A stretch of DNA of 48,611 bases from Acidobacteriota bacterium (lineage in GTDB: Bacteria; Acidobacteriota; Thermoanaerobaculia; Thermoanaerobaculales; Thermoanaerobaculaceae), in assembly GCA_004298115.1 (NCBI GenBank), contig SCRJ01000184.1, positions 1 through 48,611 on the forward strand, given 5' to 3'. Shown piece after piece: positions 1 through 48,611 of the stretch. The notes beneath the pieces are model-generated. The model ran no database searches, was not told where the DNA came from, and worked only from the letters and a program-made list of their open reading frames with translations. A program made the position numbers and the translations under genes. How positions within the stretch are numbered: the stretch's first letter is position 1; each line of letters starts with the position of its first letter.

Positions 1-1062
1 CACGAGCGCGAGCGTGCTGTAGAAGGCGTAGTTGACGCCGCGGCCGACGCCGCCCGCCGCCCCCGCCTCGGCGATCAGGTAACACGCCGCGCCGGTCACC
101 AGCGCCGCGACCCCGAGCGCGACCCCACCCGAGCCGGTTGCGCGCGCCACCATCGCGGCGCCGCCGAGGCCGACGAGCAGGGCGGCGATCGTCTGCACCG
201 CCTCGAACGCGCTCGCGTCGCGGCGGCGCAGCAGCGTCCGCACCGCGAACGTCGCCAGGTAGGCGACGAGCAGGCCGAGCGCGACCGTCTCCACGGCGGC
301 CGCCGTGAGGCCCTGATAGACCTCCGGCGGGCCGCCGGCGCGGGCCACCAAGGCCACGGCCTCGGCCACGACCAGGTCGGCGACCAGAGCCGCCGTCCAG
401 CTCAGGCCGAACCACCGGCGCGCGTAGGCGAGCCACACGGTCGCCACGCCGAGCGCCACCAGCAGCGCGGCGAGCACCGCGATCGCGTGCGTCGCGACCA
501 CGAGGGCGAACGCCGTCAGCAGGCCGGCCGAGGTCACCGCCCAGGCGGCCACCCCGAGGGAGCGCCGCCACGCCACCAGCAGGCCGGCGGCGAGGACGAG
601 CGCCAGCACCGCGGCCGCGCCCCGCGGTGCGAGCACCTCGAACTTCGTGGTCGCCTCCCACACCAGCGGGAAGGCGATGATCGTCGCGGTCACGCCGTGC
701 ACCTCGGCGCTCCAGCGCCGCCCGGCCGCGCCCGCCCGATCGGCGAGCACGAGCCACGCCCCGGCGTAGACGAGGCCGGCCGTGACGCCGCCGGCGACCG
801 GCAGCGTCCCGGCGTCCGTGAGCGCCCGCAGCAACCAGGCGCCGCCCAGCACCAGGAACACGCGCCCGAGCAGCGGCAGCACCGTCGCCGCGGCCACCCC
901 TCCGGACGGGGCCGCGACCTCGGGTCCGGCTTCGGCCGCGGCGCGCCCAGCGGGCGCGTCGGCCGCCCGGCCCTCCAGCGCCGCGATCCGGCCGGAGAGA
1001 CCGTCAACAGCCCGGGCAAGCGCCTCGAGCCCCGCCTCGACGCGTGCGAGCCGATCCTCCAT
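1..1062 (-). CDS. Partial DUF2339-like polytopic membrane protein (C-terminus off the window)
   Basis: The reading frame is open from an ATG at 1062 to the left edge (354 codons, no stop), so the gene is incomplete. The first 40 residues (MEDRLARVEAGLEALARAVD...) have the heptad look of a short coiled coil. An Ala/Pro-rich linker follows, and then many hydrophobic segments begin at about residue 60 (e.g. LPLLGRVFLVLGGAWLLRAL). This coiled-coil-plus-many-TM layout is that of the DUF2339 family of predicted inner-membrane proteins, whose role is unknown. A GGGGGGAG stretch just before the ATG supports the start. It is transcribed leftwards, away from the next gene. The family assignment is inference from architecture only; that it is a coding region is clear from the uninterrupted frame. 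Confidence 0.75.
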   Translation of the reverse strand, partial: MEDRLARVEAGLEALARAVDGLSGRIAALEGRAADAPAGRAAAEAGPEVAAPSGGVAAATVLPLLGRVFLVLGGAWLLRALTDAGTLPVAGGVTAGLVYAGAWLVLADRAGAAGRRWSAEVHGVTATIIAFPLVWEATTKFEVLAPRGAAAVLALVLAAGLLVAWRRSLGVAAWAVTSAGLLTAFALVVATHAIAVLAALLVALGVATVWLAYARRWFGLSWTAALVADLVVAEAVALVARAGGPPEVYQGLTAAAVETVALGLLVAYLATFAVRTLLRRRDASAFEAVQTIAALLVGLGGAAMVARATGSGGVALGVAALVTGAACYLIAEAGAAGGVGRGVNYAFYSTLALV

Positions 1063-1254
1063 CACTCCCCCCTGCGTTGCCTTGCGGCGAAACCTGGCCG
1101 GGAGTATACCCGCGGCCCGGTCGGGCGCCGGCACCCGACCGGGCGCACCGGCCCCGTCTTCCGCCTCGCGCCGTTCGCCGCGACAAGGGACCATCGGACG
1201 ACCGGCCCGGCATCACCCCCGGTGGGCCGGCGGCCTGAGGTACCATGCGCCGCA

Positions 1255-1737
1255 ATGACGCAGGCGTGGACATCGCAGAGCCGGCCCGGCCGGCAACTGG
1301 CGCTCGCGCTCGGCTGCGCGATCGTCGGGCTGGTGCTGATCTTCGCGCTGCACGGCGGCGGCGTGAGCCGCGACGCGAAGGCTGCCCGCCTGCTCGGCGT
1401 GATCCTGATCGTCATCGGCGTCGGGGCCGGCCTGACCGCCGGAACGCAAACCGTGACGGTTGACCCGCGGGCGAGGTCGATCACCGTGACCGACGCGCGA
1501 ATGGTCGGAGCCGCGAAGACGACGACGATCGTCGCCACCGATGTGCGCGAGATCGGGATCGGCTACCTCGGCAGGCGCTCGAACCGGGTGCAGTTCTATT
1601 ACCTCGTCCTCAAGCTGCGCGACGGCCACGACTACTCGTTGTTCGCCCCGGGCCGCTTCTACCCCGGCAGCTCCGACCGCCCGACGGTCGAGGGGTGGCG
1701 CCGGCGCGTGGCCGAGTCGCTCGGCATCCCCTCGTAG
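1255..1737 (+). CDS. Small two-TM hypothetical protein with a PH-like C-terminal half
   Basis: 160 residues from the ATG at 1255 (MTQAWTSQSRPGRQ). Two hydrophobic helices lie at about residues 15-34 and 45-62 (LALALGCAIVGLVLIFALHG and LLGVILIVIGVGAGLTAG). A soluble beta-rich part with the look of a bacterial PH-like domain follows (TVTVDPRARSITVTD ... VREIGIGYLG ... RVQFYYLVLKLRDG). I do not recognise a named family. The frame extends further upstream, but that part is arginine/proline-rich shadow of the opposite-strand gene, so the start at 1255 is preferred. Its last 17 bases are the start of a 135-bp segment that is repeated inside the neighbouring genomic island, which makes this gene the chromosomal left neighbour of the island. 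Confidence 0.65.
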   Translation: MTQAWTSQSRPGRQLALALGCAIVGLVLIFALHGGGVSRDAKAARLLGVILIVIGVGAGLTAGTQTVTVDPRARSITVTDARMVGAAKTTTIVATDVREIGIGYLGRRSNRVQFYYLVLKLRDGHDYSLFAPGRFYPGSSDRPTVEGWRRRVAESLGIPS

Positions 1738-1855
1738 CCGCGTCGGACTCCCGGCGCACGGCGGCGAGCCGCCGCGTCACGTCCCGGGACCCGAAGACGC
1801 GTCGAGCCGCCCCCGGGGCGGCTCGCGTGGCGTCGGTCGTATTGGTCGGGACGGG
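1721..1855. repeat. 135-bp direct repeat, copy 1 (chromosomal flank of the island)
   Basis: Runs from the last codons of the gene ending at 1737, through the native sequence downstream of the tRNA-Pro, into the first 15 bases of the tRNA 3' end. It matches 9888-10022 over the same length without gaps. I count 7 mismatches in 135 (94.8% identity). This copy is probably the original, because it contains the true end of the preceding gene and perfect hairpins. Confidence 0.9.
1803..1825. terminator. Perfect GC hairpin, terminator-like
   Basis: Eleven-base arms (CGAGCCGCCCC / GGGGCGGCTCG) around a single C, lying between the gene ending at 1737 and the tRNA-Pro remnant. There is no T-run, so intrinsic termination is uncertain. 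The corresponding hairpin in the repeat copy at 9888-10022 has one broken pair, as expected if only this copy is still under selection. Confidence 0.4.
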
Positions 1856-1887
1856 GGGATTCGAACCTCCGACCCCTTGAACCCCAT
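1841..1887 (-). repeat. attL-like duplicated 3' end of tRNA-Pro(GGG)
   Basis: These 47 bases match 14810-14856, the 3' half of the intact tRNA-Pro gene (anticodon, variable loop, T-arm, acceptor, CCA) plus two flanking bases, with one mismatch at 1868. After 1887 the sequence departs from the tRNA, so this is a tRNA fragment, not a gene. A tRNA 3' half duplicated 13 kb from the full gene is the classic mark of site-specific integration by a tyrosine recombinase. Confidence 0.9.
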
Positions 1888-2052
1888 GGCGGAATGGGGG
1901 CACGCCGACCTCCGGAGATTGAGGGGGCCAGCCGACGACGAGAGGCGCCAGATGGTTCCAAAGATCATTAGCATCCAAATATTGACGAACGAGCCCGAGG
2001 GCTCTCGGGGTAGCCGCACGGAGACCCACGGCGACCAAAGGCTCACTCGAAT

Positions 2053-2072
2053 GTGGACAACATTGTGGACAA
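2053..2072 (+). repeat. Left paired GTGGACAA sites (putative recombinase arm sites)
   Basis: GTGGACAA occurs at 2053-2060 and 2065-2072, a 12-bp period with four bases (catt) between. The same pair with the same spacing and orientation occurs at 14744-14763 inside the other end of the island. Short direct repeats just inside both attachment cores are what arm-type integrase sites look like. Apart from the repeats at the ends, positions 1888-2133 hold no gene that I can support. Confidence 0.6.
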
Positions 2073-2133
2073 GCCAATGGGACACAGGCTCCTTGCAGAC
2101 CTCGTGCGTTGCCCGGTCTCCCGCCTCGCCAGT

Positions 2134-3210
2134 TCAACCATGCCCATGCCGGTGATGGATGTCCGGGTAGTGCGGGTGCGAGTGGACGAGCGGTTCGTGG
2201 GCGTGACGATGGCTGTGCGGCGGCCCATCCTCCGAAGCGGGCTCGTGCATGTGCGCGTGGTGCTCGTCGTGGATGTGCCGATGCTCGTGCTCTACCGCGT
2301 CGTGTGCATGGTCGTGGGTGTGCCGCTCGGTGAGGTGGAGCCAAACGCCCGCAGCCATCAGCACCCCGGCCGCCGCGAGTTGCCAGCTCATTCGATCGCC
2401 CAGGGCGACAATCGACAGCACCGCCCCGACGAACGGCGCGACCGAGAAGTACGCTGCCGTGCGCGCTGTGCCGATCTGCCGCAGTGCCAAGATGAAGAGG
2501 GTGAGGCTCAGACCGTAGCCAAGCGCGCCTGCGACGGCTCCCCCCAGGAGGTAGGCACCGCCCGGCAACCGCTCGCCGGCGGCCAGCCCCAGGACGATGG
2601 AGGTCGGCCCGGCGACGAGGCCCTTGAGGCTCGCGATCTGCAGCGGGTCGCTGGCGGAGATCTTGCGGGTGAGGTTGTTGTCGACCGCCCAGGCCAGGCA
2701 GGCGCCCACGATGGCGAGGTTCGGCCAGATCGAACCACCACCGACCTGGCCACCGCTCCACGACAGCAGAACCCCACCACCGAGGATGCAGGCCATGCCC
2801 GCAAAGATGCGGCGGTCGAAGTTCTCCCGAAAGACGAACCACGCCAAGCCCGCCGTGAACACCCCTTCGAGGTTGAGCATGAGCGAGCCGGGCGCGGCGG
2901 ACGTTCCGCTCAACCCGGTCATGAGCAGCACGGGCCCGACGACCCCACCTGCCAGGATGGCGCCGGCGAGCCAACTAAGGTCGCCCACTCGCAGGGGCGC
3001 CTCGGGCGGTGCCCGCCGCAGGCGACTCCTGATCACCCACCAGGCGCCAAGCACGAGGCCAGAACCGGCGTAAAGGACGCCTGCCAGTATCGCCGGCTGG
3101 ACTCCAGCGAGGAGGGTCTTCGCGACTGGAGTGCTGGCGCCAAAGAGCGCGGCGGCGACCAGCGCGGCGACAACCCCTTGGCGCTGAGAGCGCGTCGGTG
3201 TGGCCGGCAT
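2134..3210 (-). CDS. EamA/DMT-family transporter with a histidine-rich C-terminal tail
   Basis: 358 residues from the ATG at 3210; an upstream in-frame start at 3312 would add 34 proline/arginine-rich residues and looks less likely. About ten hydrophobic helices in two EamA halves (e.g. GVVAALVAAALFGASTPVAK at the N-terminus) mark the drug/metabolite transporter superfamily, located in the inner membrane. The last 62 residues are hydrophilic and hold 23 histidines (HTHDHAHD, HEHRHIHDEHH, HSHRHAHE, HHRHGHG), an arrangement that would bind Ni, Co, Zn or Cu. The gene lies beside a heavy-metal RND efflux operon in the same island, transcribed divergently from it. A metal-linked transport role is inference; the substrate cannot be read from sequence. 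Confidence 0.85.
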   Translation of the reverse strand: MPATPTRSQRQGVVAALVAAALFGASTPVAKTLLAGVQPAILAGVLYAGSGLVLGAWWVIRSRLRRAPPEAPLRVGDLSWLAGAILAGGVVGPVLLMTGLSGTSAAPGSLMLNLEGVFTAGLAWFVFRENFDRRIFAGMACILGGGVLLSWSGGQVGGGSIWPNLAIVGACLAWAVDNNLTRKISASDPLQIASLKGLVAGPTSIVLGLAAGERLPGGAYLLGGAVAGALGYGLSLTLFILALRQIGTARTAAYFSVAPFVGAVLSIVALGDRMSWQLAAAGVLMAAGVWLHLTERHTHDHAHDAVEHEHRHIHDEHHAHMHEPASEDGPPHSHRHAHEPLVHSHPHYPDIHHRHGHG

Positions 3211-3532
3211 CACGTCACCAGCCGGATCGACTGGACCGGGGTCACCTGGACGCTCGCGGTTGTCCGAGGCCTGAGGCACCCTCGAACCGTAGCACGACAA
3301 CCGCAGTCGCACTGCGTGCTGAGAGATCCGGCGTTCACCAGCAGGGCAGGGTGGGGCCGAGTCACCACCCCTTCACGCCTCGGGCTCCTGGCAGCGGCCA
3401 CCGCCCAGCATGGGCCGAGCCCCGGCAGTACGGCGGCGCGTGTGCAAGGCGTGGGTCGTGGAGCCCGTCAGGCATTGCAGGGACTGGCCGTCTCCCGAGA
3501 TGGGCCGACCGGTTATGGTAGGCTCTGCCGCG

Positions 3533-3988
3533 ATGCGAGGGCTGCGTGCCGCTGCCGGCCGATGGGGAGGCCAACTGAGTACGGTCGTGGTTCTCCTCGG
3601 GTTGTGCGCGGCTGGGGTGGCCCCCCAGAATAGCGTCTGGTGCAGAGGCAGCGCTGGTCACACCGCGCTGGAGCCTGCATGGTCGACGTGCTGCGCGCCG
3701 GCGGACGGTGTGGGGAGCTGCGCCACGTGGTCTGCTCCCCTCGATTCCGGAGCCGACCCGGCGGTGCGAGAACCCAGCGTGATCCGCTGCGCGGACGTCT
3801 GGCTCGGCGTTCCCGGGGCGGTCTCCCAGTCACGCTCCTCCCTCCAGCCGCCGCTCCACGCGATAGCCGCCCCCGGAGCCGGTCTCTCGGCCTGCTCCGG
3901 TCCCCTCCGCTCAACCGGCTCGAGCGTCCCACCGCCGTGCGCGTGGCAAGTCCGAGAGCTGATCAGAACCACCGTCCTGACAATCTGA
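3533..3988 (+). CDS. Small Cys-rich exported protein heading the metal-efflux operon
   Basis: 151 residues from the ATG at 3533. A hydrophobic signal-like stretch (STVVVLLGLCAAGVA) is followed by a region with eight cysteines in the protein overall, including GHTALEPAWSTCC and a later IRCADVWLG. It ends in ELIRTTVLTI. Small secreted proteins with a conserved G-H-x-A-x-E motif, clustered cysteines and an R-[TS]-x-V-L ending often precede CzcCBA/CusCBA genes; that match is from memory and unverified. It lies 72 bp before the TolC gene on the same strand, so co-transcription is likely. A periplasmic metal-binding or sensing accessory role is inferred. Positions 3211-3532 upstream should hold the operon promoter, but no clear consensus was found. 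Confidence 0.6.
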   Translation: MRGLRAAAGRWGGQLSTVVVLLGLCAAGVAPQNSVWCRGSAGHTALEPAWSTCCAPADGVGSCATWSAPLDSGADPAVREPSVIRCADVWLGVPGAVSQSRSSLQPPLHAIAAPGAGLSACSGPLRSTGSSVPPPCAWQVRELIRTTVLTI

Positions 3989-4060
3989 TCCTCCCCAGCT
4001 CGTGCACTGACGTCTGCCTGCCTGTTGCAGGCTTACACCAGCGTCTACGGAGGATCCAAC

Positions 4061-5353
4061 ATGTCGAGAGTCTCACCCGTTCTTCTTGTGGTTCTCTATC
4101 TATTTGGGACGGCTCTGATCCTGGCCGAAGAGCAGCGACCCGCCGGGGCCTTGGATGCCGCGCCTGCATCGACGCTCACGCTGGCCGGCGCCCGCCAGCA
4201 GGCCCTTTCGACAAGCCCAGATCTGCAAGCCCTGAACGCTCGGGTACAGGCAGCCGAGGGTGCGGCGCGACAAGCCCGAGCGTTCGCCAACCCGGAACTG
4301 GCACTTGAGACGGAGGACTTCGGGGGCGACAAGACACTCGGTGTCACGCCCCAGAACACGGTGTCCCTGAGTCAGGGAATCGAGTGGTTCGGCAAACGCT
4401 CGGCAAGGGTTGAAGCGGCACAACACGGGAGCGAGGTTGCCGTGCGCGATCTCGCACGAGGGCGTCGCGACCTCTTGGCCGATGTCGATCGGGCGTTTAC
4501 GGCTCTCCTCGGCGCCCAGGACCGTGCGGCCATCGCCGAGCAGAACGCAGAAACAGCCCGCGAGGTCACACGGGCAGTCTCCAGCCTGGTTGCGGCCGGC
4601 GAGGTGTCGCCCGTCGAAGAGGCGCGCGCGCAGGGCGACGAGGCGTTGGCCGCGATCGACCTCGAAAACTCCAGGCGTGACCTCGACCTCGCGCGCCGGG
4701 AACTCACCCGGCTTTGGGGGGAAGACTCGCCGCCGTCCTTCGCGGCAGCCGGCACGCTCGCCGCTTCTGCTGTGCTTCCCGACCGGGACACCGCAATGGT
4801 CGGTCTCGCCTCACTCCCCGACCTGACCAGGTGGGACGCCGAGGTGGCCCGACAGACGTCCTTGGTTGAGTTTGCGCGCAAGCAGGTACTGCCGGACCTC
4901 AAGCTGAGCGTGGGGACCCGCTCCTACTCCGGGCTTTCCGGGCGGGCCTACGCGGCCGGGTTGGCGATTCCGATTCCCCTTGCCACCCAGTATGCCGGGG
5001 CCAAAGCAGAAGCGTCCGCCCATCAGGAGCAGATCAAGCTCGACCGGCGGGCGGAGGAGGTGCGGATCCGGGTGAGGTTCCTTGCCGCTCATGAAACGCT
5101 CTCTCGGGCGATCAGTGAAGCTCGGGCGCTCCGCGACGAGGTTCTCCCGAGAGCCGCGAGAGTCTATGAGGCGCTCAATGAGGGCTATCGCCGCGGGAAA
5201 TTCCGCCTTCTCGACCTCCTGGAGGCCCGGCGTACCCTCGCCCAGACGCGGCTGCGCTATGTCGATGCGCTGGTTCGCCTCAACACCGCCGATGCCGACC
5301 TGCGGCGGCTCCTCCCAGACGACACAGACAACTCGATCGGGGTTCAACGATGA
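4061..5353 (+). CDS. TolC-family outer-membrane channel of a heavy-metal RND efflux system
   Basis: 430 residues from the ATG at 4061, preceded by GGAGG at good spacing; an in-frame upstream start at 4025 lacks a ribosome site. A signal peptide (PVLLVVLYLFGTALILAE) is followed by two repeats of long amphipathic helices of the outer-membrane efflux protein family (LTLAGARQQALSTSPDLQAL ... RYVDALVRLNTADADLRRLL). It would form the outer-membrane and periplasmic tunnel of a tripartite pump. Its last codons overlap the adaptor start by 4 bp (ATGA), so translation is coupled. A hairpin GCCTGC/GCAGGC lies at about 4014-4030 in the leader. Family assignment is firm; CusC versus CzcC is not decided. 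Confidence 0.9.
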   Translation: MSRVSPVLLVVLYLFGTALILAEEQRPAGALDAAPASTLTLAGARQQALSTSPDLQALNARVQAAEGAARQARAFANPELALETEDFGGDKTLGVTPQNTVSLSQGIEWFGKRSARVEAAQHGSEVAVRDLARGRRDLLADVDRAFTALLGAQDRAAIAEQNAETAREVTRAVSSLVAAGEVSPVEEARAQGDEALAAIDLENSRRDLDLARRELTRLWGEDSPPSFAAAGTLAASAVLPDRDTAMVGLASLPDLTRWDAEVARQTSLVEFARKQVLPDLKLSVGTRSYSGLSGRAYAAGLAIPIPLATQYAGAKAEASAHQEQIKLDRRAEEVRIRVRFLAAHETLSRAISEARALRDEVLPRAARVYEALNEGYRRGKFRLLDLLEARRTLAQTRLRYVDALVRLNTADADLRRLLPDDTDNSIGVQR

Positions 5354-6699
5354 GCCACACGAGACCCCATTCCCCGGGCCACCGCGCTGTGCTGGGCAGC
5401 CTTGCCCTGTTGCTGGCAACTGCCGGCTGCCAGAAGGCCAATGTCCCAGCGACCGGAGCGGCTGATGCTTCAAAGGAGAGCCAGAGGACCGCTGCGCCGG
5501 TTGCCAAAGCCGAGGGTTCCGACCTCAATCGGTCGGTCAGGGACCTGCTGACCGCGACCTGCGAGCACAAGATCCCCATGTACACGTGCGACGAGTGCCG
5601 TTACGAGGTAGGAGTCGCCAAGGCGGGCGAGGAGATGTTCGACCCGGCACAGGGCGGCAAGCTCGCCACGATACGCGCTGGCTCCCGGCCCCTCGGGGGA
5701 GGCAGCGACTCAAACGGCGAGATCCGCCTGAACGAGGAGAGGGCCGTCTACCTCAGCCCGCTCGCACCCGGTGTGGTCCGCTCGATTCTTGTGGACCTCG
5801 GGGTGCGGGTGCTGCCTGGACAGGCGCTCTTCGAGGTTGAGAGCAACGAGTTCCGCCAGGCCAAGGCGGACTTGCTGCGCATTGAGGCCGCGCTGAAACT
5901 GGCGGAGGCGACCGCAACGCGCGAGCGAGACCTTCACGAGAAAGGTGTTTGCCCGCGCAAAGACGTCCTCGAGGCGGAAGCGGCGCTCGGGCAGACCACG
6001 GCGGAACGGTCCGCCGTGGTCGGCCGGCTGCTGGCGTTCGGTCTCGACCAGCACGCGATCGACCAGCTGCTGGTTGGCGGCGCCGTCTCCCAGTCCGGGT
6101 TGATGCCGGTGCGGGCACCGTTCGCAGGCACCGTGCTGGAGCGCTCGCTTTCACTCGGCGCCCAGGCACAACCCGGCGACAAGCTGCTCCTGCTCGCGGA
6201 CACCTCGAGGGTTTGGGTCATCACCACGGTATACGAGCGCGAGGTGGCGGCGCTGCTCCGCGCGCAGCGGCTTGGTCCCGTCCAGGCCACGGTTAGCGTC
6301 GCGGCCTATCCGGACTTGACGTTCAAGGGCCATGTAGAGCAGGTAGGTGGCACCCTTGACGAAGCCACGCGCACAGCGAGGGTCCGCGTCGTGGTGGACA
6401 ATCCCGACAACCTGCTCCGCGCAGGGATGTTTGCGAGGGTGCGGCTGCTCTTGCCGGGAGCCTCGGGTGGCCTGACTCTGCCCGAGCAGGCTGTCCTGGA
6501 GGACGAGGGCCGTTCGTTCGTATTCGTGCGGGCGGCAGGTCCCTACTTCATCCGGAGGCCAGTTACAACTGGCCGCGCCCTCGACGGCTGGGTGGAGGTC
6601 GGCGGCATCGAGCCTGGCGCCGAGGTCGTCGTGAAGGGCGCCTTCCTTCTCAAGTCAGACGTCTTGCGCTCGAAGATGGGCGCCGGCTGCGCGGATTAG
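5350..6699 (+). CDS. Periplasmic adaptor (membrane fusion) lipoprotein of the RND metal pump
   Basis: 449 residues. An N-terminal lipobox (LLATAGCQK) predicts lipidation at about Cys27. A cysteine motif near residues 71-82 (CEHKIPMYTCDEC, then RYEVGVAK) resembles the metal-binding insert of CzcB/CusB-type adaptors. The barrel-sandwich and hairpin follow (LAPGVVRSILVDLGVRVLPG ... VRAPFAGTVLERSLSLG), and then the beta-barrel domain (VWVITTVYEREVAALL). It bridges the RND pump and the TolC channel. It overlaps the TolC gene by 4 bp, and the pump gene follows after 8 bp, so the three form one operon. The metal ion is not determined by sequence, but the cysteine motif makes a heavy-metal rather than drug pump very likely. 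Confidence 0.9.
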   Translation: MSHTRPHSPGHRAVLGSLALLLATAGCQKANVPATGAADASKESQRTAAPVAKAEGSDLNRSVRDLLTATCEHKIPMYTCDECRYEVGVAKAGEEMFDPAQGGKLATIRAGSRPLGGGSDSNGEIRLNEERAVYLSPLAPGVVRSILVDLGVRVLPGQALFEVESNEFRQAKADLLRIEAALKLAEATATRERDLHEKGVCPRKDVLEAEAALGQTTAERSAVVGRLLAFGLDQHAIDQLLVGGAVSQSGLMPVRAPFAGTVLERSLSLGAQAQPGDKLLLLADTSRVWVITTVYEREVAALLRAQRLGPVQATVSVAAYPDLTFKGHVEQVGGTLDEATRTARVRVVVDNPDNLLRAGMFARVRLLLPGASGGLTLPEQAVLEDEGRSFVFVRAAGPYFIRRPVTTGRALDGWVEVGGIEPGAEVVVKGAFLLKSDVLRSKMGAGCAD

Positions 6700-6707
6700 G
6701 GGGCACC

Positions 6708-9700
6708 ATGACAACCTTCTTCGAGTGGATCGTGAAGCGCCGTTGGGCGGTTCTGTTCGTCGGTGCGCTGTTGGTGTTGGGCGGGCTCGTGGCCTGGGCG
6801 CGGCTCCCGATTGACGCATTCCCCGACGTGACCAACATCCAGGTCATGGTGCTGAGCAAGGCCGGCGGCCTGTCGGCGACCGACGTCGAGCAACGGGTCA
6901 CTTACCCGATCGAGCAGCAGATGGGCGGGTTGCCTAGGGTGACCCTGGTCCGGTCGCTCTCCCGGGCCGGAGTGTCGCAGGTCGTAATCGTCTTCAAGGA
7001 CTCGGTCGATCCCTATTTCGCCCGGCAGCTGGTATTCGAGCGGCTTCAGGGGGCGCGACAGCTCCTGCCTCCCGGGATCGAGCCCGAGCTGGCGCCGCTG
7101 TCGACCGGGCTCGGCGAGATCTTCCAGTACACCATCGAGGGCGAGGGATTCACGCCCATGGAGAAGCGGACGATCCAGACGTGGCTCGTTGCACCCCTAC
7201 TCCGGACGGTACCTGGGGTCACCGAGGTCAACAGCTTTGGCGGCGAAGTCAAGCAGTATCAGGTCGTCGTGCACCCCGACCGCTTGCTCAAGTACGGGCT
7301 CACCCTTCGAGAGGTCACCGAGGCCCTTGAACGCAGCAACGCCAACGCCGGCGCGGGCCTGATCCTCAAAGGATGGGAGCAGATGTACATCCGTGGCGTC
7401 GGCCTGTTCGCCACGATCAAGGACATCGAAAACGTCGTGCTCAAGGCGCAGGACGGCACGCCGGTGTTCGTCCGCGACCTCGCCGACGTTGTCGTGGGGC
7501 CACAGCTCCGCCAGGGCGCCGTCACCCGCGACGGCTCCGGCGAGACGGTGGCGGGCATGGCGATCATGCTGCGCGGTGAGAACTCCAAGACCGTGGTCTC
7601 GGCCGTCAAGGATGCGGTCGCCAAGATCCGGGAGCGGCTGCCCGAGGGGATGCGGATAGACGTCTTCTACGACCGAACGGAGCTGATCGAGGCATGCATC
7701 AAGACGGTCCAGGACGCGCTCCTCCAGGGTGGGATTCTCGTTATCGTCGTGCTCTTCCTGTTCCTGGCCGAATTCCGCACCGCCGCCATCGTCGTCCTCT
7801 CACTGCCGATCACGTTTCTATTTACGTTCATCATCATGGGCGCGACCGGATTGTCCTCGAACCTCATGAGCCTGGGCGGTCTGGCCTTCTCGGTCGGCAT
7901 GGTGGTGGATGCATCCATCGTGGTGGCCGAGAACGTCCGCCACCACCTTGCCGAGCACCGTGAACGGAGAGACCGTGGCCGGATTGTCGTCGAAGCGATG
8001 GTCGAGGTGGCCCAGCCGGTGACCTTCTCGGTCCTCATCATCGCCCTCGTGCTCCTGCCCCTGCTGACGCTGCAGGGTTTGGAAGGGAAGATGTTCGCGC
8101 CCCTGGCGCTTACCCTGCTGTTTTCGCTCCTCACGTCGATCATCGTAGCGCTTCTGCTGGTGCCCACCCTCTCACACATCCTGCTCAAGCAGGAGCCGGA
8201 ACGGGAGCTCGGGTTCGTCAGACGGTTCAAGCATGGCTACGACCGCCTGCTCCAGGGAGCCTTGCGCCGGCCCAAGACCACGTACGGAATCGCGCTGGCG
8301 GTGCTCGCAGGGTCCGCGTTGCTGATCCCCCTCATGGGCACGGACTTCATGCCGCCCCTCGACGAGGGCTCAATAGCCATCAATGTCGTCCGCTTGCCGA
8401 ATGCGTCGCTGGAGGGCTCCGTCGAGGTCGCGGCCATGATCGAAAAGAGGCTCCTGAAGTACCCCGAGGTGGCGACCGTTGTCTCGAAGTCCGGCCGGGC
8501 CGAGATCTCCGAGGACCCCATGGGGCCCGAGCAAACCGACGTCTTCGTCATGCTCAAGCCGAAGAGGGAGTGGAAGACTGGGCGCAACAAGGCACAGCTC
8601 GTGGAGGCGCTCAGCGCTGACCTGGCCAAAATCCCGGGCCTTCGGGCCGCGTTTTCGCAGCCGATCGCCTTGCGCGTCAATGAGCTGATCTCGGGCGTCA
8701 AGAGCGACCTGGCAGTCAAGGTGTTCGGCCCCGACCTGCCCGTCCTCAAAGAAGTCGGGGACAAGGCCGCGACGGCACTCTTGGGCATCAAGGGTGCTCG
8801 CGACGTGAAGATGGAGCAGGTCTCGGGGATGGCCGAGGTCGAGGTGAGGCTGGACCGCGAGGCCATGGCGCGCTACGCGCTCAACGTCGGTGACGTCAAC
8901 GAATTGCTCGAGGCCGCCTTCGCCGGCCGCACCGTGAGCACGTTTGTCGAAGGGGAACGCCGGTTTGCGGTGCTCGTGCGCTTCCCGGAGGGTACGCGCA
9001 GGGACATCCCGGCGATCGAGCAGCTTCTGGTACCGAGCCCTGCCGGCCAGCGCGTGCCGCTGGGACAGATCGCATCGGTCAAGCTCGTGGAGGGACCGAT
9101 GCAGATCAGCCGCGAAAGCGGGATGCGTCGCGTCGTCGTCGAGGCCAACGTGAGGGGTCGCGACCTGGGCGGCTTTGTGGGCGACGTCCGGAACGCTCTG
9201 AAACCGCTGCTGAGGGAGCTGCCCACTGGGTACTTCGTCGAGCTCGGCGGCCAGTTCGAAAATCAGCAGAGGGCTATGCGCCGGCTCGCCATCGTAGTGC
9301 CGATGGTCCTGCTCCTGATCCTCTTCCTGCTCTACTCGGCGCTCGGCTCCGCTCGCAACGCCGCATTGGTGCTCCTCAACCTGCCGTTCGCGTTGGTCGG
9401 CGGTGTGGTCGCCGCCGTCGCGTTCCGCATGACGCTGTCCGTGTCAGCCGCAGTCGCGTTCATCGTCCTCCTCGGCATCGCAGTGCAGAACGGCGTGGTC
9501 CTGGTTGCCTTCTTCAAGCAGCTTCGCGAGCGGGGCGTCGAGGTCGGAGTTGCGGTCGCCGAAGGCTGCCGGCGCCGTTTCAAGCCGCTGATGATGACCG
9601 CCCTGGTCAGCTTCATCGGTCACTTGCCAATGGTCTACGCCACCGGCTCCGGCGCCGACATCCAGAAGCCGCTTGCCGTCATCGTCATGGGCGGGATTAT

Positions 9701-9788
9701 CACGTCGACGCTGCTCACGCTGCTCGTGCTGCCGGTGCTCTACCACGCCCTCGAGAAGCGAGCCACTGCGGCGCAGGAGTCCCGGTGA
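6708..9788 (+). CDS. CusA/CzcA-family heavy-metal efflux RND pump
   Basis: 1026 residues, the usual length for HME-RND proteins. It begins MTTFFEWIVKRRWAVLF (TM1) and has the conserved periplasmic start LPIDAFPDVTNIQVMV. A TM4 motif VGMVVDASIVVAEN contains the Asp and Glu of the proton relay. The second half starts with a large loop (GTDFMPPLDEGSIAIN) and ends in a final TM bundle (GGIITSTLLTLLVLPVLYH). It is an inner-membrane proton-driven metal exporter working with the two genes upstream. The TM4 signature does not match one metal class cleanly, so copper/silver versus zinc/cobalt is open. A GGGGCACC segment precedes the ATG, 8 bp after the adaptor stop. Confidence 0.95.
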   Translation: MTTFFEWIVKRRWAVLFVGALLVLGGLVAWARLPIDAFPDVTNIQVMVLSKAGGLSATDVEQRVTYPIEQQMGGLPRVTLVRSLSRAGVSQVVIVFKDSVDPYFARQLVFERLQGARQLLPPGIEPELAPLSTGLGEIFQYTIEGEGFTPMEKRTIQTWLVAPLLRTVPGVTEVNSFGGEVKQYQVVVHPDRLLKYGLTLREVTEALERSNANAGAGLILKGWEQMYIRGVGLFATIKDIENVVLKAQDGTPVFVRDLADVVVGPQLRQGAVTRDGSGETVAGMAIMLRGENSKTVVSAVKDAVAKIRERLPEGMRIDVFYDRTELIEACIKTVQDALLQGGILVIVVLFLFLAEFRTAAIVVLSLPITFLFTFIIMGATGLSSNLMSLGGLAFSVGMVVDASIVVAENVRHHLAEHRERRDRGRIVVEAMVEVAQPVTFSVLIIALVLLPLLTLQGLEGKMFAPLALTLLFSLLTSIIVALLLVPTLSHILLKQEPERELGFVRRFKHGYDRLLQGALRRPKTTYGIALAVLAGSALLIPLMGTDFMPPLDEGSIAINVVRLPNASLEGSVEVAAMIEKRLLKYPEVATVVSKSGRAEISEDPMGPEQTDVFVMLKPKREWKTGRNKAQLVEALSADLAKIPGLRAAFSQPIALRVNELISGVKSDLAVKVFGPDLPVLKEVGDKAATALLGIKGARDVKMEQVSGMAEVEVRLDREAMARYALNVGDVNELLEAAFAGRTVSTFVEGERRFAVLVRFPEGTRRDIPAIEQLLVPSPAGQRVPLGQIASVKLVEGPMQISRESGMRRVVVEANVRGRDLGGFVGDVRNALKPLLRELPTGYFVELGGQFENQQRAMRRLAIVVPMVLLLILFLLYSALGSARNAALVLLNLPFALVGGVVAAVAFRMTLSVSAAVAFIVLLGIAVQNGVVLVAFFKQLRERGVEVGVAVAEGCRRRFKPLMMTALVSFIGHLPMVYATGSGADIQKPLAVIVMGGIITSTLLTLLVLPVLYHALEKRATAAQESR

Positions 9789-9825
9789 GGCTGCCGTGCA
9801 CGTCCGCAAGGGAAAGGAGATCCCG

Positions 9826-9887
9826 ATGAGGATGGTGATCGCGCACATTCACGACTTCATGGCCACTTGCGTACCTGACACCAACTT
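9826..9887 (+). pseudogene. Truncated P-II-like gene (N-terminal remnant only)
   Basis: A strong ribosome site (GGAAAGGAG) sits 6 bp before an ATG at 9826, 38 bp after the pump gene. The product starts MRMVIAHIHDFMA, resembling the first strand and helix of P-II-like proteins that often end Czc/Cus operons. The frame then enters a dispersed short motif at 9865-9882 and, at 9888, the 135-bp copy of the chromosomal flank. The frame stays open until 10176, but the rest is not P-II sequence. The identification rests on about 14 residues plus gene order, so it is tentative; the loss of the 3' part at the junction is seen directly. Confidence 0.45.
9865..9882 (-). repeat. Dispersed motif copy at the module junction
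   Basis: Read on the minus strand it is GGTGTCAGGTACGCAAGT. Related copies lie at 36134-36151 and 36272-36289, and the core GGTACCAGGTAC occurs at 31362-31373 and 34817-34829. It ends six bases before the 135-bp repeat begins, exactly where the P-II-like gene stops. Confidence 0.5.
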
Positions 9888-10022
9888 TCGGCATCCCCTC
9901 GTAGCCGCGTCGGACTCCCGGCGCACGTCGGCGATCCGCCGTCTCACGTCCCGGGTCCCGAAGACGCATCGAGCCGCCCCCGGGGGGGCTCGCGTGGCGT
10001 CGGTCGTATTGGTCGGGACGGG
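9888..10022. repeat. 135-bp direct repeat, copy 2 (flank copy inside the island)
   Basis: A gap-free match to 1721-1855 with 7 mismatches. It includes the last codons of the outside gene, the tRNA downstream flank and the first 15 bases of the tRNA 3' end (attggtcgggacggg). It separates the metal-efflux module from the defence module. No gene is seen from 10023 to 10101. Confidence 0.9.
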
Positions 10023-10101
10023 AGGAGACCCTCGGCGGCGAATGGGGCTCCCGCGTGCGGGGACCAGCCTGAACAGGACAGTGCGAGGTGGGCTCGACCT
10101 G

Positions 10102-11004
10102 TCAACGGCCGAGATGCCCGCGGGATGGCCCCTCCGTCCACGGTTCCCGGAGCAAGACGCCCACCTCCCGCCGTAGGTCCTCGATCACGAGATTCGCTGG
10201 CGGCAGGCCCAGGACGAGCGGTGCAAGGTCCGCATCCCAACCTGTGGAAACGGTCTCGACGAGCGCTGCCGGGAAGAAGTCGGCAGCGGAGCCAAACCTC
10301 ACGTCGCGAACGGCGCACTTGGCTGGCAGAATGCGGCGGATGGCCGCATCGTCGAGTGCCGCCGGCGGATCCCCGAGGATGCGCCAAAGGTCGTAAAGAT
10401 CTCGGCACCGCGGCCTGACCCAACCCCGTTCGCCGCGGCGGGCCTCGTTTTGGAGCAGGGCGCGCAGCTTCTCAGCGACGATCTCCTCGAGGCTGTAGGC
10501 GCGCACCGCACCCGTCAGTTCCTCGCCGTAGCCATGGATGATCGGACGCGCCGGGGTGGGAAGTAGGATCGGCTCATCGACCGTCACCTCGAGCTTCACC
10601 AGACAGAGCGGCCGCCGCTGCCACGGATACTGGACGCGAAAAGCGAAGCTCTCCTGAGCGTGCGGGTGCGGCTCGCGGTGGATCATGCGGTCGACGACGA
10701 CGCCGAATGGCCCATTGCCTGACAGGGTTTCTTGGGCGCGGCTGGCGACCGCTCGTAGGGCACCCTCGAGAGCGGTCCCGCGCGGGCCTCTCTCCGCGGA
10801 GAAGTCGAGATCCTCTGAGAACCGATAGTCGCCGAAATAGAGCTTCTTGAGCGCCGTCCCGCCCTTCATCACCAGAGAATCCGCGACGCTCGGCTCGCCG
10901 GCGATGGCCGACAGCAGGTGTCCGATCGCATAGTCCTTCAGGACCGTCTCGTACGGGATCGCGAGCCGTCTGGCCGTCGTCTTGAGGAGTTGTTCGAGTC
11001 TCAC
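10102..11004 (-). CDS. abiEii: AbiEii/AbiGii-type nucleotidyltransferase toxin
   Basis: 300 residues from the ATG at 11004. The nucleotidyltransferase core is clear: MKGGTALKKLYFG (residues 46-58) followed by YRFSEDLDFS, with the catalytic acidic pair at Asp65 and Asp67. AbiEii-family toxins transfer nucleotides onto RNA targets (tRNA acceptor ends for the best-studied relatives) and arrest growth, giving phage resistance or plasmid maintenance. The start overlaps the stop of the antitoxin gene by 4 bp (ATGA), the usual antitoxin-first coupled order. The C-terminal part is helical, without recognised motifs. Family assignment is firm; the target is inferred from relatives. Confidence 0.9.
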   Translation of the reverse strand: MRLEQLLKTTARRLAIPYETVLKDYAIGHLLSAIAGEPSVADSLVMKGGTALKKLYFGDYRFSEDLDFSAERGPRGTALEGALRAVASRAQETLSGNGPFGVVVDRMIHREPHPHAQESFAFRVQYPWQRRPLCLVKLEVTVDEPILLPTPARPIIHGYGEELTGAVRAYSLEEIVAEKLRALLQNEARRGERGWVRPRCRDLYDLWRILGDPPAALDDAAIRRILPAKCAVRDVRFGSAADFFPAALVETVSTGWDADLAPLVLGLPPANLVIEDLRREVGVLLREPWTEGPSRGHLGR

Positions 11005-11852
11005 CGGCCCCGTCTCCCGGCCAGATTGTCGATGAGCTTCCAGCGCCGGATCACGGTGCCTCGGCGTTCGCGCTGGGGATCAAGCGCCTGGACGCCCTTT
11101 ACGGGGAGAGCGATGAGCGGAGCGAGGAGATCATCCGCAACACCGAATGTCTCGAGCGCCCAGCCGAGCCGCTTCCCGACCGACACCACCCCGAGACGAA
11201 GGGTGTACGAGATCAGTTTCGCAAGGTCGAGCTCAGGATGGTGAGCCTCCAGGACCGCGAGCGTCTCGCCGAAGCCCCCGGCCCGCGATGGGTCGGCGAA
11301 GAGATCGAGCACTGTCCGCTCCCGGTCCGTGACGGGCACGCGGGTTCGATCATCGACCCAGATCTCCTCGACACCGAAGAAACGCGCCGGCCGTACCGAG
11401 ACGTATTGGATCCGTAGACCATCGATCTCCCACGTGCTTGCTCCCCGACGCTCCTTCGGGCGTCGCGAACGCATGGCCGGCGTCACGACCTTCGCTGTCG
11501 TCGTGCAGGTGATGATCTGTGGGATTTGTTCGGAGAGCCCGTGGAGTTGCAGCGCTGTCCTGTAGCTGAGTGCCGAAGGCGTATAGAGCGCGGTTGCGAT
11601 CGTATAGTCGTGCGGCGCGGTTGACCCCGGGAGCTTTCCCGTCACGGCGTAGAGACCGCGCCTGATTCGACGAATCCAACCCGCCGCCTCGAGCCGCAGC
11701 AGCACGTGGTAGACCTGCCGCGCCGCGAGCGAGCGGGCTGCGCCCGCGTCGAGAGCGTCGGCAGCCGTGAACACGAGCTTGCCACGCTCATCGAGGCCCT
11801 CGAGGAGCGCCAGACCCTGGCCGCCGCTGTACGAGTCAGGAAGGTGTGCCAT
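11001..11852 (-). CDS. abiEi: AbiEi-type antitoxin and autoregulator
   Basis: 283 residues from the ATG at 11852, with AGGA eight bases upstream; a TTG six codons earlier is the alternative. The N-terminal winged-helix part (RQVYHVLLRLEAAGWIRRIR, then RGLYAV) is the DNA-binding domain of type IV AbiEi antitoxins. The C-terminal domain (VTDRERTVLDLFADPSRAGG and onwards) is the part needed for neutralising the toxin in studied homologues. It is translated just before and overlaps abiEii. The promoter region contains an inverted repeat over the -35 box, matching the known negative autoregulation of AbiEi proteins. Confidence 0.9.
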   Translation of the reverse strand: MAHLPDSYSGGQGLALLEGLDERGKLVFTAADALDAGAARSLAARQVYHVLLRLEAAGWIRRIRRGLYAVTGKLPGSTAPHDYTIATALYTPSALSYRTALQLHGLSEQIPQIITCTTTAKVVTPAMRSRRPKERRGASTWEIDGLRIQYVSVRPARFFGVEEIWVDDRTRVPVTDRERTVLDLFADPSRAGGFGETLAVLEAHHPELDLAKLISYTLRLGVVSVGKRLGWALETFGVADDLLAPLIALPVKGVQALDPQRERRGTVIRRWKLIDNLAGRRGR

Positions 11853-11869
11853 ATCATCCGTCCTACGCA

Positions 11870-11906
11870 ATCTTACCCTGGGCGATGTTGCGTAGCAATA
11901 GTGCTA
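11870..11906 (-). promoter_or_regulatory. Putative abiE promoter with operator-like inverted repeat
   Basis: On the minus strand, TTGCTA (11898-11893) and TAAGAT (11875-11870) are 17 bp apart and fit -35 and -10 boxes. TAGCA-N4-TGCTA at 11893-11906 is a perfect inverted repeat covering the -35 box. The start codon of abiEi lies about 18 bases downstream of the -10 box, so the leader would be very short. Confidence 0.5.
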
Positions 11907-11949
11907 TTTCGCCGCATACCGTAGTGGGATCCACAAGGCTTCAAACGGC

Positions 11950-14466
11950 CTACCGCGTCTCCGTCTTTCCCGTCGAAGCGCTCGGGGCCGTGCTCTCCGC
12001 CTCGCGGTACCCGATCGCCCTGTAGCCCCGAAGCCGCCTCTGGAACATCCGTACGAGAGCTGGAACATTGGCGTCGACGTAGTCGTAAATTCGAACTTCG
12101 CTCTTGCCGACGTTCGGACGACTAAGCCTGCCGGCGTACTGCACGAGCGTCCCCTTCCAGGAAACCGGCAGCACGAGAAAGAGGGTGTCGAGGCGAGCGT
12201 CGTCAAACCCCTCTCCAACGTACCTCCCGGTCGCCAGAAGGAGCCGGGACTCCTCATCCGGGATCGATGCCAGACGCCCGAATTCCTCCCGGCGCTTCTT
12301 CGAGCCCATACCACCCCGCAGCACCACGATGTGTTCCACAAAATCGCGAAGCTGGTCAGCAAGCAACTCAAGGTGATCTCGCCGCTCGGTCAGGACGATT
12401 GGCGACCGACCTTCTTCCAGCGCCCGTTTGACGTCACCGACGACCAACTCGTTTCTCCGATCGTCAGCCGTCAACGCAGCGTAGATCTCCTGAATGCCAA
12501 CGTTTCGGTTTGTGCCCGGAAGGAGGAAGCCTGTCTCGCGGACGATCAGCCGGTGGTTGAGCGGCGGGTCGGAACCCGACTTGCGCCAGTCGGCCGCGAA
12601 ACGCACTGGTCCGACTTGCATGTGAATGATGGCTTGGTGGCCATCTCGCCTGTATGGGGTTGCCGTCAATCCCACGACGAACTTCGCCTTAACTTCAGAG
12701 AGAACCCGCTCGAACGTGAACGCTCCAAGATGGTGGCACTCGTCGACGATGACGTGCCCGTAGCCAGCAACTGCTTCGTCAACCTGGCCCTGCCGCACGA
12801 CGCTTTGGATCATGGCAACGTCGAGATGGCCGTTGGGCCGTCGCTTGCCGCCGCCGATCTGCCCGATCTCGCGCAAGTCGAGGCCAAGAAACAGGGCAAG
12901 CTGGGATACCCACTGATCGAGCAGCGGCTTCCGGTGCACCAAGATCAACGTGCTTCTTGCCCTCGCGGCCACCAAAAAGGCACCCACTACAGTCTTGCCA
13001 ACTCCCGGTGGAGCGACGAGAACACCCGTGTCATGGTCGAGTAGCGCGTGTGCAGCCTCTTTCTGGAGCGGCGTCAACGAACCATGGAATGTGAAGCTCT
13101 CGACCTCGCCGCCGACTCGTTCATCGCGGATTGAGAGCGCGGTACCGAGCTTCGCCAAGAGCGTCTCAGCGTCGCCGAGACAACCCCGCGGCAAAGCCAG
13201 GTGCTGACCGAGATCCTCCGCACACGAGATCACGCGTGGTGTGAGTGCGGTCGAGAACCGCATGCTCTGTTTCTTGTAGAACTCCGGATTCTGGAAAGAT
13301 GTCAGACGTTTGAGTTGGCTGATGAGCGGCGAGGACAAGCCGGCCTTCTCGACAAAGAGGCGCTGGGCAAGCACCGCCTTTGCTTCTGACGGGAAAGGCC
13401 CGACGAGAGCGGGGGATGCCATTTCACCGGATGGCCGCCGCAGCCATGGAACGATCCCGTCCTCGCCTTCCATTTCACTTAGCTTCACACCGATGACGCG
13501 CCCCTTTCGGGCGGCTTCGTCGGCAATCCCGTGGACCAGCGAAGCGTCGAGACGCGCGATGCTGGCAAGGAACGCCCACTGGTCTGTGAAGGATTGGAGG
13601 CCATCGTCGACGAATTCCGTGTTGCCATTCCTGCGAGGGTCCCACTGGAGCGGAAGGGCGATCAGGTTTCCGAATCCGCCCTTCGGCATCGTGTCCTGGT
13701 TTGGAAACAGCCGGTCATAGGACCTCACCGAGAGTTGGTGGCGCCTCGACATCGTCTCCGTGACGAGAAAACACCCCATTTGGCGAGCTGCTTGGGCCGG
13801 GACCGGTTCCGCAAAGAAGAACCACGCATGAGCCCCATTGCCCGACCGGGAACGTTCCACCGCGACCTGGACACCCTCAGCCTGGCACGTCTCTCGAAAG
13901 GCACCGACGTCCTCCTGCCAGCCCTCGTCATCGAAGTCGGCCGCGAGCAGCCAGCACGTTTCGTCCTCAAGCAGCGGGTACACACCCATGACCTGCTTGC
14001 CCTGCAGATGCTTGAGCAGCTCGGCGTCGGTTACGGGAAGGAACGCCCGTCTGAGGCAGTCGCCGCAGACTACGCTGCTGCGATGTCTCCCGGCCACACC
14101 GCGCTTCTCGCAGATACCTGGCACCCATTCGTTGGAACACGCGGGCGAGTACCCCGATCTCCCAGTCTTCGGATTCTCCCACCGTCTTGGGAACACATCG
14201 ACCCGGCCACGGAAGAGTGACCGGAAGAGAGCGACCTTTTCGTCGGCACCGATCCTCCGCGAACTGGACGTCGATGCTTCGGCGACCCTGACCGATGCCG
14301 GCGCCGATCCCGTCTGTTCTGTTGAGACTTCCATTTCCGCCTGGAGCTCGGCGATCCTCTGCGTTGCCCGCGCGGTCTCATCCTTGAGATCAGCCAGATG
14401 GCGCTCCTCACGCCGGATGTCGGCCAAGAGTTCCTCTGTTGGGCGTGGAGGTCTGCGTGAGCTCAC
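11950..14466 (-). CDS. TOTE-type archaeo-eukaryotic primase fused to an SF2 (DEAH-like) helicase
   Basis: 838 residues from a GTG at 14466; the frame opens at 14613, but the extra 49 residues cross a tRNA-like relic. Order of domains: a charged coiled coil (about 10-48); a cysteine cluster with Cys110, Cys119, Cys134 and Cys137 (YSPACSNEWVPGIC ... CGDC), probably zinc-binding; a primase core with ADFDD (176-180), SRSGNGAHAW (206-215) and LIALPLQ; then a superfamily-2 helicase with APPGVGKT (485-492), DECHH (575-579), LTATPYRRDG and a final QYAGRLSRP. This is the plan of TOTE conflict-system primase-helicases, thought to act in defence against invading DNA. I see no nuclease domain at the C-terminus. 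It lies 97 bp upstream of abiEi on the same strand, so the two may form a defence module. Confidence 0.85.
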   Translation of the reverse strand: MSSRRPPRPTEELLADIRREERHLADLKDETARATQRIAELQAEMEVSTEQTGSAPASVRVAEASTSSSRRIGADEKVALFRSLFRGRVDVFPRRWENPKTGRSGYSPACSNEWVPGICEKRGVAGRHRSSVVCGDCLRRAFLPVTDAELLKHLQGKQVMGVYPLLEDETCWLLAADFDDEGWQEDVGAFRETCQAEGVQVAVERSRSGNGAHAWFFFAEPVPAQAARQMGCFLVTETMSRRHQLSVRSYDRLFPNQDTMPKGGFGNLIALPLQWDPRRNGNTEFVDDGLQSFTDQWAFLASIARLDASLVHGIADEAARKGRVIGVKLSEMEGEDGIVPWLRRPSGEMASPALVGPFPSEAKAVLAQRLFVEKAGLSSPLISQLKRLTSFQNPEFYKKQSMRFSTALTPRVISCAEDLGQHLALPRGCLGDAETLLAKLGTALSIRDERVGGEVESFTFHGSLTPLQKEAAHALLDHDTGVLVAPPGVGKTVVGAFLVAARARSTLILVHRKPLLDQWVSQLALFLGLDLREIGQIGGGKRRPNGHLDVAMIQSVVRQGQVDEAVAGYGHVIVDECHHLGAFTFERVLSEVKAKFVVGLTATPYRRDGHQAIIHMQVGPVRFAADWRKSGSDPPLNHRLIVRETGFLLPGTNRNVGIQEIYAALTADDRRNELVVGDVKRALEEGRSPIVLTERRDHLELLADQLRDFVEHIVVLRGGMGSKKRREEFGRLASIPDEESRLLLATGRYVGEGFDDARLDTLFLVLPVSWKGTLVQYAGRLSRPNVGKSEVRIYDYVDANVPALVRMFQRRLRGYRAIGYREAESTAPSASTGKTETR

Positions 14467-14552
14467 TCTGAAACGGTAGCGATCTCCACCAGCCCGAGCA
14501 AGCAGGTTGGTGACCCTTGGGTCGATCGTTCGCCCGGGGACCGCCACAGCAG

Positions 14553-14575
14553 TTCGAACCCACGACCCTATTGAA
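14553..14575 (-). repeat. tRNA-like relic (anticodon-stem to T-loop fragment)
   Basis: On the minus strand it reads TTCAATAGGGTCGTGGGTTCGAA, close to the 3' half of tRNA-Pro (TTCAAGGGGTCGGGGGTTCGAA) with one substitution and a one-base length change. The bases that should close the T-stem are absent, so it is not a tRNA. It may be a trace of an older attachment event. Positions 14467-14811 hold otherwise only the paired GTGGACAA sites and no gene. Confidence 0.4.
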
Positions 14576-14743
14576 TCGCAGACAAGAAACAGACATCTCG
14601 TGGCGGAACTCAATGATTTGCGGACTACGTCTCAGACGATGAACTCATCTCCATGCCATTAGTTTTCAATGACATTGACGGATGAGGTTTCTCGCCGCGG
14701 CGGTCCGCTATGGAGGGCAATTCCGGGTATCCCCTCTTGGAAC

Positions 14744-14763
14744 GTGGACAAGAATGTGGACAA
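14744..14763 (+). repeat. Right paired GTGGACAA sites (putative recombinase arm sites)
   Basis: GTGGACAA at 14744-14751 and 14756-14763, again 12 bp apart with a four-base spacer (gaat) and in the same orientation as the left pair at 2053-2072. They lie 46 bp inside the right attachment core. Confidence 0.6.
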
Positions 14764-14811
14764 CGGGTCGGGAGATCGCCCTGAAACCACACGCTAAGTT
14801 ATTGGTTTTAT

Positions 14812-14888
<77 letters not shown>

Positions 14889-14934
14889 ACCGGGGTGCAT
14901 CAACTGATTGACGGTGCGGCAATACCCTACTTCG

Positions 14935-15309
14935 TCAGTGCAGCAGCGTGAGGATGGCTTCCAACTCCTTGCGGGTTGCCTTCAGAGCGCGCCGCACGCT
15001 TTCTACTTGGTTTCCCGCCCTGGTGTCAAGCTTCGCCGCCTTCGGCGCCCGCTCGGCGAGCTCCTCCGCGAGGCGCTTCTTGGCGCCCGCGACGGTGAAA
15101 CGCTCCTCGTACAGAAGCTGCTTGATGCGCAGGATGAGCTGCACGTCCACCCGCGAGTAGGTGCGCTGCCCGCCGGCGCCCTTGGCCGGCGCCAGCTCGG
15201 GGAACTCGGTCTCCCAGTACCGGAGCACGAACGGCTTCACGCCGGCGATCTCGCAGACCTCGCCGATCTTGAACTCGTCCTTGTCCGGGATCACGACCTC
15301 AGTCGGCAT
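14935..15309 (-). CDS. MerR-family transcriptional regulator
   Basis: 124 residues. The N-terminal winged-helix reads [20 protein letters not shown] followed by [20 protein letters not shown], the typical MerR recognition and wing segments, then [20 protein letters not shown] and a helical tail ([16 protein letters not shown]) for dimerisation. There is no effector-binding domain and no cysteines, as in the short regulators found beside ihfA or tRNA-Pro in many bacteria. The start overlaps the end of the upstream MglA-like gene by 11 bp, so it is the last protein gene of that minus-strand run. Its target is unknown. It is not evidently linked to the metal genes, which lie beyond the tRNA in the island. 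Confidence 0.9.
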
Positions 15310-16687
15310 GCGTCTCCTCCTCGGGGATCAGGGTCAGGCGGAACTGCAGGGTCAGCCGTTTGCCGCCGGTCCACACGGCCGGGACCGGGACCTCGAGCTC
15401 CAGCTCCCGCACCTCCCCGACCTGGGCCAGCAAGCGGGGGACGACGCGCTGCGCCAGCGCGTGCGCGGTGGCGTCGTCGACCCTGCCGGCGACGGCAGGC
15501 GCCTCCTCCCCGCGGGAGAGCGCGACGACGAATTCGGGTTCCGGCACGGCGGCCGTCTCGTCCGCCGCCGCGTCGGCCGGCCGCGTCTCCACCGCCCCGG
15601 CGTCCGCCGCGACGGCGACGGCCGGTCTCGGGATCTCGAACACGTCGTCGCCGGCGATCTCGTCCGCGGCCGGCTGCCCCTCGAACGGGTCAGGAAGCGG
15701 CGGCGGCGCGTCGTCGAGGAAGTCCGCGGGCAGCTGCAGGCCCTCGGGCACGACCCGGATCTTTCCGGTCAGCGCCGACAGCCCGGCATCGAACACCGGC
15801 TCGTTCGCTGTCGACGGCTCCGGCGGCGCGAACGACATCGGCAGGAACTCGGCCGCCGGTGGCGCCGGTTGCGCCGGGGCGAAGGGGACGACCCGTCCGT
15901 CGAAGCGCCCTTCGAGGGGAAGCGGCGCAGTCACGCCCGCGGGCTTGTCCGGAACCCCGAGGACCAAGCCGCTCGGCGGCGCCCCGAACGTCGGCACGGG
16001 CGGGATGAACACGGGCCTCGGGACCTCGGCCGTCGGCACGCCCTCGGGGGCCGGCGGCAGGAACGGCTCGACGAAATCGCCGGCCTCCTCGGAGAGCATC
16101 TTGAACCGGTCGCGCAGCGAGCGCGCCACCAGCTTGACCACGGCCTGAAGCGTCTCCTCGACGCCGATCCCCGTCGTGGAAACCGCCTCGAAGAACGGCG
16201 CGTTGAACTCGTTGAGCAGCTCGTCGAGGTCGTCCACGCTGAGGACGTCGGCGAGATCGCGCTTGTTGTACTGCAGGACGTGCGGCAGGTCGGCCAGCGT
16301 CAGCCCCTGCAGCGCGAGGTTCTCCTTGAGGTTCTCCCACGACTCGCGGTTGGCGCGCAGCAGCTCGCGCTGCGAGTCGGCCACGAAGACCACCGCGTCC
16401 ACACCGCGCAGCACCACCTGCCGCGTCGCGTTGTAGTGCACCTGGCCCGGGACGGTGTAGAGCTGGACGCGCATCCGCATGCCGCGCAGCGTCCCGGCGT
16501 CGACCGGCAGGAAGTCGAAGAAGATCGTCCGGTCGCCGCCCGCCGGCACGACGACGAGCTCGCCGCGCGTGGCCGGCGGATAGCCGTCGTACAGCGTCCG
16601 CAAGTTCGTCGTCTTGCCGCCCAGCGGGGGGCCGTAGTAGACGATCTTGGTGATGATCTCACGCGTTCGCGGTCGAAATTGCACCAT
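15299..16687 (-). CDS. MglA-like small Ras-type GTPase with a long Pro/Ala-rich C-terminal extension
   Basis: 462 residues, more than twice the usual length of about 195 for MglA. Residues 1-195 carry the GTPase: P-loop GPPLGGKT (19-26), TVPGQ (78-82, switch II with the MglA-type deviation) and NKRD (141-144). MglA proteins control cell polarity and type IV pilus or gliding motility with an MglB activator. The remaining 265 residues are low-complexity ([20 protein letters not shown] ...). They end in a compact hydrophobic segment from about residue 415 ([20 protein letters not shown] ...) that may be a small domain. No mglB is adjacent. The ATG overlaps the der stop by one base (TAATG). Confidence 0.85.
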
Positions 16688-18012
16688 TAGCCGGTCCGGC
16701 CACTTTTCCCCTGTATCTTAAACCTGATTGGCACGCCCGCAAACGGGAACGCGCCCCGCACCGCGTTCTCCAGGTAGCGGATGTAGGAGAAGTGGAGCTT
16801 CCCCGTGCCGGATACGAAGAGCACGAAGCGCGGCGGGGCGCTGCCGGTCTGGGTGGCGTACAGGAGTCGGGGCGGCCGCCTTCCCCCCGGCGGGGGCTGC
16901 TTCTCCCAGGCGGCGCGCAGGACGCGGTTCAGCTCGCCGGTGCCGACGCGGAGGCGGAACGCCTGGCCGACCTCGAGCGCGGCCGGCAGGAGGTGCGGCA
17001 CGCCGGCGCCGGTGAGCGCGGATATGAACTGCAGCGGGGTGTCCTTGAGGAACTTGAGGTGGTGCAGGACCTGGTCCTTGACCCTGTCCTGGCCGTGGCG
17101 GCCCTCGGCGGCGATGAGGTCGGCCTTGTTGACCGCCACCACCACCCCGCGCCCGGCCTCGTCGATGTACCCCGCGACGTGGGTGTCCTGCGCGGTCAGA
17201 CCCTCGACGGCATCCACGAGGAGGAGGCACACCTCGGCGCGCTCGATCGCGCGGCGCGCCATCAGCACCGACAGCACCTCCGGGCCCTGGTCGGTCCGTC
17301 CCTTGCGCCGGATGCCGGCGGTGTCGATCAGGCGGATCTTGCTGGCGCCGCATGCGACGAGCGTGTCCACCGAGTCGCGGGTCGTGCCCGGGATCTCCGA
17401 GACGAGCACCCGTTCCTCGCCGAGCAGGCGGTTCAACAGGGACGACTTGCCGACGTTGGGCCGGCCCACGATCGCGACCGAAAGCTCGGCCTCGACCTCC
17501 TCGCCCTCCTCCTGCGGCGCGGGCAGGACGCGCTCGAGCTCGTCCCAGAGGTCGCCGATCCCGACGCCGTGCTCGGCCGAGATCGTCACCACCGGGAAGC
17601 CCAGGCCCGCGAACTCGGCCTGCGCGTGGGCGGCGTCGCGCCGGTCGTCCTTGTTCACCGCGACGACCACGGGCCTGCCCGTACGGTGGAGCTGGCCGGC
17701 GATCTCGGAATCGGCGGGTACCAGGCCCACCGACCCGTCCACCAGGAGGACCACGGCGTCGGCCTCGGACACCGCGGTCAGCGCCTGCTCGCGCACCATG
17801 GCCGGGATCAACGCCTCACTGTCGGGCTCGAAGCCGCCGGTGTCCACGAGCACCACGACGCCGCCCGCCGGTCTCGGGGCGTCGGCCGCGACCCGGTCGC
17901 GCGTCATCCCCGCGAGGTCGTGGGTGATCGCCCGCCGCGTCCGCGCGAGGCGGTTGAAGAGCGTGGACTTGCCGACGTTCGGCCGGCCGACGATGGCGAG
18001 GGTGGGAGGCAT
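16687..18012 (-). CDS. der: Ribosome-assembly GTPase Der (EngA)
   Basis: 441 residues from the ATG at 18012. Two tandem GTPase domains are plain: first LAIVGRPNVGKSTLFNRLAR with DTGG and NKDD, second VAIVGRPNVGKSSLLNRLLG with DTAGI and NKAD. A C-terminal KH-like domain follows (FRLRVGTGELNRVLRAAWEK ... VPIRFKIQGKSGRTG). Der is essential for 50S subunit biogenesis and acts in the cytoplasm. The frame is open further upstream, but that part reads through the previous gene in another frame and is not coding. It begins one base inside the previous stop and ends one base inside the mglA-like start, so the run is translationally coupled. Confidence 0.97.
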   Translation of the reverse strand: MPPTLAIVGRPNVGKSTLFNRLARTRRAITHDLAGMTRDRVAADAPRPAGGVVVLVDTGGFEPDSEALIPAMVREQALTAVSEADAVVLLVDGSVGLVPADSEIAGQLHRTGRPVVVAVNKDDRRDAAHAQAEFAGLGFPVVTISAEHGVGIGDLWDELERVLPAPQEEGEEVEAELSVAIVGRPNVGKSSLLNRLLGEERVLVSEIPGTTRDSVDTLVACGASKIRLIDTAGIRRKGRTDQGPEVLSVLMARRAIERAEVCLLLVDAVEGLTAQDTHVAGYIDEAGRGVVVAVNKADLIAAEGRHGQDRVKDQVLHHLKFLKDTPLQFISALTGAGVPHLLPAALEVGQAFRLRVGTGELNRVLRAAWEKQPPPGGRRPPRLLYATQTGSAPPRFVLFVSGTGKLHFSYIRYLENAVRGAFPFAGVPIRFKIQGKSGRTG

Positions 18013-18794
18013 TACGACAGGGCTCCGGGGTCCGGGGTTCGGGTTCCGAACCGCAAAGGCCGGGGTCCGGGGTCCGGGGTTCGGGGTCCCGACGGCACGT
18101 CCCGGGTTCCGAATGCGGCAACACAGGCGGAGCGGAAGGCGCGGAAAACGGCGAGGTGCTCGGGCTGCGTGAGGTTCTCGGGGTGCCACTGGACGCCGAG
18201 GGCGAAGCGGTCGCCGCCGCGCAGCTCGACCGCCTCGATGACGCCGTCGGGCGCCACCGCGACCGGGTCGAGGGCCTCGCCGAGGTACTCGATCGCCTGG
18301 TGGTGGCGGGAGTTCACCCAGAATTCGTCCGGGCAGCCGGCGAGCCAGCGGCCGCCGCGGCGCTTCACGGTGTGGGCGAGGTGGTCTTTCGGCTCGGGCA
18401 CCCGGTGCCCGCCGCGGCCGGCGCGGTCGAGGTCCTGCACGAGCGTGCCGCCGTGGAAGACGTTGAAGATCTGAACCCCGTAGCAGACCGCGAGCACCGG
18501 CCACCGTTGCCGTTCGGCGCGAGAGAGCAGCGCGAGGTCGAGCGTGTCGCGCGCCGGGTCGGTGTGCAGCTCGACGCCGGCCTCGGGCTCCGCGCCGTAC
18601 CTGGCCGGCTCGACGTCGGGACCGCCGGTGAGCAGCAGGCCCGCGAACGCCGTCCCGGCGGGCACCTCCTCGGGCTTCGTCGAGGGCGCCACGAACACCA
18701 GCTCGGCAGGGTCGCCCCCGGCGCGCCGCCAGGCAGCGCCGAAACGATCCACCTCGAACGGACGGCGGTCGCTGCGAGTCACGAGGATCTTCAC
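18012..18794 (-). CDS. Class I glutamine amidotransferase-like hydrolase (PuuD / gamma-glutamyl-GABA hydrolase family)
   Basis: 260 residues from a GTG at 18794. Conserved motifs: LLLTGGPDVEPARYG, the nucleophile elbow AVCYGVQIFN (Cys catalytic), SRHHQAIEYLG, and GVQWHPE with the catalytic His and Glu. This is the peptidase C26 family, which hydrolyses gamma-glutamyl amides in polyamine breakdown. The exact substrate is not evident. The last 30 or so residues (GPRTPDPGPRPLRFGTRTPD) are encoded by degenerate GGGGTCCGG repeats and are unlikely to be part of the fold. The stop overlaps the der start by one base. It appears to head the puuD-der-mglA-merR run. Confidence 0.9.
   Translation of the reverse strand: MKILVTRSDRRPFEVDRFGAAWRRAGGDPAELVFVAPSTKPEEVPAGTAFAGLLLTGGPDVEPARYGAEPEAGVELHTDPARDTLDLALLSRAERQRWPVLAVCYGVQIFNVFHGGTLVQDLDRAGRGGHRVPEPKDHLAHTVKRRGGRWLAGCPDEFWVNSRHHQAIEYLGEALDPVAVAPDGVIEAVELRGGDRFALGVQWHPENLTQPEHLAVFRAFRSACVAAFGTRDVPSGPRTPDPGPRPLRFGTRTPDPGALS
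18023..18114. repeat. Degenerate GGGGTCCGG / GGGGTTCGG repeat tract
   Basis: About ten imperfect units of 7-9 bases (ggggtccgg, ggggttcgg, gggttccga) packed into 90 bases. It falls in the coding 3' end of the amidotransferase gene, where it adds a Pro/Asp/Gly-rich tail, and directly upstream of der. Such mosaic tracts are usually intergenic. Confidence 0.7.
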
Positions 18795-18840
18795 GGCGCC
18801 ATTCTAGGCTACACGGCCGTCGGCTGCCCGCGCGGCCCAA

Positions 18841-19048
18841 ATGTGGGACGACCGGCGGGGCGCTGTCGTCCGCTGCGGAAGGCAAGACACGTCTCTGTCT
18901 CGATGTGGGGCGTGACCGCCGGGCGCGCCGTCGTTCGCTGCGGAAGGCAAGAAGAAGCGCGCGCGGCGCGCGCGCCCCACACAAGATCGACACAACCCCG
19001 GTCCAATGTGGGGCGCGATCAGAGGGCGGGCGGCGCCCGCCCCGCAGG
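18841..19048. repeat. Cluster of ATGTGGGGCG-type repeat units (MITE/REP-like)
   Basis: Units at 18841-18887 and 18903-18952 align over nearly 50 bases and share CGCTGCGGAAGGCAAGA at their ends. A third start (ATGTGGGGCGCGATC) is at 19006, and an inverted start (CGCCCCACA) at about 18974-18982 joins an almost pure GCGC palindrome. This fills the space between the amidotransferase gene and hypE; no coding gene was found from 18795 to 19080. Confidence 0.65.
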
Positions 19049-19080
19049 ACCGCTCGTTTGGAGTGCGCCGGGCGGGGGTG

Positions 19081-20100
19081 TCAGCAGATCCGCGGCAGCT
19101 CGGCGCCGGCGAGGAGGTCGAGGGGGCGCTCGGTGTTGTACAGCGTCCGCAGCACCACCGGCGCGCGCCCCGCGCCGCGATCCTCGACCGTACCGACCCG
19201 CCCGGCGCCCCGGCCGAGCGGGTGGCCGCGCAGCGCCGCGACCGCGCGGTCGGCGTCGCCCGCCGCCACGAACGCGACGATGCGCCCTTCGCACGCGACG
19301 TACAGCGGGTCGAGCCCGAGCAGCTCGCACACCGCGCGCACCTCGGGCCGCACCGGGACCGCGGCCTGTTCGAGCGCGACGACGAGCCCGGCGCGGGCGG
19401 CGACCTCGTGGCAGGTGGTGGCGAGCCCGCCGCGGGTGGGATCGTGCATCGCGTGCACGCCGGCGCCGGAACCGAGGAGCGCCTCGGCCAGCCCCGCGAG
19501 CGGGGCGCAGTCGGAGCGCAGGCCTTCGCCTCCCACCTGGTGCCGGCACGCCATCACCGTGGCGCCGTGGTCGCCGAGGGGTCCGGAAACCAGCACGGCG
19601 TCGCCGACCGCGATGCGGTGGTCGCCGAGCTCCCGCCCGGTCGGCACGACCCCGAGCCCCGCGGTGGTGACGTACGCGCGGTCGCCCTTGCCGCGCGGCA
19701 CGACCTTGGTGTCGCCGGCGACGATCGCCACGCCCGCCTCGGCCGCCGCGCGCGCCGCGCCGGCCACGAACGTGCGCAGCAGCGCGATCTCGAGCCCCTC
19801 CTCGAGCACCACGGCCCAGGTGAGGGCGACCGGCCTCGCGCCCGCGACCGCGAGGTCGTTGACCGTGCCGCACACCGACAGGTAGCCGAGGTCGCCGCCG
19901 GGGAAGACGGGCGGGTCGACGACGAACGCGTCGGTGGTGAGCGCCGGCCGTCCGGCGGGGAGCGCGGCCAGAACCGCGGAATCCGAGAGCGCGGCGAGCG
20001 CCGGGTTCGCGAACGCCGGGAGGAACACCTCCCGGATCAGCTCCTGCGTGAGCCTCCCACCGCCGCCGTGGGCGAGCAGGATCGTCCCGTCCCCGCTCAC
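19081..20100 (-). CDS. hypE: Hydrogenase maturation protein HypE
   Basis: 339 residues from a GTG at 20100 that overlaps the hypD stop by 4 bp (GTGA). Motifs of the AIR-synthase/PurM fold are present: ILLAHGGGGRLTQELI near the N-terminus, LTTDAFVVDPPVFPGGDLG, GDTKVVPRGKGD and ATVMACR. The protein ends in PRIC, the C-terminal cysteine that accepts the carbamoyl group from HypF and is dehydrated to thiocyanate, the cyanide donor for the [NiFe] cofactor. It acts with HypF, and with HypC-HypD for transfer to iron. It is the last gene of the hyp run. Confidence 0.97.
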   Translation of the reverse strand: MSGDGTILLAHGGGGRLTQELIREVFLPAFANPALAALSDSAVLAALPAGRPALTTDAFVVDPPVFPGGDLGYLSVCGTVNDLAVAGARPVALTWAVVLEEGLEIALLRTFVAGAARAAAEAGVAIVAGDTKVVPRGKGDRAYVTTAGLGVVPTGRELGDHRIAVGDAVLVSGPLGDHGATVMACRHQVGGEGLRSDCAPLAGLAEALLGSGAGVHAMHDPTRGGLATTCHEVAARAGLVVALEQAAVPVRPEVRAVCELLGLDPLYVACEGRIVAFVAAGDADRAVAALRGHPLGRGAGRVGTVEDRGAGRAPVVLRTLYNTERPLDLLAGAELPRIC

Positions 20101-21206
20101 CGGGCGCCTCCGGCGGCGAACCGCTCGTGCCGGTGCCAGGCGGCGCACGCGCCCTCGCTCGAGACCATACAGGCGCCCACGGGCAGGTCAGGGGTGCAGA
20201 CCCCGCCGAACAGAGGGCACTCCGGCGGGTCGATCGTGCCCTTGAGAACCTCGCCGCAACGGCACCCCGCGGGCTCGATCGGTTCCGGCACGTCGACCGC
20301 GATGCGCGCGGCGTCGCGGTGGGCGAACTCCTCGCGCAGCGCGAGCCCGGAGCCCGGGATGGCGCCGAGGCCGCGCCAGACCACGTCCGCGGCGGTGAAG
20401 AAGCGGTCCACGAGCGCCCGCGCCGTCACGTTCCCCTCCCGCGTCACCACCCGCGGGTAGAGGTTCACGATCTGGGGCCGGGCGGCCGCGAGCAGTTCGA
20501 CCAACGCCTCGACGCCGCGCATCACGTCGGTGGGGGCGAAGCCGACGACGGCGGCGGGCATGGCGAACTCCTCGGCCACGAAGTCGAACGCCCGCGAGCC
20601 GGTGATCACCGAGACGTGGCCGGGGAGGAGGAACGCGTCGACCTGCACCTCGGGGTCGCGGGCGAGGGCGCGCATCGGCGGCGGCATGACCTTGTGCCCG
20701 GACAGGATCATGAAGTTGGGCACGGCGCGCGCCTGGGCCTCGGCGAGCGCCGCGGCCACGGTCGGCGTCGTGGTCTCGAAGCCGACCGCGAGGAACACGA
20801 CCGTGCGGGCCGAGTTGTCGGCCGCGATCTGCAGCGCGTCGCGCGGCGAGTAGACGATCCGCACGTCGGCGCCTTGGGCGCGCACTCGTTCGAGCGAGCC
20901 GCGGCTCGAAGGCACCCGCAGCAGGTCGCCGAACGTCGTCACGATCGTCCCCGGCCTCCGCGCCAGCGCCTCGGCGCGGTCCACGTACTCGACCGGCGTG
21001 ACGCACACCGGGCAACCTGGCCCGGCGATCAGGCGCACGCGCTCCGGCAGCAGGCGCCGCAGCCCGGCGGCGGCGATGGCGTGCGTGTGCGTGCCGCACA
21101 CCTCCATCAGCGTGACCCGCCGGGGCAGCCGCTCGGCCGCCCGGGCGACGCGCGCGGCGAACGCCGCCACCGCCCGCGGGTCGCCGTAGGCGCCCGCGTC
21201 GGTCAC
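20097..21206 (-). CDS. hypD: Hydrogenase maturation iron-sulfur protein HypD
   Basis: 369 residues from a GTG at 21206 overlapping hypC by 4 bp. Signature segments: LMEVCGTHTHAIAAAGLRRL, GPGCPVCVTP, GFETTTPTVAAALAEA, ILSGHKVMPPPM, and the cluster-binding cysteines near the C-terminus (CRCGEVLKG ... ECPLFGGVCTP ... GACMVSSEGAC). HypD carries a 4Fe-4S cluster and, with HypC, is the scaffold where the Fe(CN)2CO unit is built. An upstream open stretch in this frame is arginine-rich and overlaps hypC and hypF, so it is not used as a start. Confidence 0.97.
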   Translation of the reverse strand: MTDAGAYGDPRAVAAFAARVARAAERLPRRVTLMEVCGTHTHAIAAAGLRRLLPERVRLIAGPGCPVCVTPVEYVDRAEALARRPGTIVTTFGDLLRVPSSRGSLERVRAQGADVRIVYSPRDALQIAADNSARTVVFLAVGFETTTPTVAAALAEAQARAVPNFMILSGHKVMPPPMRALARDPEVQVDAFLLPGHVSVITGSRAFDFVAEEFAMPAAVVGFAPTDVMRGVEALVELLAAARPQIVNLYPRVVTREGNVTARALVDRFFTAADVVWRGLGAIPGSGLALREEFAHRDAARIAVDVPEPIEPAGCRCGEVLKGTIDPPECPLFGGVCTPDLPVGACMVSSEGACAAWHRHERFAAGGAR

Positions 21207-21430
21207 GTCGTCCCCAGCGAGTCGGCCGCCTGGCGGAGCACCGCGAGCGTCGCGTTCGCCTCCGCCTCGTCCACCACGCCGATCGCGTACCCCGCGTGCA
21301 CCAGGATGAAATCCCCGACCCCGGCGTCGGGCTGCAGCATCAGCGACACCTCGCGCCGAACGCCGTCGAGCTCGGCGACGCCGAGCGCCTCGCGGCGCTC
21401 GATCAGCCTCATCGGAACGGCAAGGCACAT
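21203..21430 (-). CDS. hypC: Hydrogenase maturation chaperone HypC
   Basis: 75 residues beginning MCLAVPMRLIERREALGVAE. The conserved N-terminal M-C-[LI]-[AG]-[VIL]-P motif with Cys2 is the iron/ligand-binding and precursor-binding cysteine of HypC/HybG. The beta-barrel core follows (VSLMLQPDAGVGDFILVHAG, then YAIGVVDEAEA). The ATG shares one base with the hypF stop (TGATG), and the stop overlaps the hypD GTG. Its length is usual for the family. It carries the Fe(CN)2CO group with HypD to the hydrogenase large subunit. Confidence 0.95.
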   Translation of the reverse strand: MCLAVPMRLIERREALGVAELDGVRREVSLMLQPDAGVGDFILVHAGYAIGVVDEAEANATLAVLRQAADSLGTT

Positions 21431-23766
21431 CACGCCTCTCCTTTCAACACCGGCGCGACGCCGCGCGCGGCGGCCAGGGCGCCGATCGCCGCCTGGCCGT
21501 ACGAGAGCCCCCCGTCGCCGGGCGGCACCCGCACCGGCAGCAGCGGTTCGAACCCGGCGGCCGTCAGACCCGCCGCGAGGTCGCGGCGCAGGATCCTGTT
21601 CACCAGACAACCCCCGCCCAAGGCTATCACCCGCACCCCGGCGGGGACCGCCCGCACCGTCAGGTCGACGGCGAGACGGCAGAACGTCGCGTGGAACCCG
21701 GCCGCCACCAGCGCGAGATCCTCGCCCGCCGCCGCCCGCCGCGCCGCGGCGGCGAGCAGCGCCGGACTCGGCAGCGACGGCCGGTCCGGCAGGCGCACCT
21801 CCGCCCACGCGCCCACGTCACCGGCGCGCACCGCGAGCGCTTCGAGGCGCGCCGCCGCCTCGCCCTCGTAGCCGTTGACCGGGGCGAGGCCGAGCATCGC
21901 CCCCGCCGCCTCGAACACGCGCCCGGCGCCGGTGGCGCGCGGCCACGACGCCTGGCCGGCCATCGCCGCGACCGCCGCGAGCTTGTCCGGCGGCACCAGC
22001 GCGGCGAGCGGCAGCAGCGGCAGCAGGTCGGCCGCGCCGGCGATGGCGAGGCCGGCGGCGGCGACGCGCCACGGCTCGCGGACGGCCGCCTCGCCGCCCA
22101 CCAGCGGCAAGGCCGCGAGGTGACCGAGGCGCTGCCACGCGAGCGCGCCGTCGAGGCCGATCCACTCCCCGCCCCACGCGGTCCCGTCCGGGCCCCACCC
22201 CGTCCCGTCGAGCGCGATCGCGGCCGCCGACTCGCCGATGCCGGGAAAGCGGCCGTGCTCGGCCAGCACCGCGGCGGCGTGCGCGAGGTGGTGCTGCACC
22301 GGCAGGAGCCGGGCGCCGCGCTCGCGGGCGAGCGTCTCGCCGAGCCACGTGCTCGGGTAGTCGGGATGCGGATCGACGACGATCAGCTCGCCGCGCGCGG
22401 CGAGGAACTCCTCGAGGCCGCCCACCGCCTCGGCGAGGAAGGCGCGGGCCGGCTCGCCGTCGAGGTCGCCCACGTGTTGGGAGCAGAACGCCCCATCGCC
22501 GATCGCGAGACACGCCGTCGCCTGCAGAAAGCCACCGAGCGCGAGGACCGGTGCGGCGGCGCGCACCGGCAGCGGCAGCGCCTCGGGAACGTACCCGCGG
22601 GCGCGGCGCACCAAAAACGCCCCGCCCGATTCCGCGCGCGCCACCGAGTCGTCCGCGCGGCGGACGACGTCGCGGTCGTGGAGCAGGAACAGGTCGGCGA
22701 TCCCCGCCAGGCGCTCGAGCGCCTCGCGGTTGCCGCGGCAGATCGGCTCGTCGCCGGCGTTCCCTGAGGTCATCACCAACGCGTCGTACGCCGCCCCGCG
22801 GAACAACTCGACGTGCAGCGGCGTCGTCGGCAGCATCACGCCGAGGTCGGCGAGGCCGGGCGCCACGTCCGGGCTCACCGAGGCGCCCGGCCGCCGCGGC
22901 GCCAGCACCACCGGCGCGCGCGGCGACGAGAGCAGCGCGTCGTGCTCCGGTGCGAGGACGGCGAGGGCGCGGGCGACCGCGAGGTCGCGGGCCATCACCG
23001 CGAACGGCTTGGTGGGTCGGCGCTTGCACTCGCGCAGCTGCGCCACGGCCGCGCCGTCGTCGGCGCGGCAGGCGAGCTGGAAGCCGCCGAACCCCTTGAC
23101 CGCGACGATCACCCCGCGCGCCAAACCCGCGCGCGCCAGCTCGAGGGCCTCGGCGCCTCGCCCCAGCACGCCCGACCCCGGGCCCTGCAGCCACAGCCGC
23201 GGCCCGCACGCCGGGCAGCACACCGGCTCGGCATGGAAGCGGCGGTCGGCCGGGTCGGCGTACTCGCGCGCGCACTCGGGGCAGAGCGGGAAACACGCCA
23301 TCGAGGTGCGCTCGCGGTCGTACGGCAACGCCGTCGCGAGGGTGAAGCGCGGGCCGCAGTTCGTGCACGTCGTGAACGGGTAGCGGTGGCGGCGGTCGGC
23401 GGGGTCGTCCATCTCGGCGCGGCACGCCGGGCACAGCGCGGCGTCGGGCGGCACGAGCGCCTGGCGGCGCGCCCCGGCCTCCGAGCCGAGCACCACGAAC
23501 CCGGCCTCGCCGGTCACCGGGACCGGCGCGGCATCCATCCCGTCGAGGCGGGCGAGCGGCGGCAGCGAGCGCGACAGCGCCGCGACGAAGGCGTGCACCG
23601 CCCCCTCCCCGCCCTCGACCTCGATGACGACGCCCTCGGGCCCGTTGCGGACGAAGCCGCCGAGCGCGAGCGCCGTGGCCAGGCGGTGCACCGCCGGGCG
23701 GAACCCGACCCCTTGCACGACGCCGCGGCAGACGATGCGGAGACGGCGAGGGGGGGCGGCGCTCAT
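21430..23766 (-). CDS. hypF: Carbamoyltransferase HypF
   Basis: 778 residues. Domains in order: acylphosphatase (VCRGVVQGVGFRPAVHRLA, residues 12-30); four paired cysteines of the zinc fingers (Cys112/115, Cys134/137, Cys162/165 and Cys184/187); a YrdC-like domain (VKGFGGFQLACRADD ... CKRRPTKPFAVMARD); and a Kae1-like domain with VQHHLAHAAAVLAEHG and ALGGGCLVNRIL. HypF makes carbamoyl-adenylate from carbamoyl phosphate and ATP and passes the carbamoyl group to the HypE cysteine. It lies after a 106-bp gap from hypB that contains a GC palindrome (about 23819-23843), so it may be reached by read-through or by its own promoter. Confidence 0.97.
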   Translation of the reverse strand: MSAAPPRRLRIVCRGVVQGVGFRPAVHRLATALALGGFVRNGPEGVVIEVEGGEGAVHAFVAALSRSLPPLARLDGMDAAPVPVTGEAGFVVLGSEAGARRQALVPPDAALCPACRAEMDDPADRRHRYPFTTCTNCGPRFTLATALPYDRERTSMACFPLCPECAREYADPADRRFHAEPVCCPACGPRLWLQGPGSGVLGRGAEALELARAGLARGVIVAVKGFGGFQLACRADDGAAVAQLRECKRRPTKPFAVMARDLAVARALAVLAPEHDALLSSPRAPVVLAPRRPGASVSPDVAPGLADLGVMLPTTPLHVELFRGAAYDALVMTSGNAGDEPICRGNREALERLAGIADLFLLHDRDVVRRADDSVARAESGGAFLVRRARGYVPEALPLPVRAAAPVLALGGFLQATACLAIGDGAFCSQHVGDLDGEPARAFLAEAVGGLEEFLAARGELIVVDPHPDYPSTWLGETLARERGARLLPVQHHLAHAAAVLAEHGRFPGIGESAAAIALDGTGWGPDGTAWGGEWIGLDGALAWQRLGHLAALPLVGGEAAVREPWRVAAAGLAIAGAADLLPLLPLAALVPPDKLAAVAAMAGQASWPRATGAGRVFEAAGAMLGLAPVNGYEGEAAARLEALAVRAGDVGAWAEVRLPDRPSLPSPALLAAAARRAAAGEDLALVAAGFHATFCRLAVDLTVRAVPAGVRVIALGGGCLVNRILRRDLAAGLTAAGFEPLLPVRVPPGDGGLSYGQAAIGALAAARGVAPVLKGEA

Positions 23767-23872
23767 GTCTCGTCCGCAGAGGGCGGCTCGCGTGGTTCGG
23801 GCGGGCGACGGTGAAGAGGCCGGCCGCCCGGCGGGCGGCCGCTACGGGGGTCGGGGGCGCGACCGACGGACG

Positions 23873-24544
23873 TCACGTGCCGGCCTTGCGCTTGGCGGCC
23901 AGGCGCGCCTCGAGCAGCGCGCACCACTCGCCGATGCCCTCGCCGGTCTTCGCCGAGGTGACGAGCACCGCGCCGGAGGGCGCGAGCGTCGCCAGCTGTC
24001 CGCGCACCGCGGCGAGGTCGAACGACACGTGCGGCAGCAGGTCCGCCTTCGTGATCACGGTGACCGCCGCGCGCGAGAAGATCGCGGGGTACTTGAACGG
24101 TTTGTCGTCCCCCTCCGCCACCGACAGCAGCGCGACCTTGAAGTCCTCGCCGAGGTCGTACGAGGTCGGGCAAATCAGGTTGCCGACGTTCTCGATGAAG
24201 AGGACGTCGAAGGCGGGGAACGCGGCCTCGTCGATCGCCCGCCGCACCTGGCGCGCGTCGAGGTGGCACGCGCCGCCGGTGAGGATCTGCACCGCCGGGA
24301 TCCCCATGGCGCGCAACCGGTCGGCGTCGCGCTCGGTGGCGACGTCGCCCTCGATCCCCGCAAGGCGCAGGCGGCCGGCGAGTGCCTTGACGGTCGCCTC
24401 GAGCAGCGTCGTCTTCCCCGACCCCGGCGAGGAGATCAGGTTGAGCACCAGCGCGCCGCCCGCCCGGAACGTCCCGCGCAGCCGGGCGGCGGCTTCCTCG
24501 TTGGCGGCCAGCACCTTCGCCCGGACATCCACGACCTCAGCCAT
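23873..24544 (-). CDS. hypB: Hydrogenase nickel-incorporation GTPase HypB
   Basis: 223 residues from the ATG at 24544, overlapping the hypA end by 8 bp; a GTG at 24562 is the alternative. The GTPase is clear: NLISSPGSGKTTLLEATVKA (P-loop), GIEGDVATERDADRLRA, QILTGGACHLDARQV with the metal-site Cys-His, FIENVGNLICPTSYDLGED, and ITKADLLPH for guanine specificity. There is no N-terminal histidine stretch, so it lacks a nickel-storage tail and has only the core GTPase metal site. It delivers nickel to the hydrogenase large subunit with HypA. Confidence 0.96.
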   Translation of the reverse strand: MAEVVDVRAKVLAANEEAAARLRGTFRAGGALVLNLISSPGSGKTTLLEATVKALAGRLRLAGIEGDVATERDADRLRAMGIPAVQILTGGACHLDARQVRRAIDEAAFPAFDVLFIENVGNLICPTSYDLGEDFKVALLSVAEGDDKPFKYPAIFSRAAVTVITKADLLPHVSFDLAAVRGQLATLAPSGAVLVTSAKTGEGIGEWCALLEARLAAKRKAGT

Positions 24545-24920
24545 GGGCGCCACCCCTTTCACCCGCCGCCTCGTCCGGCAGGAACGTCACCTGCAGCACG
24601 TCGAGCTCGTCGCCGCCGCTGACCGCCAGCGGCGCCCCGCACTGCGGGCAGAGGCGCAGCCATGAGCCCGGCGAACGCGGCCGGTCGGCGTCGCAGGCGG
24701 CGCAGAACTGGCGCGCCGGCCGCCACTCCACCTCGAGCGCGGCCGCCGCGTCGGGACCGCCCTGGGTGAGCGCCTGCCACGCGAAGACGAGCAGGTCGGG
24801 CTCGACGGCGCTCAGCTCCCCGACCGCGACCGTCACGCGCTCGAGACGGCCGGAGCCGTGCCCGGCGACGGCCGCGCGGCTGGCGCGGTAGATTTCCTGC
24901 GCGATCGAAAGCTCGTGCAA
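24537..24920 (-). CDS. hypA: Hydrogenase nickel chaperone HypA (TTG start)
   Basis: 127 residues. The family start MHELSIAQEI is encoded here with TTG as the first codon (24920-24918), after a G-run (GGGGGGGCG). No ATG or GTG fits that position, and the frame further upstream is not HypA sequence. His2 of the M-H-E motif is the nickel ligand. The C-terminal zinc site has FCAACDADRP and LRLCPQCGAPLA (two CxxC pairs). It is the first gene of the hyp run. Positions 24921-25118 separate it from a divergent protease gene and should hold both promoters, though no consensus box was convincing. Confidence 0.92.
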   Translation of the reverse strand: MHELSIAQEIYRASRAAVAGHGSGRLERVTVAVGELSAVEPDLLVFAWQALTQGGPDAAAALEVEWRPARQFCAACDADRPRSPGSWLRLCPQCGAPLAVSGGDELDVLQVTFLPDEAAGERGGAHG

Positions 24921-25118
24921 CGCCCCCCCGGCCCTGGCCGTCGGCGTTGCAGCGCCTACCCCCAACGCCCGTCCGACGGCGAACGAATACCGAATGATAC
25001 AGCGCTGCGGCCTGCGCGGGCCGCGGATCGTCAGGATTGTGATCGCCGCCACCGGAATAGCCGCCGGCCCCTGCAAGTTGCTGGGGCGTCAAGGTAAACT
25101 GTGGGTGAGGGCGGAACC

Positions 25119-27551
25119 ATGACGACACCATCGATGACATCGCGACTCAGACGGACGGCCGGCGCGATCGCCGTGGCCGTCCTGGCCCTGGCGACCGCAC
25201 GCGCGGTCCCGGCGGCGCTGATGCAGCTCCCGGACGACCCGCGACCGTGGACCGAGAAGGTCGCGTCCGATCTGATGGCGCGGGCTGCGGTCGCCACCGG
25301 CGACCTGGACGTGCTGATCTCGTTCCGCCAACCGGCCGCCGTCCAGGCGCATACCATCGCCGCGATGCGCGCGCCGGCGCGCCTGCAGTGGATCGCGGAC
25401 ACCGGCCGCGCGATCGACCGCGACTGGGCGCCCGGAGGCGTCAGGGTGCTCGAGCGCATGTCGCTCCTCCCGATCGTGCACGCCATCGTGCCGGTCAGCC
25501 TCCTCCCGGGGCTGGCCGAGGATCCACGGGTGGCGGCGATCGCCCTCAACCACAAGGTGCACGCGCTCGACGCCGCCGGCCGGGCGTACATGGCCGTGAA
25601 CAGGATCCAGCCGCCCAACACCGGCGCCGGTGTGGGCATCGCGATCGTCGACACCGGCGTGGATTGGACCCACCCCGAGCTGGCGCCGCTCGGCACGAAG
25701 ACCATCGCGCTCTATGACGCCTACCACACGGTCGGCGACGCCGCGTACGCCAAGGACGACGACGGCCACGGCACCGAGGTCGCCGGCATCGCCGCCGCCG
25801 TCGGCGTCGATCCCTCGGCGATCGGGGTCGCGCCCGCCGCGACGGTGGTCTCGGTCAAGGTCCTCGACAGCAGCGGCAACGGCAACGACACCCAGATCGG
25901 CCAGGGGATCAACGCGATCCTGACCAGCATCGCCGCCGGCAACCCGTACAACATCCGGGCGGCGAACTTCTCCATGGGCGGTTACGACTCCGGCACGGGG
26001 AGCGCCGGCGTCCCGCAGCAACCGTGCGACGACGAGCCCGGCATGCCGCTGGTGACGGCCTTCCAGCAGCTTCTCGACGCCGGCGTCGTCCCCGTGGTGG
26101 CGGGCGGCAACGGCGGCTGCACGGTCGGCGTCGCCTGGCCGGCGTGCATCTCGACCTCGCTCGCGGTCGGCTCGGTGTACGCCCAGGCGTACTCGTCCGC
26201 GTCGTACAGCGACGCGCTGCAGTGCAACACCTCCGGCACGACGGGCTGCACGGACTCGAACCCCGGCGCCGGGACGATCGCCTGCTACTCCGACTCCGGG
26301 CCCAAGCTCGACGTCTGGGCGCCGACCGGGGCGATCGCTCCGACCAAGGGCGGAGGCTACGACACCAACGGCTTCTTCGGCACCTCGGCGTCGGCCCCCT
26401 ACGTCGCCGGCATGGTGGCGCTGCTGGCGCAGGCCTCGCCCTCGACCACGGCGGCCAACGCGCGCCTCGCTCTGCGCAACACCGGAATCGCGATCACCGA
26501 CCCGCGCAACGGCATCACGCGCAACGCCGTGCAGGCGGACCTGGCCGTCGCCGGCCTGTCGTGCCCGCCGCCCGCCACCCCGGCCAACGTCGCCGCCAAC
26601 AGCGCCTCGATCTGCCCGGGCGACAAGCTGGTCCTGAGCTGGTCCGCCGTGCCGGGCGCCTCCGGCTACACGGTGCAGACGAGCAGCGACGGCGCGTTCG
26701 CCAGCCCGACGTCGGTCACCACCACCGCGGCCAACTACACCTTCTCCTCGAACCAGGCGCTCTCCGGCACGTTCTTCTTCCGCGTCGCGGCCAACGTGAG
26801 CTGCGGCGCCTCCTCGCCGTGGTCCGCCACCGTCCAGGTCGCGTACTCCTCGCAGTGCCAGACCAGCTACGCCCACACGTACTACCTTTCGGGGATCGCC
26901 CACTTGCCGGGCGTCGCGCCCGCCTACTTCTACTCCGACGTGTCGGTCCTCAACCCGTCGAGCACCACCTCCGCCAGCCTGCGGCTGTCGTTCTACGGCG
27001 TCAGCACGTTTCCGGCTCCGGTCACGATCACCCTCGGGGCCCGCCAGCAGGACACCTGGCGCGACGTGCTCACCACGCTGTTCGCGATCGGCCAGGACAA
27101 GGGCATGATCGTGGTCGAGAGCACGCTTCCGGTGCAGGCGCTCTCGCGCACCTACTCGCAGGTCACGACCGGCACCGGCGTCGAGACGTTCGGCCAGTCG
27201 TACGTGGGCGCCGAGGCCGGCGGCGCGCTCGGCGTCGCCGGCGCCGGGTTCTTCGCCGCGCTGCGCAGCGACGGAGCGTTCCGCACCAACCTCGAGTTCG
27301 TCAACGCCAGCGCGACGCCCACCGACGTGAAGGTCAGCTTCTTCACCGAGGCCGGCTCGCCGATCTCATCCACGACGGCCACCGTGCCCGCGTACCGCTG
27401 GGTCCAGCTCGTGCGCGCGCTTCCGGCCGGTCAGAACGGCGCGTTCGCGGTGGTGCAGGTGCTCTCGGGCGGCGCGCAGATCCTCGGCTCGGCCTCGGTC
27501 ATCGACGGCGCTTCGACCGACCCGACCACGATCCCGATGCTGGTGCAGTAG
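25119..27551 (+). CDS. Secreted S8 (subtilisin-like) serine protease with fibronectin-like and C-terminal adhesion-like domains
   Basis: 810 residues from the ATG at 25119. A signal peptide (AGAIAVAVLALATARAVPAA) is followed by a propeptide. The catalytic triad is in the expected motifs: Asp178 in AIVDTGVDW, His217 in DDDGHGTEVAG and Ser423 in GTSASAPYVAG. A fibronectin-like module (LVLSWSAVPGASGYTVQTSS) lies at about 505-580. The last 220 residues (YFYSDVSVLNPSSTTSASLR and onwards) resemble the C-terminal domain of many Acidobacteriota secreted proteins. Paired cysteines suggest disulfides outside the cytoplasm. It is an extracellular peptidase; substrate unknown. It is transcribed divergently from hypA. 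Confidence 0.93.
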   Translation: MTTPSMTSRLRRTAGAIAVAVLALATARAVPAALMQLPDDPRPWTEKVASDLMARAAVATGDLDVLISFRQPAAVQAHTIAAMRAPARLQWIADTGRAIDRDWAPGGVRVLERMSLLPIVHAIVPVSLLPGLAEDPRVAAIALNHKVHALDAAGRAYMAVNRIQPPNTGAGVGIAIVDTGVDWTHPELAPLGTKTIALYDAYHTVGDAAYAKDDDGHGTEVAGIAAAVGVDPSAIGVAPAATVVSVKVLDSSGNGNDTQIGQGINAILTSIAAGNPYNIRAANFSMGGYDSGTGSAGVPQQPCDDEPGMPLVTAFQQLLDAGVVPVVAGGNGGCTVGVAWPACISTSLAVGSVYAQAYSSASYSDALQCNTSGTTGCTDSNPGAGTIACYSDSGPKLDVWAPTGAIAPTKGGGYDTNGFFGTSASAPYVAGMVALLAQASPSTTAANARLALRNTGIAITDPRNGITRNAVQADLAVAGLSCPPPATPANVAANSASICPGDKLVLSWSAVPGASGYTVQTSSDGAFASPTSVTTTAANYTFSSNQALSGTFFFRVAANVSCGASSPWSATVQVAYSSQCQTSYAHTYYLSGIAHLPGVAPAYFYSDVSVLNPSSTTSASLRLSFYGVSTFPAPVTITLGARQQDTWRDVLTTLFAIGQDKGMIVVESTLPVQALSRTYSQVTTGTGVETFGQSYVGAEAGGALGVAGAGFFAALRSDGAFRTNLEFVNASATPTDVKVSFFTEAGSPISSTTATVPAYRWVQLVRALPAGQNGAFAVVQVLSGGAQILGSASVIDGASTDPTTIPMLVQ

Positions 27552-27566
27552 GGCGCCGCAGCTCCG

Positions 27567-28202
27567 TCAGACGAGGACGACCTCGAGCTCGAGCGTCGCC
27601 GTCACGTCCTCCTGCTGGACCACGCAGACGCGCTGCGGCTGCCCGTCCGGGCCGAGCGGCGCGAACGCGAACACGTCCTCCGGCGCGCGCAACTCGACGG
27701 TCACGGTTTGAACGGCGCCGGGCTTTGCCGCGGCCGGATCGATCACCAGCTCGAAGTAGCCGAGCTTCTGCGAGTAGCTGTGCTGGCCGAGCCGGAGGGA
27801 CTGCGCCGGGTCGATGAGGTCGGCGAGGCTGACCGTCGCCACGCGCATCCGGCCGAGGAACTCGTCGATCACCACGCCGAACACCTTGCCGATCGCGAAC
27901 TGCAGCCAGTCGCTGGTGACGTCCTGGTAGTGGTGGATGCGCACCCGGACCCGCTCGTCGAAGGCCTGCCGGAACAGCTGCCCCTTGAACACCAGCCCGT
28001 CGGGGAGCGCGGCATCCAGGTCCGCCGCCGCGACCTGGCCTTCCGCCGGCCCCACGGCGAACGAGGCCGCGGGGTTCTCGTCGTACCTCGCCGGGTGCAT
28101 CAACTGGAGAACGAACCGGTTGACCGCCTTCGCCCGTCCCGGGCAGGCGTTCGCCCCGATCGCGAGCCCCGTGATCCGCAGCGCCAGGTGCCTGTCCGCC
28201 AT
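27567..28202 (-). CDS. Hypothetical protein, family not recognised
   Basis: 211 residues from an ATG with a good ribosome site (GGAGGGGCGGG). There is no signal peptide or membrane segment. The sequence alternates short strands and acidic loops (HLALRITGLAIGANACPGRA ... VRVRIHHYQDVTSDWLQFAI ... VTVELRAPEDVFAFAPLG) and ends in a strand (TATLELEVVLV), which suggests a beta-sandwich-like cytoplasmic protein. It is convergent with the protease gene, 15 bp between the stops. No function is proposed. Codon use and composition match the neighbours, so it is likely a real gene. Confidence 0.65.
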   Translation of the reverse strand: MADRHLALRITGLAIGANACPGRAKAVNRFVLQLMHPARYDENPAASFAVGPAEGQVAAADLDAALPDGLVFKGQLFRQAFDERVRVRIHHYQDVTSDWLQFAIGKVFGVVIDEFLGRMRVATVSLADLIDPAQSLRLGQHSYSQKLGYFELVIDPAAAKPGAVQTVTVELRAPEDVFAFAPLGPDGQPQRVCVVQQEDVTATLELEVVLV

Positions 28203-28300
28203 CCCGCCCCTCCCGCTCCCGCCGGCCGCGCGCCGGTCCGCTGCCGGTCCGTCCCGGTCCCATCAGGTCGTCCGCACCACGTTTTCTTTGCCGTTGATTA

Positions 28301-28318
28301 CGCCAGCCTACGCTGGCG
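28301..28318. terminator. Hairpin with 7-bp arms
   Basis: CGCCAGC / GCTGGCG around a 4-base loop, in the space between the divergent genes at 28202 and 28619. No T-run follows, so it may be a repeat remnant instead of a terminator. Confidence 0.3.
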
Positions 28319-28404
28319 ATGTCAACCCCACCGCCCGCGCCGACCCGCCACGGCCCGCGCGCCCCCGTCATTCCCGCGCAGTTCCGTCGTTTCCGCGCCT
28401 CCCC

Positions 28405-28478
28405 GTCATTCCCGCGAACGCGGGAATCCAGGGCAGCGCCGGCGGCGACGACCTGGGTTCCTGCGTGCGCAGGAACGA
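28405..28478. repeat. Paired inverted hairpin element (REP/MITE-like)
   Basis: The left half holds ATTCCCGCG-aa-CGCGGGAAT. The right half holds GTTCCTGCG-tg-CGCAGGAAC. The two 28-base halves are inverted copies of each other with five differences. Each half is a perfect palindrome of its own, so four of the five differences are paired changes that keep the stems. Incomplete copies of the unit start (cgtcattcccgcg) occur at about 28366-28380. Positions 28203-28618 contain these repeats and no gene. Confidence 0.8.
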
Positions 28479-28618
28479 CGACGGAAGGCGTTGTGGGACA
28501 ATGCCCGACGCTCGCGACCCGGCGATCGGCGCCCGGGCGCGGCAAGGACGGCGAGCCCCGCACCGCGTCATTCGGCCCGCCGGTTCCCTCCGGCGCGTGG
28601 CTCCTGGAGGTGCGCTTC

Positions 28619-29452
28619 GTGGTCATCGCATCGCGCTTCGGCGACATCACCCGCTTCGACCTCGCCCGCACGATCCTGGGCCGCGGCCGCTACTGGACCA
28701 CCGCCTACCTGGTCGACGGGTTGATGGTGGACAGCGGTTGCCGGCACACGGCGCCCGAGCTGGCCCGCCTCCTCGGAGACGCGAAGGTCACGCACCTCGT
28801 CAACACCCACACCCACGAGGACCACATCGGCGGCAACGAGGCGGTTCTGCGGGCCAACCCCACGGCCGAGGCGACCGCCCACCCACTGGCCCTGCGCGTC
28901 CTGCGCGACCCGCGGCGCGAGCAGCCCCTGCACCCGTACCGGCACGTGATGTGGGGGATGCCGCGGCCGTCCGAGGCGCGCGCGGCGGCCGACGGCGAGA
29001 CGATCCAAACCGCGCACCACCGCTTCCAGGTGGTCTTCACGCCGGGCCACTCCGACGACCACCTGTGCCTGATCGAGCCCGACGCCGGCTGGGCGTTCAC
29101 CGGGGACTTGTTCGTCGGCGGCCGCGACCGCGCGCTGCGCGTCGGCGGAGACGCCTGGGCGATCGTGGCCTCGCTGCGCCGGATCGCGGCCCTGGGCCCG
29201 ACCCTCCTGCTGCCGGGGGCCGCGAGAGTGCGGGCGGAGGCGGTCCCGGCCTTGCTCGAGAAGGCGGCGTACCTCGAGGAGCTGGGCGGGCGGATCGTCG
29301 CGATGCACCGCCAGGGCCGGTCGGAGGCGGAGATCGTCCGCGCCGCGTGCGGCGGCCCCATGTTGATCGAGCTGATCACCCTCGGGCACTTCTCCCGCCG
29401 CGGGTTGGTGCGTTCGTTCCTGCGCCGGGAACCGCGGCCGGACTCGAGGTAG
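28619..29452 (+). CDS. Metallo-beta-lactamase-fold hydrolase
   Basis: 277 residues from a GTG at 28619 preceded by GGAGG eight to nine bases upstream. The frame is open for 300 bases before it, but that part is repeat DNA. Motifs: THTHEDHIGGNE (HxHxDH metal ligands), VFTPGHSDDHLCLIEPD (third His), AFTGDLFVG (bridging Asp) and a C-terminal helical part. It is a soluble di-metal hydrolase of the glyoxalase II-like MBL group; the substrate cannot be told from sequence. It stands alone on the plus strand, convergent with the phosphatase gene 40 bp downstream. Confidence 0.85.
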   Translation: MVIASRFGDITRFDLARTILGRGRYWTTAYLVDGLMVDSGCRHTAPELARLLGDAKVTHLVNTHTHEDHIGGNEAVLRANPTAEATAHPLALRVLRDPRREQPLHPYRHVMWGMPRPSEARAAADGETIQTAHHRFQVVFTPGHSDDHLCLIEPDAGWAFTGDLFVGGRDRALRVGGDAWAIVASLRRIAALGPTLLLPGAARVRAEAVPALLEKAAYLEELGGRIVAMHRQGRSEAEIVRAACGGPMLIELITLGHFSRRGLVRSFLRREPRPDSR

Positions 29453-29492
29453 CCGGCGACGTCGCGGGCCGGCCTGCAGGGGCGGGCCGCGG

Positions 29493-31241
29493 TCAGGCGG
29501 CCGTGCGCTTGATGACCACGACGGTGATGTCGTCCTCCTGCGGCGCGCCGGCGGCGTGGGCGCGCGTCGCGCCGATCACGGCCTCCACGATCTCCCGCGC
29601 CGGCCGCTCGCGGCAGGTCGCGGCGGCGCGCAGGGCCGCAACCGCGCCGTGCTGTTGCCCGGACGGCGACTCCGCTTCGATCGCTCCGTCGGTGAGGAGG
29701 ATCAGAGTTTCCCCGGCCGCGAGCGCCACCTCCTCGCCGAGGCTGCAGTCGGCGTCGGCGAACAGGCCGAGCGGTTTGGACGTGCTCTCGAGCGCCAGCC
29801 TCACACCCCCGCTCGCGTCGAGCACGTACCCGGGCGGGTGGCCCATGTTGGCCCACTCCAGCCTCCCCGTTCGCGCGTCCAGCGCGGCGACCAGCATGGT
29901 GACGAAGTGGCGCTCGTCGAGATCGTCGAGGAGGAGCAGGTTGAGCTCCGCGACCAGGTCCCGCAGGGGGACGCCGGCGCGCGCCAGGGACCGGACGTAC
30001 CCGCGGGTCGACACCGTGATCAGGGCCGGACCCATGCCGTGGCCGCAGACGTCCGCGACGGCGAAGACCAGTCGCGGGCCGGGCAACTCGATGAAGTCGA
30101 AGTAGTCGCCGCACGTCGCCACCGCCGGGCGAAACGCCCCGGCGATGTCCCAGCCCGGGATCGCGGGCGGCGTCCGGGGGAAGAGGCGCCGCTGCATCGA
30201 CGCGGCGATCTGGAGGTCGCGTCCCTGCTCCTCGAACTTGAGCCGGTCCGTCAGGTCGCGCATCACCGCCACGAAATGGGTCAGCTCGCCGGTGCGGCTG
30301 TCCCGCATCGGCGTGATCGTCTGCTCGGCGAGGAAGTGCTCGCCGTCCTTCTTCCGGTTGATCACCGTCGCCTTGAACGTCGTGCCGCCCGAGATCGTCT
30401 CCCAGAGAGCGCGGTAGAACCCGGGGTCCTGCCGGCCGGACTTGAGCAGACGCGGCGTGGCGCCCACGGACTCGGCGCGGCCGTACCCGGTCGTGGCTTC
30501 GAACGCCGGGTTCACGTACTCGATGCGGCCGGTCCGGTCGGTGATGAACACGCTGTCGGCGGTTTGCTCGACGGCGTTGGAGAGACGCTGCGTCAGCTCC
30601 TCGGCGTGCTTCTTCTCGGTGATGTCGCGAAACACCGCGACCCCGCCGAGAAGATCCCCGCGGCTGTCCCGGATCGGCGCCGCCGTGACGCTGGCCCATG
30701 CCTCGGCGTCGTCGGGTCGCTGCGGGTTGCGCACCAGCACGTCGGTCTCGCCGACGTGCTCGCCGAGCAACGCCCGGGCCAACGGTAGCTGCTCCGGCGG
30801 GAAGAGGCGGTCGGTTTCCGGCTCGTAGAGGCCGTACGATCCCGACCACTCGGCGACCCGAAGGCCGTGACGGCGCCGGCTGCCCGTGAGGCGGCGGGCT
30901 GCCTCGTTGACGAAGAGGATGGTGCCGTCGGTATCGGCCACGACCACCCCCTCGGTGACGCTCTGGATCACCGACGCCATCAGCTCGTTGTGCCGCCGCA
31001 GCTCCTTCTCCCGCTTCCAGGCCTGGGTGAGGACGAGCAGGCCGACGACCATCTCGTAGAGGAGGAACACCTCGATGCCCAGCGTGACCGCGCGCTCCCG
31101 GCCGGTGAACGGCAGGTAGGCGAGCACGCTCGCCCGCTGGCTCGTCTGGTCCAGGAGGAACCCGGCCGCGCCGACAACCGGTCCGAGCAGGGCCAGCAGC
31201 CACGCCAGCCACGGCAACCGCAGACGGACCTGGAACGTCAT
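29493..31241 (-). CDS. Membrane-anchored PAS/PAS/SpoIIE-type (PP2C) serine phosphatase
   Basis: 582 residues from the ATG at 31241. Two TM helices (about 12-30 and 51-75) are followed by a first PAS domain (VIQSVTEGVVVADTDGTILF ... VFRDITEKK), a second PAS (AVEQTADSVFITDRTGRIEY ... VMRDLTDRL), a linker (DLQIAASMQRRLFPRTPP) and the SpoIIE domain with GDYFDFIEL, FAVADVCGHGMGPALI and QEDDITVVVIK, which carry the metal-binding aspartates. It probably senses a signal through PAS and dephosphorylates an anti-sigma antagonist-type partner. No such partner is adjacent. It is transcribed divergently from the membrane protein gene at 31460. Confidence 0.93.
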   Translation of the reverse strand: MTFQVRLRLPWLAWLLALLGPVVGAAGFLLDQTSQRASVLAYLPFTGRERAVTLGIEVFLLYEMVVGLLVLTQAWKREKELRRHNELMASVIQSVTEGVVVADTDGTILFVNEAARRLTGSRRRHGLRVAEWSGSYGLYEPETDRLFPPEQLPLARALLGEHVGETDVLVRNPQRPDDAEAWASVTAAPIRDSRGDLLGGVAVFRDITEKKHAEELTQRLSNAVEQTADSVFITDRTGRIEYVNPAFEATTGYGRAESVGATPRLLKSGRQDPGFYRALWETISGGTTFKATVINRKKDGEHFLAEQTITPMRDSRTGELTHFVAVMRDLTDRLKFEEQGRDLQIAASMQRRLFPRTPPAIPGWDIAGAFRPAVATCGDYFDFIELPGPRLVFAVADVCGHGMGPALITVSTRGYVRSLARAGVPLRDLVAELNLLLLDDLDERHFVTMLVAALDARTGRLEWANMGHPPGYVLDASGGVRLALESTSKPLGLFADADCSLGEEVALAAGETLILLTDGAIEAESPSGQQHGAVAALRAAATCRERPAREIVEAVIGATRAHAAGAPQEDDITVVVIKRTAA

Positions 31242-31361
31242 TCGGATTGCCGACCCATGGTTGAGAAACCGCAGAGAATAGAGCCGAATTCCCTTGATCT
31301 CTCCTGCTCCCCGCCTCCGCGTGCCGGCGAACGCCTCCCCAAAACGAAAACGTAATTGTGG

Positions 31362-31373
31362 GGTACCAGGTAC
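31362..31373 (+). repeat. GGTACCAGGTAC dispersed motif core
   Basis: Lies in the 218-bp divergent region between the phosphatase and the membrane protein gene. It shares its core with copies at 34817-34829, 36272-36289 and 9865-9882. Confidence 0.4.
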
Positions 31374-31459
31374 TCGATGTCCGTCAGCGCCGTAGTACAC
31401 TCCGGCGCCGTCCGGGCGCGTCGGCCGCGCCGAGCGTGGCGCGACGCGGGAGGTGGTGG

Positions 31460-32332
31460 TTGAGGGTGTTGCTGGTCTTCGCCGCGGCGGTCTCCGGCGC
31501 GCTGTCGCTGATCATGGCTGCCTTCCTGCGGTCCCATCGCGGGCACGCCGGATTCGCCCAGTGGACCGCCGGCACCGCGCTGGTCTCGGCAAGCCTCGTG
31601 TTTTCCGCCCTGCGCGGCCTCGTCCCGGCGTTGATCTCGATCCTCGGCGTCAACGTCTCGTTCCTGGCGATGGCGCCGTTCTTCCTCGACGGCACGCGGC
31701 GCTTCCTCGGGTTGCGGCCGCTGCGGCGGCGGTGGTACGCGCTGGCGCTGGTCCCCTTCGGCGCGTGTCTCTACTTCTTCGTCGCGCACGACGACATCGC
31801 GGCGCGCACCGCGATCCTGATGGCGGCCGCGGCCGTCCCGCTCGCCGCGGCGGCCGGCCTCCTCGTGCGCCACCGGCCCACGGAACCCGCGCTCCTGCAC
31901 GACGGGCTCGCCGCCCAGTTCGCCTTGACCGCCGTGTTGCTGCTGAGCCGCGCCGTGTGGGTGCTCGGCCGCGCCGGCTTCACGCTCTGGACCGAGTCGC
32001 CGATGCAGTATGCGTTCTTCACCGCCACCGCCGTGCTGCACCTCGGGATCACCGTGACCTTCGTCCTCCTGACGGCCGATCGGGCCGTGGCGGGGCTGTC
32101 ACGCGCGCGCGCCGAGCTGGTGGCGCGTGTCGACCAGCTGCAGCTGGCGCTCGGCGAGGTGAGGACGCTCGAAGGGCTGCTGCCGATCTGCGCCGCCTGC
32201 AAGCGGATCCGCGATGAGAACGGCGACTGGATCCAGATGGAGGTGTTCGTCCGCGATCGGACGCGGGCGGACTTCAGCCACGGCCTCTGCCCGAGCTGCC
32301 TGCCGAAGTACTTCCCGCCGTCCGGCCCGTAA
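31460..32332 (+). CDS. Seven-TM-like membrane protein with a C-terminal CxxC output-like motif
   Basis: 290 residues from a TTG at 31460, chosen because GGGAGG lies six bases upstream; a GTG at 31466 is equally possible. About seven hydrophobic helices span residues 1-210 (LLVFAAAVSGALSLIMAAFL ... AVLHLGITVTFVLLTADRAV). A short coiled coil (RAELVARVDQLQLALGEVRT) leads into LLPICAACKRIRDENGDWIQ, then FSHGLCPSCLPKYF. This LPIC-x2-CKxIRD ... FSHGxCPxC motif is usually found at the C-terminus of PAS or response-regulator proteins, where its role is not known; two CxxC pairs suggest a metal site. Pairing with the divergent SpoIIE phosphatase suggests a signalling role. Confidence 0.75.
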   Translation: MRVLLVFAAAVSGALSLIMAAFLRSHRGHAGFAQWTAGTALVSASLVFSALRGLVPALISILGVNVSFLAMAPFFLDGTRRFLGLRPLRRRWYALALVPFGACLYFFVAHDDIAARTAILMAAAAVPLAAAAGLLVRHRPTEPALLHDGLAAQFALTAVLLLSRAVWVLGRAGFTLWTESPMQYAFFTATAVLHLGITVTFVLLTADRAVAGLSRARAELVARVDQLQLALGEVRTLEGLLPICAACKRIRDENGDWIQMEVFVRDRTRADFSHGLCPSCLPKYFPPSGP

Positions 32333-32593
32333 GCGGACGCCGAATCGAGCGCCCGCCGGGCGGCGACCGGGCGGTCGGTGCGCCGTGGCATGTGAGAAGA
32401 TGCTCACCGGTGTGCGCTGCAACATGATCTTGTCGCTGCCCCTCGCCCTCGCTTCCGTCGCGACCGACGCCGGTGCCCGGCGCACCGGTCCGGCCTGCCG
32501 ACGGCCGAGCGACCCGGACGGCTCGCTGATCCGGACGAGCCGCCTCGCCGCCGGCGAGCGGGGCGCGGAAGGCGCCGCGGCGTGAGGGTGAGC

Positions 32594-34780
32594 ATGGCGT
32601 TCGGCCGCCGCTGCGTCGTCGCCCTGCTCGCCACCCTCGCGGCCGCGCCTCCCGCCGCCCTCGCGGCCGGACCCCGGCCCCGCATCGGCCTGGTGCTCTC
32701 CGGCGGCGGCGCGCTCGGGATCGCCCACGTCGGCGTGCTGCAGGCGCTCGAGGAGATGCACGTGCCGGTGGACGTGGTCGCCGGCACCAGCATGGGCGCC
32801 ATCGTCGGCGGCTTGTACGCGGCCGGGTACTCGCCGGCCGAGCTCGAGCAGGTCGTCGCGACGCTGGATTGGCGGGAGCTCCTCCGCGACCGCCCCGATC
32901 GCCGCCGGCTGCCGTTCCGCCGCAAGGTCGACGACCTCACCTACCTGACCCGGTACGAGCTGGGCATCTCCGACGGCAAGCTGCGCATGCCCGGCGGCTT
33001 CATCTCCGGCCACCGTCTCGGGGTCGCGCTGCGGGTCCTGTCGCTGCGCGCGGCGGGCGTGACCGACTTCGACCGCTTGCCGCTCCCGTTCCGGGCCGTC
33101 GCCACCGACCTCGACACCGGCGAGATGGTGGTCCTGGCGCAGGGGGACCTCGCGACCGCACTGCGCGCCAGCATGGCCGTGCCCGGCATCTTCGCGCCGG
33201 TCGAGGTCGGCGGCCGCCTCCTCGCCGACGGCGGCATGGTGCGCAACTTGCCCGTGGACGTGGCGCGCGCGATGGGCGCCGACATCGTCATCGCCGTGGA
33301 CGTCGGCGAGCCGCTGGCCGCGAAGGCGCGTCCCGACTCGATCACCACCGTGATCGAAAAGACGGTGGGGATGCTGACGCGCCTCAACGTCGAGAGCTCG
33401 CTGCGCGACGCCGACATCGTCATCCGGCCGGACGTCGCCCGCTTCGGGCTGCTCGACTTCCAGCAGTGGCGCGCGATCCTCCCGCGGGGCGGCGACGCGG
33501 CCCGCGCCGAAGCCGGCCTGCTCGCCGCCTTCGCCCTGCCGCCCGACGAGTGGAACGCCCACGTCGCCTGCCAGCGCCGCGAGACGGCGCCGCTGCGCAT
33601 CTCCCAGCTGAGCGTGGACCCCGGTCCCGGCCAGCCTCCGGAGCTGGTGGCCAGGCTCGTGCGCACGCGGCCGGGCCGGACGCTGGACGCCGGCGTGCTG
33701 CAGGCGGACGTCGAGCGGCTCTACGAGCTGGGGGAGTTCGAGACGGTGGACTTCCACATCGACCCGGACGGCAGCGATTGGGCGCTCGCGATCTCCGCGC
33801 GGCCCAAGGGGTGGGGCCCCAACTTCCTGCGCTTCGGCGTGGCCCTCTCCGCCGACCTCGAGGGCAGCAGCGAGTTCAACGCGCTCGCCTCGCTGACGAT
33901 GACCCGCCTCAACCGGCTCGGCGGTGAGCTGAAGGCGTGGACCCAGCTCGGCAGCGCGCCCCTGATGGGAGCCCAGTTCGACCAGCCCCTGGAGACCAGC
34001 CGGACGCTGTTCGCGACCGTGGCCGCGCAGGGATCCCAGGTCAAGCAACAGGTGCCGATCGGCGCCGAGTCCGTGCAGTACCGCATCAGCGTCCGGCGCG
34101 CCGTCGCGGGGCTCGGCCTCGAGCTCGGCCGCTACGGCGAGATTCGCGCCGTCATCAGGCGCGACGAGACCGACGCCCTGCCCACCAGCCACCACGGCGG
34201 CGACGCGCCGCGGGTCGAGCACACCGACTCCGGCCTCGCCCTCGCCGCCAGCTTCGACCAGATGGACAACGTCAGCTTCCCGAAACACGGCGTCCTCGCC
34301 TTCGCCGAGCTCTACGACGCCCGCGCCGCCTTGGGGTCCGACGACGTCTACCGCCGGCTCGACGTCAGCGCCTACGGCGCCGTCACCGCCGGCCGCAGCA
34401 CGCTCCTCGGCCTCGCCAAGTACACCAGCGCCCTGGGCGGGACGCTGCCGATCGCCCAGCAGGCGCGGCTCGGCGGCCTCTTCAACCTCTCGGGCCTGCC
34501 ACCCGGCGAGCTGGCCGGCAGCTACGGCGGCATGGCCGGACTCATCTACCTCTACCGCATCGGCCGCCTGCCCAGCTTCGGCGAGGGGATCTACGCCGGT
34601 TGCTCGATCGAGGCGGGAAACCTGTGGACCTCCGGCCGCGACGTCACGCTCTCCGACCTGCGCCGCTCGTACAGCGTGGTCGTCGGCGCCGACACCGCCC
34701 TCGGCCCGGTCTACTTCGCGCAGGGCTTCACCTCCGGCGGCAAGGACTCCTACTACCTCCTCATCGGCCGCACCTTCTAA
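32594..34780 (+). CDS. Patatin-like phospholipase with POTRA and outer-membrane beta-barrel (PlpD-like)
   Basis: 728 residues from the ATG at 32594; a GTG four codons earlier is possible. A signal peptide (CVVALLATLAAAPPAALAAG) is followed by the patatin domain: GLVLSGGGALGIAHVG oxyanion loop, Ser66 in GTSMG and Asp212 in ADGGM, the catalytic dyad. After about residue 325 comes a POTRA-like segment (LRISQLSVDPGPGQPPELVA), and then a long beta-rich region ending in YYLLIGRTF, the terminal Phe expected for BamA-inserted barrels. This is the type V-d autotransporter plan: phospholipase displayed or released across the outer membrane. The gene stands alone. A 260-bp gap upstream shows no other gene. 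Confidence 0.92.
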   Translation: MAFGRRCVVALLATLAAAPPAALAAGPRPRIGLVLSGGGALGIAHVGVLQALEEMHVPVDVVAGTSMGAIVGGLYAAGYSPAELEQVVATLDWRELLRDRPDRRRLPFRRKVDDLTYLTRYELGISDGKLRMPGGFISGHRLGVALRVLSLRAAGVTDFDRLPLPFRAVATDLDTGEMVVLAQGDLATALRASMAVPGIFAPVEVGGRLLADGGMVRNLPVDVARAMGADIVIAVDVGEPLAAKARPDSITTVIEKTVGMLTRLNVESSLRDADIVIRPDVARFGLLDFQQWRAILPRGGDAARAEAGLLAAFALPPDEWNAHVACQRRETAPLRISQLSVDPGPGQPPELVARLVRTRPGRTLDAGVLQADVERLYELGEFETVDFHIDPDGSDWALAISARPKGWGPNFLRFGVALSADLEGSSEFNALASLTMTRLNRLGGELKAWTQLGSAPLMGAQFDQPLETSRTLFATVAAQGSQVKQQVPIGAESVQYRISVRRAVAGLGLELGRYGEIRAVIRRDETDALPTSHHGGDAPRVEHTDSGLALAASFDQMDNVSFPKHGVLAFAELYDARAALGSDDVYRRLDVSAYGAVTAGRSTLLGLAKYTSALGGTLPIAQQARLGGLFNLSGLPPGELAGSYGGMAGLIYLYRIGRLPSFGEGIYAGCSIEAGNLWTSGRDVTLSDLRRSYSVVVGADTALGPVYFAQGFTSGGKDSYYLLIGRTF

Positions 34781-34790
34781 CCGGTTTCTG

Positions 34791-34829
34791 TAACAACTCG
34801 GTACCAGTAACAACTCGGTACCAGGTACC
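34791..34829 (+). repeat. Tandem TAACAACTCGGTACCA units with GGTACCAGGTACC end
   Basis: TAACAACTCGGTACCAG occurs twice in direct succession (34791 and 34808), the second running into GGTACCAGGTACC at 34817-34829. It starts ten bases after the patatin gene stop. It shares its core with other dispersed copies in the window. Confidence 0.55.
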
Positions 34830-34876
34830 TCGATTACGAATTCGAATCGAGAGGGGCCGTCCCCGCCGTCGGCGAA

Positions 34877-34903
34877 GGCCCCCCCGGTCCGACAAAGGGG
34901 GCC
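34877..34903. terminator. GC hairpin upstream of the DUF429 gene
   Basis: Perfect arms GGCCCCC / GGGGGCC around a 13-base loop, about 100 bp after the patatin gene stop and 17 bp before the DUF429 start. TACAAT follows immediately and could be a -10 box, though no -35 partner is evident. Confidence 0.35.
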
Positions 34904-34920
34904 TACAATGGCCGCATAGC

Positions 34921-35667
34921 ATGCGCACTCTCGGCATCGACCTCGCCTCCGATCCCGACCGGACCGGCCTCTGCACCCTGGAGTGGGGCTCGGGGCGCGC
35001 TGAGGTCGTCGCCCTTCGCGTCGGCGCGGACGACGACGCGTTGATCGAGGAGCACGGCCGCGCCGCCGCGACCGGCATCGACTGCCCCTTCGCCTGGCCC
35101 GCGGGTTTCCTGGCGTTTCTGTGCGGCACGACGCGATTGCCGACCGGACCGCCGCCGGAGTGGTCGGGCGCGTACCGCGATTCCCTGCGCTACCGCAGCA
35201 CGGACGTGAAAGTCCACGAGCTCACGAGACACTGGCCGCTGTCGGTGTCGTCCGACCTCGTCGCCGTGGCCGCGATGCGGTGCCAGGGCCTGCTGGTGCG
35301 CATGGGCGTGCGCGACCGCTCGGGCGACGGGCGGGTGTTCGAGGTCTACCCGGCGGCGGCGCTCAAGCGCTGGGGGCTTCCCTCCCGGAAGTACAAGGGC
35401 CAAAGCGGGCAGGCCGTCCGCGAGGACCTGGTCGCACAGTTGGTCGCCCGCGCGCCCTGGCTGGAACTCGACGCCGGACACCTCGACCTCCTCAAGACCA
35501 GCGACGACGCGCTCGACGCGCTCGTCGCGTCCCTCAACGCCCGCGCCGCAGCGCTCGGGCTGACCCTGCGCCCCGACGACGACGAGCGCCGCGAAGCGGC
35601 GCGCGAGGGATGGATCGCGATACCCCTCGAGCGAGACTCCCTCGACCGCCTCGCCGCGAAGGGTTGA
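34921..35667 (+). CDS. DUF429-family protein (predicted RNase H-like nuclease)
   Basis: 248 residues starting MRTLGIDLASDPDRTGLCTL. The N-terminal G-I-D-x-A and the internal AAATGIDCPFAWP are the acidic motifs of the DUF429 family, predicted to have an RNase H fold. Further conserved pieces are YRSTDVKVHE, RVFEVYPAAALKRWGL and DDALDALVASLNARAA. The family is widespread and uncharacterised; a nuclease role is a prediction only. It is convergent with the duplicated 3' end of the TRAP gene, whose stop lies 24 bases downstream, probably the ancestral arrangement before the RHS insertion. Confidence 0.85.
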   Translation: MRTLGIDLASDPDRTGLCTLEWGSGRAEVVALRVGADDDALIEEHGRAAATGIDCPFAWPAGFLAFLCGTTRLPTGPPPEWSGAYRDSLRYRSTDVKVHELTRHWPLSVSSDLVAVAAMRCQGLLVRMGVRDRSGDGRVFEVYPAAALKRWGLPSRKYKGQSGQAVREDLVAQLVARAPWLELDAGHLDLLKTSDDALDALVASLNARAAALGLTLRPDDDERREAAREGWIAIPLERDSLDRLAAKG

Positions 35668-35678
35668 GACCGCTCGCA

Positions 35679-35971
35679 CGGCCGACGCCGGCTACTTGCC
35701 GAGCAGGTGCAGGACGCCGACCGAAATCGCCGGCACGTAGGTGACGAGCAGCACGGCGGCGCCGAGGATGAGCAGCGGCGTGACGACGTGGCGGTACAGC
35801 CGCGTGATCGGCACGCCGAAGCGGGACGACGACAGGAACAGGTTGAGGCCCACCGGCGGCAGCAGGAACCCCAGTTCGAGGTTGACCAGGACGATGATGC
35901 CGAGGTGGACGGGGTCGATGCCGTAGGCGAGTCCGAGCGGTACGATGAGCGGCGTCAGGATCACGATCGCC
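35679..35971. repeat. 293-bp direct repeat, copy A (3' end of dctQM plus tail)
   Basis: A gap-free match to 38205-38497, with 9 mismatches counted (about 97% identity). It begins 13 bases before the dctQM stop, on the DUF429 side. Copy A is the detached piece beside DUF429; copy B forms the end of the intact gene. Confidence 0.92.
35692..35971 (-). pseudogene. Detached C-terminal fragment of the TRAP permease (about 92 codons)
   Basis: Encodes IVILTPLIVPLGLAYGIDPV ... GVLHLLGK and a stop, the same as the end of the intact permease except Ile for Val in YG[I/V]DP. It lacks the rest of the protein. Upstream of 35971 the frame continues into unrelated sequence, so it is not expected to make a transporter. 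The near-identity shows recent duplication or exchange with a close relative. Confidence 0.9.
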
Positions 35972-36339
35972 TCGCCTGCCGCCGCGGCGCTCCCCGGAGC
36001 CACCACCTGATCGGACCCAACGCAGATCCTCAGCCATTCAGTCGAGACATACCCTTGGGGTAGGGCGAGAACATACCAAAGTCGAGGGCCCGGGGAGGGG
36101 CAACCTCCCCGGCCTACCCGGCACCTATGAGCTACTTGCGTGCCTAGCACCCATTAACCCGCGCCCAAGAAGGTGGGATGGTGATACCCGGTACCGCTTG
36201 CGTTGCGGTACCGCTTGAGTAGCTGACCGTGCCGTTGCCGTTGGTCCCCTTCTCGGGAAGTCAATTCGGCTACTTGCGTACCTGGTGCCTCCTACTTGCC
36301 AGACACAGCCATCGATTGCCGGTGTCCCCTCGGGGACCT
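35972..36339. other. Non-coding stretch between the permease fragment and the small membrane gene
   Basis: No convincing gene. It contains a strong hairpin at 36090-36112 (CCGGGGAGG / CCTCCCCGG, 5-base loop), two copies of an ACTTGCGTRCCTRGYRCC motif (36134-36151 and 36272-36289), and a direct repeat of GGTACCGCTTG at about 36190-36220. It looks like decayed mobile or RHS-cassette DNA. Confidence 0.5.
36134..36289 (-). repeat. Two dispersed-motif copies flanking GGTACCGCTTG repeats
   Basis: Copies at 36134-36151 and 36272-36289, read on the minus strand as GGTGCTAGGCACGCAAGT and GGCACCAGGTACGCAAGT, with the internal pair GGTACCGCTTG between them. They are related to the copy at the island junction (9865-9882). 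Confidence 0.5.
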
Positions 36340-36597
36340 TCAGAAGGTCACAACTAGAAGGGCCAACAGTGACACGACGTTCACGACGTGAAGAACCGAC
36401 AAGAGGACGTCGGCCCTGCCGAGCGCCTTCATGCCCCCTTGGCGCACCGCACGCAAAGGGTACACGAGGACTTCGCCATGGTATCCAAGTAGGACCTTGG
36501 GCCACACCATTTCGGCGCGGTGCCTCGCTATCGCAACGGACGCCAACGAGTTGGTCAGGAAGAAGAGGGCGCTCAGGGCGACAATTGCTGCAAACAT
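36340..36597 (-). CDS. Small two-TM protein after the RHS tip (candidate immunity protein)
   Basis: 85 residues from the ATG at 36597, four bases after the RHS stop on the same strand, so probably translationally coupled. It has a hydrophobic N-terminal helix (MFAAIVALSALFFLTNSLAS) and a C-terminal helix (VLLSVLHVVNVVSLLALLVV) around a basic middle (EVLVYPLRAVRQGGMKALGR). I recognise no family. Position directly behind a polymorphic-toxin C-terminus is where immunity genes lie, and two-TM proteins commonly protect against membrane-acting or secreted toxins. The function is inference from location only. Confidence 0.6.
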   Translation of the reverse strand: MFAAIVALSALFFLTNSLASVAIARHRAEMVWPKVLLGYHGEVLVYPLRAVRQGGMKALGRADVLLSVLHVVNVVSLLALLVVTF

Positions 36598-36601
36598 TGG
36601 G

Positions 36602-38204
36602 TCAAGGCCCCCTTTTCTCGGTCGTGGGTTCCGACTCGGTCTGCCGAGCCAGTTTTGCGTTGAGACGTTCGAGAAGCTCGACGATTGACCAGTTGAGTTG
36701 ATAATCGAAGAAATTCGTGAGGTAGTGGTTGAGGTTAGGCACCGTCACCCGGGCACCGAAGATAGAGCCCGCACCAGCCTCAAACTTGTTATTCTTGCCA
36801 ACGCTCGATAGGTCGAGGCTGAACAAACCCTTCACGTCGAGATTGAAGCCGACAGCTTGAACGAAAAGCTCCGTGTTCTTTACACCGGCACCCGTGCTTG
36901 CCCATGTGCCGCTTGCCCCGACCCCATTCACATCCAGTGCGAAGGTGACTCTGGATTCCTTCATCTCGGTCATATCTATGGAGATCCAGTCTAGCCCTTT
37001 GAAACCGTATCCCTTGGAGCCCACCAGCCATCCCGGCTTTGCCACGGGGCCTATCCCCTTCCAGCTAGCGCCCTGGGCCGCTTCGGACAAGGCCAGGACC
37101 CCTGCCATCAGCTGTTGTGGGTCGAAAAGCAGGGGAAAGGGATTGTTGCCTCCTGGGTCCGCATACTTGATCGGGTTGCCCGTTGTGTAGCCGTACCTAT
37201 TCCAGCTTCCCGGCGCGTCTGGCTTCCCGTTGCCCTGATCGACCGCGAGAAACCTCCCGATCGTGGGGTTGTAGTACCTGGCGTGCATGTAGTCGAGGGC
37301 GCCGGCAGAGCCGAGGTTGTCCCGCTCGTGTCCGGTGAACTTCATCCGCTCCGTGCCGACCGCCGTGTCGATCTCCTGCCCGTACCCCCAGTACGCGTGG
37401 TACTCGACCACGTTCCGACCGGCGTCGGTGATCAGCCGCGGACTCCCGAGATGATCGAGCGTCATGTGCTTCGTGCCGGTCGCGTCGATCGCCGCCAGGA
37501 GCTGGCCGTTGCGGTACACGTAGTCCTTCCCCCAGCTCCAGGCGGCCCCGGTCAGCACGTACTCACGAAGCACCTTGCCGTCCAGGCCGCGCAGGCTCAA
37601 CGTCGTCACCGGCGTCGTCGGGTTGTTCACGTCCCTGACCGCCCCACGCTCCCCCTCGGCGTCGTACAGGTGCTGCCGCTTGATCCCCGTCCCCTGCAGC
37701 GTCGCCATCGCGTTGAGCGGGTCGTAGTCGTAGGTGTAGCCGCCCCACGTCGTCATGTTGCCCGAAGCGTCAAAGCCCGCGGCGTTCAACCGGTTGGTGC
37801 TGGTGGAGGTGGCCAGGTCTTGGTAGGTCACTCCGTTGAGGTCGATCCTCTTGAGGTTGCCGAAGGCATCGTAGGTGTACTGCTGGCGGGTCGGGGCGGG
37901 GCGCGCCACAGGCTCCAGCATCCCCCGAAGGGCCTTGATGTTACCCGCGCCGTCGTACTCGAAGCTGCCGGAGTCCCAGTTCGAAAGGGCGCCCGCGCTC
38001 TGGATCCGGTACGGCCGGCCCATGTCGTTGGGGTCCTTGCCGTAGGTGTCCGTGACCCCGTTGCCGTGCCCCACCTGCTTGACCATGCCGTTGGGATGGT
38101 AGCTCAAGGAGACCAGCGAGGTACCTCCCGGACAGCTCCCCGCACCGGCGTCCGTGACGCCGACCAGGAAGCCGTTGGCGTAGGAGGAGCAGATGGTGCG
38201 GGCC
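36602..38204 (-). pseudogene. Orphan RHS-repeat protein fragment with core-associated domain and variable tip (5' truncated)
   Basis: About 533 codons are open, from the edge of the duplicated permease segment (38204) to a TGA at 36602. YD/RHS repeats are clear (YDGAGNIKALRG, YTYDAFGNLKRIDLNG, GFDASGNMTTWGGYTYDYDP), followed by the RHS core-associated region (LDHLGSPRLITDAGRNVVEY, KFTGHERDNLGSAGALDYMH, ARYYNPTIGRFLAVDQGN, YGYTTGNPIKYADPGG). The last 180 residues after YADPGG form a tip of unknown type, beta-rich (FALDVNGVGASGTWAS), with no nuclease motif that I recognise. There is no start codon or signal at the 5' end, so it is a displaced C-terminal module, expressed only if an internal start is used. 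Confidence 0.85.
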
Positions 38205-38497
38205 CGGCCGACGCCGGCTACTTGCCGAGCAGGTGCAGGACGCCGACCGAGATCGCCGGCACGTAGGTGACGAGCAGCACGGCGGCGCCGAGGATGAGCA
38301 AGGGCGTGACGACGTGGCGGTACAGCCGCGTGATCGGCACCCCGAAGCGGGACGACGACAGGAACAGGTTGAGTCCCACCGGCGGCAGCAGGAACCCCAG
38401 TTCGAGGTTGACCAGGACGATGATGCCGAGGTGGACCGGGTCGACGCCGTAGGCGAGCCCGAGCGGCACGATGAGCGGCGTCAGGATCACGATCGCC
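38205..38497. repeat. 293-bp direct repeat, copy B (3' end of intact dctQM)
   Basis: Matches 35679-35971. Its outer edge at 38205 coincides exactly with the 5' edge of the RHS fragment, and its inner edge lies within the permease coding region. Confidence 0.92.
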
Positions 38498-40023
38498 GAG
38501 TAGATCTCCAGCACCGACCCGAGGACGAGCAGGAGCAGGTTCAGGATGAGCAGGAACGCCACCTGCGAGTGGACGTGCGCCTGCACGCCGGCGAGCACCC
38601 GGTCGGGGATCTGCGCGTCCACCAGGTACGACGTCAGGCCCATCGCCGAGGCGAGCAGCGTCAGCACCCCGCCGACCAGGATCCCGCCCTTGACCAGCAC
38701 GCGCGGCAGGTCGCGCACGGCGTTGAGGTCGCGGGTAATGAAGCACTCCACGACGATGGCGTACAGCGCGGCGGCCGCCGAGGCCTCGACGAGCGAGGCG
38801 AACCCCGACGCGAACAGGCCGACCACCAGCACCGGCACCGACAGCTCCCACTTGGCTTCCCACAGCGCCGCCGCCAGCTCGCGGCCGGAGAACGGGCGGC
38901 GCGGGCGGCCGCTCCTGATCCCGACCGTGATCCCCCAGGCGGCCACCACCATGACCATGAGCAGGCCCGGGACGAGCCCGGCGATGTAGAGCTGGTCGGC
39001 CGGCACGCTCGCCACCACCGCGTAGAGGATCACCGGCAGCGACGGCGGGAACACCAGCCCGAGCGAGCCCGCCGCCGTCACCAGGCCGAGCGAGAACCCC
39101 TCCGGATACCCCTCCTCGCGCAGGATCGGGTAGACGAGGCCGCCGAGGGCGATGATCGTGATCCCCGACCCGCCGGTGAACGTGGTGAACAGGGCGCACA
39201 CCCCGGCGACGAGCACCGCGATGCCGCCCGGCATGAAGCCGAACGCGGCGCGGAACACGCGCACCAGCCGGTGCGCCGCGCGCGACTCGGCGAGCACGAA
39301 CCCGCACGCGGTCAGCAGCGGGATCGCCGGCAGCGTCGGCGAGCCGATCAGGCGGTAGATCTCGGCGGGCACCGCCGACACCGGGGTCGATTCGGCGAAG
39401 AACAGCACCAGCGCGACGCCGGCCATGGCGACGAAGACCGGAGCGCCGAGGAGCACCGCGGCTACGACGACGGCGACGAGCAGCCAGACCGCGGCGCCGT
39501 GCGGGCGCGGCGCGAGGCCGAGGGCGAACGCGGCCGCCACCGCCGCCGCGGCCACCGCCCGCCCCCGCCAGCGCGGCGACGCCGACCAGGCGAAGCGCAC
39601 CGCCATCAGCGCGAGCGCCACCGGCATCACCAGCTCCGACACCCACACCGGCAGGCCGAGCGGCAGCAGCGTGCCCTGCAGCCGGTCCGCCATCACGACG
39701 TCGAAGGCGCCGTACGCCAGCACCGCGGTCACCGCCGCCGCCACCGCCGCGACGAGCACGGCGACGATCCGCCGCGCCCGGCTCCCCTCGCGGAACAGCG
39801 CCGCCGTCGAGAGCGTCAGGTGGCCGTGCTCGCGCACCGCGATCAGCCCGCCGATGAACGCGAGCCAGAGCGTCAGCTGCTGCACGATCGTCGCGTTGCC
39901 CGGGATGTGGAAGCCGCCGAGCGGGCGGCCCACCGTGTCCACGAGCGGCGTCACGATGGCGAGCAGGAAGGCGGCGACGAGCAGCCGCTCCTCGCCGCGC
40001 CGGCCGAACGCCGCGAGCGTCAC
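38218..40023 (-). CDS. dctQM: TRAP transporter fused small and large permease (DctQM)
   Basis: 601 residues from a GTG at 40023 that overlaps the dctP stop by 4 bp (GTGA). The N-terminal part has the four-helix DctQ-type subunit (LLVAAFLLAIVTPLVDTVGR ... IVQQLTLWLAFIGGLIAV). The larger part, from about residue 165, is the DctM-type permease with ATGVALVL-like helices, FTGGSGITIIALGGLVYPIL and a C-terminus FLLPPVGLNLFLSSSRFGVP. It moves an organic acid or similar solute with sodium, fed by DctP. The last 93 codons lie in the 293-bp repeat, so the end of this gene may have been replaced during insertion of the RHS cassette. Confidence 0.93.
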   Translation of the reverse strand: MTLAAFGRRGEERLLVAAFLLAIVTPLVDTVGRPLGGFHIPGNATIVQQLTLWLAFIGGLIAVREHGHLTLSTAALFREGSRARRIVAVLVAAVAAAVTAVLAYGAFDVVMADRLQGTLLPLGLPVWVSELVMPVALALMAVRFAWSASPRWRGRAVAAAAVAAAFALGLAPRPHGAAVWLLVAVVVAAVLLGAPVFVAMAGVALVLFFAESTPVSAVPAEIYRLIGSPTLPAIPLLTACGFVLAESRAAHRLVRVFRAAFGFMPGGIAVLVAGVCALFTTFTGGSGITIIALGGLVYPILREEGYPEGFSLGLVTAAGSLGLVFPPSLPVILYAVVASVPADQLYIAGLVPGLLMVMVVAAWGITVGIRSGRPRRPFSGRELAAALWEAKWELSVPVLVVGLFASGFASLVEASAAAALYAIVVECFITRDLNAVRDLPRVLVKGGILVGGVLTLLASAMGLTSYLVDAQIPDRVLAGVQAHVHSQVAFLLILNLLLLVLGSVLEIYSAIVILTPLIVPLGLAYGVDPVHLGIIVLVNLELGFLLPPVGLNLFLSSSRFGVPITRLYRHVVTPLLILGAAVLLVTYVPAISVGVLHLLGK

Positions 40024-41036
40024 TTGGCCTTTCCGGCCGCGGCGCGCACCTCGGCGCGCGCCTTCATCGCCGCGTCGAACGCCCACGCCGGCATGAAGGT
40101 GGCGCGCACGCTCGGGTACGTGGACTCAGCCGCCGCGCGCCAGAGCGCGATCGTCGCCGCGTCGGGCTCGTACACGACGAGCCCCCGGTCGGTCATCGCC
40201 TTGATGTCGTGCACCGACGCCGCGCGGGTCTGGGCGCACAGCGTCCGCCCCGCGTCCTCGGCCGCCTTGCGGATCGCCGGCTGGACGTCGGCGGGGATGC
40301 GGTCCCACGCCGCCTGGTTGACGACGATGGCGCCGAGCAACACCGCCCATTTCACGGCGTTCATGTACTTGGCCTGGTTGTACCACTGCAGCAGCACCGC
40401 GGCCTGGGGCGTGGTCGGCAGGACGTTGATCATGCCGGTCTGCAGCGCGGTCGAGATCTCGGTCGAGGGCAGCACGACCGGGTTGAAGCCCGCCGATTTC
40501 CACATCTCCGTCGCCGCCGTGTCCCCCGCCCAGCTGAACAGCTTCATCCGCTTCATGTCGTCCGGGGTGCGCATCGGCTCCTTGGAGAAGAAGTGGACCC
40601 ACCCGGCGTCGGCCCACGCCAGGACGACGAAGCCCTTCTCGGCGAACACCCGGTCGAGCTGCGGCGTGATCTTCGCCATGACCGCGTCGAGCTCGTCGTA
40701 GCCGGTGTAGGCCATCGGGATCGCCAGGGCGAAGACCGAGCGGTCGATGTCGGCGAGCCCGGCCACGGCGAGCAGGCCCGCGTCGAGCGTGCCGAGGCGC
40801 ATCTTGCGCACGACGTCGTTGTCGTCGCCCGCGACCCCGCCGGGGTAGAGTCGCAGCGTCACCTTGCCGCCCGACGCCTTCTGCCACGCCGCGCCCATCT
40901 CGAGCAGCGTCGAGTGCCACGCCGAGCCCTGCGGCACCAGCGACGCCATCTTGATCATGGTCTGGGCGGACGCCCCCGCCGCAACCGTCGCCGCCGCCAG
41001 TACCATCCACGCGATCCGCACCGTTCTCGTCGTCAT
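40020..41036 (-). CDS. dctP: TRAP transporter substrate-binding protein (DctP family)
   Basis: 338 residues. A signal peptide (IAWMVLAAATVAAGASAQ) precedes the DctP fold: IKMASLVPQGSAWHSTLLEM at the start, GGKVTLRLYPGGVAGDDNDV, KMKLFSWAGDTAATEMWKSA-like hinge sequence, and GMINVLPTTPQAAVLLQWYN. The Arg of the usual carboxylate-binding motif is not obvious, so the ligand could be other than a simple acid. It lies between tatT (23 bp upstream) and dctQM (overlapping), which gives the complete TRAP-TatT operon. Confidence 0.93.
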   Translation of the reverse strand: MTTRTVRIAWMVLAAATVAAGASAQTMIKMASLVPQGSAWHSTLLEMGAAWQKASGGKVTLRLYPGGVAGDDNDVVRKMRLGTLDAGLLAVAGLADIDRSVFALAIPMAYTGYDELDAVMAKITPQLDRVFAEKGFVVLAWADAGWVHFFSKEPMRTPDDMKRMKLFSWAGDTAATEMWKSAGFNPVVLPSTEISTALQTGMINVLPTTPQAAVLLQWYNQAKYMNAVKWAVLLGAIVVNQAAWDRIPADVQPAIRKAAEDAGRTLCAQTRAASVHDIKAMTDRGLVVYEPDAATIALWRAAAESTYPSVRATFMPAWAFDAAMKARAEVRAAAGKAK

Positions 41037-41058
41037 CGTCGCCGCCTCTCGGGGAGCT

Positions 41059-41988
41059 TCACTCGATGAACAGCTCGTCGGCGCGCGAGAGCAGCCAGCG
41101 CGCCCGCTTCTGCGCGATCAGGTTGGCCAGCCGCAGCTCGGGCACGGCGTCGGCGTCGATCGCCAGCGCCTGGCCGAGCAGCTGTTTGAACTCGGCGCGG
41201 TTCTGCTCGGCCACCGCCACCGACTCGGCCAGCGACACGTACGGCGCCGCGCGGCGCCCGTGCGAGTAGGCCAGCGCCGAGTCGAAGTCGCGGCGCGCCG
41301 CCGCCGCCGAGCCGCCGGCCGCCGCCGGCCGTCCGCCGTCCCAGGCGATCAGCAGGTCGTAGAGCGCGCCATCGGCGTAGCCGGGGTCGAGCGCGACCGC
41401 GCGGTGGATCAGCGCCCCCACCGCCGGGAGGTCGGCCGAGAGCTCGGCGTTGAGCTTGTCGAGGCCGATCGCCCCGCCCCACGCCGCCGCCGTCCAGTAC
41501 ATCAGCGGCACCTGGCGCTTCTCGCCCAACGCCGCGACCGCGCCCTCGGGGTCGAGCTTGAGCCGCGCCGCGATCCCGGGTCGCGCCAGCTCCAGCCCGC
41601 GCAGGCCGTAGCCGAGCGCGCGGCGGTACATCCGCTCCGCCCGCGCGCGCATCGCCTGCGCCCGCGCCAGATCGGTCGCCTCCACGACGTCCGCCTCGTT
41701 CTGGATGAACGCGTACGCGTACTGCGTGAACCCGGAGCACGCCGCCAGCAACAGGTCGGGGTTCCGGGGCGAGGCGGCGAGCAGCGATTCGATCGTCTTG
41801 AGCGCGAACGGCGAGGCGTCGCGGATCAGCTCCGGGTCGTCGTCCGAGGCCCAGGTCGAGCCCCCTCCGGCGAGCGCCTTGCCGGCCTTGTCGACCACGT
41901 ACGTCCTGACCGAGCAGCCCGCCAGCGCCGCCGCCGCGAGCGCCGCGCCGCCGACCCACACCCAGGACCTCCGCCAGCATCCGCGCAC
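41059..41988 (-). CDS. tatT: TRAP-associated TPR-like lipoprotein (TatT family)
   Basis: 309 residues from a GTG at 41988 with GGGAGGG seven bases upstream. The lipobox LAAAALAGC places the lipid on Cys25. The body is all-helical, with TPR-like repeats (AMRARAERMYRRALGYGLRG ... RDFDSALAYSHGRRAAPYVS ... FKQLLGQALAIDADAVPELR). TatT proteins form a trimeric periplasmic scaffold that binds the DctP subunit (known from the Treponema Tp0956 work). It starts the TRAP operon. Longer upstream in-frame sequence is not used because of the lipobox position. Confidence 0.9.
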   Translation of the reverse strand: MRGCWRRSWVWVGGAALAAAALAGCSVRTYVVDKAGKALAGGGSTWASDDDPELIRDASPFALKTIESLLAASPRNPDLLLAACSGFTQYAYAFIQNEADVVEATDLARAQAMRARAERMYRRALGYGLRGLELARPGIAARLKLDPEGAVAALGEKRQVPLMYWTAAAWGGAIGLDKLNAELSADLPAVGALIHRAVALDPGYADGALYDLLIAWDGGRPAAAGGSAAAARRDFDSALAYSHGRRAAPYVSLAESVAVAEQNRAEFKQLLGQALAIDADAVPELRLANLIAQKRARWLLSRADELFIE

Positions 41989-42187
41989 CTTGCTGCCCTC
42001 CCGAGTCGCAAAGTCTACGCCGTTTCGCGACCCAGGTTCAACGCGACCCGCCGGCGCGCGGCGCACCGTCACCGGCAACCCGGGCGCGTTGGCCCTCTCC
42101 CGCGGGGCGAACGGAGGCCGGCGCGAGCACCAAGCCGGTACGGCCAACACCAGCCCGCGCCGGGCGTCGGTGCGGCGGCACGGTCGG

Positions 42188-42227
42188 TTGACACCACCTG
42201 GGGGCCATGCTGTACTTGAGACAGCAT
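42188..42227 (+). promoter_or_regulatory. Sigma70-type promoter with overlapping palindrome
   Basis: A perfect -35 TTGACA (42188-42193) is followed after 17 bases by TGTACT (42211-42216; 4 of 6 to consensus). The palindrome ATGCTGT-N7-ACAGCAT (42207-42227) covers the -10 box and predicted start, as an operator would. The leader to the ATG at 42404 would be about 180 bases. I recognise no known riboswitch in it. Positions 41989-42187 hold no gene that I can support. Confidence 0.55.
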
Positions 42228-42403
42228 AGCCAAGCTGGGGAGAGTCGTTTGCCCGTTCGAGCACGGTGTCGGTTCCTCGATCGCGGTCGGCGTGGGGAAT
42301 CCCGCCAGGGCGAGCCGTTGCCCGCATGCGGCCGCCCACAGCGCTCGTGCGCTCCCGTCCCGACCGGGCACGCGGCCTCTCCCGTGACGCAAGGAGGAGC
42401 GCA

Positions 42404-45400
42404 ATGAGGCACGCTCGACGGTTCGGGTTGGCTCTTCTCGTGACGCTGGCCTTCGGCGGCCGCGCGCTGGCGGCGGTCACGGCCGCGCCGGCGTCGGTGA
42501 CGGTGGCCCCCGGCCAGACCAGCCTCCCGATCACGGTCACCCTGACGTTGATCGGCGTGCTCGGCCCCGGAACCGCGTCGCTGCAGTTCGCGGGGTTGCC
42601 GGCGGGGGTCACGACGGTCCCATCGCCCGTTTCCTACTCCTTCGCGGTCGGCACCACGGGCGTGATCCCGGTGACGTTTCAATTCGCCACGACCGTCAAC
42701 ACGCCCGCCGGCACGTACCCGATCGTCGTGACCGACCCGACGATCTCGTCGCCGGCGGCGGTGATCAAGCCGAGCGCGGGCTCCACCGTCGTGACGCTCA
42801 TCGTCCAGGCCCCGACGATCGACGCCGCGGTGACCCCCAACCCGCTGACGCTCGAGCTCTTCGGCCCGGGGCAGAACGTCACCGTCACGACGACGGCCGG
42901 CCCCGGGTTCCCGAGCTCGGTGAGCTACGCGTTCACGGGCTTGCCGGCGTTCATCTCCACCGGCGGGACCCGGACCGCGACGGCGCCGTCGTTCCCCCCG
43001 GTCACGTTCCCGTTCGCGCTCGGGGCGGGCGCGGCGCCGGGCACCTACACCGGCCTGCTCGTCGGCTCCAACGCCTTGGGCCAACCGGTCGTGCGCGTTC
43101 CGTTCTCGGTCATCGTCACCTCGCCGCCCGCGCCCGTCGCGATCGCCCTGACGCCGGCGACCATCCAGCAGGGCACGTCGAGCCAGTTCACCCTCACCGG
43201 CCAGAACTTCCTCCCCGGCGCGACGATCGCGATCAGCGGCGGCGACGTGTCGGTGGATTCGACCACGGTGGTCGGCGCCACCCAGATCCAGTTCGGGGCG
43301 ACCGCCTCCGAAACAGCGCCGGTCGGGGCTCGAACGGTCGTCGTGACGAACCCGGACGGCCAGCGCTCGGGGCCGGTCTCGCTGCAGGTGATCCGGCGGT
43401 CCCCGCCCGTGGCGATCGCCCTGACGCCGGCGACCATCCAGCAGGGCACGTCGGGCCAGTTCACCCTCACCGGCCAGAACTTCCTCCCCGGCGCGACGAT
43501 CGCGATCAGCGGCGGCGACGTGTCGGTGGATTCGACCACGGTGGTCGGCGCCACTCAGATCCAGTTCGCGGCGACGGCATCCGACACCGCGCCGCCCGGG
43601 GCCCGGAGCGTCGTCGTCACCAACCCGGACGGGCAGCAGTCCGGGCCGGTCTCGCTGCAGGTGATCCGCAGGCCGCCGCCGGTGATCGCGGCGGTCTCGC
43701 CGAGCACCTACGTGCAGGGCGGCGCCGCCCAGCTCGTGACCCTGACCGGCGCCAACTACCTCCCCGGGGCGACGGTGAGCGTCACTCCGAGCACCGGCAT
43801 TGGCGTCGGCCCGACGACGGTGGTCTCGCCGAGTCAGATCCAGTTCGTCCTCACGATCGAACCCGACGCCCCGGCCGGGCCTCGCACCGTGGTCGTCACC
43901 AACCGCGACGGCCAGAGCTCCAACGCCGGCATGTTCCAGGTCCTGCCGCGGCCGCCCGCCGTCACCTCGGTGACGCCGTCGGCGCTGGTCCTCGGCGCCC
44001 TGCACCAGGTCCTGAACGTGGCCGGCGAGAACTTCAGGCCAGGGGTGACCGCGGTCGCGCGCTCCGCCGCCGTCACGGTGGAAGGGACCACGCGCATCAG
44101 CCCGACGCTGGCCAAGGTGCGGGTCTCCGTCCCCAGGGAGACGGGCCTGATCGGGCCCGTCGTGATCGAGATGCGCAACCCCGACGGCGGCGTCTCGGTA
44201 CCGGCGGGGACGGTCCTCATCTACCCGGCGGAGTCGTTGGGCGCGCCGCTGTCGGTCACCGCCGTCGCGATCACGTTCCCGCTCCCGGGCACGTTCGTCG
44301 GCCCCGACGATGAGGTGTACCCGCGCGGGGTGCTGGCCATCGCCGGCACGGGCACGGTGGTCGGAACCTGGCAGCTCGACGGGGTCGCGTTCGATCACTT
44401 CGTCATCCCCGCGGCCGGCGGGCTGCCGGTCGAGGTCCGCGCCCGGCTCCCGGTCCCCTTCTCCTACACGGGGAGCCACACCCTGGCGCTCGCGATCGAC
44501 AACCCGGCCACCGACCTCAGGGCCGAGGTCACGGTGATCCGCAGCGAGCGGAAGGCCTCGGGCTTGCGCCTGTACGCCCCTCCCGACGGCACGATCGTGG
44601 GCGCCGAACCGCCCCTGTTCCGGTGGTCGCTCGTCCCGGGCGCGTTCGGCTACGAGGTCGAGGTCGAGCGCGGGCTTCCCGAGCTGCCGCTGTTCTTCAC
44701 CCTCGCCGACGCCGAATGGCGCCCGACGGCGCCCCAGATCGCCCAGATCGGCGCCGGCGTCCGGCGCTGGCGGGTGCGCGCCGTGTTCGTGGGCGGGGTG
44801 CGCGGCGAGCCCACCGAGTGGTGGCGCCTCGCGGTGCTCCCCGCGTCGGTGCACCTCACGCTGCTGCCTCCGGACCAGGGCGGACCGGAGCACCGCTTCC
44901 GTTTCCGCTGGAGCGGCGGCTCCCCCGGCGTGTTGTACAAGATCGAGCTCTTCCCGGCCGGCGGCCCGGCGGCGCCGGCCTTCTCGGCGCTCACCGCCCG
45001 GGAGGAGTACGTCCTGCCGAACCAGCTGATCGGCGGCTTCGCCTTCCGAGTACGGGTCACGGCCTACGGCCCGAACGGCCGGGTCCTCGGCCGGTCGGAG
45101 ACCGGCGCCGGGCCGGACTCCGGGTCCGCCGGCAGCATGTTCCCGGGCGGGCTCATGCTGGCGGCCGCGCCGCCGCAGATCCAGGGCGTGACGCCGGCGG
45201 ACGGCGCCACGGTGACCGGCTCGCAGCCGAGGATCGCGGCGCAGTGGAGCGGCGGCGTCAAGGCGAGCGAGGTGCTGCTGCTGGTGGACGGGACCGACGT
45301 CACGCCCGTGAGCACGATCACGGCGGGCTCGGTCACGTACGGCTGCCTGCTGCCCCTGGACTCGGGGAGCCACACCGTGCGGCTCACCGTGTCGGGGCAA

Positions 45401-47185
45401 ACCACGAGCTGGAGCTTCACCGTTGCGCTCCCGGCGCAGACTCAGGCGCCGCCGGCGTCCGGGACGACGCCCGCGGCGCCCGGCGAGGGTGAGGCGTCCA
45501 CCGCGGCGGCGGCGGTGCAACCCGCCGCGTCCCCGGTGCGGGGCGACTGGCAGCTCGGCCTCCAGGGAGGCATCACCTTCGTCAAGGAGGACCCCAAGAC
45601 CCAACCCGACAGCGCCCTGGCGCAGTTCTCCGGGCAAGCCGACCTCGCGAACGGCGCGCTCTCGGCGAAGGGAGCCGGGGACATGGCCGTCAGCCACGAC
45701 CTCCAGGCGCCCAACCGCACCGTCCAGCAGAGCCGCAACTGGCTCACCAACTTCGGCGCCCAGGAGGGCGACTACCAGCAACGGCTCGCCGTCGGCTACG
45801 CGGCCCCCAAGTTCGTCGAGGGCTCGGAGCTGATGACCACGGGCGTGGCGCGCGGCGGCGCCGAGGCGGACTTCGCCACGCCCGGCCCGGTGGCCTCCGT
45901 CTACTACTCTCCGAGCAACCAACCCGTCGGGGTGTCGGCCGGGAGCTTCGGGCCGAAGCAGGAGATCACCGCGGTGTCCCTCGCGACCCCCGCCTCCCTG
46001 CAGTCGGTCCAGATCCGGGCCGTCGGGCTGAAGACGGTGGACGAACCGGGCTTCAACTCGGCGGGCGGCGAGGGCAAGCTGTTCGGCGTCTTCGGCCGCA
46101 TCGGGGCGTCGCCCGCGTTCGGCCTCCTGTTCGAGGCGGCCAGGGGCAAGTTCACCCCGAACGCCGGCAGCACGGAGACCGAGCGCGAGGGCAATGCGTA
46201 CCGGCTCGGTCTCACCGGCACCCAAGGCACGTTCAGCTATGCGTTCAACCTGCGACGGACGGAGGCGAACTTCGTCAACCCCGCCAACCGCGGCTTCACC
46301 GTCGGCGGCGTCGCGGACCGCGAGGGCGCGGACCTCACGCTGACCAAGGCGTTCGGGGTGACGACGCTGTCCGTCCAGCTCCAGCACATCCGGGGCGGCG
46401 ACACCTCGGGCTCGGTCAGCTCCTCGGCGCGGCAGAGCGGCGCCGTCGTCCAGCTCAACACCGCGTTCAGCCAGAAGGTGATGTTCCAGCTCGGCGGCAA
46501 CGTCACCACGACCACCGGCGACGCGGACACGGTCCACCAGCTCCCGAAGACCGACAACCGGATGTGGGGCGCCAACGCCTCCCTCTCCGAAACCCTCGGG
46601 GCGCTCAGCCTGTCGCAGGCCCTCACCTACCAGAACGTCAGCAACGCGGTGATGCCCGATGCCGACATGACCACCAAGGGCGCGACGCTCACGGCGGGCG
46701 GCCAGATCGTGCCGCCGTTCAGCTTGTTCGGGACGGCCGCGTTCACGCGCACCGAGGGGAGCGCGACCGTCGGACGCAACGACCAGACGCTCCTCTCGAT
46801 CCAGCCGAACTGGACGATCCTCGCCTTGAAGCTCTCGGTCCAGCCGCAGGTGGCGTACAACAAGAGCCAGAGCAGCCTCACCGCGACGGCCAGCACGACG
46901 TGGCAGTACCAGGTCGCGGTCAACTGGACGCCACCCGCCGTCGGCTCGTACGCCTCGCTGCAGTTCACGGGCGGGTGGAACCGGACGCAGATCACGGGCC
47001 AGCCGACGCCCGGCTTTCAGCGGCGCCTCGGCCTGGTCGTGAACATCCAGTGGGGCGGCGGGTCGGCGGGCAGCGGCGCCGGCGCCACGAGCCAACCGGC
47101 GCCGGACCCGATGGCGCCGCCGCCCGGCGCGCCGGTGGGCACCCCCTCCGCGATGAACCTGCTGCCCCGCATGGTTGGGAGGTAG
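42404..47185 (+). CDS. Large exported protein with IPT/Ig-like repeats and a C-terminal predicted outer-membrane barrel
   Basis: 1593 residues from the ATG at 42404 behind AAGGAGG. A signal peptide (FGLALLVTLAFGGRALAA) precedes two Ig-like domains (ASVTVAPGQTSLPITVTLTL), then IPT/TIG-like repeats of about 90 residues (AIALTPATIQQGTSSQFTLT ... VVVTNPDGQ), and then further beta-sandwich domains (about 600-1030) and a Pro/Ala linker. The last 530 residues alternate polar and apolar strands (VMFQLGGNVTTTTGDADTVH, LSIQPNWTILALKLSVQPQV) in the manner of an outer-membrane beta-barrel, although the protein ends in a Pro-rich tail rather than a terminal Phe. It may display Ig-like domains on the surface. 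The next gene has a related N-terminus and follows at once. Confidence 0.8.
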   Translation: MRHARRFGLALLVTLAFGGRALAAVTAAPASVTVAPGQTSLPITVTLTLIGVLGPGTASLQFAGLPAGVTTVPSPVSYSFAVGTTGVIPVTFQFATTVNTPAGTYPIVVTDPTISSPAAVIKPSAGSTVVTLIVQAPTIDAAVTPNPLTLELFGPGQNVTVTTTAGPGFPSSVSYAFTGLPAFISTGGTRTATAPSFPPVTFPFALGAGAAPGTYTGLLVGSNALGQPVVRVPFSVIVTSPPAPVAIALTPATIQQGTSSQFTLTGQNFLPGATIAISGGDVSVDSTTVVGATQIQFGATASETAPVGARTVVVTNPDGQRSGPVSLQVIRRSPPVAIALTPATIQQGTSGQFTLTGQNFLPGATIAISGGDVSVDSTTVVGATQIQFAATASDTAPPGARSVVVTNPDGQQSGPVSLQVIRRPPPVIAAVSPSTYVQGGAAQLVTLTGANYLPGATVSVTPSTGIGVGPTTVVSPSQIQFVLTIEPDAPAGPRTVVVTNRDGQSSNAGMFQVLPRPPAVTSVTPSALVLGALHQVLNVAGENFRPGVTAVARSAAVTVEGTTRISPTLAKVRVSVPRETGLIGPVVIEMRNPDGGVSVPAGTVLIYPAESLGAPLSVTAVAITFPLPGTFVGPDDEVYPRGVLAIAGTGTVVGTWQLDGVAFDHFVIPAAGGLPVEVRARLPVPFSYTGSHTLALAIDNPATDLRAEVTVIRSERKASGLRLYAPPDGTIVGAEPPLFRWSLVPGAFGYEVEVERGLPELPLFFTLADAEWRPTAPQIAQIGAGVRRWRVRAVFVGGVRGEPTEWWRLAVLPASVHLTLLPPDQGGPEHRFRFRWSGGSPGVLYKIELFPAGGPAAPAFSALTAREEYVLPNQLIGGFAFRVRVTAYGPNGRVLGRSETGAGPDSGSAGSMFPGGLMLAAAPPQIQGVTPADGATVTGSQPRIAAQWSGGVKASEVLLLVDGTDVTPVSTITAGSVTYGCLLPLDSGSHTVRLTVSGQTTSWSFTVALPAQTQAPPASGTTPAAPGEGEASTAAAAVQPAASPVRGDWQLGLQGGITFVKEDPKTQPDSALAQFSGQADLANGALSAKGAGDMAVSHDLQAPNRTVQQSRNWLTNFGAQEGDYQQRLAVGYAAPKFVEGSELMTTGVARGGAEADFATPGPVASVYYSPSNQPVGVSAGSFGPKQEITAVSLATPASLQSVQIRAVGLKTVDEPGFNSAGGEGKLFGVFGRIGASPAFGLLFEAARGKFTPNAGSTETEREGNAYRLGLTGTQGTFSYAFNLRRTEANFVNPANRGFTVGGVADREGADLTLTKAFGVTTLSVQLQHIRGGDTSGSVSSSARQSGAVVQLNTAFSQKVMFQLGGNVTTTTGDADTVHQLPKTDNRMWGANASLSETLGALSLSQALTYQNVSNAVMPDADMTTKGATLTAGGQIVPPFSLFGTAAFTRTEGSATVGRNDQTLLSIQPNWTILALKLSVQPQVAYNKSQSSLTATASTTWQYQVAVNWTPPAVGSYASLQFTGGWNRTQITGQPTPGFQRRLGLVVNIQWGGGSAGSGAGATSQPAPDPMAPPPGAPVGTPSAMNLLPRMVGR
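43141..43683 (+). repeat. Tandem in-frame IPT-domain duplication (273- and 270-bp units)
   Basis: Units 43141-43413 and 43414-43683 encode successive domains. Their first 155 bases differ at only two positions, while the remainder has diverged more. A third, clearly diverged unit starts at 43684 (VIAAVSPSTYVQGGAAQLVT). The pattern points to recent duplication or gene conversion of part of the unit. Confidence 0.9.
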
Positions 47186-47188
47186 GAC

Positions 47189-48598
47189 GTGACCGCCACC
47201 GATCGGCCCGCCAAGCTGCGCCATCATGTCGGATCGAGCGCTCGCCTCGCGCTCGGCGCTGTCGTGGCGGCGCTGGCCGCCGGCGCGGGCGCGCAGCAGA
47301 TCGCGGCACCCCCGCCACCGGCGCTTTCGGTCGCTCCGCAGCAGGTGACGGTCCTCGTCGGGCACGACAGCGCCCCGGTCACCGTCAAGCTCAGGCTCGC
47401 GCCGCAGGCCGCCTCCGGCGCCGGGACGCTCGTCTTCCGGACCCTGCCGGACGGCGTCACGACCACCCCGAGCCCGGTCACCTACCACTACCAGGGGTCG
47501 CCGGCGGGGTTGGTCGTCGCGCCGACGGCCGTGGAGGTCACCTTCAGGTTCACGGCGAGTGCGGCAGCCACCCCCGGCCGCTACGACATCACGATCGCCG
47601 ACGGGACGTTCGCCGTCGGCAGCGCGAGGATCGCGCTCACGGTCGTCGGCGGCGGAGACATCGGCGTGGCGTTCCGGAAGGCGCCGCTCGCCCTGTGCGG
47701 CAGCGCCGCCGTCGAGGACGCGGTCGTCTTCACGCCGCTGGCGGGCTACCAGGGACGGCCCTCGGCACGCTGGAGCACCGTGCCGGAAGGGATCACGGTG
47801 TCGCCGCGGGAGTTCAGCGTGGCGGCCCTGCCGCCGGCGCGGACCGTGGCGTTTTCCGTTCAAGCGACCGGGGCGAGGCCCGGCCGGTACGTCTTGACCC
47901 TCACCGTCGCCGACCGAGCGGCCGGGATCAGCAAGACGGCCGACCTCGAGGTCCGGGTCGGCGGGTGTGGCGACGTGGGGATCGCCTTCAGGAGACCCTC
48001 GATCTCGCTGTGCGCCGGCGAGACCGCGGACGACGCGGTGACGCTCTCCCCGATCGGCGGGTACCAGGGCCAGCCGCGGCTGCGGTGGGAAGGGGTGCCG
48101 AAGGGGATCACCGTCGCCCCGGGGGAGTTGACGCCGGGGTCGCTCCCGCCGGCGCAAACGCTGCCGTTCTCGGTTCGAGCGGATGCGGCGCCGGCCGGGA
48201 CGTACACCTTGACGCTGAAGGCATCCGACCCCGCGGCCGGGGTCGAGTCGAGCGCTGCCGTCCTGGTCCAGGTCGGGGGACCCGACTTCACGCCCTCCGT
48301 GGCGCCGGCCGCGCTGACCGTCCAGGCGATGGGCGGCGCCCGCACCTTGACGGCGAGCTTCACGGCCAATTCGTGCTTCGCGGCCCGCACGATGAGGATC
48401 AGCGTGTCCGGGGCGCCCGCGGGCGTGAGCGTGACGCCGGCGAGCGTGGACGTCGCGGCCCCCGCGTACGCTCCCGCGACGTTCGCGATCGACGTCGGCC
48501 GCCAGGCGCCGGCGGCAACGACGTTCACGCTCACGTTCACGTTCCAGCCGAGCCCCGGGACGGCCAAGACCGTGCCGGTCACGCTCTCGGTGGCGGCT
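47189..48598 (+). CDS. Partial exported Ig-like repeat protein (3' end missing)
   Basis: 470 codons from a GTG at 47189 (GGAGG eight bases upstream), open to the end of the real sequence. A signal peptide (RLALGAVVAALAAGAGAQQ) is followed by an Ig-like domain very similar in plan to that of the preceding gene (ALSVAPQQVTVLVGHDSAPV). Two tandem domains of about 100 residues come next, each with a paired cysteine and the shared phrases DIGVAFRKAPLALC / DVGIAFRRPSISLC and YQGRPSARW / YQGQPRLRW, and then a fourth domain (VAPAALTVQAMGGARTLTAS). It starts 3 bp after the upstream stop and is thus in the same operon. Function unknown; a surface or periplasmic binding role is inferred. Confidence 0.85.
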
Positions 48599-48611
48599 AG
48601 ATCGGAAGAGC
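48599..48611. other. Sequencing-adapter remnant at the contig end
   Basis: The final 13 bases, AGATCGGAAGAGC, equal the universal Illumina TruSeq adapter stub. They are not genomic. They would add Arg-Ser-Glu-Glu to the open reading frame and should be trimmed. Confidence 0.9.

Follow-up and report, generated by a model that had tools for sequence, protein, structure and literature searches.

A second copy of the chromosomal flank inside a tRNA-Pro island, and a possible merger of two islands

The genomic island at the tRNA-Pro(GGG) gene of this acidobacterium contains, between its metal-export genes and its phage-defence genes, a second copy of the chromosomal DNA that borders the island on the outside. 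The copy was found in the window, i.e., the whole stretch of 48,611 nucleotides that was analysed, and it marks the seam of a composite structure, at which a P-II-like protein gene is cut and tRNA-Pro fragments of unequal length accompany the two flank copies. On these independent grounds the claim of the sequence-only reading that the island is composite and grew in two steps holds. The most economical account of all the limits is that two islands were inserted separately at tRNA-Pro and then merged, with one homologous end and one illegitimate end at 9888; we assign it a probability of about 0.45, which is a little short of even odds.

The flank repeat and the tRNA-Pro site

Direct comparison of 9888–10022 with 1721–1855 gave 128 identical bases out of 135 (94.8%) in an ungapped alignment, which confirms the repeat as it had been described beforehand, including the end of a chromosomal gene and bases of the tRNA. 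The match has a sharp left limit at 1721/9888 and continues on the right to 1859/10026 (131/139), with one further difference at 1856. It is composed of the last 17 bases of a 416-aa open reading frame (487–1737), a 103-base intergenic stretch and 19 bases of the 3' end of tRNA-Pro. The seven differences within the 135 bases (1761, 1768, 1775, 1776, 1789, 1801 and 1819 in the coordinates of the outer copy) are confined to the middle 59 bases (clustering p = 0.024). Chance is excluded as the origin of this match. A simple dispersed repeat, which had been named in advance as an objection, was ruled out as well: apart from the tRNA gene and short matches that are tRNA-like or due to chance, the search of the whole assembly found the two copies only, and no further copy was present in the eight congeners. 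The 416-aa gene has a homologue in a congener (G006:C116), with 85% DNA identity at 1262–1735, and its protein matched no Pfam or NCBIfam family.

The window also carries other repeats. A direct repeat of 296 bases with 97% identity lies outside the island (35676–35971 and 38202–38497, 2526 bases apart), and a tandem repeat of 273 bases (88%) occupies 43100–43645 inside an open reading frame of about 2000 codons on the reverse strand (42038–48157), with a partial third unit near 43812. Two adjoining 42-base G-rich tandem units of the GGGGTCCGGGGTTCGGG type were found at 18020–18103.

The tRNA-Pro gene (Table 1) together with the fragment of its 3' half at 1841–1887, which is about 47 bases long and differs from the intact gene at one base, defines 1841–14811 as an island in the usual sense, bordered by the intact tRNA on one side and by its displaced 3' part on the other. 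The tRNA-Pro genes of congeners match this outer fragment similarly. From 14890 onward, beyond the tRNA, the DNA is conserved at 80–84% in congeners, whereas every congener has other sequence on the island side; the tRNA-Pro site is thus an integration hotspot. As a further sign of this kind, an open reading frame that by eye resembles the end of a HipA-type toxin kinase lies beside tRNA-Pro in congener G002 (L034, G002:C109). The flank itself is old tRNA-side sequence, since its part at 1761–1840 aligns to the DNA beside tRNA-Pro in the same congener. No integrase gene was found in the contig of the window, and the Phage_integrase model detected six elsewhere in the genome.

The tRNA fragments of the two flank copies end at different points. 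The inner copy stops at 10026, immediately before the T-loop sequence TTCGAA, whereas the outer fragment reaches the anticodon loop. The crossover subsites known from tRNA genes include the anticodon loop, the T loop and the T/acceptor junction (PMC4383910), and the 47- and 19-base fragments fit the first and the second of these, respectively. Past the two flank copies, comparison of 1860–2130 with 10027–10300 revealed no homology beyond that of shuffled sequences.

Table 1. Features of the island and of its borders in window coordinates.
Feature	Position	Strand	Evidence
Chromosomal gene beside the island, 416 aa; last 17 bases inside the repeat	487..1737	+	homologue in congener G006:C116
Outer copy of the flank repeat	1721..1859	+	direct comparison
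Displaced tRNA-Pro 3' fragment ending in the anticodon loop (outer attachment fragment)	1841..1887	+	match to tRNA-Pro
Motif pair GTGGACAACATTGTGGACAA close to the left end of the island; candidate integrase arm site	2053..2072	+	motif search
Metal module	2134..9788	mixed	protein families; homologous block in G013 at 80%
EamA-type transporter with His-rich stretch	2134..3312	-	metal module
Outer-membrane efflux protein	4025..5353	+	metal module
Adaptor	5350..6699	+	metal module
CusA/CzcA family RND pump	6708..9788	+	metal module
P-II-like gene remnant truncated by the seam	9826..9898	+	intact gene directly after CusA in G013:C49
Inner copy of the flank repeat	9888..10026	+	direct comparison
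Short tRNA-Pro 3' fragment within the inner copy, ending at the T-stem/T-loop border	10008..10026	+	match to tRNA-Pro
AbiEii toxin (type IV toxin-antitoxin)	10102..11004	-	Pfam PF08843 1.2e-34; PADLOC AbiEii 1.2e-60
AbiEi antitoxin	11001..11870	-	Pfam PF13338 3e-8; PADLOC AbiEi 4.4e-56
TOTE-type primase-helicase protein	11950..14613	-	Pfam AEP-TOTE 1e-92
Possible relic, other half of the tRNA-Pro fragment, beginning at the T loop	14553..14587	+	alignment score 31
Motif pair GTGGACAAGAATGTGGACAA close to the right end of the island	14744..14763	+	motif search
Intact tRNA-Pro(GGG), integration target	14812..14888	-	tRNA identified in sequence

The seam at 9888 and the modules beside it

The seam can be followed from the metal side. 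In a relative of the same family (G013) the pump block, corresponding to 5518–9863 of the window, is present at 80% identity, and a whole P-II-like gene of 113 aa stands immediately 3' of CusA (G013:C49). The arrangement of a P-II-like gene beside a CusA-type gene is also found in other genomes of the class. In the window the P-II-like gene starts at 9826, and about 15 codons can be aligned collinearly with the relative's gene before the flank copy begins; position 9888 is thus a breakpoint inside a protein gene. The hexamer ATCCCC occurs in the P-II-like gene of this one relative at the position matching the seam, give or take one base, and is present in the flank as well, which is suggestive of a microhomology scar at the join. 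A transposon end at 9860–9888 was considered and rejected: apart from its occurrence at the seam, the motif GTTGGTGTCAGGTACG has no exact match in the genome, and a single site resembles it with two mismatches, so no element family is indicated.

The assembly is fragmented (203 contigs), and the two flank copies are identical over blocks of 40 and 36 bases, within which an assembler working with short k-mers could swap paths and produce a chimera of two strains. However, such a swap would exchange variants between existing copies rather than create a second one, the seven private bases of the inner copy need reads of their own, and there is no long shared sequence at the 9888 join that could mislead an assembler. 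Given the private differences and a join without shared k-mers, misassembly is unlikely, and we regard an artefact of this kind as the least probable of the explanations considered here.

On the other side of the seam lie the defence genes, which encode the AbiE pair and a TOTE-type protein. The latter is about 50% identical to plasmid proteins over 92%, and a search of plasmids matched this helicase alone. Its homologues start near residue 60–65, and the true start of the gene is therefore probably near 14430–14460.

Histories that could have produced the inner copy

According to the preferred reading, a metal-export island would have been inserted at tRNA-Pro(GGG) beside its own copy of the flank, displacing the 3' end of the gene up to the anticodon loop. 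A defence island carrying AbiE and TOTE would have been inserted independently, beside another copy of the flank, and would have displaced the 3' end up to the T loop. Incoming DNA with the order flank, short fragment, defence genes and tRNA-Pro may then have taken the place of the metal island's right-hand portion. On the right this DNA would have recombined through the homologous tRNA side, and homologous exchange is possible there, since the DNA from 14890 onward is conserved in congeners and the island side is variable. Its left end would have been joined illegitimately at the ATCCCC microhomology within the P-II-like gene after CusA. The inner flank would thus be the left edge of the second island, which may have had no function since its arrival and may be decaying. 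From the anatomy of the locus we infer that two separate insertions came before the merger, that one end was homologous, that the other was formed at a microhomology and from which source the incoming DNA came.

Serial integration at one site does not fit, because the locus has two displaced tRNA fragments that differ in type, and a flank copy accompanies each of them. Serial stacking would place an inner fragment beside the neighbouring island, not beside a second copy of the flank. In tandem arrays each member brings its own integrase and tRNA fragment, with no flank inside the array; here a flank copy lies next to the inner fragment.

The base changes of the inner copy bear on whether it arrived from elsewhere. 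Congener G002 can serve as an outgroup at two of the differing sites (1775 and 1819), and at both it has the base of the outer copy, which makes the inner base the derived state and favours decay in place. In folding energy the inner copy does not differ from versions of the outer copy carrying seven random substitutions, about 40% of such mutants folding at least as well on both strands, and nothing in the inner copy looks selected. The differences fit a loss of function either after arrival or after duplication, and they do not discriminate for or against the origin in a related strain that the divergence had suggested. In genome contigs from a collection with one genome per species and close relatives left out, neither the 416-aa protein nor a 20-mer of the flank matched a sibling strain. 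Similarly, no strain with the metal island alone or the defence island alone was found in collections composed in this way.

A possible relic of the tRNA lies near the right end of the island, upstream of the TOTE gene. The 35 bases at 14553–14587 begin at the T loop, exactly where the fragment of the inner flank copy stops, and their alignment score of 31 was reached by none of 2000 shuffled versions of the 490-base region and by 1 of 300 for the whole module; Rfam did not recognise them. The relic is 191 bases from the paired motif on its right, and the corresponding distance from the outer fragment is 193 bases. The sequence between relic and motif shows a weak in-register similarity to its outer counterpart (p about 0.01 to 0.03 with an alignment band, not significant without it). 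For these matches, which were spotted post hoc and lack support from Rfam, a possible interpretation is that the defence genes landed within a complete second attachment fragment.

The closest rival to the merger is a tandem duplication within a single lineage, which we consider rather unlikely. It supposes that flank and island were duplicated together when the P-II-like gene of the metal island became joined illegitimately to the end of the 416-aa gene; the metal genes of the second copy would later have been lost, defence genes would have entered at its tRNA fragment, and seven changes would have accumulated in the inner flank by drift. This history yields the same join with a flank that needs no foreign DNA, and the derived state of the inner copy at the two polarised sites, its folding energy and the diverged second stretch from fragment to motif (14553–14763) all speak for it. 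However, the second metal copy would have had to be deleted in full later on, and the defence genes would have had to arrive in an event of their own, precisely at the flank fragment. In addition, the divergence of the stretch at 14553–14763 greatly exceeds that of the flank copy, which is still 94% identical.

The paired motif may point in another direction than the merger. Among 149 genomes of the class, this one included, GTGGACAANNNTGTGGACAA occurs only at 2053 and 14744. If it is an arm site, both ends of the island may be tied to one integrase; a single element, or a pair using the same integrase, fits this better than two elements with different crossovers, which counts against the merger. 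The motif presumably resembles a DnaA box, and among the 90 viral-contig stretches that carry the GTGGACAA pair, several look like DnaA-box clusters. As a known integrase arm site the pair was rejected: in the 80 listed of these 90 stretches there were one integrase and two tRNAs, and a simple scan for integrase boxes placed this integrase about 4.6 kb from the motif.

A single attachment site near both ends would agree with the model put forward in the sequence-only reading, namely a circle that was excised imprecisely together with flank DNA and that re-entered either through one crossover in the flank or by site-specific integration. A single crossover would leave direct repeats around the metal module, as seen, and an Enterococcus island is known to be excised imprecisely together with fragments of the chromosome (PMC3084688). 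Nevertheless, we hold this model to be improbable. The contig lacks an integrase gene, the left join lies within the P-II-like gene and not in the attachment core, the metal side has no attachment core, and the right end of the inner copy is without most of the 47-base core. The illegitimate end of a linear exchange, or a tandem duplication, explains the join more simply than a circle.

Significance and comparison with known systems

We propose tentatively, and with somewhat more doubt than attaches to the merger itself, that islands at one tRNA can grow by the integrase-free merger of islands that had been inserted separately in different strains, using homology at the conserved tRNA side and joining illegitimately at the opposite end, a route separate from serial site-specific integration. 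The scar of such a merger, one flank copy for each tRNA fragment, is recognisable. If the merger is true, the scar, i.e., a flank copy by an inner tRNA fragment of the other crossover type, becomes searchable in genome collections, and such a search could count integrase-free mergers against stacking. The 139-base direct repeat could also allow the 8.2-kb metal module to be lost by homologous recombination. Taken alone, the locus is one more composite island.

The locus resembles the tRNA islands and tandem arrays of the Islander collection in its intact tRNA at one end, its displaced 3' fragments and the matching crossover subsites, but it differs from tandem arrays, where every member has its own integrase and an inner fragment lies beside another island (PMC4383910), because here the neighbour of the inner fragment is a copy of the outside flank and an integrase is lacking. 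The proposed exchange would be similar to homology-facilitated illegitimate recombination, in which one end is formed by homology and the other by a join at microhomology, usually of 3–10 bases, with replacement of resident DNA (PMC3240628); the stretch exchanged here would, however, exceed the length of about 1 kb that is typical of reported cases, and the event is deduced from the anatomy of the locus. In the pathogenicity island of Enterococcus faecalis, which is excised imprecisely and whose excised circles have been observed, chromosomal flank DNA travels with the island as it does here, although in the present case neither an integrase nor a circle was observed (PMC3084688). The event belongs to a known and ordinary kind of genome evolution, whose scar at this tRNA-Pro gene is unusually readable and well bounded.
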